Positions 1 through 64,000 of a DNA stretch of 64,000 nucleotides are shown piece by piece. The notes under the pieces were generated by a model. That model worked only from the letters and a program-made list of their open reading frames with translations. It did not search any database and was not told the origin of the DNA. The stretch is from Sphingomonas sp. CL5.1. GTDB taxonomy: Bacteria > Pseudomonadota > Alphaproteobacteria > Sphingomonadales > Sphingomonadaceae. Positions within the stretch are counted from its first letter, which is position 1. The number at the start of each line of letters is the position of its first letter. The stretch lies in contig NZ_CP050137.1 of the NCBI RefSeq assembly GCF_013344685.1, forward strand, positions 3,527,001-3,591,000. Direction: 5' to 3'. A program made the position numbers and the translations under genes.

Positions 1-711
1 GGATCGCGCCATGGCGATGGCGGCGGAATCGTCGGTGACAAGATTATGCGCGAGCCCGGAAGCCTTCACATGCACCGCCGGCCCGCCCAGTTCCTCCTTC
101 GTCGCGGTTTCGCCGAGCGCGGCCTTCACGATCGGCGGCCCGGCCGCGAACAGCGAGGCGGCTTCGGTCATCACGACGAAATCGCTGAGCGGCGCGGTCA
201 GCGCGCCATGTCCCGCCGAAGGCCCCATCACGAGGCAGACCATCGGCACCAACCCGGACAATTCCACGAGCGCCTGAAGATCACCCGGAGCGGGCGTGGA
301 ATGCTCATTCGTCAGGCGGTGTCCGGCGCCCTCAAGCATGAATACGAGCGGCACCCGCTCCTGTCGGGCAAGTTGCGCCAGTCGATAGCGCTTTGCGGAA
401 CCCGCGTCGCCAATCGACCCGGCCAACACCGTGAAATCCTCGATCCCCGCCAGTACGGGCCCGCCGTCGATCCGGCCGAATCCGGCAATCAGGCCGTCCG
501 CCGGCGCGGAGGCTTCCCCACCCTCGCTCAGGTTGCCTGCAAAGGCGCCTAGCTCGACGAAATTCCCCTCATCGAACAGCGCCGCCGCGCGCTCCCGGGC
601 GTTCAATTTCCCGGCGCGCCGGTGACGATCAAGGCGTTCCGGTCCACCCATCGCCGTGGCGAAATCGCGCTTGCGCTGGAGTTCGCCGAGAATGGCGTCC
701 CAATTGCCCAA
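1..711 (-). CDS. Acyl-CoA carboxylase carboxyltransferase subunit (partial)
   Basis: Partial: the first 237 codons are in the window and the rest lies beyond position 1. The minus-strand translation fits the carboxyltransferase (crotonase-fold) beta subunit of biotin-dependent acyl-CoA carboxylases: GKLNARERAAALFDEGNFVE is the usual N-terminal signature, followed by the IAGFGRIDGGPV and GSAKRYRLAQLA segments. Such proteins transfer carboxyl from carboxybiotin to propionyl-CoA or a related acyl-CoA. The start is taken as TTG at 711 because GGAAGG lies just upstream and no better start is visible. It lies 100 bp downstream of the SDR gene on the same strand, with a palindromic operator in the gap. 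The acyl substrate cannot be told from the sequence. Confidence 0.8.
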   Translation of the reverse strand, partial: MGNWDAILGELQRKRDFATAMGGPERLDRHRRAGKLNARERAAALFDEGNFVELGAFAGNLSEGGEASAPADGLIAGFGRIDGGPVLAGIEDFTVLAGSIGDAGSAKRYRLAQLARQERVPLVFMLEGAGHRLTNEHSTPAPGDLQALVELSGLVPMVCLVMGPSAGHGALTAPLSDFVVMTEAASLFAAGPPIVKAALGETATKEELGGPAVHVKASGLAHNLVTDDSAAIAMARS

Positions 712-746
712 TGGCTTCCTTCCCTTCCAGCCCGCTTCGGTCTCTT

Positions 747-788
747 TATGAGACAACAATGAGACATTCGCAATAAAAATGTCTCATT
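747..788. promoter_or_regulatory. TGAGACA operator: inverted repeat plus extra half-site
   Basis: AATGAGACATT (758-768) and its exact reverse complement AATGTCTCATT (778-788) form an 11-bp inverted repeat with a 9-bp spacer. A third half-site, TATGAGACA, sits at 747-755 as a direct repeat. The block lies in the 100-bp gap just before the carboxyltransferase gene on the minus strand. No T-run follows on either strand, so an operator is more likely than a terminator. Confidence 0.55.
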
Positions 789-812
789 ATCGCGCGATGA
801 AAAGAATTTTTC

Positions 813-1646
813 CTAACGCCGGGGAGTCGGAAGATGCCCCCCATCGACATAGATGGTCTGCCCGGTGATCCATTCGCCCTGATCGCTGCACAGGAACGTC
901 ACGAGGTGCGCGATATCCTCACCTGTGCCTGCACGCCCCAGCGAAATATAGGCGGAGACCATGTCATCCCACACCTTGCCGCGCGGCACGTCGTCGAGCC
1001 GGCTCGTCTCCACGATGCCGGGCGCGACGACATTCACCCGGATTTTCTTCGGCCCCAGTTCGCGCGCCATGATGGTCGTCAGGCCGTTGATGGCCACCTT
1101 GGTGGTTGCGTAAGCGCCGGTATCGGGGGCAAGCAACTGGGCCGCCAGCGACGAGATATTGATGATCGCGCCGCCGTTGCCCTGTTCACTCATTTGCCGA
1201 GCAAAGGCGCGGGACATATAGAACGTCCCGTTCAGATTGACATTCATCACCCTTTGCCATGTGTCGATCGACAATTCGGTGACGGGCACACGATCGTTGC
1301 CGCGCGTTGCGCCGGCATTGTTCACGAGGAAATCCACGCGGCCGAATTCGTTGACGATGCGCGCGAGCAGCGTCTCGACCGCCTCCGGGTCGCTCACATC
1401 CGAAACCACCGGCAGTGCGCGACGCCCGAGCTGGCGGATTTCATCCGCCACCGATTCGATATCGCGCCAGTTCGCTTCGCGTTCGTCCTCGGGATAGGCC
1501 TCGGGCGGCCGCCCCGTGCCCGTCAGCACCACGTCGCAACCGGCCTGCGCCAGTACCCTCGCGATCGGTCGTCCAATGCTGCGCATCCGACCGGCGCCGG
1601 TGACCACCGCCACCTTTCCCTCAAAGCCGGTCAGTGCATAGGTCAT
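813..1646 (-). CDS. SDR family oxidoreductase
   Basis: Classical short-chain dehydrogenase/reductase of 277 residues that reduces or oxidises a carbonyl/alcohol with NAD(P). Visible motifs: VTGAGRMRSIGRPIA (a TGxxxxxxG cofactor loop with a two-residue insert), LVNNAGATRG, the serine of INISSLA, the catalytic YATTK pair, and a C-terminal GQTIYVDGG. The start was set at ATG 1646 because AAGGAAG precedes it; an upstream in-frame ATG at 1682 lacks a ribosome site. It is the first gene of a minus-strand pair with the carboxyltransferase gene. Substrate unknown. Confidence 0.85.
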   Translation of the reverse strand: MTYALTGFEGKVAVVTGAGRMRSIGRPIARVLAQAGCDVVLTGTGRPPEAYPEDEREANWRDIESVADEIRQLGRRALPVVSDVSDPEAVETLLARIVNEFGRVDFLVNNAGATRGNDRVPVTELSIDTWQRVMNVNLNGTFYMSRAFARQMSEQGNGGAIINISSLAAQLLAPDTGAYATTKVAINGLTTIMARELGPKKIRVNVVAPGIVETSRLDDVPRGKVWDDMVSAYISLGRAGTGEDIAHLVTFLCSDQGEWITGQTIYVDGGHLPTPRR

Positions 1647-1682
1647 GTCGGTTTCTTCCTTTTCCCGATCATTAGTGGCCAC

Positions 1683-2022
1683 AAGGAATTAAAGATGCTG
1701 AGGTCAAGTAAATTTCAATTCGCCTTATAGACTGAGCGTGCGGACGCGGCACCGTTTTTCGAGTCCAAGCAGAAGCGTGAAAGGTCGCGCGCCACCGTTA
1801 CCGGGCCGACGAATGTCGATCGGGCGCGCGACAACAGGGTCGGCTCTACCGCGGCCGTCGGCCCGACGACGCTCAGGTGGGTTAACACCAGCGCATGTGC
1901 GGCGACAGCGGTGGCCATCGCCCCGGCCTGCTCCGGCGACAGGTGGTGGCTCGATCCCGTGGAGGTCGAGATCGGTATCCTGTCCAACAGTATCGCGCGG
2001 CGCGCCTGAAACGAGGCTGGCG
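1683..2022. other. Gap without recognisable gene
   Basis: No reading frame here resembles a protein I recognise. A plus-strand frame running into TGA near 2008 has protein-like composition, but it has no start and no identifiable domain. The first about 50 bases hold the presumed promoter of the minus-strand SDR gene. The stretch marks the left edge of a region of gene fragments. Confidence 0.4.
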
Positions 2023-2097
2023 GTGAAGCGCGAGACATCCGTTATCATCGTCGGCGCGGGACCGACCGGCCTGTGCCTTGCCAACCTGCTGGGCTAG
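2023..2097 (+). pseudogene. FAD monooxygenase N-terminal fragment
   Basis: A 24-codon stub that starts GTG and reads VKRETSVIIVGAGPTGLCLA before ending in TAG. It carries a perfect dinucleotide-binding GxGxxG motif of the group A flavoprotein monooxygenases and then stops, so only the first beta-alpha unit of the FAD domain survives. What follows has no continuation in any frame. It is a decayed remnant. Confidence 0.6.
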
Positions 2098-2124
2098 GCC
2101 AGCGTCAGCCGGTCGGCCTGATTG

Positions 2125-2153
2125 TTGTCTTGCTAATCCCCCAAGCCTATATT
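2125..2153 (+). promoter_or_regulatory. Sigma-70-like promoter of the small gene/toxin pair
   Basis: TTGTCT (2125-2130) and TATATT (2148-2153) are separated by exactly 17 bp, about 40 bp upstream of the ATG at 2196. Recognised by eye only. Confidence 0.4.
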
Positions 2154-2195
2154 GCGCGGGCGATCCAGACGGATTCGCGCTGGAAGATTTGACCG

Positions 2196-2453
2196 ATGAC
2201 GAACGTGGCGACCCAAGTGCTGGCAACTGTGAACGCGCCTTATGGCGCGAACCTGACCGCGCACCAGCTCGCGGCGATGATCGCCGACCCCAAAAGCGTG
2301 AAGAGCGCGCCGGTGTTCGCGTTCTTCTCCGAGGTGAGCGCGCCCATCCAGAAGCAGTTCATCGCGGAAATGGACGTGGACGCGGCCAAGGCAGGCGCGC
2401 TCGCCACGCGGATCGCCAGGCTTTCGGGCTACAAGTTGCCGCTGGCGGCCTGA
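2196..2453 (+). CDS. Small protein coupled to the AbiEii-type toxin relic
   Basis: An 85-residue protein with a mixed hydrophilic composition and no transmembrane segment (MTNVATQVLATV at the start). Its TGA overlaps the ATG of the downstream nucleotidyltransferase relic as TGATG, which implies translational coupling. I do not recognise a domain. Its position fits an antitoxin-like or accessory partner of the AbiEii/AbiGii toxin family, but this is inferred only from gene order. The frame is intact although its partner is broken. Confidence 0.55.
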   Translation: MTNVATQVLATVNAPYGANLTAHQLAAMIADPKSVKSAPVFAFFSEVSAPIQKQFIAEMDVDAAKAGALATRIARLSGYKLPLAA

Positions 2454-3137
2454 TGGCGGCCCTTCGGGCGAGCCAATGGCCGCTGCTGTTCGACCGCCAT
2501 CGACATCCTCGGTCATTTTGAAGCCGCGCAGGGCTTCGCGCCGGATTGGAGCTTCAGCGGCGGAACCGCGCTGATGCTCCAGATCGACCACCGCGAAAGC
2601 GACGACATCGACATCTTCCTCGACGACCCACAGGTGCTGCCGTTCCTGAACCCGGAGACGCAGGGCTAGGCCCTGTCGCGGCGGCCGGACGGCTATCAGA
2701 CCGACGGAGCCGGCGCGCTCAAGCTCGCCTACGCCGATATCGGCGAGATCGACTTCATCTGCTCGCCGAGCATCGTTCAGGATCCAGTCGAACGGCGACA
2801 GGTGCGCGGCCGTGATGTGGCGCTGGAGACGCCGGCCGAGATCATCGCCAAGAAGGTCTATTTCCGGGGTGCGAGCTTCCAGCCGCGCGACATGTTCGAC
2901 CTCGCGGCGGTGGTCTAGCATTCAGGGTCCGGCTACATCGTAGCCGCGCTCAGCCAATGCGGCGTGCAACGCTGCGCGACGGCGCTCGCCACGGTGGACC
3001 GGGCCAATCCCGATTATGTGCGCTCCATCATCGGCCAGTTAATGTGTCGCGACCGCAACGCGCATCTCGTTGCCGAGGCGCAGACGATCAGCCGCACCAT
3101 TCTCGATCAGGCGCGTTCTGCCGCGCAACCGGACTAG
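2453..3137 (+). pseudogene. AbiEii/AbiGii-type nucleotidyltransferase toxin, broken
   Basis: The conceptual product has the minimal nucleotidyltransferase core: FSGGTALMLQIDHRESDDID (the GG...DxD active site), then LETPAEIIAKKVYFRG and RDMFDLAAV, typical of the AbiEii toxin family of type IV toxin-antitoxin and abortive-infection systems. It is disrupted three times: a +1 frameshift near 2494, and in-frame TAG codons at 2667-2669 and 2916-2918. The reading frame otherwise continues to TAG at 3135-3137. The start ATG overlaps the stop of the small gene before it. It cannot make an active toxin without suppression of both amber codons. Confidence 0.75.
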
Positions 3138-3178
3138 GAGGCCCCCGGATCGGCACGGCACGCCCCCTGGGCTGCGCG

Positions 3179-3250
3179 ATGCGGTTCACCGAGGACTTTA
3201 CCCTCGCTGAGCTGAAGACATTGCGCGTGAACGAACGACTGGGCCACCGA
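3179..3250 (+). pseudogene. Glycerophosphodiester phosphodiesterase fragment
   Basis: About 20 codons, including FTEDFTLAELKTLRVNERL, match the conserved segment of GlpQ-like glycerophosphodiester phosphodiesterases (xFTEDFTLAELKTLRxxERL). Nothing of the catalytic barrel surrounds it. It is an internal gene scrap abutting other fragments. Confidence 0.5.
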
Positions 3251-3303
3251 AAGCTCGCCGGATTTCCCGCCGAAGGGGCCTCAGGGCAAGGACTGGCAAT
3301 ACC

Positions 3304-3495
3304 TTACCTGATCGAACGTCCCTTCCAGACCACGCCGAAGAGCCTCAGGAAATTGCCCCCGACGAACGCGATCGTCTCCTGCTCGCCATATCCCCGCCGC
3401 AGCAGCTCCGAAGCCAGCAGGGGAATCTGCCGGTAGCTGGTCAGCACCGGCTTGTAGTTCGCATCCATATCCGTGCCGAGCGCCACGAATTCCGG
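3304..3495 (-). pseudogene. M19 membrane dipeptidase C-terminal fragment
   Basis: The minus-strand translation gives the C-terminal end of a peptidase M19 (renal dipeptidase-like) protein: LGTDMDANYKPVLTSYRQ, then LLRRGYGEQE and FVGGNFLRLF near the stop. About 60 codons survive; the upstream metal-binding part is missing and the frame runs into a LysR fragment of opposite orientation. It marks a rearrangement junction near 3495. Confidence 0.55.
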
Positions 3496-3499
3496 GCCA

Positions 3500-3889
3500 A
3501 CCGCGCGGCGCAGCGGAACGTGGTGCTGCCGCCCGGTGGTCATCCGCTGGAGACGCGGGAAATCGTGCATTGCGCGGAACTCGCCGGGCATAATCTGGTG
3601 CTCTACCGTAACACCGGCGCCTATGGCGATCATGGCCCGATCCGCGAGCTTTTCATGAATGCCGGTATCCGCCCGAAGGTGGCGGCGCTGGCCGATACGC
3701 GCTCCACGTTGCTGATGCTGACCGCCGCTGGCGTGGGTATAACCTTCGTGCCGTCGTCGCTCGCGATGCTGGGCATGAAAACGAATGTGATGCGCCCGCT
3801 GGAGGCGCCGGAGATGTCGGTTCAAGAACTCCCCCTCCGGGATGGCGTTGCAGTTCCTTCGGGTCGTGCGCGAAGTGATCGGAAAATGA
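3500..3889 (+). pseudogene. LysR-type regulator, substrate-binding fragment
   Basis: Only the effector-binding half is present: LVLYRNTGAYGDHGPIREL, NAGIRPKVAALADTRSTLL and GVGITFVPSSLAMLG are typical of LysR regulators. The helix-turn-helix is missing. After about 3820 the frame shifts, and the LysR tail (ALQFLRVVREVIGK) continues in another frame to TGA 3887-3889. That stop overlaps the ATG of the hydrolase relic as ATGA, so the two were once adjacent genes. Confidence 0.55.
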
Positions 3890-4745
3890 ACGCGATAGCG
3901 TCGGGGCCATGCGTGTTCCTCGACTATACGCAAGAAGAGCTGGACCGTAACTTCGACCAGCGCGCGTGGGTGAGCGACGCGGACGCCTTGCTGCGAAATC
4001 ACGCGGTGATGAGCGAGCGCGCACGGCAGCAACTGCGCGGCACGTTCGACATACGATAAAGTCCTTATGCAGATGAGACGCTGGATTTCTTCCCGGCCGA
4101 CGCTCCGGGCGCGCCGCTAGCGATTTTCGTCCATGGCGGCGCCTGCGTGCCTCATCGAAGGAAAGCCATTCCTTCGTTGCCAATGCCTATGTGCCGGCCG
4201 GGATCAGCGTGGCGATCCCGGAGTTCGGCAAGCTGCCGGGAACCGCCATGCCGGACGTGGTGGAGCAGATTCGCCGGGTAATCGAATGGGCCGGGCAGAA
4301 CGCCGGGTCTTTCGGCTACGATGCCGGCAATCTTCATATGGTGGGCCATTCCGCTGGCGCGCATCTCGCTGCCACGACGGCGACGGCCGACCGTTCACCA
4401 GGTACGGTGCGGAGCCTTGCCTGTATCAGCGGCATCTATAATCTGATCCCGGTGATGCTCAGCGCGCGGCGGCATTATGTCTACCTGTCGCCGCAAGAAA
4501 TCTTGCGGCTCAGCCCGTTGCGTCACTTGCAGAACCTGACGTGCAAGACATCGGTGTTTTTCGCCGAAGGCGACAGCATGGAATTCAAGCGTCAATCGCA
4601 AGTATTCGTCGATAGCCTGGAGACAGCGGGCAAGCTTTTTTTCAGCCGGCGTTTCGTTGCGAACCATTATGACGTTCTCGACATGCTGGATTCGCCGGAG
4701 TCGTTGTTGAGCTGCGCATTGCGCCAAGTGGCACTTGCTACCTGA
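3886..4745 (+). pseudogene. Arylformamidase-like alpha/beta hydrolase, broken
   Basis: The conceptual protein begins like kynurenine-formamidase-type alpha/beta hydrolases (VFLDYTQEELDRNFDQRAW), has the oxyanion HGGA motif, the nucleophile motif GHSAGAH and a late histidine (VANHYDVLD). It is interrupted by an in-frame TAA at 4057-4059 and a one-base deletion near 4147, where HGGA loses its normal W. The rest is open to 4745. Codon use and length suggest recent decay of a full gene that followed the LysR gene. Confidence 0.65.
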
Positions 4746-4845
4746 CACTTGGACGACCGCGTCCCTCGCAATCTTAACCGGCGGTCAGAAAGAAGCTCAA
4801 GGGACGCCCCTGCATCCGCGACGATGTTCGCCCGGCAGGCTGGAA

Positions 4846-5204
4846 GATGGAGTCCGGCGATGGGCACCAGCGCCTATGGGTCGGCTCCGGGAAGGTTGGC
4901 GACCTCGCTGACTTCGCTCCCGCCCTTGTCCTGGAGCTGGTCGCATTGGGCATTGGCGTGGAATCGGCAGGATGGCTGCTCTCACCCGCGCCTATTAATT
5001 ATGCCGAAGCAATCTGGATCGCGGCGCTCGGGTTTTGCGCCAACCTCCGTTCTCACAATCATCGCCTTGCTTGCCGGACTTTACCTCGGATCGGGGTGGA
5101 TAGACCCGATCATGGGCATCATCGGCGCGGTCGTGATCGCCTGCTGGTCATAGGGCGTGCTGCGCGACACCGGACAGGTCCTGCTCGACGCCGCAGCTAA
5201 CCGT
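4846..5204 (+). pseudogene. DmeF-like cation diffusion facilitator fragment
   Basis: Two frames together give an internal piece of a CDF metal-efflux protein: KVGDLADFAPALVLELVALG with APINYAEAIWIAALG in one frame, then TSVLTIIALLAG, WIDPIMGIIGAVVIA and DTGQVLLDAA in the other. A TAG at 5151-5153 breaks the second. The first membrane helices and the C-terminal domain are missing. It ends just before the upstream region of the TBDR gene. Confidence 0.6.
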
Positions 5205-5426
5205 GCGAGGCAGCGGCGGCGTGCCGAATGGAAGACTGTAGCGGATGCAAAGTCGGGGTATCGAGAGGCTGTATTTTTCTGCGATCGCGGCAAAGGTCAC
5301 CTAGCGTCTACATCGATACTTGCAATCAAAAAATATCGCTACCATCAATTGCCGGGGCGCCACATAACCTCTCAACCATCAGCAGACGGACGAGCAACGA
5401 CCGCATCAACGCTGGGAGGGAGAGGA

Positions 5427-7766
5427 ATGAAGAAAAATCAACGCACCGTGATGATCTCGAGCATCGCATTTGCGTGCACGATCAGCCTGGGCAACCCTGC
5501 GTCCGCACAAACAAGCGACGCCCCCAAGGCGCAGGATGGCAACAGCACCACGGCGCTCCCCGACATCGTCGTGACCGCCCAGAAGCGCTCGGAGTCGATC
5601 AACACCGTGCCGATGTCGATCACGGCCGCATCCGGCGACACGCTTCGCAATATGGGAGTAACGTCGCCTGACCAACTGGCCAGCGTCGTGCCGGGCTTCA
5701 CGTTCACGAAGTCGGCATATGGCGCGCCGGTTTACAGCCTCAGGGGCGTCGGCTTCTACGATTATGCGATCGGCGCGGCGCCCGCGGTCAGCGTATATGT
5801 GGATGAGGCCCCCCTGCCCTTTTCCACGATAACCCGCGGCGCATCGTTCGATCTGGAGCGTGTCGAGGTTCTCAAGGGACCGCAGGGAACGCTGTTCGGA
5901 TCGAATTCAACCGGCGGCGCCGTCAACTACATTGCCGCAAAGCCGACGGAAAAGCCCGAAGCCGGCCTCGACATATCATTTGGCCGCTTCAACGACGCCG
6001 ACTTTTCCGGCTTCGTCTCGGGGCCGATCACAGACACGTTATCGGCGAGGGTCGCGGTGAGGCACGAGATGTCCGGCGACTGGCAGCGCAGCACCACCCG
6101 CAACGACACGCTCGGCGCCAGGAATTTCACCGAGGGCCGCGCCTCGCTCGCGTGGAAGCCGGCGTCGAACGTCCGCGCCAGCCTGACGTTCGGAGCGTTC
6201 GCGGATGATTCCGATGCGCAGGCTTCCCAGCTCATCCAGATCAATCCGCTACAGCCGCCGTTCGTCAGCCCGGTTCTGACCGGCCTTCCCCTCGTCTCGG
6301 GCGATGCGCGGGCGGCCGACTGGACCCCGGGCTTGAATCCACGCCATCACGATCGTCAATATCAGCTAACCGGCCGGATCGATTTCGACATCTCGGATGC
6401 CGTCACGCTCACATCATTGACGACCCACAGTTATTATAAGCAGCGCGCCTCCGTCGATCCGGACGGCACCGCGCTGAAGCTCGCCGACACACAGGATATC
6501 GGGAACATCGACTCGACGTTTTCCGAACTGCGCCTTTCCGGCAAGTCGCCCGATGGCGCGTTGCAGTGGATCGTCGGCGGCAATTATGAGAACGACAAGA
6601 TCAACGAAACACAACTGCTGTCCGCCCCCGATGCGTCGGGCTACCGCTTGTTTCATGCCGTTTTCGGGGTGCCGACGCCTGACGTAACGCCGGTCGAAAC
6701 CCATCAGAACTTCGAAACCGGCGCGGCTTTCGCGAACCTCACTTATAGTTTCGCCAACAGGCTAACGCTGAACGGCGGAATTCGATACACGCGCACGACG
6801 GTCGATTTCTCCGGTTGCACGCGCAACAGCCTGAACGGCGCCTCCGGCCAGGCATTGACGATTATCCTGGGCTCGCTCGGCGTGCCCGTGTCCTACGGCC
6901 CCGGCTCATGCACCACCTTGGGCCCCGATCTGCAACCGGGGCTTACTTCACAAAGCCTCACGCAAAACAACGTGTCCTGGCGCGTCGGCGTGGACTATAA
7001 GACCGCGAACGGCAGCCTGCTCTACGCCAATATCAGCCAGGGATATAAGTCGGGAAGCTTTCCCACGCTTCCGGCGACTTCCTACGCGCAATATATCCCC
7101 GTGAAGCAGGAAGGCATTCTTGCGTATGAAGCCGGCTTCAAGGCGCGACTGATCGACAGATCGTTGCAGCTAAACGGATCGCTCTTCTATTATGACTATA
7201 CCGACAAGCAGACGCTCGGCAGCGTAGTGCTTACTCCGAACATATTCGGACCGCTCAATCATCTGGTCAACATTCCCAAGTCGCACGTCACCGGAGCCGA
7301 GCTGCAACTCAACTGGATGCCTGTCGCCGGGCTCAAGCTATCCGCCGACGCTACGTATCTGGATACGAAAATCGGCGACTTCACCAATTATGATCCATAT
7401 GGCGTCGTGCGCAATTTCAATGGCGAGAGCTTTCCATTCACGCCAAAATGGCAGGCCCATGCCGACATCCAATATGACTGGTCGGTGGGCGGCAATCACA
7501 GGGCATTCGTCGGGGGCGACGCGCTCTATCACTCCCGGACCAATTCCGGTCTGGGCAATTATGATATCCTGACGATCGACCCGTACACTTTACTGGGGCT
7601 GCGCGCGGGCTTCGGCGCCGCCGACAATTCCTGGACGCTGACCGTCTGGGGCAGGAACATCACGAACAAATATTATTGGACGAACTCCTACAAGATCGCC
7701 GACGTGACCGCGCGCTTCGCCGGGATGCCTGCCACCTACGGCATGAGCGCGTCGATCAGGTTCTGA
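5427..7766 (+). CDS. TonB-dependent outer-membrane receptor
   Basis: A 779-residue ligand-gated porin for energy-dependent uptake across the outer membrane. A signal peptide (MKKNQRT, hydrophobic stretch, ASA-Q) is followed by a TonB-box-like DIVVTAQKRSE, a plug domain with VEVLKGPQGTLFGSNSTGGA, a 22-strand-type beta-barrel and a terminal aromatic F. The start was placed at ATG 5427 because GGGAGGGAGAGG precedes it. It leads a same-strand run of hydrolase, lyase and oxidoreductase genes and probably imports their substrate; this is inference from position. Confidence 0.92.
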   Translation: MKKNQRTVMISSIAFACTISLGNPASAQTSDAPKAQDGNSTTALPDIVVTAQKRSESINTVPMSITAASGDTLRNMGVTSPDQLASVVPGFTFTKSAYGAPVYSLRGVGFYDYAIGAAPAVSVYVDEAPLPFSTITRGASFDLERVEVLKGPQGTLFGSNSTGGAVNYIAAKPTEKPEAGLDISFGRFNDADFSGFVSGPITDTLSARVAVRHEMSGDWQRSTTRNDTLGARNFTEGRASLAWKPASNVRASLTFGAFADDSDAQASQLIQINPLQPPFVSPVLTGLPLVSGDARAADWTPGLNPRHHDRQYQLTGRIDFDISDAVTLTSLTTHSYYKQRASVDPDGTALKLADTQDIGNIDSTFSELRLSGKSPDGALQWIVGGNYENDKINETQLLSAPDASGYRLFHAVFGVPTPDVTPVETHQNFETGAAFANLTYSFANRLTLNGGIRYTRTTVDFSGCTRNSLNGASGQALTIILGSLGVPVSYGPGSCTTLGPDLQPGLTSQSLTQNNVSWRVGVDYKTANGSLLYANISQGYKSGSFPTLPATSYAQYIPVKQEGILAYEAGFKARLIDRSLQLNGSLFYYDYTDKQTLGSVVLTPNIFGPLNHLVNIPKSHVTGAELQLNWMPVAGLKLSADATYLDTKIGDFTNYDPYGVVRNFNGESFPFTPKWQAHADIQYDWSVGGNHRAFVGGDALYHSRTNSGLGNYDILTIDPYTLLGLRAGFGAADNSWTLTVWGRNITNKYYWTNSYKIADVTARFAGMPATYGMSASIRF

Positions 7767-7782
7767 CGAATGGATCTGGTCC

Positions 7783-7799
7783 GCGCCGTCAGGCGGCGC
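7783..7799 (+). terminator. Hairpin after the TBDR gene
   Basis: GCGCCG (7783-7788) pairs perfectly with CGGCGC (7794-7799) across a 5-nt loop. There is no U-run, so it may be an attenuator or mRNA-processing hairpin rather than a true terminator between the receptor and the enzyme genes. Confidence 0.25.
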
Positions 7800-7837
7800 G
7801 CCCCTCGCAAACGCCCTCTATTGATTTGGAAAGCAAC

Positions 7838-8431
7838 ATGTCATCCGCGCTACTTCTCCTCGATCTGCAAAACGAGATGGTCGATCCCAACGGCAAGGTC
7901 GGTTCGCACGGGCTCGCCGGGATCGTGGAGGAGCGCGGAGTCCTGCGCAACGCGGCCCGCGCGCTCGCCGCCGCACGGGCCGCATCGCTTGCGGTCGTCC
8001 ACGTCCGGCTCGGGTTCCGGCCCGACTATCTGGATTGCCTGAGCGTTGCCGGGCGCATTGAGGAACTCAAGCGCAATCGCGCGGCGATCGCCGGCGAATG
8101 GGGAAGCGAATTTCACCCCGACGTCGCTCCGATCGCTGGGGAACTCGTGATCACCAAGCAATGCGTCAATCCGTTCTTCAATACCGGGCTGATGACGTGG
8201 CTGATGCAACGCGGCCACCGCACGCTCTATCTCGGCGGCGTGGCGACCCATCTCGTTGTCGAGAGCACAGCGCGCTTCGCCGACGATGCCGGGTTCGCGC
8301 CTGTCGTGATAGAGGATATGTGCGCCGCGCCTGACGCGGCTCTCCACGACCATTTCATCGCGAAAATCGCCCCCGCGATCGGGCGCGTCGTGACTACTTC
8401 CGACTTCCTAAACGCGCCCGGAAAGGCGTGA
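7838..8431 (+). CDS. Isochorismatase-fold hydrolase lacking the usual cysteine
   Basis: A 197-residue isochorismatase/cysteine-hydrolase superfamily protein. The N-terminal aspartate is seen in LLLLDLQNEM and the lysine in VITKQ. The nucleophile motif, normally GVATNVCVESTAR, reads GVATHLVVESTAR, so the cysteine is a valine. Family members that act by amide hydrolysis need that cysteine; true isochorismatases do not. It may hydrolyse an enol-ether or similar bond, or be inactive. RBS TTGGAAAG precedes ATG 7838. It lies 4 bp before the lyase gene, so the two are probably cotranscribed. Confidence 0.8.
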   Translation: MSSALLLLDLQNEMVDPNGKVGSHGLAGIVEERGVLRNAARALAAARAASLAVVHVRLGFRPDYLDCLSVAGRIEELKRNRAAIAGEWGSEFHPDVAPIAGELVITKQCVNPFFNTGLMTWLMQRGHRTLYLGGVATHLVVESTARFADDAGFAPVVIEDMCAAPDAALHDHFIAKIAPAIGRVVTTSDFLNAPGKA

Positions 8432-8435
8432 CTCC

Positions 8436-9287
8436 ATGGCAAGTCTCAGGGAGATCGTCGCCCGGCGCGAGGCGACATTGGCGCCCGGCGCGGCAAACGC
8501 GCTGTTTGCCCGGATCATCGAGGATATCGGCTTCGAATGCTGCTACGTGACCGGAGCGGGCATCGCCAACATGGCACTGGGAGCTCCGGATATCGGCCTC
8601 ACAACGCTTGATGAGGTCGCGGCAACGGTCTCGCGCATCGCCGACGCGGTTTCCCTGCCTCTCATCGTCGATGCCGACACCGGCTTCGGCAATGCCGTCA
8701 ACGCATGGCGCACGATGAAGGTGCTGGAGCGGGCCGGGGCAGCGGCGATACAGATCGAGGATCAGAGCTTTCCGAAGCGGTGCGGCCATTTCAGCGGCAA
8801 AGGCGTGGTTCCGGTCGCCGAGATGACAGCCAAGATCAAGGCATCGCTCGATGCGCGCAGCAAGGACACACTTGTGATCGCGCGCACCGATGTGCTGGCT
8901 GCCGAAGGCCTGGATAGCGCGCTCGATCGGGCGGCGGCTTTCATCGAGGCCGGCGCCGATATGACCTTCGTCGAGGCACCGCGCGACGCACAGCAGATGC
9001 GGCGCATCGCCGCCCTGGGCGTGCCGCAGATCGCCAACATCGTCCATGGCGGCAAGACACCGCCGCTGCCCCAGACGGAACTGGCGGCGATGGGGTTCGC
9101 GATCGTGCTGTACGCGAACGCCGCGTTGCAGGCGGCGGTACGCGCGTCGCACGAGGTGCTGGACTCCCTCAAGGCCGAAGGATCCCTTGAGGCCGTCACC
9201 GGCCGGCTGGCTTCGTTCGAGGAACGCCAGACCGCGGTCGCGAAGGACAAGTGGGACGCGCTCGAACAACGCTACAAGGTGGACTGA
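8436..9287 (+). CDS. Isocitrate lyase/PEP mutase family lyase
   Basis: A 283-residue TIM-barrel protein of the ICL/PEP-mutase superfamily, which cleave or rearrange C-C or P-C bonds of 2-oxo or 2-hydroxy acids with Mg2+. DADTGFGN supplies the metal-binding aspartates, and EDQSFPKRCGHFSGKG is the mobile catalytic loop with the KxCGH cysteine typical of true lyases such as 2-methylisocitrate or dimethylmalate lyase. That makes a C-C lyase more likely than a phosphonate enzyme. It sits between the isochorismatase-fold and flavoprotein genes with almost no spacing. Confidence 0.85.
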   Translation: MASLREIVARREATLAPGAANALFARIIEDIGFECCYVTGAGIANMALGAPDIGLTTLDEVAATVSRIADAVSLPLIVDADTGFGNAVNAWRTMKVLERAGAAAIQIEDQSFPKRCGHFSGKGVVPVAEMTAKIKASLDARSKDTLVIARTDVLAAEGLDSALDRAAAFIEAGADMTFVEAPRDAQQMRRIAALGVPQIANIVHGGKTPPLPQTELAAMGFAIVLYANAALQAAVRASHEVLDSLKAEGSLEAVTGRLASFEERQTAVAKDKWDALEQRYKVD

Positions 9288-9291
9288 GGCG

Positions 9292-10713
9292 ATGCGCTCG
9301 ATCGTTATCGTGGGAAGCGGGATTGCGGGCCTCAGCGCGGCGCTCACCGCCGCGCAGAAAGGCGCGCGCGTCATCTTGGTCGACCGCGCGCCGGATGGCG
9401 AACATGGTGGCAATACGCGATACACCGAGGCTTATCTGCGCATGAAGTCCTTGGACGAAGTCGCGGATGACTTCGTCGATCACTTCATGGCGAACGCGGG
9501 TGGGTACACCGACCCCGGCATCGAACAGGAAATGGTTCGCGACCATGACGGCTGGTCCGCTCTTGCACGCAGCCAATCGGCCGTCGATCCGGAATTGCTC
9601 GGCAGCTTCGTCGAGAACGCGGGGCTCACGCTGCGATGGCTGGAACAGGCCGGGCTGACCTTTGATTTCCTCCCCACCGCGTTCATCACCACCACCACGA
9701 CGCGCTTGCTGCCGGTCGGCGGCGGCTTGGCCATGGTCGAGACGCTGACCGAAGCCTGCAAAGCTGCCGGGGTCGAGTTCCGTTTCGAGACGACCGCCCG
9801 CGCGCTGATCACTCATGATGGCCGCGTCACGGGAATCCGCACAACGAAAGGCGATCTGGAAGCGGATGCGGTGATCCTGGCGTGCGGCGGCTTCGAAGGC
9901 AATCCGGAGATGCTGGCGCGTTATATCGGTGCGGCCGCGATCAATCTGCGTCCGGTCGCGCGCGGCGGTCACTACAACAAGGGCGAAGGCATCCGGATGG
10001 CGCTCGATATCGGCGCGGCGCCCAACGGCGACTTCGGCAGCTATCACGCCGAGCCGATCGACCCGCGCTCGGGCTGCGCCGAACCGGCGATCTTCACTTT
10101 CCCATATGGCATCCTCGTCAATAAGGATGGCGACCGTTTCACCGACGAGGCGCCTGGAACAGTCGATGCGCATTATGAGTCCGTCACGCGCAGGATATTC
10201 CAGCAACGCGACGGCATCGCGTGGCTCATCACGGACGCCGGCCTCGACGACGTTCCCAACTGGAGGAAGGGCAGCCGAACCGATCAACCCGCGCTGGTCG
10301 CCGACACCCTCCCCGGCCTTGCCGGGATGATCGGGCTTCCCGCAGGCCGCTTCGCGGAGACGGTGGAACGCTTCAACGCGGCCTGCCGCGCAGGGGACTT
10401 CCGGCCGCTCGAAACGGATGGCCTGTCGACCGAGGACCTATGGCCGCCCAAATCGAATTGGGCGCGGCCGCTGACGGTCGCTCCATTTCGCGCATGGCCG
10501 ATCATTTCGGCGAACGTCTTCACGTTCGGCGGGCTCAAGATCGATCGGCACGCCCGTGTGCTCGATCTGGATGGCAACCCGATACCGGGCCTCTATACCG
10601 CTGGCGAGACCGTCGGAATCTACTATCGCACCTATACGGGATCGACGTCCGTCCTCAGGGGCGCCGTGTTCGGGCGCCTTGCGGCCCTTCATTGCGCCGG
10701 AGCCGTTGCGTGA
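9292..10713 (+). CDS. FAD-dependent dehydrogenase, fumarate-reductase/TcuA type
   Basis: A 473-residue flavoprotein of the fumarate reductase/succinate dehydrogenase/3-ketosteroid dehydrogenase family, which introduce or remove C=C bonds next to carbonyls. The FAD fold starts with VIVGSGIAGLSAALTAA. The GGNTRYTEAYLR and late IPGLYTAGETVG segments are typical, and the pattern resembles tricarballylate dehydrogenase. Start ATG 9292 follows the lyase stop by 4 bp. Its GTGA stop overlaps the next SDR gene. A second, related flavoprotein lies at 12.7 kb and a third at 19.6 kb. Confidence 0.85.
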   Translation: MRSIVIVGSGIAGLSAALTAAQKGARVILVDRAPDGEHGGNTRYTEAYLRMKSLDEVADDFVDHFMANAGGYTDPGIEQEMVRDHDGWSALARSQSAVDPELLGSFVENAGLTLRWLEQAGLTFDFLPTAFITTTTTRLLPVGGGLAMVETLTEACKAAGVEFRFETTARALITHDGRVTGIRTTKGDLEADAVILACGGFEGNPEMLARYIGAAAINLRPVARGGHYNKGEGIRMALDIGAAPNGDFGSYHAEPIDPRSGCAEPAIFTFPYGILVNKDGDRFTDEAPGTVDAHYESVTRRIFQQRDGIAWLITDAGLDDVPNWRKGSRTDQPALVADTLPGLAGMIGLPAGRFAETVERFNAACRAGDFRPLETDGLSTEDLWPPKSNWARPLTVAPFRAWPIISANVFTFGGLKIDRHARVLDLDGNPIPGLYTAGETVGIYYRTYTGSTSVLRGAVFGRLAALHCAGAVA

Positions 10714-11462
10714 CCCGCATCGCCCTTGATGGCAAGGTTGCCCTCGTCATCGGCGGCGGCGGGATGATCGGCTCCGCGATCGCCCGGCGAATGCGCCAGG
10801 GCGGCGCACTGATCGCTGTCGCCGACCGCACTCTGGGCGCGACGCGGGACAATTCGGACCGGGCATATGCCGTCGATCTGGCGGAGCCCGACGAAATCAG
10901 CGCGCTGTTCGATCGGGTGATCGCGGATTTCGGCCGGATCGATTGTCTCATCAATGCGGCGGGCATCACGTCGCAGGGATCTTTCGAAAGCATAACCGTC
11001 GAGGAATGGGATCGCGTGCAGGCGATCAATTCACGCGGCGTCTTCCTTGCCTGCCGGGCGGCAATCGCCCCCATGAAGGCGCAGAAGTCCGGCCGCATCG
11101 TCAACATCGGCTCGGTTCTGGCGAAGAACGGCGGCAATCCCCGGCCCTGGATCGATCCGGGCGAACAGATCCGCGCGGGAAACGCGGCCTATGGCGCGGC
11201 CAAATCGGCCGTGCATGCGCTGACGCTCTATCTCGCCAAGGAGTTGGCGGTGCATGGCATCACCGTCAATGCCGTGGCGCCTGGCCCCGTTGCCAGTGCC
11301 ATGACAAGCGGGTTTCCCGAGGCGTTGATCAGGCAAATACCGGCATCGCGGCTCGGCCGTGCCGATGAAGTGGCGGCGATGGCGGCATGGCTGTGCGCCG
11401 ACGAAAACGCATTCGTGACGGGCGAAATCATCGATGTGAACGGCGGACTATGGATGGATTGA
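10710..11462 (+). CDS. SDR family oxidoreductase
   Basis: A 250-residue classical SDR starting at GTG 10710 and overlapping the flavoprotein stop (GTGA). The cofactor loop is GGGGMIGSAIA, followed by LINAAGITSQ, the serine in VNIGSVLA and the catalytic YGAAK; the C-terminus ends GEIIDVNGGLWMD. It probably interconverts a hydroxyl and keto group of the same intermediate handled by the neighbouring dehydrogenase. Translational coupling supports a joint role. Confidence 0.85.
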   Translation: MTRIALDGKVALVIGGGGMIGSAIARRMRQGGALIAVADRTLGATRDNSDRAYAVDLAEPDEISALFDRVIADFGRIDCLINAAGITSQGSFESITVEEWDRVQAINSRGVFLACRAAIAPMKAQKSGRIVNIGSVLAKNGGNPRPWIDPGEQIRAGNAAYGAAKSAVHALTLYLAKELAVHGITVNAVAPGPVASAMTSGFPEALIRQIPASRLGRADEVAAMAAWLCADENAFVTGEIIDVNGGLWMD

Positions 11463-11502
11463 TGGCGCGCTGATTACGGTCTGCGATTGAAAAGGACGTA
11501 GA

Positions 11503-12666
11503 ATGATGTTGCCACGGCACAGGACACATACCGCCCGGCGCGCGCAGGTGCATGACCTGATTGTCCGGACCGGAACGCCATTCTCAAAGCGCTTTCGCCA
11601 CGGCTTGTGGCTTGCGTTCTTCCCGTTGCTGGCGGTGCAGGCGATCCCGTCGAGCGCCCAATCACCCGCACCGGCGAAGGTCGACACGACGGCGCCCGGC
11701 ACCAAGCTCATCATCCTCGGCACGGCCGGCGGCCCTCCGCTACGGCGCGAACGATCCGAACCGGCCAACCTCGTCCAGATCGGCGGCCGGAGCTACCTCT
11801 TCGACGCGGGTCTCGGCACGGTTCGCAGGCTTCTCGATGCGGGAATCCGGCCCGAGACGATCTCCACCGTTTTCATCACACATCATCATCCCGATCATGA
11901 CATCGATCTGGCGGCGCTGATCGCCAACGATGTCTTCGCCCATCCCTGGTATCCGGGCCTCGGTCCGTGGCGAATCTATGGTCCGCCGGGCACGCAGGAA
12001 ATGGTCGCCGCGGCACTCAGCTACATTGCGATCCCGATGGGCGTTTTCCATGCGGAGGGGCTGGACGGTAAGGGGGGCGAGGCCCCAACCAAAGCATCCG
12101 GAGCGCCCTGGACCTCCTATCTGGCCGATTCCGGGGCCGCCCAGTGGTTCATCGCCGAGAACCTGGTAGCGGAGGGTCTTGTGTTCTCCGACGACAAGGT
12201 GCGCGTCTATGCCGCGCGGAACAACCATTATGCATTGCTTCCGGCGGATCGCGACAACTCGTCGATGATCAGTTATTCCTACCGGATAGAAACGGCTGAC
12301 AAGACAATCGTATTCACTGGCGACACCGGCGCAAGCCCCGCCGTCGCCAGGCTCGCCAAAGGTGCGGACATCATCGTTTCGGAGGTGATGAATCCGCAGA
12401 AAACCATTGCGGGCTTGAAGATGCTTGCACAGCAGAACCACTGGTCGCCCGCGGAGCTCCAGCATGCGATCGACCACATGCTGGCGGAGCACATGACGCC
12501 GCAGCAAGTCGGCCGTCTTGCCACCGAGGCCGGCGCGCGATCGGTGGTGCTCAGCCATTTCGTGCCGGGCCTGCCCGACGGGAGCGACAGCGCGGAAGAT
12601 GTGGCCGGGGTGAAAAAGACCTTCAGCGGCAATGTATCGGCCGCGCACGATCTCGCAATTTATTGA
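11503..12666 (+). CDS. Exported MBL-fold metallo-hydrolase
   Basis: A 387-residue protein with an N-terminal hydrophobic export segment (about residues 32-50, LWLAFFPLLAVQAIPSSAQS) and a metallo-beta-lactamase domain. The zinc motif is THHHPDHD and the later metal ligand lies in FTGDTG; VVLSHFVPG gives the last histidine. It resembles periplasmic lactonase/arylsulfatase-like MBL enzymes. RBS AAAGGA lies before ATG 11503. Substrate unknown; the context suggests hydrolysis of a lactone or ester form of the substrate imported by the TBDR. Confidence 0.82.
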   Translation: MMLPRHRTHTARRAQVHDLIVRTGTPFSKRFRHGLWLAFFPLLAVQAIPSSAQSPAPAKVDTTAPGTKLIILGTAGGPPLRRERSEPANLVQIGGRSYLFDAGLGTVRRLLDAGIRPETISTVFITHHHPDHDIDLAALIANDVFAHPWYPGLGPWRIYGPPGTQEMVAAALSYIAIPMGVFHAEGLDGKGGEAPTKASGAPWTSYLADSGAAQWFIAENLVAEGLVFSDDKVRVYAARNNHYALLPADRDNSSMISYSYRIETADKTIVFTGDTGASPAVARLAKGADIIVSEVMNPQKTIAGLKMLAQQNHWSPAELQHAIDHMLAEHMTPQQVGRLATEAGARSVVLSHFVPGLPDGSDSAEDVAGVKKTFSGNVSAAHDLAIY

Positions 12667-12688
12667 AGTACTGGAGCAGGTTACCGGT

Positions 12689-14152
12689 ATGGCTCGCAAG
12701 GTCGTCATCGTCGGCGCGGGAAACGCCGCGTTATGTGCAGCGATTTCCGCTGCCGAAGCGGGCGCCGAAGTCGTCGTTCTGGAGCGTGCGCCGCAACGCG
12801 CGCGCGGCGGCAATTCGGCTTTCACGGGCGGTTGCTTTCGGGTCGCCTATGACGGCGCCTCCGACATCCAGCGCATCGTTCCGGACCTGACCGACACCGA
12901 ACGTGAAATCTCCGATTTCGGGAGCTACCCGGCGGACAAATTCCATGCCGATCTTTGCGAGATGAGCGGCTATCGGGCGGACCCGGCGCTCATCGATATA
13001 GTGGTTGAGGAGAGCCTGCCGGCAGTGTTGTGGATGCAGGCCCAAGGGGTCCGGTTCCTTCCTGCCTACGGGCGCCAGTCATTCAAGATCGATGGCCGCA
13101 ATGTCTTCTGGGGCGGGTTGACCGTGGAAACCGCCGGCGGCGGCCTGGGTCTGGTGGACGCCCTGTTCGCGCGCGCCGAAGCGCTGGGTGTCGAGATCCG
13201 TTACGACTGGAAAGTCGATGCACTGATCGGCGATCGACGCATGGTGTCCGGCGTCGTGGCGGACGGCAAGACGCTCCCGGCCGATGCCGTCATTCTCGCG
13301 GCGGGCGGCTATCACGCCAATAATGAGTGGCGCGTGCGGACGCTCGGCCCCGGCTGGGATCTGGCGAAGGTGCGTGGCTCTCGTTACAATACCGGCAACG
13401 TCATTCAGGCCGCGCTGAACATCGGCGCTCGCAGCCATGGCAATTGGTCGGGGTGCCATAGCGTGTTTTTCGATGCAGGCGCCGACGACTTCGGTACGAT
13501 CACCGCGCTGAACCAGCAGAAGAACTATTTCACGCTCGGGATCGTGGTGAATCGTCGTGGCGATCGCTTCTTTGACGAGGGCGCGAACTTCCGCAACTAC
13601 ACTTACTCTCGGATGGGCGCCGAAATCCTGAAACAGCCCGGTGGCACCGGCTGGCAGATCTTCGACGCCAGAGGTATCGCGATGCTTCCTGACGAATACC
13701 GCACCCCGCGGTCGGCACGGTTCGAGGCAGACACGCTGGAGGCACTGGCCGGCAAGCTGGATGGCCTGGACACGACCGGCTTCCTTCGGACGGTGGCCGA
13801 ATATAACGCGGCTATCGATGCCGACACGCCGTTCAACCCCGCGGTGCTGGACGGGCGCCGCACGCATGGCCTCGCGATCGACAAGTCCAACTGGGCCCGC
13901 GCGATCAGCCAGCCCCCGTTTGTCGCCTATGAAGTGACGTGCGGGATCACGCTGACCTTCGGCGGCCTCGCGATTGACGCGCAAGCGCGCGTGCAGAACG
14001 AGGAAGGCTCCCCGATCGGAAATCTCTATGCCGCGGGCGAACTGGTCGGCGGCCTCTATTACGACCGTTATCCTGGCGGCGCGGGCCTGACGAGCGGCGC
14101 GGTGTTTGGCCGGATCGCGGGGCGCGAGGCGGCTATCTCCAGTCCGACGTAA
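12689..14152 (+). CDS. FAD-dependent dehydrogenase, TcuA-like
   Basis: A 487-residue flavoprotein closely resembling tricarballylate dehydrogenase (TcuA): KVVIVGAGNAALCAAISA, then RGGNSAFTGGCFRVAYDG, and LYAAGELVGGLYY near the end. TcuA oxidises tricarballylate to cis-aconitate; related proteins oxidise other saturated acids or ketones. RBS GGAGCAGG precedes ATG 12689. Its last 20 bp overlap the convergent LysR gene. No TcuB-type electron carrier is encoded nearby; the only carrier visible is the ETF pair at 21-22 kb. Confidence 0.85.
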   Translation: MARKVVIVGAGNAALCAAISAAEAGAEVVVLERAPQRARGGNSAFTGGCFRVAYDGASDIQRIVPDLTDTEREISDFGSYPADKFHADLCEMSGYRADPALIDIVVEESLPAVLWMQAQGVRFLPAYGRQSFKIDGRNVFWGGLTVETAGGGLGLVDALFARAEALGVEIRYDWKVDALIGDRRMVSGVVADGKTLPADAVILAAGGYHANNEWRVRTLGPGWDLAKVRGSRYNTGNVIQAALNIGARSHGNWSGCHSVFFDAGADDFGTITALNQQKNYFTLGIVVNRRGDRFFDEGANFRNYTYSRMGAEILKQPGGTGWQIFDARGIAMLPDEYRTPRSARFEADTLEALAGKLDGLDTTGFLRTVAEYNAAIDADTPFNPAVLDGRRTHGLAIDKSNWARAISQPPFVAYEVTCGITLTFGGLAIDAQARVQNEEGSPIGNLYAAGELVGGLYYDRYPGGAGLTSGAVFGRIAGREAAISSPT

Positions 14153-15041
14153 TGGCCGCGACGGCTTCGCGGAGCCATGTCACGGCGACATCGTCCTCCT
14201 GCGCAGGCTTCCACAGCGCGGAGATCGGCAAATCTGGCGTCGGCAGCGGCGGCGTGATGAATTTCAGCCGCTTTTCCTGCGTCATCGGAACAGCGAGCCG
14301 CTTCGGCAGGATAGCCACCGCGTTGGTCTGAGCCGCGATGTGGGGAAAGACGAGATAATTCCCCATGGTCAGGCGATAGCCCGTCTCGGCATCCAACTCG
14401 TCCCACAGCATGGTCTCGTGATTGACGGTGGTGCGTGGGGTGGCGGAATAACCGATATGAGGCAGCGCGAGGAAAGCGTCCGCAGGCATCCCCTCATATA
14501 GCGCCTCGTTGTCCAATGCCCCGACGCACACATAGGTATCGCTATAGAGCAGTCGCCGTTTCAATCCCGCGATCCGCAGCGCATTGCTGGGAATGATGAA
14601 CATATCGACGTCAGGCCTCGTCGCGCGGGTGAGGGTCTGCGGCTTCATGTCGACGAAATCGAAGGAGAGATTGGGGGCTTCGGCCGCAGCACGCGCAAGA
14701 AGCTCGGGCCCGATCAACGCGACCACATAATCCACGGTCGCGATGACCACGCGCCTCTCGACGCTCGCCAGCCGGCCATGGGATTTCTCAAGAACACCGC
14801 GCACGTTCGCGAGGAGGCGGACGACATCCGGCATGATCTGTTCCGCAAGCGGCGTCGGCACCATCTCGCTCCCGGTCCAGTTGAACAGATCGTCATCAAG
14901 GCTGGCCCGCAATCGGTTGAGCGCCGCGCTGACGGTCGATTGCGCGAGATTGAGCGTCTTCGCCGCGGCGGAAACGTTCCGCGTCATCCAGATGGCCTCA
15001 AGCGTCGTCAGCAGGTTGATGTCGAAATCGCGGAGTTGCAT
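14133..15041 (-). CDS. LysR-type transcriptional regulator
   Basis: A 302-residue LysR regulator. The helix-turn-helix occupies about residues 18-40 (NVSAAAKTLNLAQSTVSAAL), followed by a substrate-binding domain with NodD/SyrM-like features. It is transcribed away from the 11-gene meta-cleavage operon and overlaps the 3' end of the TcuA-like gene, so it lies between both catabolic blocks. LysR proteins usually bind a T-N11-A palindrome in the divergent promoter; such a site is present at 15053-15071. The effector is probably a pathway intermediate. Confidence 0.9.
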   Translation of the reverse strand: MQLRDFDINLLTTLEAIWMTRNVSAAAKTLNLAQSTVSAALNRLRASLDDDLFNWTGSEMVPTPLAEQIMPDVVRLLANVRGVLEKSHGRLASVERRVVIATVDYVVALIGPELLARAAAEAPNLSFDFVDMKPQTLTRATRPDVDMFIIPSNALRIAGLKRRLLYSDTYVCVGALDNEALYEGMPADAFLALPHIGYSATPRTTVNHETMLWDELDAETGYRLTMGNYLVFPHIAAQTNAVAILPKRLAVPMTQEKRLKFITPPLPTPDLPISALWKPAQEDDVAVTWLREAVAAITSDWR

Positions 15042-15052
15042 CCCTGTGATCC

Positions 15053-15071
15053 TTATCGTCCTCTGCGATAA
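15053..15071. promoter_or_regulatory. LysR box in the divergent promoter
   Basis: TTATCG (15053-15058) and CGATAA (15066-15071) form a perfect inverted repeat with a 7-bp spacer, a good fit to the LysR T-N11-A rule. Further TATCG/CGATA half-sites occur at about 15076, 15086 and 15109, as expected for the activation sites of a LysR regulator that contacts RNA polymerase on the right-hand side. Confidence 0.55.
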
Positions 15072-15164
15072 TGGCTATCGAAACATATCGTTTGTGACAA
15101 TACCAAAGCGATAATATCCGTGGGCCAACGCCATTCGCGAACATGGCGATCAGGAGACGGATGG

Positions 15165-16064
15165 ATGACCGAGCTGCGCAACCTTGCGTACCTTGTGGTG
15201 GCCACGAACGACCTCGACGCATGGCGGACCTATGCATCGGACGTGATCGGCATGGGCATTTGCCAGCCACGCGCGGATACGATCGGCCTGCGCATGGACG
15301 ATCATCCCTGGCGCATCCTCATCGAGCGAGGCGATGATGACGATCTGACCCACGCGGGCTGGGACGTGGGAACGCCCGACGCGCTTGACGCCTATGTAGA
15401 GGGCTTGCGGAAGAAGGGGGCGGATGTGCGCGAGGAGAGCGCCGACCGGGCCAACGCGCGCTCGGTCACGCGCCTGTACAGCCTTGCCGATCCCAATGGA
15501 TTCACGCACGAATTCTTCTGCAGCCGTACCGGCCGGAACGATGACGGCGGCGACCTGTCGGCGGTGATCCGGGGGCCCGGCTTCCACACCGGAGATCTCG
15601 GCATCGGGCATATCCTGCCCGTCGCGCGGGATTATGATGCGTCGGTGCGCTGGTATCAGGACGTGCTCGGCCTGAAATATACCGATCGCATCCGCCAGCA
15701 GATGGCTCCGGGTGTCTACGCGGACGCGACGTTCTTCCACTCCGCGACCGGCCGCCATCATTCGCTGGCCACGGGCGCATTTCCGTCGCGCAAGCGCCTC
15801 AACCATCTGATGCTGGAATTCTGCGACATGAACGATGTCGGCGCGGCGTTCGATCGGGCGAAGGCCGCGGACGTGCCCATCATTCTCGAGCTGGGCCATC
15901 ACCCCAACGACCAGATGTTCAGCTTCTACATGGTGACCCCATCCGGCTTCGGCCTCGAACTCGGCTGGGGAGGCATCACCGTCGACGACGCGACCTGGAA
16001 GCCGCGCATCCACGACGTGATGTCGGATTGGGGGCACAAGCGCAACATCATCACCATCGCCTGA
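15165..16064 (+). CDS. Type I extradiol dioxygenase (VOC family)
   Basis: A 299-residue two-domain vicinal-oxygen-chelate protein like BphC/HsaC, which open a catechol ring next to the hydroxyls with Fe(II) and O2. The C-terminal domain carries the expected ligands: His in IGHILPVA, His in LNHLMLEF and Glu in GFGLELGWGG, with the conserved Tyr in MFSFYMVTPSG. The start was set at ATG 15165 because AGGAGA precedes it. First gene of the operon; the next gene is a meta-cleavage-product hydrolase, which supports ring cleavage. Confidence 0.9.
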   Translation: MTELRNLAYLVVATNDLDAWRTYASDVIGMGICQPRADTIGLRMDDHPWRILIERGDDDDLTHAGWDVGTPDALDAYVEGLRKKGADVREESADRANARSVTRLYSLADPNGFTHEFFCSRTGRNDDGGDLSAVIRGPGFHTGDLGIGHILPVARDYDASVRWYQDVLGLKYTDRIRQQMAPGVYADATFFHSATGRHHSLATGAFPSRKRLNHLMLEFCDMNDVGAAFDRAKAADVPIILELGHHPNDQMFSFYMVTPSGFGLELGWGGITVDDATWKPRIHDVMSDWGHKRNIITIA

Positions 16065-16088
16065 CACCGCATTGAAAGGTAAGGAATA

Positions 16089-16970
16089 ATGTCAATCTGG
16101 ATCGACTTCCTCGGTGCCGAAATCCGTTACGTGGATACGCCGACCTTCGGGCGCGTGCGCATTGCGGAGGCCGGCAGGGACAATCCCGAAGCGCTGTTCC
16201 TGATGCATGGCATCGGCGGGCATATCGAGGCCTATTCGAAGAACGTCGTCACGCTCGGCAAGCATTTCCACGTCATCGCCTTCGACTTCGTGGGGCATGG
16301 CCTCTCCGAGAAAAAGACGGACATCGAATATCCGCCGCAGAACTATGCCGAGCAGCTCAAGGAGTTGATGGATGTGCTGGGCATCGGGAAGGCGCACATC
16401 TCCGGGGAATCGCTGGGCGGGATGGTCGCCGCGCATTTCGCGATCAAATATCCCGAGCGCACGATGCGGGTCATCCTCAACACGACGGGCGGCATCCCGA
16501 TCGCGAGCGAAAAGGGCCGGCAGGACCTGATCGACCTCGCCAACCTCACCCAGGCCAACGTCGGCAAGCCGCCGAGCTTCGAGAGCATCCTGGGCCGGAT
16601 GCGCTGGCTGATCTACGAAGGCAACTGGGATTTGCTGACCGAGGAACTGGTTGAATCGCGCCTAGCGATCTACACCCAGCCGGATTTCCAGAAATCGGCA
16701 CCGCTCGTGTTCGCACGCCTCAACAAGGCGAAGGATGGCGACACCATGCCCGACATGGTCGATCTCGAACGGATCGAAGCCGAGACCTTGCTGCTCTGGA
16801 CGACGCACAATCCGATCCATGACGTGGCCGCAGCCGAACTGGCGTTGCCGCGCCTGCGCAAGGGCAAGATGTACGTCATGCGGAAAGATTGCGGTCACTG
16901 GCCGCAATACGAGAGCCCCGATGAATTCGACGCGATCGTCGTCAAATACCTCAATACCGGGGACGTATAG
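16089..16970 (+). CDS. Meta-cleavage-product hydrolase (alpha/beta hydrolase)
   Basis: A 293-residue alpha/beta hydrolase of the BphD/HsaD group, cleaving the C-C bond of the ring-fission product to a dienoate and an acid. Motifs: FLMHGIGGH oxyanion region, nucleophile SGESLGGM, acid in NPIHDVAA and base in DCGHWPQYESP. It is preceded by GGTAAGGA and lies 24 bp after the extradiol dioxygenase gene, the usual order in biphenyl and steroid pathways. Confidence 0.9.
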   Translation: MSIWIDFLGAEIRYVDTPTFGRVRIAEAGRDNPEALFLMHGIGGHIEAYSKNVVTLGKHFHVIAFDFVGHGLSEKKTDIEYPPQNYAEQLKELMDVLGIGKAHISGESLGGMVAAHFAIKYPERTMRVILNTTGGIPIASEKGRQDLIDLANLTQANVGKPPSFESILGRMRWLIYEGNWDLLTEELVESRLAIYTQPDFQKSAPLVFARLNKAKDGDTMPDMVDLERIEAETLLLWTTHNPIHDVAAAELALPRLRKGKMYVMRKDCGHWPQYESPDEFDAIVVKYLNTGDV

Positions 16971-16973
16971 GTC

Positions 16974-17552
16974 ATGGCGACGGCCCCCGCCCTCCCCCCG
17001 GACAAGGGCCCGGCTCCGGCCACCGCGTCAACGCCGGAGCTGTTCCGGCAGGGCATGCGACGGCTGGCGGGCGCCTGCACGATCATCACCTCGGTCGCGC
17101 CCGGCCAGGGACGCGAGGGCTGGGCCGGGCTGACGGCGACGGCGGTCGCGTCGGTGACCGCCGAACCGGCGCGGCTGCTGGTCTGCATCAATCGTTCGAC
17201 GTGGGCGCACGGCATCATATCCAAATCGCGCGTGCTGGGCGTGAACGTGCTCGGCGAAGACTGTCTCTCGCTCGCGAAGCGGTTCGCTGGGGGCGTCCGG
17301 CCGGAAGACAAGTTTGCGGACGGGAGCTGGCTGACCACGACATCCGGCGCGCCACTCCTCGCCAACGCGCTCGCCAGTTTCGACTGCCTGGTCGTCGAAA
17401 GCATGGAGGCGAGCACGCACGAGGTCTTCGTGTGCGACGTGCTCGGCGTGCTGCTGCGTGAACCGGGCGGCGAGCCGCTGATCTATTTCGACGGGGCATT
17501 TCTGACGGAGCGCCGCCCCGACGACCGGAATTCCCGAAGGAGCGAACAATGA
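16974..17552 (+). CDS. Flavin reductase of a two-component monooxygenase
   Basis: A 192-residue flavin reductase-like (HpaC/HsaB-type) protein that supplies reduced FMN/FAD to the partner oxygenase using NAD(P)H. The core motif GLTATAVASVTAEPARLLVC is typical of the FMN-binding split-barrel reductases. It has a proline-rich N-terminal extension of about 20 residues. Its stop overlaps the ATG of the oxygenase gene (ATGA), which agrees with a coupled two-component enzyme. Confidence 0.88.
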   Translation: MATAPALPPDKGPAPATASTPELFRQGMRRLAGACTIITSVAPGQGREGWAGLTATAVASVTAEPARLLVCINRSTWAHGIISKSRVLGVNVLGEDCLSLAKRFAGGVRPEDKFADGSWLTTTSGAPLLANALASFDCLVVESMEASTHEVFVCDVLGVLLREPGGEPLIYFDGAFLTERRPDDRNSRRSEQ

Positions 17553-18754
17553 CAACTGCCGTTATCGCAACGCCGGCCGGCGATGCAATTCCGACCAGCG
17601 AGGAACTCGTTGCGCGCGCCGCCGCGATGGTCCCCGCCCTGCGCGCCCGCGCCGACGAAATCGAACAGGCGCGGAAGGTCCCCGGCGACGTCATCGCGAT
17701 GTTCAGGGATGCCGGGTTCTTCCGTATCCTCCAGCCGAAGAAATTCGGCGGCTGGGAGATGAACCCGATCGTCTTCATGCGTGTCCTCGGCGAACTGGGC
17801 CGCGGATGCTGCGCCAGCGCGTGGAGCATGATGATCCTCGGGGTGCACAATTGGGAATTCGGCCTGATGGACGAGCGCGCCGCCGCGGACGTCTGGGGGG
17901 AAGACGACGAGACGATCATCGCCTCCTCATATCCGCCGATGGGCGAACTGACGAAGGTCGCGGGCGGCTGGCAACTCAAGGGGCGCTGGCCCACCTCAAG
18001 CGGCAGCGACCACGGCGCCTGGGCGTTCATCGGCGCGCTCGAACGTAACGAGAAGGGCGTTCCGGTCGATCGCCACGCCCTGCTCGTGAAGCGCGACGAT
18101 TATGAGATCATCGACGACTGGTACACGTTCGGCCTCGCCGGCACGGGCTCGAAGAGCGTGCTGATCAAGGATGCCTTCGTTCCCGACCACCGCGCCCATT
18201 CGATGATCGACTACAAGCTCGATCATCGCGGCACCAATTATCTTTTCCCGTTCGCGATGGTCTTCTATTCGTCGGTTTCGTCCGTTATCATCGGGTTCGC
18301 GCAAGGCGCGATCGACGTCTTCATCGACCAGATGAAGGTACGCAGCGATAATGGCACCGGCGCGAGGACCGCGCTCAGCCCCTATGTGAAGGATCGGCTC
18401 GCCAACGCCGTGACCCGCGTCCGCTCTTGCCGTGCGCGCATGGAGCAGATGATGGCGCATGCGACCAGCATCGTCGAAAAGCGCGAACTGATCTCGATCG
18501 ACGATCGCATCCACTACATGCTCGATATGGCGCGGATCGGGCGGGAATGCGAGGAAGCCGTCCTGACTCTTTACAAATGCACCGGCGCGCGCGGCGTTTA
18601 CAGATCAAACCCGATCCAGCGCTATCTGCGCGACACATTGGTCGCGGCCAATCACATCACGCAGGATGCCGACAACAATGCCGGCGCGCTCGGCGGTTAC
18701 CTGCTGAGCGGCGACCTGCCGCCGATGCTCTACGCCAGGCCGGATCAGGGCTGA
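17549..18754 (+). CDS. Flavin-dependent phenol hydroxylase, HsaA/HpaH-C2 type
   Basis: A 401-residue acyl-CoA-dehydrogenase-fold oxygenase (group D flavin monooxygenase), which uses reduced flavin from the adjacent reductase to ortho-hydroxylate a phenol to a catechol. Signature regions are PKKFGGWEMNP, CCASAWSMMILGVHNWE and TYFGLAGTGS-like FGLAGTGSKSVLIKDAFVPD. It lacks the acyl-CoA dehydrogenase base pattern. The product would be the substrate of the extradiol dioxygenase. Closest known logic is HsaA-HsaB of steroid A-ring degradation, or 4-hydroxyphenylacetate hydroxylase. Confidence 0.88.
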   Translation: MTTAVIATPAGDAIPTSEELVARAAAMVPALRARADEIEQARKVPGDVIAMFRDAGFFRILQPKKFGGWEMNPIVFMRVLGELGRGCCASAWSMMILGVHNWEFGLMDERAAADVWGEDDETIIASSYPPMGELTKVAGGWQLKGRWPTSSGSDHGAWAFIGALERNEKGVPVDRHALLVKRDDYEIIDDWYTFGLAGTGSKSVLIKDAFVPDHRAHSMIDYKLDHRGTNYLFPFAMVFYSSVSSVIIGFAQGAIDVFIDQMKVRSDNGTGARTALSPYVKDRLANAVTRVRSCRARMEQMMAHATSIVEKRELISIDDRIHYMLDMARIGRECEEAVLTLYKCTGARGVYRSNPIQRYLRDTLVAANHITQDADNNAGALGGYLLSGDLPPMLYARPDQG

Positions 18755-18761
18755 CTCTCCC

Positions 18762-19562
18762 ATGTCGATCCGTATCTGGCATCAGAGCTTCACCGTCCTC
18801 AGCGATCTCGCCGCTTATGACGAGGCGCTGAGGCGGCACTTCCGGCGCGTGTCCCGGCCCGACACGGTGATCGACATGCACGGGATGCGCGCGGGCACCT
18901 ATCGCACGAACTATCCGGGTAACGACATCAAGCACGTCGGATTCCAGTTCCTGCATTCCATCCAGTTCCTGCAAGGTGCGCTGGCCGCCGAGCGCCAGGG
19001 CTATGACGCTTATGCGTTGAGCACGCTGCCCGAACCCGGCTTGCGCGAGATCCGCGCTTTGGTTTCGATCCCCGTGGTCGGTTACGGCGAATGCGCGGCG
19101 CGGGCCGCGGTCGATGACGGACGGCGTTTCGGTGCCCTCGTCTTCATCCCCGAACTGGCCGAATTGTACCGCGACAACGTCCGGCGGCACGGGCTGGGTT
19201 GTCGGCTGGTCGGGGTCCATGACGTCGGCTTCCGCTTCAACGACGTGCTCAGCGCCTTCGATAGCCCCGGGCCGCTGATCGATCGATTTCGTGCAGCCGC
19301 GCGACGCCTGATCGCCGGTGGTGCCGAAGCGATCGTGCCGGGCGAGGCGCCGCTGAACGTGTTGCTGGCCATGAACGGAATTTCATCCGTGGACGGCGTT
19401 CCGGTGATCGACTCGCTCGGCGCGTGGGTCCGCGCGGCAGAGTCGGCCGTCGACGAACGCCGCGCGGGAAAAGCGCCGGCCGGAAAGGGCTATTTCGACG
19501 CTACGCCCGATCCGGCCCGGCGCGATGAGATCCTCGAATTCTACGGGTTGAACCGGATATGA
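18762..19562 (+). CDS. Asp/Glu racemase superfamily protein
   Basis: A 266-residue protein of the Asp/Glu/hydantoin racemase superfamily. The first cysteine motif is present (VGYGECAARAA). The second half-site, which in racemases and maleate isomerases contains another cysteine, reads AIVPGEAPLNVLL with no cysteine. Single-cysteine relatives such as arylmalonate decarboxylase do not racemise amino acids. Its stop overlaps the next ATG (ATGA), so it is coupled with the flavoprotein and ETF genes. Reaction unknown. Confidence 0.75.
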   Translation: MSIRIWHQSFTVLSDLAAYDEALRRHFRRVSRPDTVIDMHGMRAGTYRTNYPGNDIKHVGFQFLHSIQFLQGALAAERQGYDAYALSTLPEPGLREIRALVSIPVVGYGECAARAAVDDGRRFGALVFIPELAELYRDNVRRHGLGCRLVGVHDVGFRFNDVLSAFDSPGPLIDRFRAAARRLIAGGAEAIVPGEAPLNVLLAMNGISSVDGVPVIDSLGAWVRAAESAVDERRAGKAPAGKGYFDATPDPARRDEILEFYGLNRI

Positions 19563-20908
19563 GCGATCTCATCGTCATCGGCGGCGGAGCAGCCGGCTGG
19601 TCCGGCGCGCTCGCGGCAGCCCAACGCGGGCTCGAAGTCACCCTGCTCGAAAAGCTGCCCGATTCGGGCGGCTCGTCGGCGCTGAGCGGCGGTTGCCTCG
19701 CCTTTGCCGGAACCGATCTGCAAATCGCGCAGGGCATTGCCGACAGCCCCGACATCCTGTTCGACGACCTGCGCGAGGTCGGCAAGGACGTGAACGACGA
19801 ATCGCTGGTCCGCGCCTATTGCGATGCCCAACTGGCCACATACGCTTGGCTGAACGACGCGGGGGTGCGTTTCAGCCCCGTTCTGGAGACCGCTTCCGGC
19901 CAATCGCTGCCGCGAGTGCATACCGTCGATCCCGCCGACATGGTCCGTCAATTGCGGATGGCCGCCGAAGCGACAGGTCTGGTTGCCTATCGGCCGAATA
20001 CGTCCGCCACGGCGCTCGTTCGCGACGGCTCGGGATGCGTTACCGGCGTCGCGCTTGCGCACGGCGATATCATCGACGCGCGATCGGGCGTCCTGATTGC
20101 CAGCGGCGGCTTCGCCCGGAATGCCGAATTGCTCGAACGTTATGCGCCGCATCTCGCCGAGGCGGTGTTCGTGGCCGGCGCCGGTTCGCAGGGGGATGGC
20201 CTGCTTATGGCCCGGAAGCTCGGCGCCGATGTGCGGGACATGGAATTCATCAAGGGCACCTTTGGCAAGCATCCCACAGATGAAACCAACGATCACAGCC
20301 TTCAGGCGGTCTACAAGGGCGCCATCGCGGTCAATCAGGACGGCCGGCGATTCGTCGACGAGAGCATCTCGTACAAGCTGCTCGGGGACGCCGTCATGGC
20401 GCAGCCCTGGCACACGGCCTATCAGATCATGGATCAGGGGATATTCGACACCGGCGACAATCGCGTTCGCATCCTCGATTTCGGGCGGCGGCTGGAGGAA
20501 GGGCTGTTTTACGTCGCCGACAGCCTGGCCGAACTCGCCGCGCAGATCGAGGTCGATCCCGAAACGCTCGAAGCCACCGTGAGCCGCTACAATGCCTCGG
20601 TCGATGACGGCCATGATGCCGAATTCGGCCGGAAGCATCTCGTCCACCATTTCGGCGCGCTACGGAAAATCGAGACAGCACCCTTTTACGCCTATCCTTC
20701 GACCGCGGTGGTATTCGGCACCTATTGCGGCCTGCGCATCGATCGGGATGCTCGCGTCCTCAACATGGACGGCAAGGTCATTCCGGGTCTCTATGCTGCC
20801 GGCGAGGTGACCGGCGGCTTCCACGGCGCCGCATATATGACGGGCTCCGCGCTCGGCAAGGCGGTGGTGTTCGGGCGGCTCGCCGTGCTCGGGATCGCCG
20901 CGCGATGA
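19559..20908 (+). CDS. Fumarate-reductase/KstD-type FAD dehydrogenase
   Basis: A 449-residue soluble flavoprotein of the fumarate reductase/3-ketosteroid-dehydrogenase family: LIVIGGGAAGWSGALAAA at the N-terminus, GGSSALSGGCLAFAG, and VIPGLYAAGEVTGGFHGAAY near the end. No heme-binding motif, membrane helix or signal peptide is present, so it needs a soluble electron acceptor. Its ends overlap the racemase gene and the ETF beta gene (ATGA both times). The simplest reading is a dehydrogenase that passes electrons to the ETF encoded next to it. Confidence 0.85.
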   Translation: MSDLIVIGGGAAGWSGALAAAQRGLEVTLLEKLPDSGGSSALSGGCLAFAGTDLQIAQGIADSPDILFDDLREVGKDVNDESLVRAYCDAQLATYAWLNDAGVRFSPVLETASGQSLPRVHTVDPADMVRQLRMAAEATGLVAYRPNTSATALVRDGSGCVTGVALAHGDIIDARSGVLIASGGFARNAELLERYAPHLAEAVFVAGAGSQGDGLLMARKLGADVRDMEFIKGTFGKHPTDETNDHSLQAVYKGAIAVNQDGRRFVDESISYKLLGDAVMAQPWHTAYQIMDQGIFDTGDNRVRILDFGRRLEEGLFYVADSLAELAAQIEVDPETLEATVSRYNASVDDGHDAEFGRKHLVHHFGALRKIETAPFYAYPSTAVVFGTYCGLRIDRDARVLNMDGKVIPGLYAAGEVTGGFHGAAYMTGSALGKAVVFGRLAVLGIAAR

Positions 20909-21654
20909 ACGTTCTGGTGCTCGTCGCGGGCGTGCTGGACCCCAAATGGCCGATAGCGCCGGAGGGGCGGAATCTGCCGGTGCGCGACGCGGGCAGATTG
21001 ATCTTGAGCCGGTTCGACGAGGCCGCGCTGGAGATCGCGCTGAAGATCAGGGACGGCTTGCCTGACGCCAATGTCCGCGCGCTCGTCGTCGGCGGCGGCG
21101 AGGCGGAAAGGCTGGCGAGATCGATCGTTGCGTTCAACGTCACCGATGTCGCCATCCTCACGGCCGACGCGCTGTGGGATCAGGGAGCGGCGGCCCGGTC
21201 GATGGCTGGCGAAATCAGGGATGCCGATCTCATATTGATCGGCCGCGAGTTCGGCGATTGCGACGATGGCCTTGTCCCGCCGATGCTTGCCGCCTTGCTC
21301 GGCTTCGCATTCTTCGGATGCGTCCAATCGGTCATGGTGACCGACACCGTCGAACTGCTGCGCGAAACGGGACGATACGAGGAGCGCCTCATCGCCGATC
21401 GCCCGATCCTTGCCAGCGTCACCAACGATCGCCGGACCCGTCTGCGCAAGCCGCTGATGAAGAACGTCGTGATCGCCCGCCAGGCGCATATCGCAAGACG
21501 CAACCCGCCGTCGTGCCGGCAGGCTGATCTTGAACTGCACGGGGTGTCGGCGTTCTCCAGCGCACGCGAAACCATATCGTGCCGGCTCCTTGCGGGCACG
21601 AATACGGAGCAGGCCGAGCAGCTCGCGGACTTGCTGATAGAAGCGCGCAGATGA
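20905..21654 (+). CDS. etfB: Electron transfer flavoprotein beta subunit
   Basis: A 249-residue ETF beta/FixA-family protein (MNVLVLVAGVLDPKWPIAPE, FDEAALEIALKI, DADLILIGREFGDCDDG). With the alpha subunit it carries electrons from flavin dehydrogenases to the respiratory chain. The usual motif around the AMP site is somewhat divergent (DCDDGLVPPMLAALLG instead of the common DxxxGxxGPxxA pattern). Translation is coupled to the flavoprotein upstream and ETF alpha downstream, so it is a dedicated rather than housekeeping copy. Confidence 0.8.
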   Translation: MNVLVLVAGVLDPKWPIAPEGRNLPVRDAGRLILSRFDEAALEIALKIRDGLPDANVRALVVGGGEAERLARSIVAFNVTDVAILTADALWDQGAAARSMAGEIRDADLILIGREFGDCDDGLVPPMLAALLGFAFFGCVQSVMVTDTVELLRETGRYEERLIADRPILASVTNDRRTRLRKPLMKNVVIARQAHIARRNPPSCRQADLELHGVSAFSSARETISCRLLAGTNTEQAEQLADLLIEARR

Positions 21655-22391
21655 GCGGCTGGCGGATCGTCAACGTCATGGTCGCGGGCACCGAGGTTGC
21701 GTCGGAACCTTCGTTTGCGGAGCGCACGCTGCTCGTCTTTCCGGCGAGCGGAGAGGGAGAGGCGCTGGCGGGTGCCTTCGCCGCCCTGCACGGGGACTAT
21801 TTGCTCGGCCGCTTATCTGCCTTCGCCATCGAAGACGACAAGCTCGTGGCGACACGAATGGCCTATGGGGGCAGGATCTCCCTTCAGGTCCGGCTGGCGC
21901 GTGGCATCGCGGTTGCGACCATGCGCGAACCTTGCGCCGGGACCGAAACGATCTCGCTCGGCCGACCGTCATCCGTTCCGGTCGCGCGTTCGCCACTGGC
22001 GGGAAACAGGATCGGACTGGAAGGCGCGCACATCGTCGTAAGCGGCGGCCGCGGCCTAGACGAAACGGGTTTCGCATTGCTGGACCGGATCGCGGCGCAG
22101 GTCGATGGCGCGGTCGGCGCAAGCCTGCCCGCGATTGACCTCGGCCTGGCGTCGGTCTCCCGCCAGATTGGCCAGTCGGGAAAATTCGTGACGCCCGCTT
22201 TGTATCTCGCGGTCGGCCTTTCGGGAACGCCGCAGCATCTCGCCGGCATTGGCTCCGCTACCCGCATTGTCGCGATCAACGCCGATCGCGACGCACCGAT
22301 CTTTCGCTTTGCCGAACTGGGCGTCGTCGCCGACGCGAGGACATTGTTGCCGGAATTGACCGCCGCGCTCGGTCGGCGTGTCTCCACATAG
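21651..22391 (+). CDS. etfA: Electron transfer flavoprotein alpha subunit
   Basis: A 246-residue ETF alpha/FixB protein. The C-terminal FAD-binding domain is clear: VVSGGRGLDETG, GASLPAIDLG, QIGQSGKFVTPALYLAVGLS and IVAINADRDAPIFRFAELG. It is shorter than the usual 310 residues because the N-terminal domain is reduced. ATG 21651 overlaps the ETF beta stop (ATGA). No ETF:quinone oxidoreductase gene is in the window, so electrons must leave through a chromosomal copy. Confidence 0.85.
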   Translation: MSGWRIVNVMVAGTEVASEPSFAERTLLVFPASGEGEALAGAFAALHGDYLLGRLSAFAIEDDKLVATRMAYGGRISLQVRLARGIAVATMREPCAGTETISLGRPSSVPVARSPLAGNRIGLEGAHIVVSGGRGLDETGFALLDRIAAQVDGAVGASLPAIDLGLASVSRQIGQSGKFVTPALYLAVGLSGTPQHLAGIGSATRIVAINADRDAPIFRFAELGVVADARTLLPELTAALGRRVST

Positions 22392-22402
22392 AAGGAATAG
22401 CC

Positions 22403-23194
22403 ATGACGGGGATGACCCATCACGACCTCGCCACCCGCCTGCGCGACGCCTACACCAGCGGCGCCCTCCCTCCCCTGCGCGACGGCCTGATGCCGACCGA
22501 CGCGGACGGTGCCTACGCCGTCCAGGCCATCAACACCGCGCACTGGCAAAGTGAAGGTCGCCGGATCGTCGGCCGGAAGGTGGGCCTGACGGCCAGGGCC
22601 GTCCAGAACCAGCTGGGCGTCGATCAACCCGACTTCGGCGTGCTCTTCGCCGATATGGCGATCGCCGATGGAGGATCGCTGCTCGCATCCAGGGTCCTGC
22701 AACCCAAGGCGGAGGCCGAAGTGGCGATCATGCTGCAGAACGATCTGCCAGAGCCGGACACGACGCCCGAGCAAGTCGCCGAAGCGGTAGGATCGGTGGC
22801 CGCCGCGATCGAGATCGTCGACAGCCGGATCGCCGACTGGAAGATAACCTTCGCGGATACCGTCGCGGATAACGGCTCTTCGGCGTTCTACGTATTGAGC
22901 GACACGCGCAAGCCGCTGGCCGGCCTCGATCTGTGGACGTGCGGCATGGCGCTGGAGATCAATGGCATTGTGGCCTCGCTGGGCGCCGGCGTGGCGTGTC
23001 TGGGGCATCCGCTGAACGCCGCGGCCTGGCTCGCCTCCACGCTCGCCCGGCGCGGCGAGCCGCTGAAGGCCGGCGATATCGTGCTGACGGGCGCGCTCGG
23101 GCCGATGGTGACGATCAATCCGGACGACCATGTGAAGGCGAGCATCGGCGGACTCGGATCGTGCAGCTTCACCTTTTCGGATGACCGCGCATGA
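22403..23194 (+). CDS. mhpD: 2-keto-4-pentenoate hydratase-type enzyme
   Basis: A 263-residue FAH-superfamily hydratase that adds water to 2-hydroxypenta-2,4-dienoate to give 4-hydroxy-2-oxovalerate. [20 protein letters not shown] and the metal ligands in [10 protein letters not shown] and [10 protein letters not shown] are typical. RBS GAAGGA precedes ATG 22403. It is the first of the three classical lower-pathway genes, each overlapping the next. Confidence 0.88.
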
Positions 23195-24147
23195 GCACCA
23201 GGACCAAAGTTGCGATCATCGGCTCCGGCAACATCGGAACCGATCTGATGATCAAGATCATGCGCCTTTCCAAGGTGCTTGAGATGGGCGCCTTCGTCGG
23301 GATCGATCCGGAAAGCGACGGATTGAAGCGCGCGGCCCGGTTGGGCGTCGCAACCACCGCGGAGGGCATCGAAGGCCTTGCGGCGATGCCCGAATTCGCC
23401 GGGATCGAGATCGTGTTCGACGCGACCTCGGCCGGCGCGCATCAACGCAACAATGCGCTTCTCCAAGCGGCGGGAAAACGCGTCGTCGATCTCACGCCGG
23501 CGGCGGTCGGCCCCTATGTCGTGCCGCCGGTCAATGGCGGCGCGCATCTCGACGCCCCCAATGTGAACATGGTGACCTGCGGCGGTCAGGCGACCATTCC
23601 CATCGTCGCTGCGGTGTCGCGCGTCGCCAAGGTCCATTACGGGGAGATCGTCGCATCCATCGCGTCGAAGTCGGCCGGTCCGGGCACGCGCGCCAATATC
23701 GACGAATTCACCGAGACGACGAGCCGCGCGATCGTCGAGGTAGGCGGGGCGGAACGGGGCAAGGCCATCATCGTCCTGAACCCGGCCGAACCGCCGCTCA
23801 TCATGCGCGATACGGTCTATTGCCTGTGCGACGACGCCGATCAGGAAGCGATCCGCAAGAGCATCGAGGCTATGGTTGTCGAAGTGCAATCCTATGTTCC
23901 GGGTTATCGTCTCAAGCAGCCGGTACAGTTCGAGCATATCGGCTCGAACAACCCGTTGCACATTCCCGAAATGAACGATGACAAGGGCGGCTTTTACACC
24001 GGAATAAAGGTCAGCGTCTTCCTCGAGGTGGAGGGCGCGGCGCACTATCTCCCTGCTTTCGCTGGCAATCTCGACATCATGACTTCGGCTGCGTTGCGCA
24101 CGGCCGAGCGAATGGCCTTGAACATGCGCGAGGGAGTGGCCGCCTGA
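23191..24147 (+). CDS. mhpF: Acetaldehyde dehydrogenase (acylating)
   Basis: A 318-residue MhpF/BphJ/HsaG-type enzyme that oxidises acetaldehyde or propionaldehyde to the acyl-CoA. The Rossmann motif is [12 protein letters not shown], the catalytic cysteine sits in [10 protein letters not shown], and [17 protein letters not shown] is the conserved substrate-channel segment. It overlaps its neighbours on both sides and should form a channelling complex with the aldolase that follows. Confidence 0.92.
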
Positions 24148-25187
24148 TGTCCGATCCATCCGCCACCAAGCTCTATATCCAGGACGTGACGCTTCGCGAC
24201 GGCATGCACGCCATTCGCCATCAATATGGACTCGACCACGTCAAGACGATCGCCAGGGCATTGGACCGGGCCAGGGTCGATGCAATCGAAGTCGCGCACG
24301 GCGACGGACTGCGCGGTTCGAGCTTCAACTATGGTTTCGGCGCCCATACCGATTGGGATTGGATAGGCGCCGTCGCCGAAGTGCTAGAACATGCCGTTCT
24401 TACGACACTGCTTCTGCCCGGCATCGGCACCATCCACGATCTGCGGCACGCCTACGAAATGGGCGTGCGATCGGTGCGTATCGCTACTCATTGCACCGAG
24501 GCAGACGTCGCGAAACAGCACATAGAGGCGGCGCGCGAACTCGGCATGGATGTCTCCGGCTTCCTGATGATGAGCCACATGGCCGAGCCCGACGCGCTGG
24601 CGCAGCAGGCGCTGCTGATGGAGATCTATGGCGCCCATTGCGTCTACATCACGGACAGCGGCGGTGCGATGACCATGGACCAATATGCCACAAGTTTGCA
24701 GGCATATGATCGGGTGCTGAAGCCCGAAACGCAACGCGGCGTCCACGCCCACCACAATCTCAGTCTCGGCGTGGCAAATTCAATCGTCGCCGTGCAGGCC
24801 GGAGCGATCCGGGTCGATGCCAGCCTCGCCGGCATGGGAGCGGGCGCCGGCAATGCGCCGCTCGAGGTGTTCATCGCCGCGGCCGATCGTATCGGCTGGC
24901 ACCACGGCTGCGACCTTCATGCCCTGATGGACGCGGCCGAGGAATTGGTTCGCCCGCTGCAGCACCGCCCCGTGCGCGTGGACCGCGAGACGCTGAGCCT
25001 TGGTTACGCGGGTGTCTATTCCAGCTTCCTGCTACATGCGGAGAAGGCGGCGGCCGAATATGGCCTGGACACTCGCTCGATCCTTGTCGAACTGGGGCGT
25101 CGCAAGATGGTCGGCGGTCAGGAGGATATGATCGTCGACGTCGCGCTTGATCTGGCAAAAGGCCGGGAACGCGCGCTGCCTTCCTGA
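24147..25187 (+). CDS. mhpE: 4-hydroxy-2-oxovalerate aldolase
   Basis: A 346-residue DRE-TIM aldolase of the MhpE/BphI/HsaF family, splitting 4-hydroxy-2-oxo acids to pyruvate and an aldehyde. The signature is [14 protein letters not shown] with metal-binding [13 protein letters not shown] later; the C-terminal communication domain is present. The ATG overlaps the dehydrogenase stop (TGATG). Last gene of the 11-gene operon; the sequence after it decays into relics. Confidence 0.92.
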
Positions 25188-25254
25188 GCTACTGTTACAT
25201 CGCTTTTTCGCGTGAAGCACGTAACGTTCGCGGCAGACAGCTATTCCAATGGCC

Positions 25255-25735
25255 TCAGAGCGGTTTCTTGCTCCTGAAACCAGCATGGATCTGGCCACGC
25301 GCGAGGTGGGGCGGGCAATCGAAATTGTATCGCCATGCGAACTGGCCGGTGAATTGTGGCTTCGGCGCATCGAGGAACAGCACCAAACGGGTCTTGGGAT
25401 CGACCCGATCAGCAGGTTATAGCGCCCGAACGTTCCGTCGCTGAAGCAAACTTCGTAGAGTTCCATGGCCGTGAACGTCACCCCTGGCTCGATCCGGGTG
25501 CAGGCATCGCGCGCGCCTTGCAGGAGAGCCTTCCGCAAGATTGGACGGATCATCCCGTTGACCGACGGATATATGGGGTGGCGACGCTGATGATCGGCGT
25601 TTCGGTAAGCCATGTGCCATCGGGCCCGAAGACATCCCGGCCGGAATAACCCCGTCTTGCTCACGTGCCCAGATCAGCGCGCCGTTCTCTTCGGTGGTCA
25701 GGAGCGATCGAATATCGTCTCCGAACTTCACAGTC
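25255..25735 (-). pseudogene. FAD-dependent monooxygenase relic
   Basis: Several minus-strand frames together give the middle of a salicylate-hydroxylase-like monooxygenase: VFGPDGTWLTETPIISVATP, GMIRPILRKALLQGARDA, VCFSDGTFGRYNLLIG, and then LFLDAPKPQFTGQFAWRYNF. At least two frame changes separate these blocks and the FAD-binding N-terminus is missing. It is a non-functional fragment next to the tRNA-like element. Confidence 0.55.
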
Positions 25736-25851
25736 CGATAGGGATACGAAGCAGGAAAACCGCCAGCATTTCCGCCATGATTTTTCTTCCGGCCGGCTCA
25801 CAAGTCGACTAGACTTCTAAATCCGCAGAAATCTTCGGGTCTCGGAAGTGT

Positions 25852-25926
25852 TGAGGCGCGGCGGATCAATACCGCAACGGCTTTTGGTACCGTCATACGC
25901 AAGTTCGAATCCTGCCGCCCCAGCCA
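25852..25926 (+). tRNA. Degenerate tRNA-Gln(UUG)-like gene, possible att site
   Basis: The 75 nt fold into a full cloverleaf: acceptor TGAGGCG/CGCCCCA, D-stem GCGG/CCGC with 7-nt loop, anticodon stem ACGGC/ACCGT with loop TTTTGGT (anticodon TTG at 25884-25886), T-arm loop TTCGAAT, discriminator G and encoded CCA. The 3' half matches alphaproteobacterial tRNA-Gln. One A-C mismatch occurs in each of the acceptor, anticodon and T stems, position 8 is C, and the D-loop lacks the GG pair, so it is probably non-functional. An integrase relic begins 156 bp downstream, the layout of a tRNA-targeted integrative element. Confidence 0.5.
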
Positions 25927-26081
25927 ACCGAGTCCTCTAGCTTCGGTTCCAGTGCGAACGTTACGGCAGATTCAGGCGCTACGTCAGCTAGACCCGGCTC
26001 TTCTCGGTTCGACCTGGCTGGACGGCTATTCCGTCATGATTTCCGTCATGATTTATCCGCACGGAGAGCCGACCCGGAGTT

Positions 26082-26345
26082 ATGGCGAAGAAAGTTGCAT
26101 CGACGCCCGCGTCGATCGACGCGTTACAGAAGGGATTGCTGGCCGATCTGTTGACCCCCAGCTTGACAATCGAGGTGCTCGGCAGCGGCAGGAAGCGATG
26201 GCACTACCGCCGTCAAGTCGCCGGCACGAATACAATGGCCGCGCTGTTCGGTGGCGCATTCCCACGCAGACGATCGCGGCAGCCTATTTGGCCGATGTGC
26301 CACTATCGGCCAAGGACCGCCGCCGCTCCGTCACCCACCCCCGCA
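26082..26345 (+). pseudogene. Tyrosine integrase N-terminal relic
   Basis: Starts with GGAG and ATG 26082 and reads like the N-terminus of phage/ICE-type tyrosine recombinases with a DUF4102-like arm-binding domain: LQKGLLADLLTP, LTIEVLGSGRKRWHYRRQV, ALFGGAFP. A frame change near 26262 is followed by QTIAAAYLADVPLSAKDRRR in another frame, and the catalytic domain is absent. It stands just after the tRNA-Gln-like element and is cut off by the hydrolase gene on the other strand. Confidence 0.6.
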
Positions 26346-27473
26346 GTTGCTCGGCGCTGGACGGTTAGCGAAGCGATCGCCGATCCATGCCACCGCCTCA
26401 CTGGCCGACCGCTTGCCGACGCTGACGTGATCGCCGCCCTCGATCGGCATGAATCGCACAGCCGCGCCGCGCCGGCATAAAGCGTCGACGAAGCCGCGCG
26501 TCACATCCGGCGCGACGATCGCGTCCTTCGATCCCTGCGCGATGAACAGCGGCACGGTCAGCCGCGCGGGATCGACCGAATTGCGCGCAATCAACGCCGC
26601 CCAACGCGGGGAAGCGGCGAGATCGACGTTGCGCAACTGCCCCGCCAGCCGCAGCATTCCGATCTTCGTCCTCAGCTTGAACCCGTCGAGCGTCACGCAA
26701 TTGCGCGCGAGGGCATGGATCAGCGAGGCGGTGTGCGGCTTCACCACCGTCATCAGCGGCAGGGCATAGACCTTTTCCCAACTGCTCGCGGTGTAGGCGG
26801 TCAGGAACGCGCGCACCGCCGCATTGGTGCCGCCGGTAAGATTCGCCTTGAGGTCGGTCGGCGGCGCGGCGGCGGCTACCCCGACCAGCTGCAACTCAGG
26901 GGCATAGGCCGCAGCCTCGGCCCCCGCCCACAGCGCCGAATAGCCGCCCAGCGACTCCCCGAACACGGCATAGCGCCGCCCGGCATGAGCCTGCGGCATC
27001 GCCCGCGCCGCGCGAACCGCGTCGATCACATTATGCGCGGCCGCTTTTCCGACCAGGAACGGGTGCGGGCCGGGGCTACCCAGTCCCTGATAGTCCGGGG
27101 CGACGACGACATAGCCCGCCGCGAGCAAGGCGTTCAGGCCGGCGATCTGGTCATACAGGCCCGGCTTGTCGGACAGGCCGCAAGTCTCCGCGACGCCCGA
27201 CGCGCCATGCGCCCAGACGACGACATCGCGCGCGCCTGCCCGCGCCGGACCACGCGGCACGATCACCGCGCCGGTGACGATGACCGGCTTCCCGTTCTGA
27301 TCGGACGAGCGATAGCGGATGCGATGTGCCGATGCCCCGGACGGCGCGCCGCCAAGCGCGGTCGTGGCGACCACCGCACCCTTGGCGTTGGGCTGCGCCT
27401 GTGCGGGTAACGGTGCCAGCATCATCGGCGCGGTCGCAAGCGCGCAGGTTACAGCGCGGAAAAAGGAGATCAT
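26331..27473 (-). CDS. Secreted alpha/beta hydrolase (lipase-like)
   Basis: A 380-residue hydrolase with a cleavable signal peptide (residues 1-26, ending AQA). The fold resembles secretory lipases/esterases: VVWAHGASGVAETC, VVAPDYQGLGSPG, nucleophile FGESLGGYSAL, acid in QGSKDAIVAP and base in EGGDHVSVGK. RBS GGAGAGG precedes ATG 27473. It is monocistronic, ending in the integrase relic. Substrate unknown; an ester or lactone outside the cytoplasm is likely. Confidence 0.85.
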   Translation of the reverse strand: MISFFRAVTCALATAPMMLAPLPAQAQPNAKGAVVATTALGGAPSGASAHRIRYRSSDQNGKPVIVTGAVIVPRGPARAGARDVVVWAHGASGVAETCGLSDKPGLYDQIAGLNALLAAGYVVVAPDYQGLGSPGPHPFLVGKAAAHNVIDAVRAARAMPQAHAGRRYAVFGESLGGYSALWAGAEAAAYAPELQLVGVAAAAPPTDLKANLTGGTNAAVRAFLTAYTASSWEKVYALPLMTVVKPHTASLIHALARNCVTLDGFKLRTKIGMLRLAGQLRNVDLAASPRWAALIARNSVDPARLTVPLFIAQGSKDAIVAPDVTRGFVDALCRRGAAVRFMPIEGGDHVSVGKRSASEAVAWIGDRFANRPAPSNCGGG

Positions 27474-27729
27474 GGGCCTCTCCTGCCATCATCCGCCGAC
27501 AGGATCGCATAGCGCCGCCGGATTGCAAGGCAACGACCGCTCGCGGGAGCGCGCTGATGGCGACGAAGGCTGGCCCTGTGTCGTGAAACGCTCCATCTCG
27601 GCATCAGTTGGCACAAACGCGAGTCGAGAATAGCGGCAGCAAGCAAGCAGAGTGCTGGATAGATCGCCCATTGAAGGGGCATCCTGCTTGAAAAGACCGG
27701 TGTGGCATTAAACCGTGCCTACGGGCTTT

Positions 27730-29124
27730 TCACACATCGCCCTCGACTTCACTGCGGGGAAGCGTGAGGACCACCAGCAAGCCACCACCTTCGGCTTCGC
27801 GCATTTCCACTGTCGCACCATATAACGCCGCAATTTCCGAGACGATCGAGAGGCCGAAGCCGTGACCATCTCCTCGCTCGTCGAGCCGCGTGCCAGGCTG
27901 CGTTGCCCGTAATCGCTCATGCTCCGCTATGCCCGGGCCATCGTCCGCGATCCCGATCGCCACTCGCCGCGTGCCGTCGATACCTGGTCTGGCGAACAGC
28001 GAGACACGCGATGTCGCATGTCGGGCTGCATTGTCGAGAAGATTGCCGATCAGTTCGTCCAGGTCTTGAGGATCAACCGCGACGGCCGGATTTCCCGGAA
28101 TATCCGTCACGATTTCCAGTTCCCGATCCGCGTGGATCCCGCGAATTGCAGTCACAAGGTCGTCGATCGCGGGTGCCAACGGCGTGGAGATACGGCGATT
28201 TACGGCCTGGGATCGGGCGCGGGCCAGATGGTGGCGGATCGTCGTGTCGATCCTTGAAACCTGTGCCGCAAGTTCGGGAAAATCGATAAGCTGAATCGCG
28301 AGCGCGGAGACCGGCGTCTTGAGCGAATGTGCGAGATTGGCTGCGGACTGCCTCGCAGCGGCAAGCGCCGCGCGATTTTCCTCGGCGAGCTGGTTGAGTT
28401 CGATGGCGAGTGGGCGAAGCTCGGTCGGCTGGCCCTCATCGACACGGCTTCTGCCGCCCGACCGGATCGCCGCGACCTGATCGCGCAATTGCCGCACCGG
28501 GCGAAGCCCGACCCGCAGTTGCAAGAGCGCGGCTGCACCCAACACCACGCCTAGTACGAGAAGCGTCAGCAGCAAAGGCATGAGCGCTTCGCGGATCGGC
28601 CGGCTTACGACGGCGCGGGGCGCCGCGGCCGTCAACGTCACGGGACCCCGCCGGGTCTCGATCGTCAGTTCCCGCGCATGCACTCGAACGCCATCTTCGC
28701 TTATCCCTTCGAGCGGCTGGAGTCGTTCGTCATCCACTGCCGGCGGCCGCGGACCACCTGCCCCCGCACTGTCCAGCGGCGCCGGTGGACGTGGTGGTCC
28801 TGGGTCAAGGCGCGGAAAGTCGCTGGATTGCAGTGTCTGGCCGGGCGCGACGATGCGCCATCGCCAGCCGCCAGCTCCTTCCAGCGCCCCCAGGTTCTGC
28901 TGAAGACGCGTGCGATCGATACTACCGTCTGCGTCCACGGCGGAGGCCAGCAGGGACACCTCGGAATCGAGCCGGCGATCCAGGCCCTCGATCACGAAGC
29001 GCTCGAGCACGCCCGCGATCGCCCACCCCGCGACGAGCAACGCGATCAGGGTCGCGACCACGGAAAGCGCCAGCATCCGCGCATGCAGCGATCGAAAGAG
29101 CTGGCGCATGGTCAGGTCCGACAC
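27730..29124 (-). CDS. Sensor histidine kinase (PhoQ/QseC-like)
   Basis: A 464-residue membrane sensor kinase. A first helix lies at about residues 18-40, a proline-rich periplasmic loop follows, and a second helix at about 182-205. Then come HAMP, the H-box NLAHSLKTPVSAL, the N-box GNLLDNAARH, and ATP-lid motifs ADDGPGI and GHGFGLSI. It pairs with the response regulator whose stop it overlaps. The start may be GTG 29124 or ATG 29109; neither has a strong ribosome site. The proline-rich loop is unusual and echoes the divergent gene's proline tail. Confidence 0.9.
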   Translation of the reverse strand: MSDLTMRQLFRSLHARMLALSVVATLIALLVAGWAIAGVLERFVIEGLDRRLDSEVSLLASAVDADGSIDRTRLQQNLGALEGAGGWRWRIVAPGQTLQSSDFPRLDPGPPRPPAPLDSAGAGGPRPPAVDDERLQPLEGISEDGVRVHARELTIETRRGPVTLTAAAPRAVVSRPIREALMPLLLTLLVLGVVLGAAALLQLRVGLRPVRQLRDQVAAIRSGGRSRVDEGQPTELRPLAIELNQLAEENRAALAAARQSAANLAHSLKTPVSALAIQLIDFPELAAQVSRIDTTIRHHLARARSQAVNRRISTPLAPAIDDLVTAIRGIHADRELEIVTDIPGNPAVAVDPQDLDELIGNLLDNAARHATSRVSLFARPGIDGTRRVAIGIADDGPGIAEHERLRATQPGTRLDERGDGHGFGLSIVSEIAALYGATVEMREAEGGGLLVVLTLPRSEVEGDV

Positions 29125-29774
29125 GTCAGGCGGTAGCCGCGTCCGCGGATCGTCTCGATCAGTTGCGGACCGACCTTCTTGCGCAGGCGTCCCACGATCA
29201 CTTCGAGACTATTGGAATCGACGTCGGCATCGCCCTCATAGACGCGCTCGAGCAGCTCCAGTCGCTCGATCACGACGTCCCTGCGCAGCATCAGCTGCGA
29301 CAGGACGCGCCATTCGAATGCGGTGAGCCTGAGCGGCAGGCCGGCGAGTTCGAACTGGCCGGTCTGCGTATCGAAAGTCAAAGGACCGCAATCCAGAAGC
29401 GGCTGGGCATGCCCGGCCGCGCGGCGGATGAGCGCGCGCAGGCGCATGACCAGTTCTTCTACGCGAAACGGCTTGACGAGATAATCGTCAGCGCCTGCCT
29501 TGAAGCCCGCGACCTTGTCCGACCACCCCGCGCGCGCGGTCAGGATCAGCACGGGCAAAGGGCGTTCGGCGGCGCGCCAGGCCTTCAGGACCGAGACGCC
29601 ATCGAGACCGGGAAGACCCAGATCGAGGATGGCGGCATCATAATGCTCGGTCTCGCCACCATGGGCGGCATCGATACCATCAGCGACCAGATCGACGGCG
29701 AAATTCTCACCGCGCAAGGCATGCGCGATGGCGGGGCCGAGGTCGCGATCGTCTTCGACAAGGAGAATACGCAT
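29112..29774 (-). CDS. OmpR/PhoP-family response regulator
   Basis: A 220-residue regulator with a receiver domain (MRILLVEDDRDLG, phosphorylated Asp in DAAILDLGLPG, Lys in DYLVKPF) and a C-terminal winged helix (SNSLEVIVGRLRKK, IETIRGRGYRL). It is cotranscribed with the kinase. A symmetrical site in the 112-bp gap to the divergent proline-rich gene is a likely binding site, so it may control both itself and that gene. Confidence 0.92.
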   Translation of the reverse strand: MRILLVEDDRDLGPAIAHALRGENFAVDLVADGIDAAHGGETEHYDAAILDLGLPGLDGVSVLKAWRAAERPLPVLILTARAGWSDKVAGFKAGADDYLVKPFRVEELVMRLRALIRRAAGHAQPLLDCGPLTFDTQTGQFELAGLPLRLTAFEWRVLSQLMLRRDVVIERLELLERVYEGDADVDSNSLEVIVGRLRKKVGPQLIETIRGRGYRLTCRT

Positions 29775-29807
29775 CGGCCATCCCTAGATAAGGGGCTTAA
29801 ACCGAAA

Positions 29808-29825
29808 CTGAACGGGCAGGTTCAG
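29808..29825. promoter_or_regulatory. CTGAAC-N6-GTTCAG palindrome
   Basis: CTGAAC (29808-29813) and GTTCAG (29820-29825) form a perfect inverted repeat with a 6-bp spacer, midway between the response-regulator gene and the proline-rich gene. It is the obvious candidate operator for the two-component system. Confidence 0.5.
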
Positions 29826-29886
29826 TCTGGGTGGTGCCTCGCTTCTCTAGGATCGCTTCCATCGACTCAAGACGAGAGGAAGCGAG

Positions 29887-30480
29887 ATGAGTATGAATTG
29901 GATTCCCCATGTCAGCCGTGGGCAGCGGATCGGCCTCGGCGCCGGAGCACTGCTGGTGCTGGGCGCGGCGGGCGGCGCCGGTGCGATGGCGCTGACGCGG
30001 CCCTCCATCGAGATGGCGCCGACCGTGCCGACAGCGATCGCGAGGCTCGCCGACGCTCGGGGTGTGGTGTCGGTGCGCGGTCGCGTCACCGAAATCTATG
30101 GCGACCGCTTCATTGTCCAGGATGCCACCGGCCGCGCGCTGGTCGATGCCGGCCCCGCAGCCGCCAGTTCGCTCCACCCGGCCGATCCGATCGTGGTCCA
30201 GGGGCGATTCGACGATGGCCAGCTTCACGCCCGCTATCTGGTCGACGCCTCGGGCGGCGTGCAGGACGTCGCCCCTCCACCGCCGCCGGGAGCCGGCGCG
30301 CCCCCGCCCCCGCCGCCGCCGCCGGGCGGACCCGGTGCTCCGCCGCCGCCCCCGCCGCCGCCAACGGGAGCCGGTGCGCCACCGCCACCGCCACCGCCTG
30401 GGAGTACGACACCAGCGCCGGCTCAAGCGCCCGCCGTCCCTGCCGGGCAGCCCCCGGCTCAGGTGCCTGCACGCGGTTGA
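29887..30480 (+). CDS. Proline-rich exported/anchored OB-fold-like protein
   Basis: A 197-residue protein with an N-terminal hydrophobic helix (about residues 14-35), a small beta-rich domain (VVSVRGRVTEIYGDRFIVQD, PIVVQGRFDDGQLHARYLV) that looks like the OB-fold of DUF5666/YgiW-type proteins, and a C-terminal proline tract from about residue 131 with four runs of 5-8 prolines separated by GAGA/GGPGA spacers. RBS GAGGAAGCGAG precedes ATG 29887. It is divergent from the two-component system and probably its target. Confidence 0.75.
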   Translation: MSMNWIPHVSRGQRIGLGAGALLVLGAAGGAGAMALTRPSIEMAPTVPTAIARLADARGVVSVRGRVTEIYGDRFIVQDATGRALVDAGPAAASSLHPADPIVVQGRFDDGQLHARYLVDASGGVQDVAPPPPPGAGAPPPPPPPPGGPGAPPPPPPPPTGAGAPPPPPPPGSTTPAPAQAPAVPAGQPPAQVPARG

Positions 30481-30548
30481 GAGACGGGAGAGGCGGGCAT
30501 CACCCGCCTCTCACCCGTCTGGTTCATTTCGTTGAAGCTGAATCGGAC

Positions 30549-30958
30549 AGTTCAACGCGGACTGCCTCGAACGCAATTTCTTCGTCGGACAGCTTGTCGG
30601 CCTGTTCGGGTTCGAGGCAGCGCGCCAGATCGCCTCGGGCAAGCTTGGGGCGATCCCGCCGCCGCCGATCCTCGGCCCGCGGCAGCTCGAATGCACCCTG
30701 CTCGCGGGACGCGGCCTCAAGGACCTCGCCATCGCGGGCGAACTCGGCCTGAGCTACAAGACCGTCACCCACTATCTCGCCGACGCGCGCAAACGCTACC
30801 GCGTCCCCAATCGCGAACAACTCATCATCCGCGCCGTGGTCGATGGCGCGCTTCACCCAGCTCGACACCGGTCTATGAGGAAATATTCCCGTATCGAGCG
30901 AATCCCGCCCGCCTGCTCCCTTCGGATGCACACGCATCCAGCAGGAGAGGGAGCATGA
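30549..30958 (+). pseudogene. LuxR-family regulator, 5'-truncated
   Basis: An open frame without a start gives the C-terminal part of a LuxR-type quorum regulator: CLERNFFVGQLVGLFGFEAA, then the helix-turn-helix with GPRQLECTLLAGRGLKDLAI and ELGLSYKTVTHYLADARKRY. The autoinducer-binding domain is missing; in-frame stops lie just upstream. Its TGA overlaps the ATG of the luxI relic (ATGA), the normal arrangement of a luxR-luxI pair. Confidence 0.6.
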
Positions 30959-31264
30959 TCCGTATCATCAACGGCCGCGACTACCGGACGCACGCACGCG
31001 CGCTCGCATCGATGTTCGAGGACCGCAAATTACTGTTCGTCGACCTGCTCGGGTGGGACGTGCCGGTCGTCGAGGATCGCTACGAGATCGACGCCTACGA
31101 CAACCCCGCGGCGACCTATATCGCGGATGGTTTCCATCAAGGCTCGATGCGGCTGTTGCCCTCGTCGCAGCCGCACCTTCTCGACACCTTGTTCGCCGAC
31201 CTCCGCGCCCACGGCGTTCCGCGTGGGGACGACATATTCGAGATCACGCGGCTGTGCCTGCCGA
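30955..31264 (+). pseudogene. Acyl-homoserine-lactone synthase (LuxI), 3'-truncated
   Basis: The first about 103 codons of a LuxI-type synthase: FEDRKLLFVDLLGWDVPV and DAYDNPAATYIAD are the conserved substrate-site segments, then GSMRLLPSSQPHLLD and FEITRLCLPTR. At that point the frame passes directly into a dimethylformamidase-like fragment, so the C-terminal half is lost. A good RBS (AGGAGAGGGAGC) remains, so a truncated peptide may still be made. Confidence 0.7.
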
Positions 31265-31665
31265 CCCGCGCGTCTATGAAGGGGCGTTCAACCGGGATGC
31301 GCTGACTTGCGTGCGCGACAGGCTCGGCGCCCCCGGCAGGCGGCTGCTAACGCACTGGCAATTCGGCGCCGTGCCGTTCGGCGCCCATGTTCCGGAAGCG
31401 GTCGGGGGCCGCGAAGCCGTCATCGTCAATCATCCCACGCGCGGGATAACCGGCCCCATTGGGACGGTCGCGCGCAGCATTTTCGCGACGCCCCGGACCA
31501 CTACGACGCGATCCATTTCCACTACGACGATCTCGAGGACGCGAGCTGGGAACCGACTTCAATTGGCGCATCCCGGCCGATCTGCCGAGCGGCGTCTATG
31601 CCGCCCGGCTCAGGCCTTCCCGTCGCTCGCCAGAGCGAGCCGCAGATCACGCCATCCTGTAATTC
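31264..31665 (+). pseudogene. N,N-dimethylformamidase large-subunit-like fragment
   Basis: Three successive frames give a continuous match to the C-terminal region of DMFase beta-subunit-like proteins: RLLTHWQFGAVPFGAHVPEA, then DAIHFHYDDLEDASWE, then WRIPADLPSGVYAARLR. Two frameshifts (near 31480 and 31545) break it and the remainder is missing. It is fused to the luxI relic at about 31264, so a deletion or recombination joined two unrelated genes. Confidence 0.5.
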
Positions 31666-31788
31666 TGTTCCCTCGTCATCAAGGCCCAAATGATCAATCC
31701 GCCTGGCCGGGACCGCATGGAAAGCGGCCTAAGATGAAATAGCACAACTGCTGTTCACCCAGCTATCATCGCCGGTCTTATCGATTTC

Positions 31789-32373
31789 ATGATCGGCGTA
31801 GCGGCTATGATAACATCTCTCTCAGGATCAATCCGGCGCGCCCTGCCCGGCGATGATCCCGCCCTCCGCGCGGATGCAGGCCCGCAGGCCGGCTACACCC
31901 GCTCCACGCTTCTTCGGATGATGATGATGGGAGGACTGGCGGCAGCCGGCGCGACAATGTCGGCGGCGCGCTCGTTCGCCGCCCGCCCCGCCGTGGCGCC
32001 TGTCGTCGATCTCGATATGCTGTACGACGCCTGGCAGAAGCGGTTCAATGACGCGGACATCGAGGCGATGGTCGATCTTTACATGCCGCGCGTCAGCTAC
32101 ATCAATCCGGACGGCAAGCTGCTCATCGGCAAGGCGGGCGTCCGCGCGGACTTCGAAGGCATGTTCGCGCTCAAGCCCCGGATCGATATCCATGACCGGA
32201 AGCATATCGTCTATGGAGATATCTCGCTGACCACCAATCATTGGACGCTTAAATTGGGGAAATCCGTCGACGGGAAATATGAACTGGCCGGTGGCGGCAT
32301 CGAGGTCGTTCAAAAGCAACCGGATGGCGGATGGCGATTCATCATCGATGACGCCTCGCGCTCGGCATCATGA
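31789..32373 (+). CDS. Exported SnoaL/NTF2-like protein
   Basis: A protein of about 194 residues (188 if ATG 31807 is used). The N-terminal 65 residues contain a hydrophobic stretch after basic residues (TRSTLLRMMMMGGLAAAGAT) that looks like an export signal. The rest is an NTF2-like alpha+beta cone: WQKRFNDADIEAMVDLYMP, GKAGVRADFEGMFALKP and a C-terminal WRFIIDDASR. Such proteins include DUF4440 members and small isomerases. No ribosome site clearly selects the start. Function unknown. Confidence 0.7.
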   Translation: MIGVAAMITSLSGSIRRALPGDDPALRADAGPQAGYTRSTLLRMMMMGGLAAAGATMSAARSFAARPAVAPVVDLDMLYDAWQKRFNDADIEAMVDLYMPRVSYINPDGKLLIGKAGVRADFEGMFALKPRIDIHDRKHIVYGDISLTTNHWTLKLGKSVDGKYELAGGGIEVVQKQPDGGWRFIIDDASRSAS

Positions 32374-32593
32374 CGAAGCGTCCGGTATCGCGAGCATCTG
32401 ATCGCGATCCCGGTCCATCGGGACGAATATGACGACAATATCGGCCGCCCGCCCCGAAAACGCGGCGGCAGCCGATCCTTTCGGCAAAATGCCTGGCCGC
32501 GCCGCGAACACCCTGGCCCGGTCGCGGTATCAAAGTCCGATTGGAATAAACGCCCGCCATGCCCGAATGCATCGGATCACATCGGCCAGCTAA

Positions 32594-33349
32594 TCAATAG
32601 CGACCGCTCAGCAGCGCGCCGGCGTCCGGAACCCGGCGTTCCAGCCCCAGACGGTCGAGCATCTGGTGCGTCGTGCAGACCGCCGCCGAAACCACCGGAA
32701 TGCCGATGCTGTCCTCAAGGCGCTGGATGACCGGCAGGGAAGGCATCTGGACGCACGCCGAGGCGACGAAGACATCGATCCCGGTTCGATCCACCGATTT
32801 ATAAATCTCGAGCAGACGCTGCGGATCGTGGCGGCCGACCTCCAGATTGTCCGGTATCTCGAGCGCCGTGAAATCGCGCACCGTTATGCCCTCGTTCTCG
32901 ATGTAATCGACGACGAGCCGGGTCAGGGGCTTCATATATGGGCAAATGACCGAGACGGTCCTGGCTCCCATGCGCTTCAGCCCGTCGACGAGCGCGCCCG
33001 CGCTGGTTACGACGGGAGCGGGAGCACCGTTGTCGACCGTCCGCGCGTGCAGCCGCTTCTCGGACTCGCGATGATATCCCGGCCCCATGCTCATGATGGC
33101 CACCAGACATGCATATCCCAGCACATCGACCCGTGCGTCGGAAAGCTCGACAGCGCAGCGATCGCTATCGCGATCCATCGCCTCCAATTCCTCCTTCACC
33201 ACTTTTTTCATGCGCATCCGGCTGGAGTGAAAGGTGAAGCGATCGGGCAATACGGCTTCCCGCGCGCGCAGCATCGCGGGAATCTCGGTTTCCATGGTCG
33301 TGTTCGAAGAAGGGACAATCTGTCCGATGCGATAAGTACGCGCGCTCAT
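32594..33349 (-). CDS. Maleate cis-trans isomerase-like (Asp/Glu racemase family)
   Basis: A 251-residue enzyme close to maleate isomerase (MaiA/NicE), which converts maleate to fumarate. Both catalytic cysteines are present: C81 in GYACLVAIMSMGP and C199 in ASACVQMPSLP, matching the spacing (118 residues) of the known enzyme. PSSNTTMETEIP at the N-terminus binds the carboxylate. Start ATG 33349 has a GGAG site. It is the second gene of an operon with the nitrilase. Arylmalonate decarboxylase relatives lack one of the cysteines, which makes isomerase the better call. Confidence 0.85.
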   Translation of the reverse strand: MSARTYRIGQIVPSSNTTMETEIPAMLRAREAVLPDRFTFHSSRMRMKKVVKEELEAMDRDSDRCAVELSDARVDVLGYACLVAIMSMGPGYHRESEKRLHARTVDNGAPAPVVTSAGALVDGLKRMGARTVSVICPYMKPLTRLVVDYIENEGITVRDFTALEIPDNLEVGRHDPQRLLEIYKSVDRTGIDVFVASACVQMPSLPVIQRLEDSIGIPVVSAAVCTTHQMLDRLGLERRVPDAGALLSGRY

Positions 33350-33389
33350 TGATATCTCCGGTCGAATATTCGCGGCGGAAGAAACAGGG

Positions 33390-34412
33390 TCAGGATCGTG
33401 AAGGGTCGCGGGCGGGCCCGCCCATGTCCGCATCGTCATCCACCGCCGGATCGGTTTCGATCCGGACCGGCTGGAGCGGCCGCGCGTTGACGCGCAGGTC
33501 GAAGACATCGAAGCGATTATAGTGGCCGATGATATCGTGCATCTGCTTGGGCTGGATGCAGCGGGCCAGGTCGATCTCCGCATAGACGATGCCTTCATCG
33601 TCGATCAGGGGCGCGCCGACCGTCCGGCCGTCCGGTCCGACAATGCCCGAAAACGCGCTGTTGCGGCGCTCGAGGCGCGCGCGCGCGTCGGGCACGAGCG
33701 TTTCCATCGCGCGGATGATTTCGTCCGACACGGTGGAGCAGGATACGATCGTGAACAGCTTGCCTTCAAAGCAATGCGCCGCGGCGCGCACCCTGATCGC
33801 GTCGGCCATATCATAGTCCGGGGGCGCGACGGGGAGCGCGATATAGCTCGCCACATGCACCAGCTCGCCCTGCGCGAGAAGCGCGAAGCGCGCCAGCGTG
33901 TTGGTGTTTTCGCCGCATGCCAGACCGCCAAGCGGCCCGAGCGGCGTGTCATAGACCTTCAGCGTGGATCCGTCGCCCTGCGCCCAGGTCATCTTCTCGG
34001 CCCAGGTCGGCACCAGCTTGCGGTGCTTGCCCAATATCTGTCCGTCAGGCCCGATGAACACGAGCGTATTGTAGAGCGTGCCGAACGACACCGGGCTGCG
34101 CTCGTTCACCCCGATCACGACATGCACCCCCGCTTCCCTCGCGGCGGCGCACACCACATCGATTTCGGGGCCGGGCACGAGGATGGAGGCGCGGATCAAT
34201 TTCTCGAACCACGGGCTGGCGGCGATGGGGTCGGTGATCCAGCTCCAATAGGGATAGCCGGCCACGAACACTTCGGGGAACGCCACCAGCCCGGCGCCAT
34301 TCCCCGCCGCCTCGCGAATGAGCGACGCCGCCTTGTCGACGGTGGCAACGGGATCGAGGAAGGCCGGAGCCGCCTGCACGGCCGCGGCCTTGAAACGAGG
34401 CATGGTCAGCAT
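33390..34412 (-). CDS. Nitrilase
   Basis: A 340-residue nitrilase (branch 1 of the C-N hydrolase superfamily), converting R-CN to R-COOH plus ammonia. The catalytic triad is visible: E47 (VAFPEVF), K132 (GKHRKLVPTW) and C166 (LGGLACGENTNTLAR). The CGENTNTLAR box is typical of aromatic/arylacetonitrilases rather than cyanide hydratases. ATG 34412 follows GGAGGATC. The start region has a shared 18-bp pseudo-palindrome 58 bp upstream, and maleate isomerase follows 40 bp downstream. Confidence 0.9.
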   Translation of the reverse strand: MLTMPRFKAAAVQAAPAFLDPVATVDKAASLIREAAGNGAGLVAFPEVFVAGYPYWSWITDPIAASPWFEKLIRASILVPGPEIDVVCAAAREAGVHVVIGVNERSPVSFGTLYNTLVFIGPDGQILGKHRKLVPTWAEKMTWAQGDGSTLKVYDTPLGPLGGLACGENTNTLARFALLAQGELVHVASYIALPVAPPDYDMADAIRVRAAAHCFEGKLFTIVSCSTVSDEIIRAMETLVPDARARLERRNSAFSGIVGPDGRTVGAPLIDDEGIVYAEIDLARCIQPKQMHDIIGHYNRFDVFDLRVNARPLQPVRIETDPAVDDDADMGGPARDPSRS

Positions 34413-34469
34413 TTCGGGCGATCCTCCAGACCCGTTCTCCTTGCCCCAGATCCACCGGACCTGACAAGA

Positions 34470-34487
34470 TATTTTAGGCATATAATA
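34470..34487. promoter_or_regulatory. 18-bp pseudo-palindrome, copy 1
   Basis: TATTTTAGGCATATAATA lies upstream of the nitrilase gene. It differs at one base from the site before the gentisate-dioxygenase-like gene (52951-52968, read on the minus strand). MarR-type regulators bind such AT-rich 16-20 bp palindromes; two MarR genes lie at 49-49.9 kb. Confidence 0.6.
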
Positions 34488-34528
34488 AATTGGCACGAGA
34501 GAGCCGCGCTCGATCCGGCGAAAGGCGG

Positions 34529-35035
34529 TCAGGCGGGATGAAAGGTCAGCGCAACGCCGTTCATGCAATATCGCAAGCCGGTCGGCCTGGGTCCGTCGTG
34601 GAACACATGCCCCAGATGCCCACCGCATCGCCCGCAATGCACCTCGGTCCGCTCTTCCGGGAGACTCTTGTCCGCGCGCTCCGCTATCGCCCCCGGCAGA
34701 TGGTCATAGAAGCTCGGCCATCCGGTACCGCTGTCGAATTTCGTCGCGGAGGCGAAAAGCGGCAGATCGCAGCCCGCGCAGGAAAACACGCCCTTGCGAT
34801 GCTCCTTGTTGAGCGGACTGGAAAAGGGCGCCTCCGTCGCCGCCCGCCGCAACACCGCGTAAGCCCTGGGGCTGAGGCGTTTCCGCCATTCCGCGTCGGA
34901 CAGTTCCCAGCCCTTCGACGATAGCGCATTCGCGGGGATCGGCGATATCAGCGAGGCAAGGCATATCCCGCCAAGCCAGTTCAGGCCCGATATCGCGAAA
35001 TTGCGCCGGTTGAGCCAATCACGATTGAGGAGCAT
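34529..35035 (-). CDS. msrB: Peptide-methionine (R)-S-oxide reductase, exported
   Basis: A 168-residue MsrB with an N-terminal hydrophobic export signal preceded by NRRNF, possibly Tat-type. The zinc cysteines are C86/C89 and C134/C137 (CAGC, CGRC), the core is SGTGWPSF and GGHLGHVF, and the catalytic cysteine is C157 in RYCMNG (normally RYCINS). It repairs oxidised methionine R-epimers outside the cytoplasm. It is divergently transcribed from msrA across about 100 bp, and both carry signals, so both epimers are handled in the periplasm. Confidence 0.93.
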   Translation of the reverse strand: MLLNRDWLNRRNFAISGLNWLGGICLASLISPIPANALSSKGWELSDAEWRKRLSPRAYAVLRRAATEAPFSSPLNKEHRKGVFSCAGCDLPLFASATKFDSGTGWPSFYDHLPGAIAERADKSLPEERTEVHCGRCGGHLGHVFHDGPRPTGLRYCMNGVALTFHPA

Positions 35036-35137
35036 TTTCGAATCTCTTCCGAATAAGCTTCGGCCGCGGCTCGGGCGGGTGTAAACAATCGTCCACCCGA
35101 AAGTCTCGTGAAACGCAGGCATTATAGGAGATTCGAG

Positions 35138-35806
35138 ATGCCTCGTAAAATGATTCCTTGGCATTTGCTGGCGAGTTTCATGCTTCTGTCCCCGGTCGGC
35201 ACGGCCGTCTCCGCTTCCGGCGGTGCCGTCGCCGTTCCCGCCGCGCTGCACCGCGAGCCGGTTTCCACCGATCGCGAGACCGCGATTTTCGCCGGAGGGT
35301 GCTTCTGGGGGGTTCAGGGGGTGTTCTCGCATGTCCGGGGCGTCCTGTCGGCGACATCCGGCTATGCCGGCGGCAAAGCCGCAACGGCCCGCTATGAAAC
35401 CGTCTCGACGGGCACCACGGGACATGCGGAGTCGGTTCGGGTCGTGTTCAATCCGCGCCTGGTCAATTATGCCGATCTGCTGCGAATCTACTTTTCCGTC
35501 GTGGCGGACCCGACGGAGGTGAATCGCCAGGGGCCGGACAGAGGCCCGCAATATCGCACCGCGCTGTTCCCGCTCACCCCGGCCCAGGCGTCGGTCGCGC
35601 GCGACTATATCGCACAGCTCAGCGCGGCGCATGTCTTTGCCCGGCCCATCGCGACGAAGCTCGAAACGCAGCACGGCTTTTTCGCGGCCGAAGCCTATCA
35701 TCAGGATTTCATGGCGAAAAACCCGGATTTCCCTTATATTGTCATCAATGACCGGCCGAAGGTCGATGCCTTGCGGCGCCTGTTTCCCCATGATTGGAAA
35801 GCCTGA
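35138..35806 (+). CDS. msrA: Peptide-methionine (S)-S-oxide reductase, exported
   Basis: A 222-residue MsrA with a signal peptide (cleavage after about ASA, residue 27). The catalytic cysteine is C55 in GGCFWGVQGVF; the substrate region reads GYAGGKAATARYE, and DRGPQYRTALFPL and QDFMAKNP are conserved. ATG 35138 has AGGAG. It shares a promoter region with the divergent msrB gene. Periplasmic MsrA/MsrB encoded separately is less common than an MsrPQ system or a fused MsrAB. Confidence 0.93.
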   Translation: MPRKMIPWHLLASFMLLSPVGTAVSASGGAVAVPAALHREPVSTDRETAIFAGGCFWGVQGVFSHVRGVLSATSGYAGGKAATARYETVSTGTTGHAESVRVVFNPRLVNYADLLRIYFSVVADPTEVNRQGPDRGPQYRTALFPLTPAQASVARDYIAQLSAAHVFARPIATKLETQHGFFAAEAYHQDFMAKNPDFPYIVINDRPKVDALRRLFPHDWKA

Positions 35807-36259
35807 TGCCGCGCGCGACCCGGCGTCCGCCGGGATGATGAGCGGCAAGCTCACGCGATAGGATCGTCACCCGTATTTTCCGGGATATCGACGTCCGGCT
35901 CCCTCGATCTCAGGTGTCGGCGCCGAGCGATCGGCGCGGGCCGGCGCCGGCCGCTTCCTTTGCTCAGCGAAGGCTTGCGGCGATCACGGCAACCAAGCAC
36001 ATATTGTTGCCTTTTCAAAACAATCCATCTTTATATAGATCACTCGTTGCAATTTATCTCCATGCGATGCTAGGTTTTCGGGAAGGAGGATCGAGATTCA
36101 CCGCCTCCGTGAGCAATGATTACGGGAGGGGATCGTGATGGCGCGCATGACGCAGGAGCAATCCGGACGCCCCGCGCCCATGTGCGACACGGCCGCCATG
36201 CCGAACGCAACCGCCCGCCTTCCGCCTCCGCCGGAGGGGCGACCCGCGAGGGGGTTCGC
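35807..36259. other. Gap before the beta-lactamase-fold gene
   Basis: No gene recognised. Contains a GC-rich hairpin just after msrA (CCCGGC/GCCGGG at 35819-35834, no T-run) and an AT-rich stretch at 36000-36065 with the inverted repeat ATTGTT/AACAAT (36003-36008 and 36019-36024), a plausible promoter or operator for the gene at 36260. Confidence 0.35.
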
Positions 36260-37672
36260 ATGATGCCGGCTCTCGGAAAGGCCGGCATGCTGGCCGCCCT
36301 CGTCGCCGGCGCCATCCCCGCGACGGTCATGGCCGATCCGGTCGACGATTATGTTCAGGCGGAGATGACACGGCATCATGTGCCGGGGCTGGCGCTCGCG
36401 ATCATGCGGCACGGGCAACTCGTGCGCGCCCAGGGCTATGGCTACGCCAATATCGAGCATAGCGTCCCCGTCCATCCCGATACCTTGTTCAAGAGCGGCG
36501 CGATCGGCATGCAATTCACCGCCGTTGCGGCGATGCTGCTCGTCGAGGACGGCAAGCTCGGTCTCGACACCTCCATCCGCGCCTATCTGCCGCAAGCGCC
36601 CCGAAGCTGGGCGCCGATCACGATCCGCAACCTGCTCAATCATACGTCGGGCCTGCCGGCCACGCCCAATGGGGAATTCCGCACCGACTATACCGACGAC
36701 CAGTTGCTTGCGATCATCTACAAGCAGGATCTGAACTTCCCGGCGGGCGCGCGCTGGCGGTTCAGCTACAGCGACTATATCGTGCTGGGCTTCATCATCC
36801 GGCGGGTCAGCGGCGATTTCTACGCGGACCTGCTTCGCAAGCGGGTGTTCGATCCGCTCGGCATGCGCACCGCGCGGGCGATCGACGAACGCGCCATCAT
36901 CCCCAATCGGGCGGCCGGCTACGAGCTGAGCGGCACGACGCTGCGCAACGCCGACTGGGTCTCGCCCACCGCCAACTCGACCGCCGATGGCTCGCTGTAC
37001 CTGTCGGTGCTCGATTATGCGCGCTGGGAGGCGGGCATCGTCGGCCAGCGGCTTCTCAAGCCCGAGAGCTGGGCCTTGATCCGCCAACCCGCGACGCTGC
37101 CGGACGCCCGGACCTATCCCTATGGTTTCGGCTGGTTCCTGGGAACGAACGCGGGACGGGAGATGTGGTGGCATTCGGGAAGCTGGCAGGGCTTCAAGAC
37201 CTTCGTCGTGCGCTACCTCGGCGATGACCTGACGGTCGCCATCTTCGAGAATGACGACGGCGGCGATCCGGACGCCATGGCGCGCCATATCGCCGGCCTG
37301 GTTGTCCCGGAGCTTGCCGCCGGTCCGGCGACCCCGGTCGCGGGGGCGAATCCGGGCGACACGGATCGCATCCGCGCCCTTCTGCTGAACATCGCGGCGG
37401 GCCGCGCGCCCTATGCCGATTTCGCCTTTGTATCGAAACAGGATTTCACCGACATGATGGCGGACTATCGCGCGCAGCTTTCACCGCTCGGCCCACCGCG
37501 AGAAATCGCGTTGTTCGGCCAAAGCGAGATCGGCACCGATCAGGTGCGACGCTTCCGCGCCCGCTATGATGATGCCGTCGTCGAGATCAGGATCGGCTAC
37601 ACGCCCACCGGCAAGATCGGAAGCCTGGACGTAAGCCCCGTCGAGGCGTGGACGGCGCCGGCCGTGAACTGA
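36260..37672 (+). CDS. Beta-lactamase-fold serine hydrolase lacking the SxxK Ser and Lys
   Basis: A 470-residue exported protein (signal peptide residues 1-25) of the class C beta-lactamase/esterase family. In this family the first motif reads FxSGSxGKQFTA; here it is FKSGAIGMQFTA, so the nucleophile Ser81 is Ala and Lys84 is Met. The second motif is YSD instead of YxN, and WWHSGSW corresponds to the third. The C-terminal lipocalin-like extension is retained. It is probably a binding protein or uses a different mechanism. Start ATG 36260 has a GAGGGGG site. Confidence 0.8.
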   Translation: MMPALGKAGMLAALVAGAIPATVMADPVDDYVQAEMTRHHVPGLALAIMRHGQLVRAQGYGYANIEHSVPVHPDTLFKSGAIGMQFTAVAAMLLVEDGKLGLDTSIRAYLPQAPRSWAPITIRNLLNHTSGLPATPNGEFRTDYTDDQLLAIIYKQDLNFPAGARWRFSYSDYIVLGFIIRRVSGDFYADLLRKRVFDPLGMRTARAIDERAIIPNRAAGYELSGTTLRNADWVSPTANSTADGSLYLSVLDYARWEAGIVGQRLLKPESWALIRQPATLPDARTYPYGFGWFLGTNAGREMWWHSGSWQGFKTFVVRYLGDDLTVAIFENDDGGDPDAMARHIAGLVVPELAAGPATPVAGANPGDTDRIRALLLNIAAGRAPYADFAFVSKQDFTDMMADYRAQLSPLGPPREIALFGQSEIGTDQVRRFRARYDDAVVEIRIGYTPTGKIGSLDVSPVEAWTAPAVN

Positions 37673-37844
37673 GCGCGAGGTCGCTGGTCGCTGGCGTGCG
37701 GATGCAAGTCATACTTCTCGATCTTCCACCCATCCCGCTGGCCATGGGAAAAATCCGGCGGCGGCGCTTACCTTTGGAGGATTATCGGCGCCTGCCCCCG
37801 CCCGCCATGCGCAGCAGCTCCCCCGTGCGGGACATCTTTGTTCG

Positions 37845-37856
37845 TGTTACGTAACA
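37845..37856. promoter_or_regulatory. TGTTACGTAACA palindrome before the membrane regulator
   Basis: A perfect 12-bp palindrome two bases before the ATG at 37859, with another CGTTAC at 37867-37872. The same half-site recurs upstream of the TBDR and the secreted-protein genes at 41.9-43.8 kb, suggesting autoregulation. Confidence 0.45.
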
Positions 37857-37858
37857 TT

Positions 37859-39256
37859 ATGACGAGCGTTACAGAAACCGACCCAGCTTCCGGGGCGCCG
37901 TCCGGCGGAGCCGAAAATTCCGGTGGAAGCACTATCCGGATTTTGACGTCCGAAGCGGAGATCGTCCGGGCGGCGCTTGGTTCGAAGCGTTCCGACAAGC
38001 TCCTGCGCCTCTTCGAATATCTGCTGGCGCGCACCATCGAGGGGCAATCCCCCTCCGAGATGGACATCGCCGATGAAGTGTTTTCGAGCGGCCGGACGCT
38101 CGACGTTTCGCAAGACGCGACCGTGCGGGTCTATATCCATCGACTGCGCAAGACGCTCGACCAGATCTATGCCGACCGACCACCGCCAAGGTTGCAAATT
38201 CCGAAGGGCGAGTATCGGATCGTCGTCAATGACGACCAGCCGATATCCCCGGACGCTCCTGAAGCCGAGCCTGACTCTCCCGCGCCCAGGTCTTATCGCC
38301 CCCGAGCGCTGATATGGGCGGCTCTTGCATTACTGGTGATGGCCAATCTGGCCGCGTGGTGGCTCATTCGGCCTTTCGCGCCGGAAGGCACGATGCAGAC
38401 GGTCGCCGGAACGCGCCTCTGGCGCTCGATCGCGCACGACTCGCGTCCGATCGTCATCGTTCTGGGCGATTATTATACGTTCGCGGACTCATCGGGATCG
38501 CCGAACGCTCCGGCGGCGGCACCGCGCTTCATCCTGGACCCCGCGATCAACTCGAGACAGGATCTCGACATCTTTCTCATGCGCGCTCCGGGCGAGGTAG
38601 GCCGGTACACCGACCGCGATCTCCGCTTCGTTCCATCCAGCACCGTATTCGCCCTGGGCGGATTGTTCGAAACGGTGCGGAGCCTGCGTGGCGGCTCCGG
38701 CGGCGCGCGCGCAAGCGTCTTGCCCGTGGCACAGCTTACCCCGGAAATCCTGAAGTCGTCGGACGTGATCTACGTCGGGCTGTTGAGCGGCCTGGGGCCC
38801 TTGTTGCGGAATCCCGTGTTTCAGGCATCCGGCTTCAAGGTCGGCAAGACATATGACGAACTGATCGACCGCGCCACGAACCGCCACTATATGTCAGACG
38901 GCGTGGTCATGTCGGACGAGCATATACCGCGTCGGGATTTCGGCTATATCGCCAGCATCCCCGGCCCCTCGGGCAATCGCATCGTCGTCATCGCGGGCAC
39001 GCGCGATTCGGGCCTGCTGCAGATGGCCGAGGTCGCGAGCGACCCCGCGAAGCTTAGGGAGCTCAACCTGCCCGCTCCGATCAGCCTGACCGGCTTCGAA
39101 GCTCTCTATCAGGTCCGCACCATGGGCAACCTCAACCTGAGCGGCCGGCTTCTCATCGAACGGCCGGTTCGCTGGCACGGGATCTGGGATACGACCAAGG
39201 CCAGCCAGCGCTTCCCCGGCGACGAGTATGAAGGCGCCGGTAACGCGCAGCATTGA
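37859..39256 (+). CDS. Membrane-anchored winged-helix regulator with C-terminal periplasmic domain
   Basis: A 465-residue protein of ToxR/CadC-like layout: cytoplasmic winged helix at about residues 30-122 (DATVRVYIHRLRKTLDQIYA, IPKGEYRIV), a proline-rich linker, one transmembrane helix at about 149-170 and a periplasmic domain of about 290 residues with no domain I recognise. The gene at 53064-54365 encodes a full-length relative. ATG 37859 is chosen; the ribosome site is poor and TTG 37838 is an alternative. It is convergent with the TBDR gene that follows. It may sense something the TBDR imports. Confidence 0.75.
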   Translation: MTSVTETDPASGAPSGGAENSGGSTIRILTSEAEIVRAALGSKRSDKLLRLFEYLLARTIEGQSPSEMDIADEVFSSGRTLDVSQDATVRVYIHRLRKTLDQIYADRPPPRLQIPKGEYRIVVNDDQPISPDAPEAEPDSPAPRSYRPRALIWAALALLVMANLAAWWLIRPFAPEGTMQTVAGTRLWRSIAHDSRPIVIVLGDYYTFADSSGSPNAPAAAPRFILDPAINSRQDLDIFLMRAPGEVGRYTDRDLRFVPSSTVFALGGLFETVRSLRGGSGGARASVLPVAQLTPEILKSSDVIYVGLLSGLGPLLRNPVFQASGFKVGKTYDELIDRATNRHYMSDGVVMSDEHIPRRDFGYIASIPGPSGNRIVVIAGTRDSGLLQMAEVASDPAKLRELNLPAPISLTGFEALYQVRTMGNLNLSGRLLIERPVRWHGIWDTTKASQRFPGDEYEGAGNAQH

Positions 39257-39305
39257 GCTGGCGCCCGGGTTTCCACGAACCCGGCAATGGCGCTGTTCCG
39301 CCAAA

Positions 39306-39339
39306 CAAGAAAAATCCGGGGGCCATCAAGACCCCCGGA
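39306..39339 (-). terminator. Rho-independent terminator of the TBDR gene
   Basis: On the minus strand, TCCGGGGG (39339-39332) pairs with CCCCCGGA (39322-39315), followed by TTTTT. An 8-bp GC-rich stem and U-run 33 bp after the TBDR stop make a classic intrinsic terminator. Confidence 0.8.
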
Positions 39340-39371
39340 CATGGAAACCGGACGATCGGTAGTTGCCGTCC

Positions 39372-41780
39372 TCAGTGGCGATAGGTCACGGTCAGCCCGA
39401 TGGTCCGCGGGCGGAACGTCGTCGAGCGGAACACCTGCGATTGCACGGTATCGTGGCCGAGGCTGAGCACGGGCTCCGAATTGGTCACGTTATTAGCGAA
39501 TATGCTCACATCAACTCCGGAAAGCCGCATGCCCGCACGCAGGTTCAGAAGCGAGGTCGCAGGCGCTCGCGGCAAGTTCGGATCGACCAGCGGCGATGTC
39601 AGATCGAGCGGCCGATTGTCGTGGCTGGTATAGCTGAAATCCGACCGGAGATAATATTCCCGCGTATCCACGCTGAAATCATATTCCCCCTCGAGATGGA
39701 CCGACCAGGGCGGCACGCCGAGCGGCTCTCCCTTGTCGTAGCCGTTAGGCTGGGATTCGGAATATCGCGCATTCGTATAGGATACCGACGCGCCAACCGT
39801 GAGGCCCCGGATCGGCTTCACCGATATCGCGGCATCGAAGCCATCGATCTTGGCCTTTCCGAGATTGAAGGTGGTGGGCAGTGTGCAGATCGGCAGGAAG
39901 AGGGTCGACTGGATATTGTTCCAGTCGATATGGTACGCCGAGATATCCGTGGTGACCCGCCCGCCGAACAGGCGGTTCTTGGTGCCGATCTCATAGCTCC
40001 AGAGCGAATCCGGCTTGATCGCGCGTGGCTGCAACGGATCGAAGCCCAGATTCGCGCCGTCCGCCGCGCATCCATTGCCGACAGGGGGAGCGACCAGCCC
40101 CGCGCGCGCTCCCTTGGCGATGTTCGCATAGAAGAGATTGTTGGTATCGGCTTGATAGGCCAGGCCAAATTTGGGCGTGACCTGGTTGCTCTTCGGTTTC
40201 GCATGAGCGACCAGAGAGCCGTCGGTGCCGTAAATCGGGCCGGCATAGAAGCTGTCATAGGTCAGATCGGCGGAAGTGTAGCGCACCCCGGCGGTGAGCT
40301 TGAGGCGCGGAAGAAGCTTGAAGTCGCCCTGGGCGAAAACCGATTTCTGCACGTCCTTGTAATGGGTTTGCACGAAATTGCTGTATTTCCCCTGGTACAA
40401 GGGGAAGCCGAGCACGTCCGTGACAGAGGCGGCCGGCGGCTCGCCGGCCAGTCCCAGGCCGAAATTGAGATTGTCGAGCAGGTCCGGATCGGCCCCGCCA
40501 TATTCGTCATTGGTCTTTCCGCTCGTGAAAAAGCCGCCCACGACCCAGGTGAACCGGCCGTTCGCATTGAGGCTCTGCAGGCGGATTTCCTGCGTGAAGG
40601 TGTTCTGCGAGGTTTTGTTGTCGGTATAGGCGAGATAGTTATTCAACGCGGCCGGGACGTTATAGTTATAGCCGCTGAACGTCGCCAGGCTGAGCGTGCT
40701 GTCGTCCGATACCGTCGTTGTTTTCCGCGTGAAATAGGAGGTATTGGAGATCAGCGACACACCGCCGAAATCAAACGACATCTTCAATGCCGGCAGAAAA
40801 AACCTGTCCCAATGGGTTTGCGGAAGTCGCGATATGCTGGTCTTGAGATCGCTGCCGTGGGAAGTCGCCAGCTCGTACAGATCGGCGTCGCCGTAGCTGG
40901 TCTCCTGATAATAGAGCGACGGTTCGATGGTGACGGTATCGGTCGGCTTCCAGCCCAGCGCGATGCGCGCATTGGTGCTGTCCTGATCGTTGATGTCACG
41001 CTTGATCAACTGCTTGGTGACGCGATCGAGCCGGTCGATATAGCCTCCGTCGTGCCGATGCCAGACGCTGATACGGATACCGAGCTTGTCTTCGACGATC
41101 GGCACACCCGCGGCGACGCCCGCTTCGTAGCTGGCCGCGCCATGATCGGTCGTGCTGACCTCCGACCGGCCATAAATGCTCACGTCCCTGTAGCTGGGCT
41201 CCGGCGTGATGAAGCGGATCGCGCCGCCCATCGAACCGGTCCCGAACAAGGTCCCCTGCGGCCCGCGCAGCACCTCGACACGATCAAGATCGAAGATCTG
41301 GGGATAGGGATTCGTCAGGCTGGGGCTGCCGCCATTGCGCGTCTGCACAGGTGTGTCGTCGATATAGACACCGGTCGTCGGCACGCCGCTGACCGTCGTG
41401 ACGCCGCGAATGGCGATATTCGTCTGGCCGGTGCCATAGGCTAGCGCGCTCTGCCCGAAGGTAACGCTCGGCGTCAGCTTCGCGAGATCGGCGAAGGATT
41501 TCACGCCGCGGTCATCGAGCGCCTTCTGATCCGTCGCCACGATGCTGAGCGGAACCTTGCTCAACGTTTCCGCATGTCGCGTCGCGGTGACGACAATCTC
41601 TCCTGTCGGGCGCTCGTCGCTCGCCTCCGGCGCCGGCGCGCCGGATGATCCGGCGGCGGCCGACGCAGCCGTCGCGGCGACCTGAGCGTGGGCGGCACAA
41701 CTCAGCAAAGCGATCGTGCTCACTGCGGCAGTGATCGCCACACGCCGGGCGTTAATCGCCTTATATCCACCTTTCACCAT
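39372..41780 (-). CDS. TonB-dependent outer-membrane receptor
   Basis: An 802-residue TBDR with signal peptide (to AAHA-Q), a low-complexity alanine/serine linker, TonB box GEIVVTATRHAE, plug motif VEVLRGPQGTLFGTGSMGGA and a long beta-barrel ending in the aromatic-terminated VTYRH. It differs from the 5.4 kb TBDR throughout. ATG 41780 follows GGGGAG; an intrinsic terminator lies downstream. The 381-bp upstream region holds GTTAC boxes and a copy of the 18-bp palindrome. It probably imports the substrate of the nearby regulon. Confidence 0.93.
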   Translation of the reverse strand: MVKGGYKAINARRVAITAAVSTIALLSCAAHAQVAATAASAAAGSSGAPAPEASDERPTGEIVVTATRHAETLSKVPLSIVATDQKALDDRGVKSFADLAKLTPSVTFGQSALAYGTGQTNIAIRGVTTVSGVPTTGVYIDDTPVQTRNGGSPSLTNPYPQIFDLDRVEVLRGPQGTLFGTGSMGGAIRFITPEPSYRDVSIYGRSEVSTTDHGAASYEAGVAAGVPIVEDKLGIRISVWHRHDGGYIDRLDRVTKQLIKRDINDQDSTNARIALGWKPTDTVTIEPSLYYQETSYGDADLYELATSHGSDLKTSISRLPQTHWDRFFLPALKMSFDFGGVSLISNTSYFTRKTTTVSDDSTLSLATFSGYNYNVPAALNNYLAYTDNKTSQNTFTQEIRLQSLNANGRFTWVVGGFFTSGKTNDEYGGADPDLLDNLNFGLGLAGEPPAASVTDVLGFPLYQGKYSNFVQTHYKDVQKSVFAQGDFKLLPRLKLTAGVRYTSADLTYDSFYAGPIYGTDGSLVAHAKPKSNQVTPKFGLAYQADTNNLFYANIAKGARAGLVAPPVGNGCAADGANLGFDPLQPRAIKPDSLWSYEIGTKNRLFGGRVTTDISAYHIDWNNIQSTLFLPICTLPTTFNLGKAKIDGFDAAISVKPIRGLTVGASVSYTNARYSESQPNGYDKGEPLGVPPWSVHLEGEYDFSVDTREYYLRSDFSYTSHDNRPLDLTSPLVDPNLPRAPATSLLNLRAGMRLSGVDVSIFANNVTNSEPVLSLGHDTVQSQVFRSTTFRPRTIGLTVTYRH

Positions 41781-42162
41781 CTCGAACTCCCCAAAATTAC
41801 CCGGCCATATCACTAGTCATAACAAGCATGATCGTCGGCTTTCGCCGATCTATGTCGCCCATCATGCCACAACGTTACTGTCGGCCGCTTTTCAAAAACG
41901 CCGTTACAAATTATCAAAATTTGACCTGCTCTTTTCAGCAGCGAATCGTGGCTGACGGATCACATATTCTCAGCCCACTCTTCCTGCCGAAACTAACGGA
42001 GCAATGCAAGATATTTTAAACCTATAATATAACCTCAGCCCAAAGCGTTGCATAACGGCGTTACAAGCCGCCCAAACCGTTACCGGCAGATACCCGACGC
42101 CAGTCTCGTCATTACAAACCGAAAGCCCAGCCGCGCGAAAGCGATCGGACCCCGCATCCTGA
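41781..42162. promoter_or_regulatory. TBDR upstream region with repeated CGTTAC boxes
   Basis: CGTTAC occurs at 41873-41878, 41902-41907, 42059-42064 and 42078-42083, with a related CATTAC at 42110-42115, all in one orientation. Direct repeats are the usual pattern for winged-helix regulators of the OmpR/ToxR type. No gene lies here. Confidence 0.5.
42012..42029. promoter_or_regulatory. 18-bp pseudo-palindrome, weaker copy 2
   Basis: TATTTTAAACCTATAATA differs at three positions from the nitrilase-promoter copy, and both are preceded by the same CAAGA. It lies about 230 bp upstream of the TBDR start. Confidence 0.4.
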
Positions 42163-42963
42163 TTATTTTTTGTCGTCGGGCTTCTTGTCGTCCGCCTTCT
42201 GGTCCGTTTTCATCGTGACGGTGCCGTCCTTGTTGAAGTTGAGCAGGGGATCTTCGCGATTGCAGTAATATTCCATGATCCTGTAATGATCGTTGCGCTT
42301 GTACCCGAAAGTGAAGCGATACGGCGCGAGCAGCATCTTGGGGTCGTCGATTTCGATCGCGTCCTCGAGATAGCCAGGCTTGGGAGATCGGATCCGTTCC
42401 TTGATCGTCATCTCATCACTGTGAGGAATCTCGAAAAACTGGACATCCTCCTTCACGCCCTTGGTCGTGACCACGAGCGTGTCGCCCTCCCAATGACCCG
42501 TGGAGAAACCATAATAGGACGGGGCATTGTCATCGGGCTTGGGCATCGGAACATTCAGATAGATACGGCGCGTCTGGGTGAGAAATTCAGCCAGGACCGT
42601 GACCTGTCCGGGGGTCTGGAGGATCTGGAGCGGAAAGATCGCGCCCATGATCATCGGCATGCCCTCGGGCAGGCATTGCGTACTTGGATCGACCAACGGG
42701 GTGCCCGCCTTCAGCTTCGCGTCACGCTCCGCCCGCTTCGCCTTCCATTGCGACGCATAAGGCTCCCGCAGCTTGGGGCCGCCGCCCGGCACCGGCAGTT
42801 CCTTGAACGTATTGGCGTCACCCGCGAAAGGGTCCGGATAAATCTCGTAGACACCCATGATGTTCGGCACCTTGGCTCGCACCGCCGTCTTGGCGTTCGA
42901 AGCGGGCGCCACGACCGTCGCCAGAGCGACGGCCATGCCGACGTAGATTTTCGTGCTGGTCAT
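42163..42963 (-). CDS. Secreted protein of unknown function
   Basis: A 266-residue protein with a signal peptide (MTSTKIYVGMAVALATVV...SNA) and no membrane helix afterwards. Visible segments include NIMGVYEIYPDPF, STQCLPEGMPMIMGAIFPLQ and GHWEGDTLVVTTKGV, a pattern I associate with secreted sphingomonad proteins near TBDRs but cannot name. The C-terminus is a lysine/aspartate tail with the repeat DDKKPDDKK. ATG 42963 has a strong AGGAGG. It lies 167 bp from the DUF6152-like gene upstream on the same strand. Confidence 0.75.
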   Translation of the reverse strand: MTSTKIYVGMAVALATVVAPASNAKTAVRAKVPNIMGVYEIYPDPFAGDANTFKELPVPGGGPKLREPYASQWKAKRAERDAKLKAGTPLVDPSTQCLPEGMPMIMGAIFPLQILQTPGQVTVLAEFLTQTRRIYLNVPMPKPDDNAPSYYGFSTGHWEGDTLVVTTKGVKEDVQFFEIPHSDEMTIKERIRSPKPGYLEDAIEIDDPKMLLAPYRFTFGYKRNDHYRIMEYYCNREDPLLNFNKDGTVTMKTDQKADDKKPDDKK

Positions 42964-43129
42964 TAATAACCTCCTGAGCGGTCTCGGAGATCGCGCCCCG
43001 ACGGCCTGCCCGATGCCGGGCACGCGTCGAGGATTGCCCGCCTGTCAGGCGAACATGCGATTGTTGATGCTTTCGGCGCCTCGTCCATCATCGCGCGGCA
43101 TGTCTCCGCACTGCGCAGGACGCCGACGA

Positions 43130-43507
43130 TTACCATGCCTTTAGGGTCTTCCCATTAGAGAGAGTGACCGTTTTGAGCATGCCGCCGGGCTTGCCGCTGC
43201 GCAGCGGGTAGAAGTCGACCGTCACCTTGTCGCCGACCTTGATCGTGTTGAATTTCCAGCCCGACTGGCTCATCATGTTGGTGCTGCTGCATTCGAGCGT
43301 ATAGCTCGTGGTGCCGCTCCCATCCTTGCCCTCGACGACGACGTAGGTGTGCGGGTTCGTCCAGTTGAACTGTTTCACCGTCACGCCGTCCAGATGCGAT
43401 ATCTTCGTTTGATCGAACATTGCGAACGAGTGGTGCGCCGCGGCCGGGGAAACCGCCCCCGCCAAACTGAAAAACGCCACCAACGCCCACTTCCCGAACA
43501 CTCTCAT
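43130..43507 (-). CDS. DUF6152-like secreted protein
   Basis: A 125-residue exported protein: signal peptide ending AAAHHSFAMFD, then VKQFNWTNPHTYVVVEGKDG, and a C-terminal VDFYPLRSGKPGGML. The HHSFAMFD and NPHT motifs are typical of DUF6152, small secreted proteins of unknown role often found beside the preceding type. ATG 43507 lies 7 bp after GGAG; ATG 43510 is an alternative. GTTAC boxes and an AT-rich promoter lie about 225-290 bp upstream. Confidence 0.8.
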   Translation of the reverse strand: MRVFGKWALVAFFSLAGAVSPAAAHHSFAMFDQTKISHLDGVTVKQFNWTNPHTYVVVEGKDGSGTTSYTLECSSTNMMSQSGWKFNTIKVGDKVTVDFYPLRSGKPGGMLKTVTLSNGKTLKAW

Positions 43508-44097
43508 CATCCAACTCCAATTCCATACCGTCTTCATGGCCGGCGCGGCGGCCACGGCCCCCTTCCCCGTCCCGAACCTCGCCGCCCTCCGCGCAGCAGC
43601 ATGCGCGCGTGCGCGGCACAGCCGATCGTCACACCCTCCAGCGGCGGTGCGCGATATCGACCATCGCGAGAGCGTCGAGACGTCCCAGGAGCCGTCCAGA
43701 TTGCGCATGAACTTTAGCAGCGGGCGGGGTGTTACGACGGGGCATTACAGTTGCGAAACCGTTACGGATGTAAATAAAATACTTGTTTTATAGATAATTA
43801 AAAGAAATCCAGCGTTGCCCTGCCGCTCCAGCCTGATCGGGAAATACCTGCTCGCCACGGACGCCAATGCCCTTGCGCTGGCCCGCTGGCATGGCCTGAC
43901 CGGCTCGTTACCCCACGCCCCGCCCCCAGATCGCTTGACATATGAATATATGTATCTGCATGTCGGGAGCGACGATCGGCCGGAGATTCGAGGCCGGGGG
44001 CAACTAGCCCGGTCAGGCCATGCCGGAGCGCTGGCGGTCTCGATCGCATGACGCAGGCTATCAATAACATCACGCAAGTAAGATCAGGTGAGGGATT
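43508..44097. promoter_or_regulatory. Divergent control region between DUF6152 and acyl-CoA synthetase genes
   Basis: Contains GTTAC-type boxes at 43730-43735, 43743-43748 (CATTAC) and 43760-43765; the AT-rich symmetrical ATAAAA-N6-TTTTAT at about 43772-43790; and ACATAT-N4-ATATGT at 43938-43953, which overlaps a TTGACA (43935-43940) upstream of the acyl-CoA synthetase. No coding sequence is recognised. Confidence 0.45.
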
Positions 44098-45711
44098 GTG
44101 CGCACCGAAACAGTCTATTCCCGGTTCGCGGAGACCGCCGGCCATTCTCCGGGGCACGCATTCCTGAATGTTCTTCCCGAGACCGCCGGCATCTATCAGA
44201 TCGATGCGGGCGAGATCCCCTATCGCGTCATGCTCGATCGCGTCGAGAACTGGCGACATCGCCTGCGTGAAGCGGGTTTCGGCGTCGGGCACCGGGTCGG
44301 GCTGCTGCTTCAGAACCGGCCGATATATTTTGAGATCTGGTTCGCCCTCAATAGTCTGGGCGCCTCCGTCGTGCCGATCAATCCGGACCTTCGGCTCAGC
44401 GAACTCGAATATATCATCGGCCATTCCGGGATGGACGCGGCGTTCGTCCTTCCGGACAGGCGCGATGAGCTGCTGCGCGCGGCCCATAATGCCGGCCAGG
44501 CCATGCAGGCGATCGTGCCGGGCGAGCGGATCGAGGCGCCCGCCTCACCGGCGAAAGCCGACGCCGTTCCCGATAGCGCGACCGAGGCCGCGTTGCTCTA
44601 TACCTCCGGCACCACCGGGAATCCCAAGGGGTGTGTGCTCTCGAACGAATATTTCCTGCATTCGGGCAACTGGTATCGCGACGTCGGCGGAGCGGTGCAA
44701 TTGCAGCCGGGGAGCGAGCGGATGCTGACCCCCCTGCCCGTATTCCATATGAACGCTATGGCCGTATCCGTCCTCGCGATGATTACGGTGGGGGGATGCC
44801 TGACGATCCTCGACCGCTTCCATCCGGGCACCTGGTGGGATTCGGTTCGTCGCAGCGAGGCGACCTGCCTCCACTATCTCGGGGTCATGCCGTCCATGTT
44901 GATGAAGGCGCCCCCAAGCGACGAGGATCGGAACCATCGGGTGCGCTTCGGCTTCGGCGCGGGCGTGGCGACCGAGTTGCACGAGCCGTTCGAGGCACGA
45001 TTCGGCTTTCCGCTGATCGAGGCATGGGCGATGACCGAGACGGGGAGCGGCGGTGTGATCTGCGCCAGTCACGAGCCGCGCAAGGTCGGAACCAGCTGTT
45101 TCGGGCGACCGGGCCCCGACGTGGAGATCAGGATCGTCGACGATGCGGGCCGGGATGTCGCCCCGACGAACCCCGGCGAGTTGCTGGTCCGGCGGAGCGG
45201 CCCCGATCCGCGCTACGGCTTCTTCAGGGAGTATCTGAAGAACGAGGCCGCCACGGCGGAGGCATGGGACGGCGGGTGGTTTCATACCGGTGACATCGTC
45301 CGCCAGGACGCGGACGGCGATCTTCATTTCGTGGATCGCAAGAAGAACGTCATCCGCCGTTCCGGTGAAAATATCGCCGCGGTCGAGGTGGAGACGATCC
45401 TCGCCAGGCATCCGCTGATCCGACAGGTCGCGGTGGCGGCGACGCCTGACCCGCTGCGCGGCGACGAGGTCGCGGCGCTGATCGTGGCCAGCGGTGACAA
45501 GCAGGATCAGGAGGCGGCCGAGCAGATCATGCGGTGGGCGCTCGATCAGATGGCCTATTACAAGGCGCCGGGCTGGATCGCCTTCGTCGACGCGCTTCCC
45601 CTGACGGCGACGGCGAAGATCCTGCGTGCCGCGCTGAAGACGCAGGTCGCGGAGATGATGGGCCGGGGCGAGTTCTTCGACCTGCGCGCCTGGAAGAAGC
45701 GCCACCTCTGA
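44098..45711 (+). CDS. Acyl-CoA synthetase (AMP-forming)
   Basis: A 537-residue ANL-superfamily ligase activating a carboxylic acid to its CoA thioester with ATP. Core motifs: YTSGTTGNPKGCVLS, the AWAMTETGSG motif and HTGDIVRQDADGDLHFVDRKK, ending with the conserved lysine in LTATAKILRAAL. It resembles crotonobetaine/cyclohexanecarboxyl-type ligases. Start GTG 44098 follows GGTGAGGG. Its TGA overlaps the next ATG (TGATG), and the whole block is coupled, so the acyl-CoA is passed to the thiolase-like protein. Confidence 0.9.
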   Translation: MRTETVYSRFAETAGHSPGHAFLNVLPETAGIYQIDAGEIPYRVMLDRVENWRHRLREAGFGVGHRVGLLLQNRPIYFEIWFALNSLGASVVPINPDLRLSELEYIIGHSGMDAAFVLPDRRDELLRAAHNAGQAMQAIVPGERIEAPASPAKADAVPDSATEAALLYTSGTTGNPKGCVLSNEYFLHSGNWYRDVGGAVQLQPGSERMLTPLPVFHMNAMAVSVLAMITVGGCLTILDRFHPGTWWDSVRRSEATCLHYLGVMPSMLMKAPPSDEDRNHRVRFGFGAGVATELHEPFEARFGFPLIEAWAMTETGSGGVICASHEPRKVGTSCFGRPGPDVEIRIVDDAGRDVAPTNPGELLVRRSGPDPRYGFFREYLKNEAATAEAWDGGWFHTGDIVRQDADGDLHFVDRKKNVIRRSGENIAAVEVETILARHPLIRQVAVAATPDPLRGDEVAALIVASGDKQDQEAAEQIMRWALDQMAYYKAPGWIAFVDALPLTATAKILRAALKTQVAEMMGRGEFFDLRAWKKRHL

Positions 45712-46880
45712 TGCGGAATGCGCTCGCCTATGACGAGGTCGCGATATGCGCCCCGGTGACGGTGCCCTATACGCGCTACTCGTCCGAAACGACACATTGG
45801 TGGGCGGGCAAGGCGATGCGCGCGCTCGCGGACGCGACCGGGCTTGGGCCGGCCGATTTCGATGGCTTCTGCTTCGCCAGTTTCTCATCCGCCCCGGACA
45901 CGGCGGTCGGCATGATCCAGCATCTCGGACTGTCGCCGCGCTGGCTGGATCATATCCCGACCGGCGGGGCCAGCGGCGTGATGGCCTTGCGGCGCGCCGG
46001 TCGCGCCGTACAGTGCGGCGATGCCGAGATCGTCGCCTGTGTCGCGGCGGACACCAACCAGCCAGACAGCCACCGGCGATTGCTGGCGGCCTTTTCGCGT
46101 TTCTCGCAGGACGCGGTCTATCCTTATGGTTTCGGCGGCCCCAATGCGACATTCGCGCTCATCACCGAGCAATATATGCGAACCTACGGCGTCACGCGGG
46201 CCGATTTCGGCAAGCTGTGCGTCGCCCAGCGACACAATGCGCTCAGCAATCCCCTGGCGTTGCAGCGCGCGCCGCTGACGCTCGACGACTATCTTTGCGC
46301 GCGGGCGATCTGCGATCCCGTCCATCTCTACGACTGCGTCATGCCGTGCGCGGGCGCGGAGGCCTATATCGTGACGACGCCGGAGATCGCGCGCGACCTC
46401 GGGCTTCCCTCGGCGCGGATCATGGCCGCGATAGAGCGCCACAATGCCTATCCCGATGACGAGGCGCAGCTTCGCGGCGGCTGGGCGATGGATGTCGACC
46501 GCCTCTGGTCGGGCGCCGGCATCGCGCCGTCGGATGTCGACGCGCTGCAAGTGTATGACGATTATCCGGTGATCGTGGCGATGCAGATGGAGGACCTCGG
46601 CTTCTGCCCGAAAGGGCGCGTCGCGGATTTCATCCGCGGCACGACGTTCACGATCGAGGGCGATCTTCCCCTGAACACCAACGGCGGGCAGCTGTCGGCA
46701 GGGCAGGCCGGGGCGGCGGGTGGCTTCCAGAATATGACCGAAGGCTTGCGCCAGATTCTCGGCGTGCCGCTCGGCGCCCAGGTTCCGGATGCGCGCATCG
46801 CGATGGTTTCGGGCTTCGGCCTGGTCAACTACGATCGCGGGGTATGTTCCGCGGCGGCGCTTCTGGAGTCCTGTCGATGA
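45711..46880 (+). CDS. Thiolase-fold protein, probable Ltp2-type aldolase
   Basis: A 389-residue SCP2-thiolase-like protein in which all thiolase catalytic residues are replaced: the nucleophile position in IPTGGASGVMAL is Gly86 instead of Cys, the later cysteine is Asn (PLNTNGGQLS) and the GHP histidine is Gln332. Tyrosines remain near 282/285 (VYDDYP) and 374 (LVNYDRG), regions that hold the catalytic tyrosines of steroid aldolase Ltp2. It directly precedes a DUF35 protein, the obligatory partner of Ltp2-type enzymes. Retro-aldol cleavage of an acyl-CoA is inferred, not shown. Confidence 0.72.
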   Translation: MRNALAYDEVAICAPVTVPYTRYSSETTHWWAGKAMRALADATGLGPADFDGFCFASFSSAPDTAVGMIQHLGLSPRWLDHIPTGGASGVMALRRAGRAVQCGDAEIVACVAADTNQPDSHRRLLAAFSRFSQDAVYPYGFGGPNATFALITEQYMRTYGVTRADFGKLCVAQRHNALSNPLALQRAPLTLDDYLCARAICDPVHLYDCVMPCAGAEAYIVTTPEIARDLGLPSARIMAAIERHNAYPDDEAQLRGGWAMDVDRLWSGAGIAPSDVDALQVYDDYPVIVAMQMEDLGFCPKGRVADFIRGTTFTIEGDLPLNTNGGQLSAGQAGAAGGFQNMTEGLRQILGVPLGAQVPDARIAMVSGFGLVNYDRGVCSAAALLESCR

Positions 46881-48088
46881 CATTGCCGCCTCGCCGGGAA
46901 CATCGCGATCCTGTCGCCAGGCGGCGCGAACGCCATGTCCCCCCCACCATCCGCAGCCGCGCCATGGATGCCATGTCCGCGCGCGCCGCCACGGGGCGCT
47001 TCGTCCTCCAGAGATGCGCGGACTGCCGGCAGGTGACCTATCCGCCGCGCGACACCTGCCCGCGTTGCTGGGGCACGCTCGTCTGGGAGGATCAGCCGCG
47101 CGGCGCGACGATCGTTTCGCAAACCACCATCCGGGTTTCCGCCGACCTTTATTTCCGCGACCATCTGCCCTGGCGGATGGGCAAGATCCGCCTCGACGCC
47201 GGCCCGGTGGCGCTGGCGCATTTTCACCACGCGCTCGCGATCGGCGACCGGGCGGATGTGCATCTGGTTCTGGACCGGGCCGGTAACGCCGCCCTCTTCG
47301 CTGTTCCTCCCGGGAGTCCGTCGAACATGGCCGATCCGCAATGGCGCGAATTCGTCCCCCCGATCGAAGGCCGGTCCGTTCTCGTGAGCGACGCACGAAG
47401 CGCGATCGGGCTTGCGGTCGTGCATGCGCTCAGGAAGGCCGGCGCGGGGATGATCGTCGCCGGCGTGCCGCAGCCCGCGCGGGCCGGGGGACCCGAGGCC
47501 GGTCTGGATACGATCGATGACGTGCGGACCGTCCCGCTCGACCTGACCGATGGCCGATCGGTCACCCGATGTCTGGCGAATATCGGGGGGCCGCTCGATA
47601 TCGTCGTCAACACCGCCCGCTTCGTGCGGGCCTGCGGCGTCTCCACCGGCAACCTCGTCGATCAGAAGCGCGCGCTCGATGTCGGCATGCTTGGCCTGCT
47701 TCGTCTCGCCCAGGCTTCGGCGCCGCTGCTGAAGACCCGCCCGTCCGGCGCGTTCGTCGACATCCTTTCCATTTCCGCGCTGGCGGGTGACGCCGGGTTT
47801 GCCGGCTTCGCCGCCGGCGAGGCGGCCCGCCTCTCGCTTCTGCAAAGCTTCCGGCGCGAAATGCGTCCTGCCGGCGTGCGGGTGATCAATCTCTTCGTCG
47901 GTCCGACCGACGATGAGGACCACCAATCGGTGCCGCTTCCCAAGCTTGCGCCCGCCCGCGTCGCGAGCGGGCTGATCGAGGCCCTCGAAAGGGGGCTGGA
48001 GGAGCTTTGCGTCGGCGATGCCGCGCATGAGGCAATGCAGCGCTGGCTCGCCGATCCGGCCCTGTATGTACGGGAGACGAACGCTTGA
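46877..48088 (+). CDS. DUF35 zinc-ribbon/OB-fold fused to a degenerate SDR
   Basis: A 403-residue fusion. Residues 40-145 are a DUF35 domain with zinc cysteines C47/C50 and C61/C64 and an OB-fold (VPPG at its end). Residues 163-380 are SDR-like (SVLVSDARSAIGLAVVHAL), but the cofactor glycines are partly lost, NNAG reads VNTA, and the catalytic YxxxK reads F311-AAG-E315. The second half is probably structural or binds CoA/nucleotide. ATG 46877 overlaps the thiolase stop (ATGA). Partner of the thiolase-like aldolase. Confidence 0.75.
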   Translation: MTLPPRREHRDPVARRRERHVPPTIRSRAMDAMSARAATGRFVLQRCADCRQVTYPPRDTCPRCWGTLVWEDQPRGATIVSQTTIRVSADLYFRDHLPWRMGKIRLDAGPVALAHFHHALAIGDRADVHLVLDRAGNAALFAVPPGSPSNMADPQWREFVPPIEGRSVLVSDARSAIGLAVVHALRKAGAGMIVAGVPQPARAGGPEAGLDTIDDVRTVPLDLTDGRSVTRCLANIGGPLDIVVNTARFVRACGVSTGNLVDQKRALDVGMLGLLRLAQASAPLLKTRPSGAFVDILSISALAGDAGFAGFAAGEAARLSLLQSFRREMRPAGVRVINLFVGPTDDEDHQSVPLPKLAPARVASGLIEALERGLEELCVGDAAHEAMQRWLADPALYVRETNA

Positions 48089-48879
48089 AGACCGCCGGCC
48101 AGACATTGCCCGACCTGCTCGCGGGCATCGCCTCGAACGAAATCGCGGTGGTCGATCTGACCCACACGCTGTCTCCGGATTTCCCCGTCATCGTCCTGCC
48201 GGCGGAATTCGGCCAGTGCGAGCCGTTTCGCATGGAAACCGTATCGAAATATGACGGAAACGGGCCTGCCTGGTATTGGAACAACATATCCATGAACGAA
48301 CATACGGGCACGCATTTCGATGCGCCGGCGCATTGGATCACGGGCAAGGATGTCCCCAACGGAACCGTCGATACCGTCCCGGCGAGCGATTTCATTCACC
48401 CGGCGGTGGTGATCGACATCAGCGCGCAGAGCCAGGCCGATGAAGATCATATCGTGACCCGCGCCTTCCTGGAGGATTGGGAAAGACGCCATGCGCCGAT
48501 CCCGCCGCGCCACTGGGTTCTGCTGCGCACGGATTGGCACAAGCGGGTCGGCACCGAGGCGTATCTCAACCTCAGGAGCGATGGCGCGCACTCTCCGGGG
48601 CCGGACGCCGAGGCGATGCGGTTTCTCGTGCATGAGCGGGATTGCATCGGCCTTGGCGTCGAAACCGTCGGCACCGACGCGGGTCAGGCGGCTTATTTCG
48701 ACGAACCCTTGCCGGCCCACACCATCTTGCACGGCAACGGTCGCTTCGGGCTTCAGTGCCTGACCAATCTCGATCGATTGCCCATATTCGGCGCGGTGAT
48801 CATCGCGACGCCCCTGAAGATCGAGGGGGGATCGGGAAGCCCGCTCCGCGTGATCGCCCTCGCGCCGACCGGCCATTGA
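48085..48879 (+). CDS. Cyclase-family metal-dependent hydrolase
   Basis: A 264-residue member of the cyclase/kynurenine-formamidase-like family. The signature HTGTHFDAPAHW binds two metals and carries the catalytic histidine; VVDLTHTLSPDFP is the usual N-terminus. Members hydrolyse amides, lactones or carbon-carbon bonds of small acids. TTG 48085 overlaps the stop of the fusion gene (TTGA) after GGGAG, so it belongs to the same transcript. Substrate unknown. Confidence 0.85.
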   Translation: MKTAGQTLPDLLAGIASNEIAVVDLTHTLSPDFPVIVLPAEFGQCEPFRMETVSKYDGNGPAWYWNNISMNEHTGTHFDAPAHWITGKDVPNGTVDTVPASDFIHPAVVIDISAQSQADEDHIVTRAFLEDWERRHAPIPPRHWVLLRTDWHKRVGTEAYLNLRSDGAHSPGPDAEAMRFLVHERDCIGLGVETVGTDAGQAAYFDEPLPAHTILHGNGRFGLQCLTNLDRLPIFGAVIIATPLKIEGGSGSPLRVIALAPTGH

Positions 48880-48951
48880 CGGACGGAGCAAGCCCTGAAG
48901 GCACGGGCCTCGACCAGTCGCCCGGAATCGCGGCCGGCGCCGCGACCGAGA

Positions 48952-49407
48952 TCACCGGATATTGTCAATCATCCGCGCCAGCACGCGGCGGCAGACCTGG
49001 AGATCCGCCGGGGCGACATCCCGCATGATCCTCGCATAATGGTCTTCCATCAGGGGCCAGCAGGCGCGCAGCACCTCACGGCCCTTCTCCGTCAACACGA
49101 TCTCGCGACGCCGCATATCCTTTTCGGATATCCGCCGTTCGACCAGGCCCGCCGTCACCATCGCGTCGATCGCGCGGCTGGCTGTCGACTGCTCGGCGAA
49201 AGCCAGCGCGGCGATCTCATTGACGGTCCGCCCATCCTGGATGTGCAACAGCGACAAGGTCCGCAGCGTGACGACATTGACGCCGTTGACCGCCAGTTGC
49301 TTGTTCTGCACGGCCTGCCCCAGGCTCGCGAGCCGGTTGACGAGATAGGGCAGGTAATCCTCCAGCGCGTCCTGTGTGGAAGGGGGGCGACCCGCGCGCT
49401 TCGCCAT
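48952..49407 (-). CDS. MarR family regulator 1
   Basis: A 151-residue MarR protein: helix-turn-helix TVNEIAALAFAEQSTASRAI, then the wing LVERRISEKDMRRREIVLTE. It is the second gene of a two-gene operon with another MarR regulator, separated by 3 bp. It lies convergent to the acyl-CoA synthetase operon. Candidate sites are the palindromes in the window (43938, or the TATTTTA series). Confidence 0.88.
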   Translation of the reverse strand: MAKRAGRPPSTQDALEDYLPYLVNRLASLGQAVQNKQLAVNGVNVVTLRTLSLLHIQDGRTVNEIAALAFAEQSTASRAIDAMVTAGLVERRISEKDMRRREIVLTEKGREVLRACWPLMEDHYARIMRDVAPADLQVCRRVLARMIDNIR

Positions 49408-49410
49408 AAT

Positions 49411-49896
49411 CTATCTTCCGCCCGGAAGAATGCCGTTCAGTCGATCCAGCGCGTGCAGAACGGCATCGAGTTCGCGCGTCGGGATGGACTTGAAGCAGGC
49501 TTCCAGCTCCGCCTGGTGAACGATGCAGGCCTGATCGAAAACGGTCTTGCCCGCGCTGGTCAGATCGACAACGAAAGAGCGCCGGTCGGTGCTCGACATT
49601 TCACGGGTTATCAGCCCATCCGCGACAAGGCGCCGGACAAGCCCCGACACGTTGCCGCCCGTGACCTTCAGCCGCTGGGACAATTGCCCGAGGGTCATCC
49701 CTCCGGGGCACCGGTCGAGCTGGGCGAGTACGTCGAATTTCGCGATCGACAAGCCACAGGCTGACGACAGGGCACGATTGAGCCGGGTGAAGATCTCCCC
49801 GTGCAGGGACAGCATGGACAGCCAGACGCGGAGTTCCCGCCTGCGCGACCGCGACGACCTTCCGAGCAAGGGATGTCGCGTGGGTTCGTCTGCCAT
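49411..49896 (-). CDS. MarR family regulator 2
   Basis: A 161-residue MarR protein: MTLGQLSQRLKVTGGNVSGL is the recognition region and MSSTDRRSFVVDLTSAG the wing. The start was set at ATG 49896 with GAGAGAG upstream. It is divergent from the thioesterase gene, whose promoter region contains copy 3 of the 18-bp palindrome 270 bp from this start. That makes it the best candidate for the repressor of the gentisate/nitrilase regulon; relatives control gentisate and homogentisate genes. Confidence 0.88.
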   Translation of the reverse strand: MADEPTRHPLLGRSSRSRRRELRVWLSMLSLHGEIFTRLNRALSSACGLSIAKFDVLAQLDRCPGGMTLGQLSQRLKVTGGNVSGLVRRLVADGLITREMSSTDRRSFVVDLTSAGKTVFDQACIVHQAELEACFKSIPTRELDAVLHALDRLNGILPGGR

Positions 49897-50164
49897 CGGC
49901 TCTCTCTCGCAATGCCATCCGGCTTCGGGTGTCGAGCTTCGCCAGCTATGGCGGCGGCTGCCGGGCGTCAAGCGAGCAGCGGATGCCGGCGCCCGGCCTG
50001 AAGCATATCCCCGATCCGGTTGAACGACCCGGCGACCGCACGCGGCGGGATCACGCGACTGACCGAATGGTTGCGATATGAGCCGCGCGCTCACCCTTCT
50101 CACGCCATTGAATGCGAGAAGATCAGTGATTTAGCGATCTGGGCTATTGCGGCTTCCCCCGATG

Positions 50165-50182
50165 TATTTTATGCATAAACTA
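50165..50182. promoter_or_regulatory. 18-bp pseudo-palindrome, copy 3
   Basis: TATTTTATGCATAAACTA, with the central TTTATGCATAAA perfectly symmetrical, lies between the MarR pair and the thioesterase gene. It shares the TATTTTATGCAT core with the site at 52951-52968. Confidence 0.55.
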
Positions 50183-50317
50183 TATATGGGAATGGGGCGG
50201 CGCGCCCAGCATGTCCGGGGAGAGTCCCCGCGATCCGGGATTCCCGGTCGATCGGCAGGCGAAGCCGCCGATCTCGCTGACCGAACTCAAATCCTCTCTA
50301 TCCGAGACCTGATCGCC

Positions 50318-50809
50318 ATGCCGTTCACGACCCATGCCCAGGTGCGCTTCGCCCACGTCGATCCAGCAGGCATTGTCTTTTATCCCCGCTATTTCGAGAT
50401 GCTCAACGGCGCCGTCGAAGACTGGTTCGCGGACCATCTCGGCACCGATTTCAAGACCTTGCACCTCGATCATCATCTTGGGATTCCGACGGTCAAGCTC
50501 GACGTCCGGTTCATCGCGCCGAGTGAACTCGGCGACCGTCTGACGATCACCATCAAGCCTCGCGCGGTGGGCCGCAGCAGTTGCACGCTCGAAATCGTGT
50601 TCAGCGGCGGCGAGCGCGACAGGCTGCGCGCCATTGTGGTGCTGGTGTGCATGGACCTCGGGAGTCAGCGCGCCACCGCCTGGCCCCGCGAAATCGCGGA
50701 GCGGATCAGGCATGAACTGGAGGCGCCGGATGCCGGCGATGACCATGATCCCGGCGCGGCAAAACCAGACTCCTGCGGGCCAGGCGATGGCCGTCGCTCG
50801 ACAAGCTGA
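50318..50809 (+). CDS. 4-hydroxybenzoyl-CoA-type thioesterase
   Basis: A 163-residue hotdog-fold thioesterase. The active-site segment HVDPAGIVFYPRYFEMLNGA matches the 4HBT/YbgC family with its catalytic aspartate. It hydrolyses aromatic or short acyl-CoA. ATG 50318 is chosen because the family begins there; no strong ribosome site is visible. It is monocistronic, convergent to the FAH-family gene. It might release an acid, such as a hydroxybenzoate, feeding the gentisate genes. Confidence 0.85.
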   Translation: MPFTTHAQVRFAHVDPAGIVFYPRYFEMLNGAVEDWFADHLGTDFKTLHLDHHLGIPTVKLDVRFIAPSELGDRLTITIKPRAVGRSSCTLEIVFSGGERDRLRAIVVLVCMDLGSQRATAWPREIAERIRHELEAPDAGDDHDPGAAKPDSCGPGDGRRSTS

Positions 50810-50820
50810 CTGATCGAGGC

Positions 50821-50860
50821 GAGGGTGTGCGGCGCGATCACGCGATCACGCCGCGCCCTC
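50821..50860. terminator. Two-part hairpin between convergent genes
   Basis: GAGGG (50821-50825) pairs with CCCTC (50856-50860) and CGGCG (50830-50834) with CGCCG (50849-50853), placed between the thioesterase stop and the FAH-family gene stop. No long T-run; a bidirectional terminator is plausible. Confidence 0.4.
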
Positions 50861-50863
50861 GTG

Positions 50864-51778
50864 TCAGGCCGCCGAGACCACGGGATGCCGCAGCACGCCG
50901 ATCCCGTCGATCCCGGCCACGATCGTGTCGCCGGGCCAGAGCCATTCCTGTGGATTCCGCCCCGCGCCGACACCCGCCGGGGTGCCGGTCGCGATGATGT
51001 CCCCCGGCTCGAGCGTGATGCCCTTGCTGATGTCGGCAATCAGTTCGTCCACCTTGAACAGCATATAGGCGGTATTGCTGCGTTGCTTTTCCACGCCATT
51101 GACGGTCAGCCAGAGGTCGAGCGTCTGCGGGTCCGGTATCTCGTCGGCGGTGACAATGACGGGCCCCATCGGGGCGAAGCTGTCCTGCCCCTTCGAATAG
51201 ATCCACTGGCCCGCCCGGCGGCAGTCGCGCGCGCTCATATCGATCAGCACGGTGTAGCCGAAGACATGGGACAGCGCGCTGTCACGGCTGACACCCTTCG
51301 CCTTCGTGCCGATGACGGCGGCCAGTTCGACTTCCCAGTCGAGCTGTTGCGTGATGGCCCGGTCGTGGAGGATCGGCGCATCCGGCCCGATCACGCTCGT
51401 CGGCGGCTTGGAAAAGATGACGGGCTGTCGCGGCAGGTCGGGCGAGGTGTCGAGCGATTGCGCGCTTTCGGCGACATGCTCGGTATAGTTGAGCCCGATG
51501 CCGAAGATATTCTTCCGGGGACGCGGAATCGGCGCGAGGAGCGTGACATTCGCGAGCGGCAACGCGCTGCCGACGGGCCACCGCCCATCGGCCTGCCGAA
51601 GCAGCCCGTCGAGCGCGCGAAGGGCTGTCGGGCCAAGATCTATGAAGTCCAGCATGCGCCGCGGAAGCGCGACATCGAAGTGTTCCCCGAAATATTCGAC
51701 GTCCACGACGAGATCGCCCGCGAGCACGCCAAGACGACCCTCTGCCTCGATCGAGGCACGGTAGGTAACGAGACGCAT
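50864..51778 (-). CDS. FAH-family hydrolase (fumaryl-/maleylpyruvate hydrolase-like)
   Basis: A 304-residue fumarylacetoacetate-hydrolase-family enzyme. Conserved: IFGIGLNYTEHV, FSKPPTSVIGP, the metal ligands in QLDWEVELAAVIG, and ITLEPGDIIATGTPAGVG. It follows the gentisate-dioxygenase gene by 23 bp, so it should hydrolyse the ring-fission product. No maleylpyruvate isomerase is nearby, whereas a maleate isomerase shares the putative regulon; direct hydrolysis of maleylpyruvate to maleate and pyruvate is therefore a fair inference. Confidence 0.87.
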   Translation of the reverse strand: MRLVTYRASIEAEGRLGVLAGDLVVDVEYFGEHFDVALPRRMLDFIDLGPTALRALDGLLRQADGRWPVGSALPLANVTLLAPIPRPRKNIFGIGLNYTEHVAESAQSLDTSPDLPRQPVIFSKPPTSVIGPDAPILHDRAITQQLDWEVELAAVIGTKAKGVSRDSALSHVFGYTVLIDMSARDCRRAGQWIYSKGQDSFAPMGPVIVTADEIPDPQTLDLWLTVNGVEKQRSNTAYMLFKVDELIADISKGITLEPGDIIATGTPAGVGAGRNPQEWLWPGDTIVAGIDGIGVLRHPVVSAA

Positions 51779-51801
51779 CCTTATCCTTTCAGCGGAAAAA
51801 T

Positions 51802-52932
51802 CTAAAGCGGCAGAACAGGCTGATGACCGTCGCCGTCGGCAAGCGCTTCGCAGCGATACAAGCCCAGCGCGCGCATGACCGGCAGGTCATGGAAAGAGAA
51901 AAGGCAGGCGTCGTCGCTGGACGAGCCGTTGACATGCTCGTGCCACATCCATGACGGCACCACGAAGATATCGCGCTCCTTCCAGTCGAAGCGCCGGCCG
52001 CCGATGATCGAAGACCCAAATCCCTTGGCGCATTGATAGACAAAGGAGCCAGTTTCGCGATGCGCCTTCGTATGCTCGCCGGGACGGAGCAGTTGCATCG
52101 AGGCGCCCATCGTCAGCATCGGCGATCCGCCGGTGGCGGGATTGATATACTCCATGTGAATGCCGTCGAACGGGGAGCCGTCCGAAACCTTGCTATACTT
52201 GACGAGCGCCTCGTAGGTCGGTGCCCATTCATATTTCAGCAGCGGCGAATAGCGCTTCGACCATGTCTCGCCCGCCGGTTTCAGCGCCGCGGCGCCCCAG
52301 GCGGCCACCGAATCGTCCACCGGAAAGCCCACGGCCTGCCGCAGATCGGGATGGACCTCGTAGAAATTGGCGTCGAGCGCGTTCATCAAGGGAATGTCGA
52401 GGCCGTCCTGCCAGGTGCATATCGTGCCGTCCTCGGCGACCCCATGCTCGTGCCATGTCCCGTTGGGGGTGAGGACGAAGTCGTTTCGGCCAAGGGTCAT
52501 CTTGTGGCCGTCGACATTGGTGAAGGCGCCCTGGCCCTCCATGATGAAGCGCAGCGCCGACGCCGAATGCCGGTGGCTGGACGCAACTTCTCCCGGCCCC
52601 ATCACCTGGATGCCGGAATATAGCCAGCCGACCGCGGCGGTCACGTCGCGCCGGCCAGGATTGGCGAGATAGACGACCCGCCGCCCCGCCTGCTCCGGGG
52701 TGACAAGCTCAAGCGCCCGCATCACGTAATCGCGAAGGTGATCGTAGCGCCAGATCATCGGAACCGATTCCGACACGGGTTGCCACGGCTCGATCTTGTT
52801 CGCCACCGTCCAGAGCGCGCCCGCGCCCTGCGCCTCCAGCTCCCGATAGAAATCGACGAGCTCCGCCGTGTCCGCGACATTGGCGCGGCCCACCATATCT
52901 TCGCGATACTGGTCGTAAATCCCGGTCGCCAT
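51802..52932 (-). CDS. Gentisate 1,2-dioxygenase-like bicupin
   Basis: A 376-residue two-cupin dioxygenase, which opens gentisate (2,5-dihydroxybenzoate) to maleylpyruvate using Fe(II). The N-terminal cupin holds the iron ligands H120/H122 (SSHRHSASALRF) and the GTWHEHG pair H161/H163. The C-terminal cupin has GEHTKAHRETGSFVYQ. ATG 52932 has GGAGGG. Relatives act on salicylate or 1-hydroxy-2-naphthoate, so gentisate is likely but not certain. The promoter overlaps copy 4 of the 18-bp palindrome. Confidence 0.87.
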   Translation of the reverse strand: MATGIYDQYREDMVGRANVADTAELVDFYRELEAQGAGALWTVANKIEPWQPVSESVPMIWRYDHLRDYVMRALELVTPEQAGRRVVYLANPGRRDVTAAVGWLYSGIQVMGPGEVASSHRHSASALRFIMEGQGAFTNVDGHKMTLGRNDFVLTPNGTWHEHGVAEDGTICTWQDGLDIPLMNALDANFYEVHPDLRQAVGFPVDDSVAAWGAAALKPAGETWSKRYSPLLKYEWAPTYEALVKYSKVSDGSPFDGIHMEYINPATGGSPMLTMGASMQLLRPGEHTKAHRETGSFVYQCAKGFGSSIIGGRRFDWKERDIFVVPSWMWHEHVNGSSSDDACLFSFHDLPVMRALGLYRCEALADGDGHQPVLPL

Positions 52933-52950
52933 GACGCGTCCCTCCAAATT

Positions 52951-52968
52951 TATTATATGCATAAAATA
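52951..52968. promoter_or_regulatory. 18-bp pseudo-palindrome, copy 4
   Basis: TATTATATGCATAAAATA; read on the minus strand it is TATTTTATGCATATAATA, one base different from the nitrilase copy. Its TATAAT lies about 20 bp before the dioxygenase ATG and could itself be the -10 element, so a bound regulator would block transcription. Confidence 0.6.
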
Positions 52969-53063
52969 AATCACCGGAGCGGTCGATGCAAGCGTCGGGG
53001 CAAAATTCCGTCCCGATGCCGGCGGGTCGCCGCGATGGCTACCCCGCCTCTGCCTCGAAGCCG

Positions 53064-54365
53064 TCAGCCCGGCGGCTTTCCTTCCAACGAGCGGTCATCC
53101 CACATCATCGCGGTATGGAGCGGACGCAAGGCGACTTGCCTGGTGTCCAGAACGGCGCCGCCCATCGCCCGCACCTCGTACAACGCCTCGAACGACGGGC
53201 CGGCGCTCGCGACGAGACGGTCCATCACGGCGCGATCCTTGACGAGGGTGGCCATCCGCTGCACCCCCAGATCGCCAAGGCCGGCGATCAGGACGACATG
53301 ATGACCCGACGGGCCGGCAAAGCTCGCGATATAGCCATAGTCGAGCCGGGACGGCTCGTCCCTGCCCGCACCCACGTCGAGCGCGTAGCCCGTCCCGGTC
53401 GAAACGTCGCGCAGCGTGCGTGCGTCCGGCTCCAGCCGGAAGCCCGAGGCACGGGCGAGCGGCGGCGCCAGAAGGCCCAGATTCGCGAGCTGGCCGACAT
53501 AGACGATATCATCCGCCTCCAGATCCTGCGTCGTCAGCCGCGATGACGAGCGCAGTTGCGGCTCTTCGGGCGAGCCGGGATGCAGATCGCGGACGATCGG
53601 GATGATCGTCCACGCGGCCATCGCGGTACCGATCGGCGCGTAATGCAGATCGAGATCATAATAACGGAGGAACGCGGTCGGATGCGTCCTCAGATAGGCG
53701 CCCAGGGCATCGCGCGACTGGATCGCCGGGTCGAGGACGAGGCGCCTGATGTCCCGCTGATTGTCCGTCTCGGCCAGGACATATGCGTCGCCGACCACGA
53801 TGAGCGGCGGCGGGTCCCCTCGCATGGGGCGCCATAATGCCCCCGAATCCGTGGCCGAGGCAGGCGGCGGCTGCGCAGCCGACCGCGCCAGCAGAAACCA
53901 TGCCGCGCCGTTCAGCAGCAGGATCGCCGCGAACACGCCCAGCCAAAGCCCGACCGCGCGCACGCGCGGGGTGGGCCTCCACGCCCAGCCCGTTTCAGGT
54001 TCGGGGGCATCGTCGAGCGGGATGAGCACCAGCCGATATTCGCCCTTGAGGATTTCGAGGCGCGGCCCCGCCCGGCCGGCATAGAAATCATCGAGCCGCT
54101 TTCGCAGGCGGTGCATATAGACGCGAACCGCCGAGTCCTGGAGCGCATCGCGCGCGCCGTCCTTGCCGAAGATCGCGAGCGCGACCTCGACTTCCTTCGG
54201 CGCCCGCTCATCGCCGGACCTGGCGACAAGGAAATCGAACAGTCGCAGGAAGACGGCGGAACGGCCGGTCGCCAACACCTCCCTGAAGCGCGCGGCCTCC
54301 GCCGCAAAGCGCGCTGAGGGGTCGGCGGCGTCGGCGGCGTTGGGATGGTCGGTCGAATTGCGCAC
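53064..54365 (-). CDS. Membrane-anchored winged-helix regulator, second relative
   Basis: A 433-residue protein with the same plan as the gene at 37859: winged helix at about residues 20-115 (SAVRVYMHRLRKRLDDFYA, ILKGEYRLV), linker, one membrane helix at about 138-160 and a periplasmic domain. Shared periplasmic landmarks are the LDPAI-SR segment, DYGYIASFAGPSGHHVVLIA and FEALYEVRAMG. It is divergent from the Tat-exported protein gene. A GAGGGTAAG lies upstream of ATG 54365. It probably relays a periplasmic signal to neighbouring genes. Confidence 0.75.
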   Translation of the reverse strand: MRNSTDHPNAADAADPSARFAAEAARFREVLATGRSAVFLRLFDFLVARSGDERAPKEVEVALAIFGKDGARDALQDSAVRVYMHRLRKRLDDFYAGRAGPRLEILKGEYRLVLIPLDDAPEPETGWAWRPTPRVRAVGLWLGVFAAILLLNGAAWFLLARSAAQPPPASATDSGALWRPMRGDPPPLIVVGDAYVLAETDNQRDIRRLVLDPAIQSRDALGAYLRTHPTAFLRYYDLDLHYAPIGTAMAAWTIIPIVRDLHPGSPEEPQLRSSSRLTTQDLEADDIVYVGQLANLGLLAPPLARASGFRLEPDARTLRDVSTGTGYALDVGAGRDEPSRLDYGYIASFAGPSGHHVVLIAGLGDLGVQRMATLVKDRAVMDRLVASAGPSFEALYEVRAMGGAVLDTRQVALRPLHTAMMWDDRSLEGKPPG

Positions 54366-54595
54366 GGCCGCTTACCCTCGCCCGCGCGCGACGTCATGTG
54401 CGGGCAATGTTTCCGGCGCGAAATCCGGTGCGCCTCCGGGTCGGGGCGCGCCGCCGATATCGAATGTCGGCGCTGCCGCCCCGGCGCCGGGGGAAGCGCG
54501 CTCGCCGCCAACGCGGCGGTGCATCGGTGCAGATTCTCTCAAAGGCCAAACACCCTAATTCACCTCGCCATCGTTTCATAAACGCAAATATACGG

Positions 54596-54624
54596 TTGAC
54601 CTAGCCCTATTGTTTCAATAACGA
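54596..54624 (+). promoter_or_regulatory. Sigma-70-like promoter
   Basis: TTGACC (54596-54601) and TAACGA (54619-54624) are 17 bp apart in an AT-rich stretch, about 150 bp upstream of the Tat-exported protein gene. The rest of the gap 54366-54772 shows no gene. Confidence 0.4.
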
Positions 54625-54772
54625 TCCATTCCCGGCGGGAGGTATGCCCACGCAAGTGGAAAGGCCCGATCCCGCCCGAGGTTCATGGCCTTTGATCCGC
54701 GCGGCAGGTTCATCGCGAATGCTTCGTGGATCGGCGCGGCCCCCTCCCCTTCCCGATGAAGTGAGAGCCTCC

Positions 54773-56095
54773 ATGCATACGCGCCGCGATTTCATGACGG
54801 GCACATTGGCACTCGGCGCAAGCGGCTTGCAATGGGCTGGCGCCGCGCCGCTCCTCGCCGCCCCGCCGGCCCGCGGTGAATCCGTGCGCGGCATGGTTCG
54901 ACGCGATGAGACCATCCTGAGACTGGGCGGCATCGGCGACGGTTATCAGCTCACCTGGGGCAAGGACGGCCGGCAATATGTCGTCGTCAACGATGGTCCG
55001 GGCTGGCTCGCCAGCCCGACCGCTTTCTATAACAGCCGATTGTGGACGGTCAGCGGTTCGCCGCACGAGGCCGCCTTCCACGATGTCGCCGCCTATCCCG
55101 TTCTCGACAGCTCGACCCGCCCCGACGACGCCCCCCAATATTATGGTCACGGCATTCTGTCGGTCGGTGGCCGGATCTACCAGTTCCTGAACACGCTCGA
55201 CCGCAGCGAGACGCGCCCGCGCCATTGGACGGGATCGAAGCTCATCTACTCGGACGACGGCGGGCTGACCTGGCGGAACCAGGACGGTAGCCAGCCGGTC
55301 CGATGGGAGGACTGGGCCGATCAGTCGCGGGCTCGTTTCGCCTTCTTCGACGAGCCGGGCGGTTGTTTCGCCTTGATCTCGATCCTGCAGATGGGTCGCG
55401 ACTACAGCGCCAATCGCGACGGCTATATCTACGTTTACGGCCTCAATGGCAGTGTCGACGGACGGATGAACGAGGTCGTGATGTTCCGCGCCGCGATCGA
55501 CGGCATCCTCGATCGGCGGCGATATGAGTATTTCGGCGGCTGGGACGGGCGCGATCCCAAATGGGTCGCGGACATCGATGCGCGGGCGGTGGTGCATCGC
55601 TTCCCGCACGGCTGGGTGAACCGCACCAACCTTTTCCCCGGCGATCTGGTCGTCGAATCCTGGCTGCCGAGCGTCGTCTACAACGAGCCGCTCGATCTCT
55701 ACATGATGGTGAGCGCGGGCATCGGCTGCGGGCCGGACGGCACCGAATTCGGCAAGGCGAGCTATTTCGGCTGCTGGGTCGCGGAGCGTCCTTGGGGGCC
55801 GTGGACGCAGGTCCATGAGGAGCCGGCATGGACGCCGGGTGGCGACCGCGCCGCGCGCGCCTACGCGCCACAGATCGCGCCCGGATGGATAGCGCCCGAC
55901 GGCAAGTCGTTCTGGATGGTATGGGCGGACCTCGCGGGCATGCTCACCTTCGCGCGCGACGAGCCGAAGCTGACCGCGGCATTGGCGAAAGCCAAAAGCC
56001 CGGCGGAGCACAGCATGATCCAGGCCGGCTTTCTCGGGAGATATATGCCGCGCTATGCCTTCAACGCGCAGCGTGTCGATCTCGTCCTGCGCTAG
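54773..56095 (+). CDS. Tat-exported DUF4185-like beta-propeller protein
   Basis: A 440-residue protein with a twin-arginine signal (TRRDFMTGTLALGASG, cleavage near residue 30). The mature part has repeated beta-propeller-like segments: DGYQLTWGKDGRQYVVVND, YYGHGILSVGGRIYQF, SDDGGLTW and PWGPWTQVHEEP, resembling DUF4185 or sialidase-like folds. It has no clear catalytic signature that I can assign. ATG 54773 has GAGAG. It is divergent from the membrane regulator, which may control it. Confidence 0.65.
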   Translation: MHTRRDFMTGTLALGASGLQWAGAAPLLAAPPARGESVRGMVRRDETILRLGGIGDGYQLTWGKDGRQYVVVNDGPGWLASPTAFYNSRLWTVSGSPHEAAFHDVAAYPVLDSSTRPDDAPQYYGHGILSVGGRIYQFLNTLDRSETRPRHWTGSKLIYSDDGGLTWRNQDGSQPVRWEDWADQSRARFAFFDEPGGCFALISILQMGRDYSANRDGYIYVYGLNGSVDGRMNEVVMFRAAIDGILDRRRYEYFGGWDGRDPKWVADIDARAVVHRFPHGWVNRTNLFPGDLVVESWLPSVVYNEPLDLYMMVSAGIGCGPDGTEFGKASYFGCWVAERPWGPWTQVHEEPAWTPGGDRAARAYAPQIAPGWIAPDGKSFWMVWADLAGMLTFARDEPKLTAALAKAKSPAEHSMIQAGFLGRYMPRYAFNAQRVDLVLR

Positions 56096-56261
56096 GCCGA
56101 ACGCATGGCTCCGACGCGCCACCATCCATGATCCGTCAGGACTGGCCGCAATTATTAATTTTGGGGCCAGATGCGCAATACCGCGCAGCCGTGGAGCGGT
56201 CAAAGTACGGCGTCAGGACAAGTGATCCAACCAAAGACGCGCAAAGGCCGCTTGCAACATT

Positions 56262-57746
56262 ATGACCATCGCTGAATCGCGCGATTCCCGGTCCGGCCTC
56301 TTTCCGGGCATGCTGGGAACCGGAGACATCATCTTCATGATCCTGGCCTGCGCCGCGCCGATGGGCGTGCTCGCGGGGCTCATCCCCCTGGCGCTGGCCT
56401 TTGGCAACGGCGCGGGAACGCCGGGAACGCTTCTCGGCGTGTGCGTCGTCATGCTGCTGTTCGCGGTCGGCTACGTCCGCATGATACCGCATGTCCGCAA
56501 CGCCGGGGCCTTCTACGCCTATATCGCCGCGAGCCTGAACAAGGAGGCGGGCATCGCCGCCGCCTATGTCGCGGTCGTCGCCTATATCTGCGCGGCGACT
56601 TCGACGCTGGGCGCGCTCTCCTTCTTCGCCGCCGACTTTACGCAGCACATGGCGGGGATCGGCGTTCGCTGGGAAATCTGGGCAGCGGTCGCGATCGCGC
56701 TCGTCGCCTATCTCGGCTATCGCAAGATCACGATGGCGGCGAAGCTGCTGACCGTCGCGCTCCTGCTCGAGGTGGGCGTCATCCTCGTCCTCGATATCCT
56801 CATCATCGCGGGCAAGGGCTGGAGCGGCCTCGACTTCCGCAGCTTCTCCCCCTCCACGATCCTGGCGCCGGGGCTTGGCATATCCGTGATCTACGCGATC
56901 AACGGCTGCGTCGGTTTCGAGGCGACCGCCATCTATCAGGAGGAAGCCAGGGACCGCGAGGTGACCATCCCGCGCGCGACCTTCGGTGCGATCCTGATCC
57001 TCGGCAGCTTCTACGTCTTCTCATCGTGGTGCCTCGTCCTCAGCATCACGCCGCATGATGTGAAAGCGGTCGCCGCGGCCGACCCCGGCCGCCTCGTCAC
57101 GGGCGTCGCGGAGCGGTATCTCGGCGCCGTCGGGCGCGACGTGCTCAATCTCCTGACGATCACCAGCCTGTTCGCGGCGGCGCTTGGCTTCTTCAACAAT
57201 ATCACCCGCTACATCTACGCGCTCGCGCGGGACGGGCTGATCCCCGCCAGCCTCGGGAAGGTCCATCCCGTGCATGGCTCGCCCTATGTGGCGTGCCACG
57301 CGCTCACCATCGTTTTCGCGGTGATCGTCGGCCTGTTCGCGCTCGCCGGGCTGGACCCGCTCCTCAACCTCGCGACGAGCCTGTCGTCGATGGGCGCCGT
57401 CGGCCTGATGATCCTGCTGACGACCACCTCGTTCGCCGTGCCGATCTTCTTCGGCCGGCGCGGCGAGGTCTCGTTGGGGAAGAGCGCCGCGCCGCTGCTG
57501 GGCGGGCTGCTCCTCGCCGTCTCGACCTATCTGTCGCTCGAGAATTACAGCACCCTGACCGGCGTGAAGATCGCGCTCGTCAACAATCTTCCCTTCTTGT
57601 TCCTGTTCCTGGCGATCTTCGGATATTCTCACGGCATCTTCCTGCGGACCTTCCGGCCGGACATCTATCACCAGATCGGCTCCACGCGGGTCGACGAGGG
57701 CCAGGACGCCGCCGCCGGCTTCGCAGCCGAACCCGCGAGCGCGTGA
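56262..57746 (+). CDS. APC-superfamily amine/amino-acid permease
   Basis: A 494-residue inner-membrane transporter with about 12 hydrophobic helices. The N-terminal GDIIFMILACAAPMGVL and ATAIYQEEARDREVTIPRA after the fifth helix are typical of APC amino-acid/amine permeases. No signal peptide. It is followed 83 bp later by an aldehyde dehydrogenase and then by oxidase genes, so import of an amine such as tyramine or phenethylamine is likely; the exact substrate is inference. Confidence 0.88.
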   Translation: MTIAESRDSRSGLFPGMLGTGDIIFMILACAAPMGVLAGLIPLALAFGNGAGTPGTLLGVCVVMLLFAVGYVRMIPHVRNAGAFYAYIAASLNKEAGIAAAYVAVVAYICAATSTLGALSFFAADFTQHMAGIGVRWEIWAAVAIALVAYLGYRKITMAAKLLTVALLLEVGVILVLDILIIAGKGWSGLDFRSFSPSTILAPGLGISVIYAINGCVGFEATAIYQEEARDREVTIPRATFGAILILGSFYVFSSWCLVLSITPHDVKAVAAADPGRLVTGVAERYLGAVGRDVLNLLTITSLFAAALGFFNNITRYIYALARDGLIPASLGKVHPVHGSPYVACHALTIVFAVIVGLFALAGLDPLLNLATSLSSMGAVGLMILLTTTSFAVPIFFGRRGEVSLGKSAAPLLGGLLLAVSTYLSLENYSTLTGVKIALVNNLPFLFLFLAIFGYSHGIFLRTFRPDIYHQIGSTRVDEGQDAAAGFAAEPASA

Positions 57747-57828
57747 ACCGGATGCGCGGCCTCGCGACATGCCTGTCCGGCGCTGGCGGCGGCAGCGCGC
57801 CCGCACGTTTGAATCACCGGAGACTATC

Positions 57829-59358
57829 ATGACGATTTCTGCACAAGATGCCGGCGCCATCCATGAGGCCCCGGTCATCCGCCTTCCGACCGGGCGGCTC
57901 CTGATCGACGGGCAACTCGTCGAACCGCTGCGGGCGGATCGGACCATCGATGTCATCAACCCCGCCAACGGCCGCGTCATCACGCAAATCCCCGCGTGCG
58001 GGCCGGAGGAGGTGGATCGCGCGGTCCAGGCGGCGCAGCGCTGTTTCGAGAGCCGCGAATGGCGCTCGATGCGGCCGATCGATCGCGGCCGGCTGCTCGA
58101 GCGCCTCGCCCTGCTGGTGGAGGAGCACGCCGACGAGCTGGCCGAGTTGGAGGCGCTCGACAGCGGCAAGCTGATCGGCGTAACCCGCGCCATCGATCTC
58201 GCCTTCACGATCGACGGCCTGCGCTATTTCGCCGGCTGGAGCTCCAAGATCGTCGGCGATTACGTCACGCTGTCGCCGCTGGTCGAGGAGGCGGCAATCT
58301 ATCGCGCCTATACCGAAAGGCGGCCGGTCGGCGTCGTCGCCGGTATCACGCCGTGGAATTTTCCCATCGGCCAGGCGATCCAGAAGATCGCCCCGGCGAT
58401 CGCCTTCGGCTGCACCGTGGTCCTCAAGCCATCGGAGGAGACGTCGCTGACGACACTCCGGCTGGGCGAGCTTATCCTGGAAGCGGGTTTCCCGGCCGGC
58501 GCCGTCAATATCGTCACCGGGCTGGGCCAGGATGTCGGCGCCGCGCTCGTCGAACACCCTCTGGTCCGCAAGATCGCCTTCACCGGCTCGACCGCGACGG
58601 GCCAGCGCATCCTGGCGGCGGCCGCGTCGAGCATGAAGCGGGTGACCCTGGAGCTTGGCGGCAAATCCCCGACCATCATCCTCGCCGATGCCGATCTCGA
58701 GCGGGCCATCCCCGGCGCCGCTGCCGCGATCTTCTCCAATTCGGGGCAGATCTGCACGGCCGGATCGCGGCTCTATGTCGAGGCGGCATTGTTCGACAAG
58801 GTTGTCGAGGGTGTGTCCGATATCGCGGCCCGCCTGAAGATCGGGTCGAATTTCGATCCCTCCACCCAGATCGGCCCGCTCGTATCCCGGCGTCAGCGCG
58901 ATCGCGTCCAGGGTCTGGTCGATACCGGCATCAGGGAGGGCGCGGTCGCCCTCGCCGGCGGCGAGGCGGTGGAGGGTGACGGCTGGTTCTACAAGCCGAC
59001 GGTGCTGGGCAGCGTCTCACGCCAGATGACCGTCATGCGCGAGGAGATCTTCGGCCCCGTGGTCTGCGCCGCGCGCATCGATGACGGCGACGACATCGCG
59101 AAGCTCGCCAACGACACGCCTTTTGGGCTGGGGGCCAGCATCTGGACCCGCAATCTGGATCGCGCCCATCTTCTGGCGGAGCGGATCGACGCGGGCACGG
59201 TCTGGCTCAACACCCATAATGTGCTCGACCTCGCGATGCCCTTTGGCGGCAGCCGGCTTTCGGGGTTGGGCCGCGAATTCGGGACCGAGTCGATGCATGC
59301 CTTCACCGAGCCGAAGGCTGTCTGCATGCGCCTCGACCCGCGCGCGGCGGCGCGCTGA
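57829..59358 (+). CDS. NAD(P)-dependent aldehyde dehydrogenase
   Basis: A 509-residue ALDH that oxidises an aldehyde to the acid. Catalytic glutamate E275 (LELGGKS), cysteine C309 (NSGQICTAGSR) and the cofactor segment FTGSTATGQRI are present; TPWNFPIGQAIQKIAPA is the usual N-terminal motif. ATG 57829 has a GGAG site. It is in the same direction as the permease and convergent to the FAD oxidase, so it would handle the aldehyde released by the oxidase. Confidence 0.92.
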   Translation: MTISAQDAGAIHEAPVIRLPTGRLLIDGQLVEPLRADRTIDVINPANGRVITQIPACGPEEVDRAVQAAQRCFESREWRSMRPIDRGRLLERLALLVEEHADELAELEALDSGKLIGVTRAIDLAFTIDGLRYFAGWSSKIVGDYVTLSPLVEEAAIYRAYTERRPVGVVAGITPWNFPIGQAIQKIAPAIAFGCTVVLKPSEETSLTTLRLGELILEAGFPAGAVNIVTGLGQDVGAALVEHPLVRKIAFTGSTATGQRILAAAASSMKRVTLELGGKSPTIILADADLERAIPGAAAAIFSNSGQICTAGSRLYVEAALFDKVVEGVSDIAARLKIGSNFDPSTQIGPLVSRRQRDRVQGLVDTGIREGAVALAGGEAVEGDGWFYKPTVLGSVSRQMTVMREEIFGPVVCAARIDDGDDIAKLANDTPFGLGASIWTRNLDRAHLLAERIDAGTVWLNTHNVLDLAMPFGGSRLSGLGREFGTESMHAFTEPKAVCMRLDPRAAAR

Positions 59359-59372
59359 TCGCGGATTACCGG

Positions 59373-59400
59373 ACCGGACGCGGCGATTGCCGCTTCCGGT
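59373..59400. terminator. Strong hairpin between convergent genes
   Basis: ACCGGA (59373-59378) pairs with TCCGGT (59395-59400), and an inner GCGGC/GCCGC stem continues it around a GATT loop. It separates the ALDH gene from the FAD oxidase gene on the other strand. No T-run; bidirectional termination is plausible. Confidence 0.45.
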
Positions 59401-60693
59401 TCAGAAACGGTCCAGTCGATAGGGCGAAGGCTCGATCAGCGGCTTGGTCCCGCTCAGGATGTCGGCCGCGAGTTGTCCGGCGGCGGGCGATGTTCCAAAG
59501 CCATGCCCCGAAAAACCCGAGGCAAGCGTCAGGCCGGGCACCGCTTCGACCGGCGAGATGACGGGCAGCGAATCGGGCGTCACGTCGATCATGCCCGCCC
59601 AGGTCTGCTCGATGGTCGCGGCCTTGAAGATCGGCCACGCCTCCGAAAGGTTGTCGATCGCCTCGGCGATCAGGCCGTCGTTGACCGGCGGGTCGATCGT
59701 GCGGATTTTCTCGAACGGCGATCTCGACGTCGCGGACCACCGGCGTCCGAGGGATATATCGGAAAGGAAATCGCGACCGAAGGACAGTCGCAGATTCCTC
59801 CACTGCGCGCGCAAGGTCGGCAGATAATGCAGCCCGAGGAGAAGGTGATCGAGCGTCAGGGGGGCGAAAAGCGCGCCGCGCTGGGTGATCGTATATCCGC
59901 CATCATAGCGCTTTCGAAACGAGAAATCCGATGCCCCGACCGCGATGTCGGTCGGCCCCCGCATCGGCGCGGTGCGCAGCACCGAGGCGACGAGCGGCAA
60001 GGTGAGCAGCGAAACGCCGAGATTGCCGAGGAACCTTCGGGACCATAGCCCCGCCGCGAGCAGAACCTGCTCGCACCGTATCTCGCCGCGCTCCGTGACG
60101 ACCCCGGCGACGCGGCCGGCCGCCATCGACAATGTCCGCACGGCGCAATTCTCGATGATGATCGCGCCCTTCGCCATCGCCGCCCTGGCGATCGCGCCCG
60201 CCGCGAGCGTCGGCTCCGCCCTCCCGTCCGAGGGAGTGTGGATGGCCCCTACCCAAGGCGTCGTGCTTCCGGGCGCGAGATCATCGATTTCACGGACGCC
60301 AAGAAGCCTCGAATCGAGCGACAGATCGCGCACCGAGGCGAGCCATTGTTCATGGGCTTCCATCTCCGCGTCGGTCCGCGCGACATACATGATGCCGGCC
60401 GACCGGTAGCCGACGTCCGCGCCGACCCGTTCCGGCATCGTCGCCCACAGTCGATCGGCGGCCAACGCCAGCGGCACGTCCGGCGCGCTGCGCCCCATCT
60501 TGCGGACCCAGCCGAGATTGCGCGAGGATTGCTCTCCCGCGAGCCGGCCCTTCTCCAGCACCGTGACCGGGATGCCGCGTTCAGCAAGAGTCAACGCCGC
60601 CATAAGCCCCACGATGCCGCCGCCGATCACCACCACCGTGCTGGCGGCGGGGAGCGTGGTCGAGGTTTGTACCTGGGTTATCGTGGGAGCCAT
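59401..60693 (-). CDS. FAD-dependent amine/D-amino-acid oxidase (DAO fold)
   Basis: A 430-residue DAO-family flavoprotein: TVVVIGGGIVGLMAALTLAE with the GxGxxG motif, LAGEQSSRNLGWVRKMG, and PGLTLASGFSGHGFGTSPA near the end. Such enzymes oxidise primary or secondary amines to imines. ATG 60693 is preferred to TTG 60732, which lacks a ribosome site. It is in a minus-strand operon downstream of RidA and the tyramine-oxidase-B-like gene, so it may be the catalytic subunit of an amine oxidase. Confidence 0.85.
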   Translation of the reverse strand: MAPTITQVQTSTTLPAASTVVVIGGGIVGLMAALTLAERGIPVTVLEKGRLAGEQSSRNLGWVRKMGRSAPDVPLALAADRLWATMPERVGADVGYRSAGIMYVARTDAEMEAHEQWLASVRDLSLDSRLLGVREIDDLAPGSTTPWVGAIHTPSDGRAEPTLAAGAIARAAMAKGAIIIENCAVRTLSMAAGRVAGVVTERGEIRCEQVLLAAGLWSRRFLGNLGVSLLTLPLVASVLRTAPMRGPTDIAVGASDFSFRKRYDGGYTITQRGALFAPLTLDHLLLGLHYLPTLRAQWRNLRLSFGRDFLSDISLGRRWSATSRSPFEKIRTIDPPVNDGLIAEAIDNLSEAWPIFKAATIEQTWAGMIDVTPDSLPVISPVEAVPGLTLASGFSGHGFGTSPAAGQLAADILSGTKPLIEPSPYRLDRF

Positions 60694-60748
60694 GACCTGA
60701 TCTTCGACGGAGGAATTTGACGGCGATGCCAAAGCGCCGGCGCGCGGT

Positions 60749-61174
60749 TCATGCGAGCGAGATGTCGAGCCTGGTGATGTCCGCGCTCGACGCGCCGCGC
60801 CAGGCGGTGACCTCGATCTCGACCCGGTACTCGGCCGAGCCGAGCGGCGGGCACGTCATGGTCAGCGTGGGGTCGATCCCGCGCATCCTCTCGCCGTAAG
60901 CGGTCATCACCGTATCGACGTCCTCGGGGCGCTGCACGAAAACGCGCGCCGCGACCACATCGGCGAGCGATGCCTCGACCGACGCCAGCGCCGCCTCGAT
61001 GTTGCGCAGCACCTGCCGCGTCTGCTCCGTCAGGTCGGCGGGGATTTGCCGGGTCTTCGGATCGCGGCCGGCCGTATTGGAAACGAATATCAGGTCGTTG
61101 ACGGCGACCAGGCGGGAATAGCTGCCGTGCTCCTCGAATTTGTTTCCGGTCTTCACCTTGACGATCTTGGTCAT
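60749..61174 (-). CDS. RidA family protein
   Basis: A 141-residue RidA/YER057c/UK114-family protein. RidA proteins hydrolyse reactive enamine/imine intermediates to ketones. Recognisable segments are FVSNTAGRDPKTRQIPAD and VVAARVFVQRPEDVDTV, with the conserved arginine and a C-terminal VEIEVTAWR. ATG 61174 is used. It sits between the two amine-oxidase subunits, and would clear the imine they produce. Confidence 0.88.
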   Translation of the reverse strand: MTKIVKVKTGNKFEEHGSYSRLVAVNDLIFVSNTAGRDPKTRQIPADLTEQTRQVLRNIEAALASVEASLADVVAARVFVQRPEDVDTVMTAYGERMRGIDPTLTMTCPPLGSAEYRVEIEVTAWRGASSADITRLDISLA

Positions 61175-61244
61175 GAATTGAGGGTCTTTCGACGAAAGGT
61201 TGGCGGATGGCGGATCATGTCCGCCGGACGGGCCTGACGGCGGC

Positions 61245-62384
61245 TCAGCGCAGGGCCGGCTCCTCCCACAGGTTGAGCTTGACGCCGATGCCGCGCGCCA
61301 CGGCATTGCGGTACACGATCGTTCCCCACGCGACGTCCTCGACAGCCATCCCGCCGACCGAGAGGATGATGATCTCGTCGTCGTTTCGTCGTCCGCTCGC
61401 CTGTTTCGCGACGATCTTGCCAAGGTCTTCGAGATCGTCGCGCGCGATCCTGCCCTCGTCGACCAGATCGAGGAAACGAACGCCGACGGCGGGGACGAAG
61501 CGGTGCGCGGGTTTGGGCAGTTCCTCGTGATAGGCGTCGTAGAGCGACGGATTATCGAGGACCTTGCGGATATCCGGGGCCTCCATGTCGCGATCGATGT
61601 CGCAGGGCGCGGGCATCGACAGGAACGTGCCGGGGCGGATCCAATCACGTTTCACGACCGGATAGAGCGATGGATCGCCGGTCGCGACGGAAGCGCAAAA
61701 GGTGACGATATCGGAATCGCGGACGACCGCCTCGTCGCTGTCCACCACCTCGACACGGCTGATCTGCGGATAGGTCTCGGCGAGCCAGGCGAGGAAAGCC
61801 TCGACGTTCCGGCGCCCCCTGCCCTTCAGCTTGACCGTATCGATATGGGGACACGTCGCGACGAAGGCCGCGAGCGAGGTTCGGGCCATCACGCCCGGCC
61901 CGACGATGCCGACCACGCGCGAATCCTTGCGGGCGAGATGCCGGGCGCCGACCCCTGGGACGGCGCCGGTGCGATAGGCCGAGAGCAGATTCGCCGACAT
62001 GAACGCGAGCGGCGCGCCGGTGTCCGCGTCGTTGAGCACGAAGGTCAGGATCGAGCGCGGCAGGCCCTTGTCGCGATTCTCGATGTTCGAGCCGTACCAT
62101 TTCATCCCGGCGGTGCGGAAACGGCCGCCCAGATAGGCCGGCATCGCCATGAACCGGCGGTCCGTGGTCGATCTCGGCATATCCGGGAAGGGCGACGAGT
62201 CGGGGAACATGACGATCGCGCCATGCGAATTGTTGTTCGCGCCGGCCATCCGGTAATCGCCGTGATAGAGCAGCGCGAACATCTCCTCCATGGCGTCGAC
62301 GCAGGCCGCCATGTCGGTGACGCCCGCCCGGATCATGTCGGGCTCGGAGAGGTACAGAAAATCGATCCTGGTGGATGCTGTCAT
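61245..62384 (-). CDS. Ornithine cyclodeaminase-fold protein (tyramine oxidase subunit B-like)
   Basis: A 379-residue member of the ornithine cyclodeaminase/mu-crystallin family. FLYLSEPDMIRAGVTDM, RRFMAMPAYLGGRF, SILTFVLNDADTGAPLAFM, the NAD(P) motif GIVGPGVMARTSL and DVAWGTIVYRNA agree with the branch annotated as tyramine oxidase subunit B. It binds NAD(P) and may reduce or dehydrogenate an imine. It is first of the minus operon with RidA and the FAD oxidase, divergent from the AraC regulator. Confidence 0.78.
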   Translation of the reverse strand: MTASTRIDFLYLSEPDMIRAGVTDMAACVDAMEEMFALLYHGDYRMAGANNNSHGAIVMFPDSSPFPDMPRSTTDRRFMAMPAYLGGRFRTAGMKWYGSNIENRDKGLPRSILTFVLNDADTGAPLAFMSANLLSAYRTGAVPGVGARHLARKDSRVVGIVGPGVMARTSLAAFVATCPHIDTVKLKGRGRRNVEAFLAWLAETYPQISRVEVVDSDEAVVRDSDIVTFCASVATGDPSLYPVVKRDWIRPGTFLSMPAPCDIDRDMEAPDIRKVLDNPSLYDAYHEELPKPAHRFVPAVGVRFLDLVDEGRIARDDLEDLGKIVAKQASGRRNDDEIIILSVGGMAVEDVAWGTIVYRNAVARGIGVKLNLWEEPALR

Positions 62385-62654
62385 GTCAGTCGCGATACCC
62401 GCTAGATGATGGCGATCGAGCGCGGCGCGGGATGCGATGCCGCCGGTCCGACCGCCTCCGCCAACCGGCTTTGCCGGGGAAGCCATCCACCGAGCATCAC
62501 GAAATCCCCACGCCCCGGAACGGGTCTTGCCCGTCACGATCGAACCATTGCACTTTGGCTTGGAAGGTGGTTGGGCGTAGATTGCAGAGTGGGATATTGG
62601 CTTTGCAAAGTCGGCCAATGCGAGGACCACGATGGCCGGAGGCTTGGATTCATC

Positions 62655-63698
62655 ATGCAAGACGCCGTGAACGCGGGTGAGCAGGCGAGCATCCGTCTGC
62701 TGTTTCTGACGGCCCTGATCGACGCGCTGCCCGAAGCCGGCGCGCGGATCGATCCGCTGCTGCGCGAACACGGCTTCTCGCGCGCGCAACTGGCCAGCCC
62801 TTACGAGCGAGCGCCGCTGCACCGCTATGTCGCGCTGCTGGAGCATGCCGCCCTGAAGTTCGATCGGCCGTATCTGGGGCTCGACATGGGGATGGGTTTC
62901 GGCCTGGCCGAACTGGGTCCGTTCCATGCGCTGCTGACGGCGGCGGACACGTTGCGGACCGCGCTCGATTCGCTCGCCCGGTTCCAGACCCGCTGGCAAA
63001 GCCGGACGCTGCTGGATGCCGAGATCGGCCCCGAGACGACCATTTTCAGCTATCGCATCGAGGATCAGCGGATCTGGCCGCGCCGTCAGGATGCCGAATT
63101 CGCCATCATCGGCATGGTGACACTGATCAAGCAGCTTGCCCGCAACACCTGGTTTCCGGTCGAGGTTCGTTTCGAACATTCGATCGCCGGTCGCGAGGAT
63201 CGCCTTGCCCGCTGTTTTCGCGCCCCGGTGGCCGGCAACCATGTGGCCAACCAGATCGTCGTCAGGAACGACGATCTCGATCGTCCGCTGGCCGGCGCGG
63301 CGCGATCGGAGGACCGGAAGCGCAAGGACATCCTCGAATGTCATCTGCTCGATCTTCTGCGGCCGGATCAGGAGCCGGCAAAAAGCCTTGCGGCGCAGGC
63401 GCTCGACCTCATCGCGCGCCGCCTCGGCCGCGCGCATGTCGATTGCGATTCCATCGCGGCGGAACTCAACCTGTCCGGCCGGTCGCTGCGCCGCCGGCTG
63501 CTCGAGGAAGGAACGTCCTTCCGCAATCTTTTGCAGGAGGCGCGTCAGGGCCGCGCGCGCGCCATGTTGCAGGCGTCCGACGTGCCCCTCTCGGTCGCGG
63601 CGGAACGGCTCGGCTATTCGGACAGCGCGACATTCTCCCGCGCGTTCAAGGACTGGACGGGAGTGTCGCCGGGCCGGTTCGCGCGCAAGACTGACTGA
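62655..63698 (+). CDS. AraC-family transcriptional regulator
   Basis: A 347-residue AraC/XylS regulator with an N-terminal effector domain (Arabinose_bd type, FGLAELGPFHALLTAADTLR) and two C-terminal helix-turn-helix motifs (VDCDSIAAELNLSGRSLRRR and VPLSVAAERLGYSDSATFSR, then GVSPGRFAR). ATG 62655 follows GGAGG at long spacing. It is divergent from the amine-oxidase operon, with a 270-bp gap, and probably activates it in response to the amine. Confidence 0.9.
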   Translation: MQDAVNAGEQASIRLLFLTALIDALPEAGARIDPLLREHGFSRAQLASPYERAPLHRYVALLEHAALKFDRPYLGLDMGMGFGLAELGPFHALLTAADTLRTALDSLARFQTRWQSRTLLDAEIGPETTIFSYRIEDQRIWPRRQDAEFAIIGMVTLIKQLARNTWFPVEVRFEHSIAGREDRLARCFRAPVAGNHVANQIVVRNDDLDRPLAGAARSEDRKRKDILECHLLDLLRPDQEPAKSLAAQALDLIARRLGRAHVDCDSIAAELNLSGRSLRRRLLEEGTSFRNLLQEARQGRARAMLQASDVPLSVAAERLGYSDSATFSRAFKDWTGVSPGRFARKTD

Positions 63699-63713
63699 GA
63701 CCGCCTGCCCGGC

Positions 63714-63737
63714 GCGATCCCGCGGCGATGGGATCGC
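63714..63737. terminator. Hairpin between convergent genes
   Basis: GCGATCCC (63714-63721) and GGGATCGC (63730-63737) form a perfect 8-bp stem with an 8-nt loop between the AraC stop and the HupE-like stop. No T-run follows. Confidence 0.4.
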
Positions 63738-63755
63738 AGAAAGCGGTTCGCGAAG

Positions 63756-64000
63756 CTAGAAGATGAAGCTCCGCTTGACGAACCAATAGGTGCCGATCGA
63801 GATCAGGAAGGCCGCGCAAAGGTCGACGGTAAGCCGGCGTGGAAGCGTCAAATGGAAGCGGCGCAAGGCCATCACCGTCAGCGTGAGCAGCGTCACCACG
63901 CTCAACTGCCCGATCTCGACACCGATGTTGAAGCCCGCCAGCAGCTTGGCCAGCTGCGCCGTGGGGATCGGTTCGCTGAGCAGATCGGCGGCGAATCCGA
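63756..64000 (-). CDS. HupE/UreJ-family membrane protein (partial)
   Basis: The last 80 codons of a gene that continues beyond the window. The translation LAGFNIGVEIGQLSVVTLL is the signature of HupE/UreJ-type proteins (LAGFNLGVELGQL), followed by a hydrophobic helix and TYWFVKRSFIF at the end. Members are inner-membrane proteins linked to nickel or cobalt uptake, or of unknown role in sphingomonads. Stop TAG at 63758-63756. Confidence 0.75.
   Translation of the reverse strand, partial: GFAADLLSEPIPTAQLAKLLAGFNIGVEIGQLSVVTLLTLTVMALRRFHLTLPRRLTVDLCAAFLISIGTYWFVKRSFIF

Follow-up and report, generated by a model that had tools for sequence, protein, structure and literature searches.

A conserved four-gene set encoding a racemase-fold protein, a KSTD-type flavoprotein and a divergent electron transfer flavoprotein within a meta-cleavage operon of Sphingomonas sp. 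CL5.1

The window (the whole stretch of DNA analysed, 64,000 nucleotides from Sphingomonas sp. CL5.1) carries four genes encoding a racemase-fold protein (Rac), a flavoprotein (FAD) and the beta and alpha subunits (EtfB and EtfA) of an electron transfer flavoprotein (ETF) (Table 1). They are joined by 4-base ATGA overlaps at 19559, 20905 and 21651, and Rac starts 7 bases past the stop of the preceding monooxygenase gene without overlapping it. The Pfam matches are PF01177 for Rac (73.7 bits), PF00890 for FAD (206.8), PF01012 for EtfB (48.3) and PF00766 for EtfA (87.2), the last two from a scan of the longer listed ORFs; PF01012 also matches EtfA, at 26.0 bits, under its cut-off of 26.7. Coordinates, overlaps and Pfam matches bear out the original prediction of an ATGA-coupled set.

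The module lies, as had also been predicted, in a meta-cleavage operon: profile matches identify genes for an extradiol dioxygenase, an alpha/beta hydrolase, a flavin reductase and an HsaA-like monooxygenase before it, and for a hydratase, an acetaldehyde dehydrogenase and an aldolase after it. The operon forms the central part of a more extensive conserved island (approximately 5157-25187), which was absent from the first description. A window-wide tRNA search was empty. Like the HsaABCD pathway for steroid ring A, the operon combines HsaA-, HsaC- and HsaD-like genes, but all three proteins score under the curated cut-offs, and the Rac, ETF, TcuA, isochorismatase-fold and PrpB genes are additional. 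Estrogen or steroid degradation was considered and rejected, the pointers being only a strain name (Sphingobium estronivorans) and the weak HsaA likeness.

Table 1. Features of the conserved island (window positions; locus counts refer to the comparison set described in the text)
Feature	Position	Strand	Remarks
TonB-dependent receptor	5157..7766	+	PF00593; relative in 9/13 other loci (26% in G557)
Isochorismatase-fold protein (Isoch) without nucleophilic Cys	7838..8431 (start inferred)	+	PF00857; seen in 10/13 other loci (identity only 37-39% in L009 and Variovorax)
PrpB/2-methylisocitrate-lyase-like lyase	8436..9287	+	TIGR02317 273.6 bits (cut-off 354.4); PDB methylisocitrate lyase E 1e-57; seen in 6/13 other loci (none of them L009 or a Variovorax plasmid)
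TcuA1 (TcuA-like FAD_binding_2 flavoprotein)	9292..10713 (start inferred; listed ORF from 9046)	+	NF006130 350.3 bits (longer ORF; cut-off 369); KSTD-type Tyr pair; seen in 9/13 other loci
SDR oxidoreductase	10710..11462 (start inferred)	+	PF13561 (longer ORF); seen in 8/13 other loci
TcuA2 (TcuA-like FAD_binding_2 flavoprotein)	12632..14152	+	NF006130 548.5 bits (above cut-off 369); KSTD-type Tyr pair; in 13/13 other loci
LysR regulator, divergent	14133..15041	-	relative in all 10 other extradiol loci
Extradiol dioxygenase (Exd, BphC/HsaC type)	15120..16064	+	TIGR03213 265.1 bits (cut-off 366.45)
Meta-cleavage-product alpha/beta hydrolase (HsaD-like)	16089..16970	+	NF045632 139 bits (cut-off 400); at equivalent place in 5/11 extradiol loci
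Flavin reductase component	16974..17552	+	PF01613
HsaA-like flavin monooxygenase	17549..18754	+	NF045629 302.9 bits (below cut-off 450); PDB 2rfq E 2e-65
Rac (racemase-fold protein, P0001)	18762..19562	+	266 aa; T88 and E195 at both catalytic-Cys positions
FAD (KSTD-type FAD dehydrogenase, P0002)	19559..20908	+	449 aa; Y272/Y426 align with KSTD1 tyrosine pair; PF00890; TIGR01813 297.2 bits (cut-off 285.45)
Private ETF beta (EtfB, P0003)	20905..21654	+	249 aa; PF01012; TNDRRTRLRKPLMKN in place of housekeeping docking segment (aligned to housekeeping ETF beta L047)
Private ETF alpha (EtfA, P0004)	21651..22391	+	246 aa; short N-terminus; flavin Arg replaced by L159
2-Oxopent-4-enoate-type hydratase	22403..23194	+	NF008461 321.1 bits (cut-off 350)
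Acetaldehyde dehydrogenase (acylating)	23191..24147	+	TIGR03215 474.2 bits (above cut-off)
4-Hydroxy-2-oxovalerate aldolase	24147..25187	+	TIGR03217 566.6 bits (above cut-off)

We compared 14 loci: the window and 13 others from Sphingomonadaceae, a Hyphomonadaceae MAG, another family of the class, Siccirubricoccus and two Variovorax plasmids. Most were collected by similarity to EtfB, whose presence in those is by construction; searches with Rac provide an independent check and found four genomes (the window's own included), all with the ETF pair beside Rac. Rac, FAD, EtfB, EtfA and TcuA2 are present at all 14 loci, and TcuA1, the SDR and the isochorismatase-fold protein at every locus whose available DNA extends far enough. 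Chance adjacency of the four genes is rejected on this complete co-occurrence in several bacterial groups, in agreement with the predicted conservation. EtfB and EtfA overlap by 4 bases throughout, FAD and EtfB by 4 bases in 11 of the 14, and Rac and FAD by 4 or 1 bases in 12; neither Variovorax plasmid has its ETF pair next to the flavoprotein gene. An intrinsic tie of the module to ring cleavage is not supported, because at three of the 14 loci neither extradiol nor HsaA-like genes lie close by, and in the Siccirubricoccus genome nothing matches the HsaA-like protein at more than 27% identity (E 1e-20).

P0002 had been assigned to a 'fumarate-reductase/KstD type'. Its Y272/Y426 match the tyrosine pair of the 3-ketosteroid dehydrogenase KSTD1 (PDB 4c3x; 7p18) in a sequence alignment (we take the pair to be Tyr318/Tyr487, with a tag offset of 20 residues), and both proteins belong to the FAD_binding_2 family; TcuA1 and TcuA2 have residues that align with these tyrosines too. 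Unlike the 3-ketosteroid dehydrogenases, however, P0002 scores only 178.4 bits against the KSTD model NF005882 (cut-off 788), fits the flavocytochrome c model TIGR01813 best and has a private ETF adjoining. The likeness to flavocytochrome c fumarate reductase and urocanate reductase (1qjd, 6t85) is one of best sequence score (6t85, E 3e-60), whereas P0002 has no CxxCH heme motif and carries Y, F and Y at Fcc3 positions 402, 504 and 544, so that equivalents of the fumarate-reductase residues R402, H504 and R544 (with the functional roles we presume for them) are not present. An ordinary flavocytochrome c was rejected for these two reasons. The tyrosine pair fits dehydrogenation of a ketone or enone. 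In three relatives of P0002 with 44-47% identity (from V. paradoxus, Sagittula and Citricoccus), all those examined, no ETF gene is annotated or detected within 9 kb, and the flavoprotein fold itself therefore needs no ETF.

The private ETF has the ETF domains but departs from canonical ETFs (human 1efv, Geobacter 5ow0), a point that the first description did not notice. The flavin-contacting Arg of ETF alpha (GASRAAVD), present in 1efv, 5ow0 and the housekeeping copy, is Leu in all 14 rows. In ETF beta, the segment which we take to serve in docking reads RLRxPLxK in all 13 loci readable there (of 14), where the housekeeping ETF has NEPRYASLPNIMKAK. At 10 of the 14 loci the N-terminus of ETF alpha is also about 80 residues short. 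In laboratory work (Talfournier, 2001) the conserved Arg is said to be tied to a semiquinone stabilisation of about 200 mV, and PMC12630350 describes it as stabilising the anionic semiquinone. Since the private ETF is without this Arg, it would probably carry electrons in pairs and not singly.

Private ETF beta occurs in four of 298 genomes of the family (E below 1e-60); the other matches, among those listed, are general ETFs at no more than 29% identity. Across nine loci EtfB (45-57% identity) and EtfA (52-61%) are the least conserved of the genes compared (Exd 65-71%, FAD 74-79%, HsaA 81-86%, Rac 81-87%), and their function could be relaxed. The housekeeping ETF beta of genome G000 has 58-87% identity (median 83%) to 26 family loci, a comparison of rates that is only indicative as these loci come from other genomes than the nine. 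A phrase search of an open-licence library for 'electron transfer flavoprotein' together with 'ketosteroid dehydrogenase' found no pairing. A KstD-like flavoprotein with an ETF translationally coupled to it thus seems to be unreported, and the original view that such coupling is unusual is upheld.

Rac has the Asp/Glu racemase-family fold (PF01177). Structure predictions covered Rac and ETF alpha, each as a single chain, and structure searches gave information on fold only. The catalytic Cys dyad of the family is replaced by T88/E195, invariant in 13 of 13 rows and in L041 (all 14 loci), which the first description had likewise not noticed. This distinguishes Rac from the allantoin and hydantoin racemases (3qvj, 5lfd, 2eq5); maleate isomerase and arylmalonate decarboxylase are more distant. 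The nucleophile site of the isochorismatase-fold protein, which we assume to be the Cys position in such hydrolases, is L-V or A-V in 10 of 10 rows and C-C in 3kl2. A NicE/NicF-like maleamate route, which Rac together with the isochorismatase-fold protein had suggested, was rejected because both proteins lack the Cys. An ordinary racemase or maleate isomerase was likewise rejected for Rac, which lacks the Cys dyad described in PMC12661438.

The best reading, judged from sequence, is that one to three KSTD-type dehydrogenases (P0002, perhaps TcuA1 and TcuA2) are clients of the private ETF. Gene order, conservation, aligned active-site residues and fold were observed directly; from them we infer the ETF partnership, the direction of electron flow, the chemistry and the substrate as follows. 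The module would be a catabolic redox module in which the private ETF re-oxidises the ketone dehydrogenase(s) and passes electrons to the respiratory chain (probability about 0.55). P0002, probably with TcuA1 and TcuA2, would strip hydrogens next to the ketone group of an intermediate that is alicyclic or polyfunctional, and its reduced FAD would be re-oxidised by P0003/P0004, whose electrons would enter the chain most simply through ETF-quinone oxidoreductase (ETF-QO), for which the genome has one match. In Sphingomonas sp. CL5.1 a phenol would be either product or precursor, and the hydroxylase, extradiol enzyme, hydrolase, hydratase and aldolase encoded next to the module would process that phenol. 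The substrate of Rac is probably the flavoprotein's own substrate or its product, and the reaction most likely involves an alpha proton (tautomerisation or epimerisation), E195 taking the place of the cysteines as base.

Counted for the redox module were the 14/14 conservation, 4-base overlaps, tyrosine pair, ETF privacy, the ETF-QO match and the absence from genome G000 of a match to TcuB (TIGR02484), the electron partner of the tricarballylate dehydrogenase TcuA, the last weakly controlled (matches in one of 14 control genomes, none over the cut-off). Counted against it were the ETF-free relatives, the Variovorax gene separation, low ETF identity, an in-frame stop in EtfB of locus L006 and the alpha truncation. 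The redox module gives no step to the PrpB-like and isochorismatase-fold genes.

Several other explanations were weighed. A serious possibility, though short of even odds, is aromatisation before cleavage, as first suggested: the SDR and KSTD-type flavoproteins would turn an alicyclic ring ketone into a phenol by successive oxidations, with Rac assisting tautomerisation, ahead of HsaA-like hydroxylation and extradiol cleavage. One island does hold three flavoproteins with the tyrosine pair and an SDR, with HsaA/HsaC/HsaD-like genes directly upstream (one continuous run in genome G557), but the PrpB-like lyase and isochorismatase-fold genes are left without explanation. Ring-cleavage genes are also absent nearby in three of 14 loci, although a unit of this kind (L009, Variovorax) could yield a phenol degraded elsewhere. 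The Variovorax module, which has no extradiol genes and stands beside genes for tripartite tricarboxylate transporter (TTT) binding proteins and MmgE/PrpD, would favour work after cleavage, a tentative possibility in which Rac, FAD, ETF, TcuA1/2, SDR, Isoch and PrpB would degrade a carboxylic acid from the hydrolase, and other bacteria would import a similar acid by TTT. The PrpB-like lyase and the TcuA2 score above the NCBIfam TcuA cut-off agree with this. However, P0002 carries the tyrosine pair and not carboxylate-binding residues, the genome's five MmgE/PrpD genes all lie outside the window, and none of the three loci that lack extradiol genes showed PrpB.

It is unlikely that electrons flow from ETF to the flavoprotein as a reductase, or that the ETF serves mainly TcuA2/TcuA1 while the FAD product is re-oxidised by oxygen. 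The 4-base EtfA/TcuA2 overlap in G557, the TcuA2/FAD overlap in Siccirubricoccus, the presence of TcuA2 at all 14 loci and the ETF-free relatives of P0002 would suit such an arrangement, but not the prevailing FAD/EtfB overlap. Low identity, alpha truncation and the L006 stop could also mark the ETF as a fast-evolving, partly lost relic, with the housekeeping ETF serving the enzyme; this is very unlikely, as EtfB and EtfA are open in the other 13 loci and the alpha motifs ASLPA, GQSG and SGTPQH are kept in all 14. Returning to the redox module, a doubtful extension would make the naturally Arg-less ETF subgroup (one lineage also missing the N-terminal portion of domain I in alpha) an obligate two-electron carrier dedicated to KSTD-type ketone dehydrogenases. 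This carrier would be the redox centre of a catabolic pathway not yet described, whose Rac and isochorismatase-fold partners have lost their cysteines, possibly because its intermediates are thiol-reactive enones or quinones.

Literature searches for the cluster found no paper describing this gene set, as judged from listings and abstracts. In the fde/ifc flavonoid and isoflavone clusters (PMC11069340) a phenolic ring is likewise hydroxylated before it is broken down further; in the main text of that source 'electron transfer' does not occur and 'racemase' is used only for a gut enzyme.

The four linked genes look like a dehydrogenase passing electrons to its own unusual carrier in a pathway for the breakdown of ring compounds. 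If this is true, ketone dehydrogenases of the FAD_binding_2 class would join the clients of ETF, and the module would provide a natural experiment on the role of the conserved ETF arginine. It would also point to an unassigned ring-degradation pathway, with defined genes, across several bacterial families.

The window (G000:C1:3527001-3591000) lies in a genome of 4.57 Mb in two contigs (G000) and carries four consecutive genes: Rac (P0001, a PF01177 racemase-fold protein), FAD (P0002, a KSTD-type FAD_binding_2 flavoprotein) and EtfB and EtfA (P0003 and P0004, a private ETF separate from the housekeeping copy). ATGA overlaps join them at 19559, 20905 and 21651. An extradiol dioxygenase (Exd), a hydrolase, a flavin reductase (FlRed) and an HsaA-like monooxygenase (HsaA) precede the module in the same operon, which continues after it with a hydratase, an acetaldehyde dehydrogenase and an aldolase. 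The original observation, that four ATGA-overlapping genes are located within a hydroxylase/extradiol/hydrolase/hydratase/aldolase operon, is borne out by both coordinates and gene content in the window. About 7 kb beyond the operon is a gene (32594-33598 (-)) for a protein of the arylmalonate decarboxylase family (PF17645), to which a racemase-type fold is common. Adjoining FAA-hydrolase and cupin genes (50864-51778 and 51802-52974 (-)) resemble a gentisate-type ring-cleavage pair.

Positions of the four module genes in the window
Gene	Position
Rac	18762-19562
FAD flavoprotein	19559-20908
EtfB	20905-21654
EtfA	21651-22391

We compared 14 distinct loci: the window, L003-L008, L042 (G228), L044 (G118), L045/46 (G033), L053/54 (G557), L009 (Siccirubricoccus) and the Variovorax plasmids L040 and L041. 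L055 (G455) was merged with L007 because the gene identities agree. Rac, FAD, EtfB and EtfA occur together in all 14. The association with an extradiol operon is less general: Exd and HsaA are present in 11/14 loci but both are missing from L009, L040 and L041. Among the 12 genomes and records searched for HsaA-type genes, the Siccirubricoccus genome gave only 27% matches and the two Variovorax plasmid records none. The system is rare. Including G000, EtfB was found in 4/298 genomes of the family (E < 1e-60), and Rac in 3/296 of the order (E 1e-40) and 2/398 of the phylum (E 1e-30).

The island is larger than the operon. Upstream, on the same strand, are genes for a TonB-dependent receptor, an isochorismatase-fold protein (Isoch), a PrpB-like lyase, a TcuA-like flavoprotein (TcuA1), an SDR, an MBL-fold protein and a second TcuA-like flavoprotein (TcuA2), followed by a divergent LysR gene. 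All 13 other loci include TcuA2 together with the four module genes. Exd, FlRed, HsaA and LysR are each present in 10/13, Isoch in 10/13, TcuA1 and the TonB receptor in 9/13, SDR in 8/13 and PrpB in 6/13; the loci in which Isoch, TcuA1 or SDR is not seen are L003-L006 (and, for SDR, L008), and in all of these the fetched DNA stops short of this part of the island or within it. L009 and the Variovorax loci showed no PrpB or LysR gene, and their Isoch is only 37-39% identical. Close to the module, the lower genes are less constant (hydratase 6/13, acetaldehyde dehydrogenase 5/13, aldolase 4/13), and tblastn of the fetched DNA detected the MBL-fold gene (11503-12666 (+)) in 0/13 relatives. In G557, from another family of the same class, the genes form a single run: Exd-Hyd-FlRed-HsaA-Rac-FAD-EtfB-EtfA-TcuA2-Isoch-TcuA1-SDR, where Hyd is the C-C hydrolase. 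This hydrolase is present between Exd and FlRed in 5 of the 11 extradiol loci (window, L003-L008, L042, L044, L045 and L053) and missing there in 6. L044 and L046 have instead a BphD-type hydrolase (27% identical) 3' of SDR, and L008 and L042 an FAA-hydrolase-type gene 3' of EtfA, an apparent non-orthologous replacement.

The two ETF genes are coupled by a 4-base EtfB/EtfA overlap in 14/14 loci. FAD and EtfB overlap by 4 bases in 11/14 (they are 13 bases apart in L009 and separated in both Variovorax plasmids), and Rac and FAD by 4 or 1 bases in 12/14 (2 bases apart in L053, separated in L009). TcuA2 also overlaps its neighbour by 4 bases in two loci, EtfA in G557 and FAD in L009. In Variovorax SRS16 (L040 4197-16538), a filamentous hemagglutinin and ShlB-type two-partner secretion pair of about 12 kb separates the flavoprotein from the LysR and ETF genes; it is missing at the corresponding place in Variovorax PBL-E5 (L041).

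P0002 scores above the TIGR01813 cut-off (297.2 versus 285.45 bits); by sequence, urocanate reductase is its closest match in the PDB. Positions 402, 504 and 544 of flavocytochrome c3 correspond to Y272, F386 and Y426 in the aligned P0002 which, unlike flavocytochrome c, has no CxxCH motif. In a MAFFT alignment with TcuA1 and TcuA2, Y272 and Y426 share columns with tyrosines of L057, a KSTD-like protein of G000. Aligned to the 4c3x construct, the L057 tyrosines fall at chain residues 338 and 507, which, given a 20-residue tag, we take to be Tyr318 and Tyr487 of KSTD1. Both tyrosines are kept in TcuA1 and TcuA2; a more distant paralogue (L061) has only the second. Because the pair aligns in all three proteins, we read P0002, TcuA1 and TcuA2 as putative ketone-type dehydrogenases. 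Y272 and Y426 are invariant over 14 alignment rows (L005 and L041 lie outside these), including two ETF-free relatives at 46-47%.

Alignment of EtfA with human and Geobacter ETF places its GASLPAID opposite their GASRAAVD and GASRGAVD. The Leu replacing the flavin Arg is invariant (14/14 EtfA rows), whereas the housekeeping ETF alpha of G000 retains Arg. GQSG and TPQH of the private EtfA, which we take to be the Ser and His that accompany this Arg, both appear to be kept and, for this reason, only part of the semiquinone stabilisation may have been lost. According to PMC12630350, the oxidised/semiquinone couple in ETF owes a higher potential to this Arg together with a Ser and a His. The semiquinone of the private ETF is predicted from its sequence to be less stable. 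The 10 sphingomonad/Hyphomonadaceae loci encode an EtfA of 244-255 residues, which is shorter at its N-terminus than the EtfA of 323-339 residues in the remaining four loci. The AlphaFold2 model of EtfA (mean pLDDT 86.8) most closely matches ETF alpha chains; with a pTM of 0.52 and a large rmsd, its domain arrangement is tentative. The private EtfB has TNDRRTRLRKPLMKN at the place of TDLRLNEPRYASLPN in the housekeeping ETF beta, the partner-docking loop, and the pattern RLRxPLxK occurs in 13/13 readable loci. Neither EtfB nor EtfA, scored as longer ORF forms, exceeds the curated NCBIfam cut-offs. G000 contains one ETF-QO match and no TcuB match, the control for the TcuB search being weak.

Several observations were counted against the flavoprotein-ETF proposal. 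Relatives of P0002 without ETF exist. The ETF genes show the lowest conservation of the genes compared (the housekeeping ETF comparison used 26 loci, all from genomes outside the private-ETF set). In addition, EtfB of L006 (Sphingobium sp. 15-1) has an in-frame stop about 21 codons in (near 10001-10070), which is either a pseudogene or a sequencing error.

Structure comparison clearly identifies the racemase fold of Rac. T88 and E195, invariant in 13/13 Rac rows and identical in L041, stand where 2eq5 has its two cysteines. PMC12661438 describes the cysteine dyad as conserved throughout the racemase superfamily and gives a Thr/Cys pair for EcL-DER, so that Thr at this position has a precedent. 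Isoch also lacks its Cys (10/10 rows).

Phrase searches of open-licence papers found none describing this gene cluster and none including both ETF and ketosteroid dehydrogenase. The ifc genes of isoflavone breakdown have been described (PMC11069340); in contrast to the window module with its ETF genes, 'electron transfer' occurs nowhere in the main text of that paper.

In Variovorax, the module neighbours are tripartite tricarboxylate transporter binding proteins and MmgE/PrpD, while in sphingomonads the module is accompanied by the TonB receptor. Two distant relatives, G557 and G033, carry arylsulfatase-like genes (L054:2390-3817 and L046:8576-10093; 58-59% identical) directly 3' of SDR or of the hydrolase beside it; a sulfate ester is a possible substrate. 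The module may act before the hydroxylase, in aromatisation (probability roughly 0.4), or, almost as probably, after the hydrolase. In the proposed mechanism, P0002, with TcuA1 and TcuA2, would dehydrogenate a substrate ketone, the two electrons would reduce the private ETF and would then pass to ETF-QO and to quinone, and Rac would perform proton chemistry on the substrate or product.
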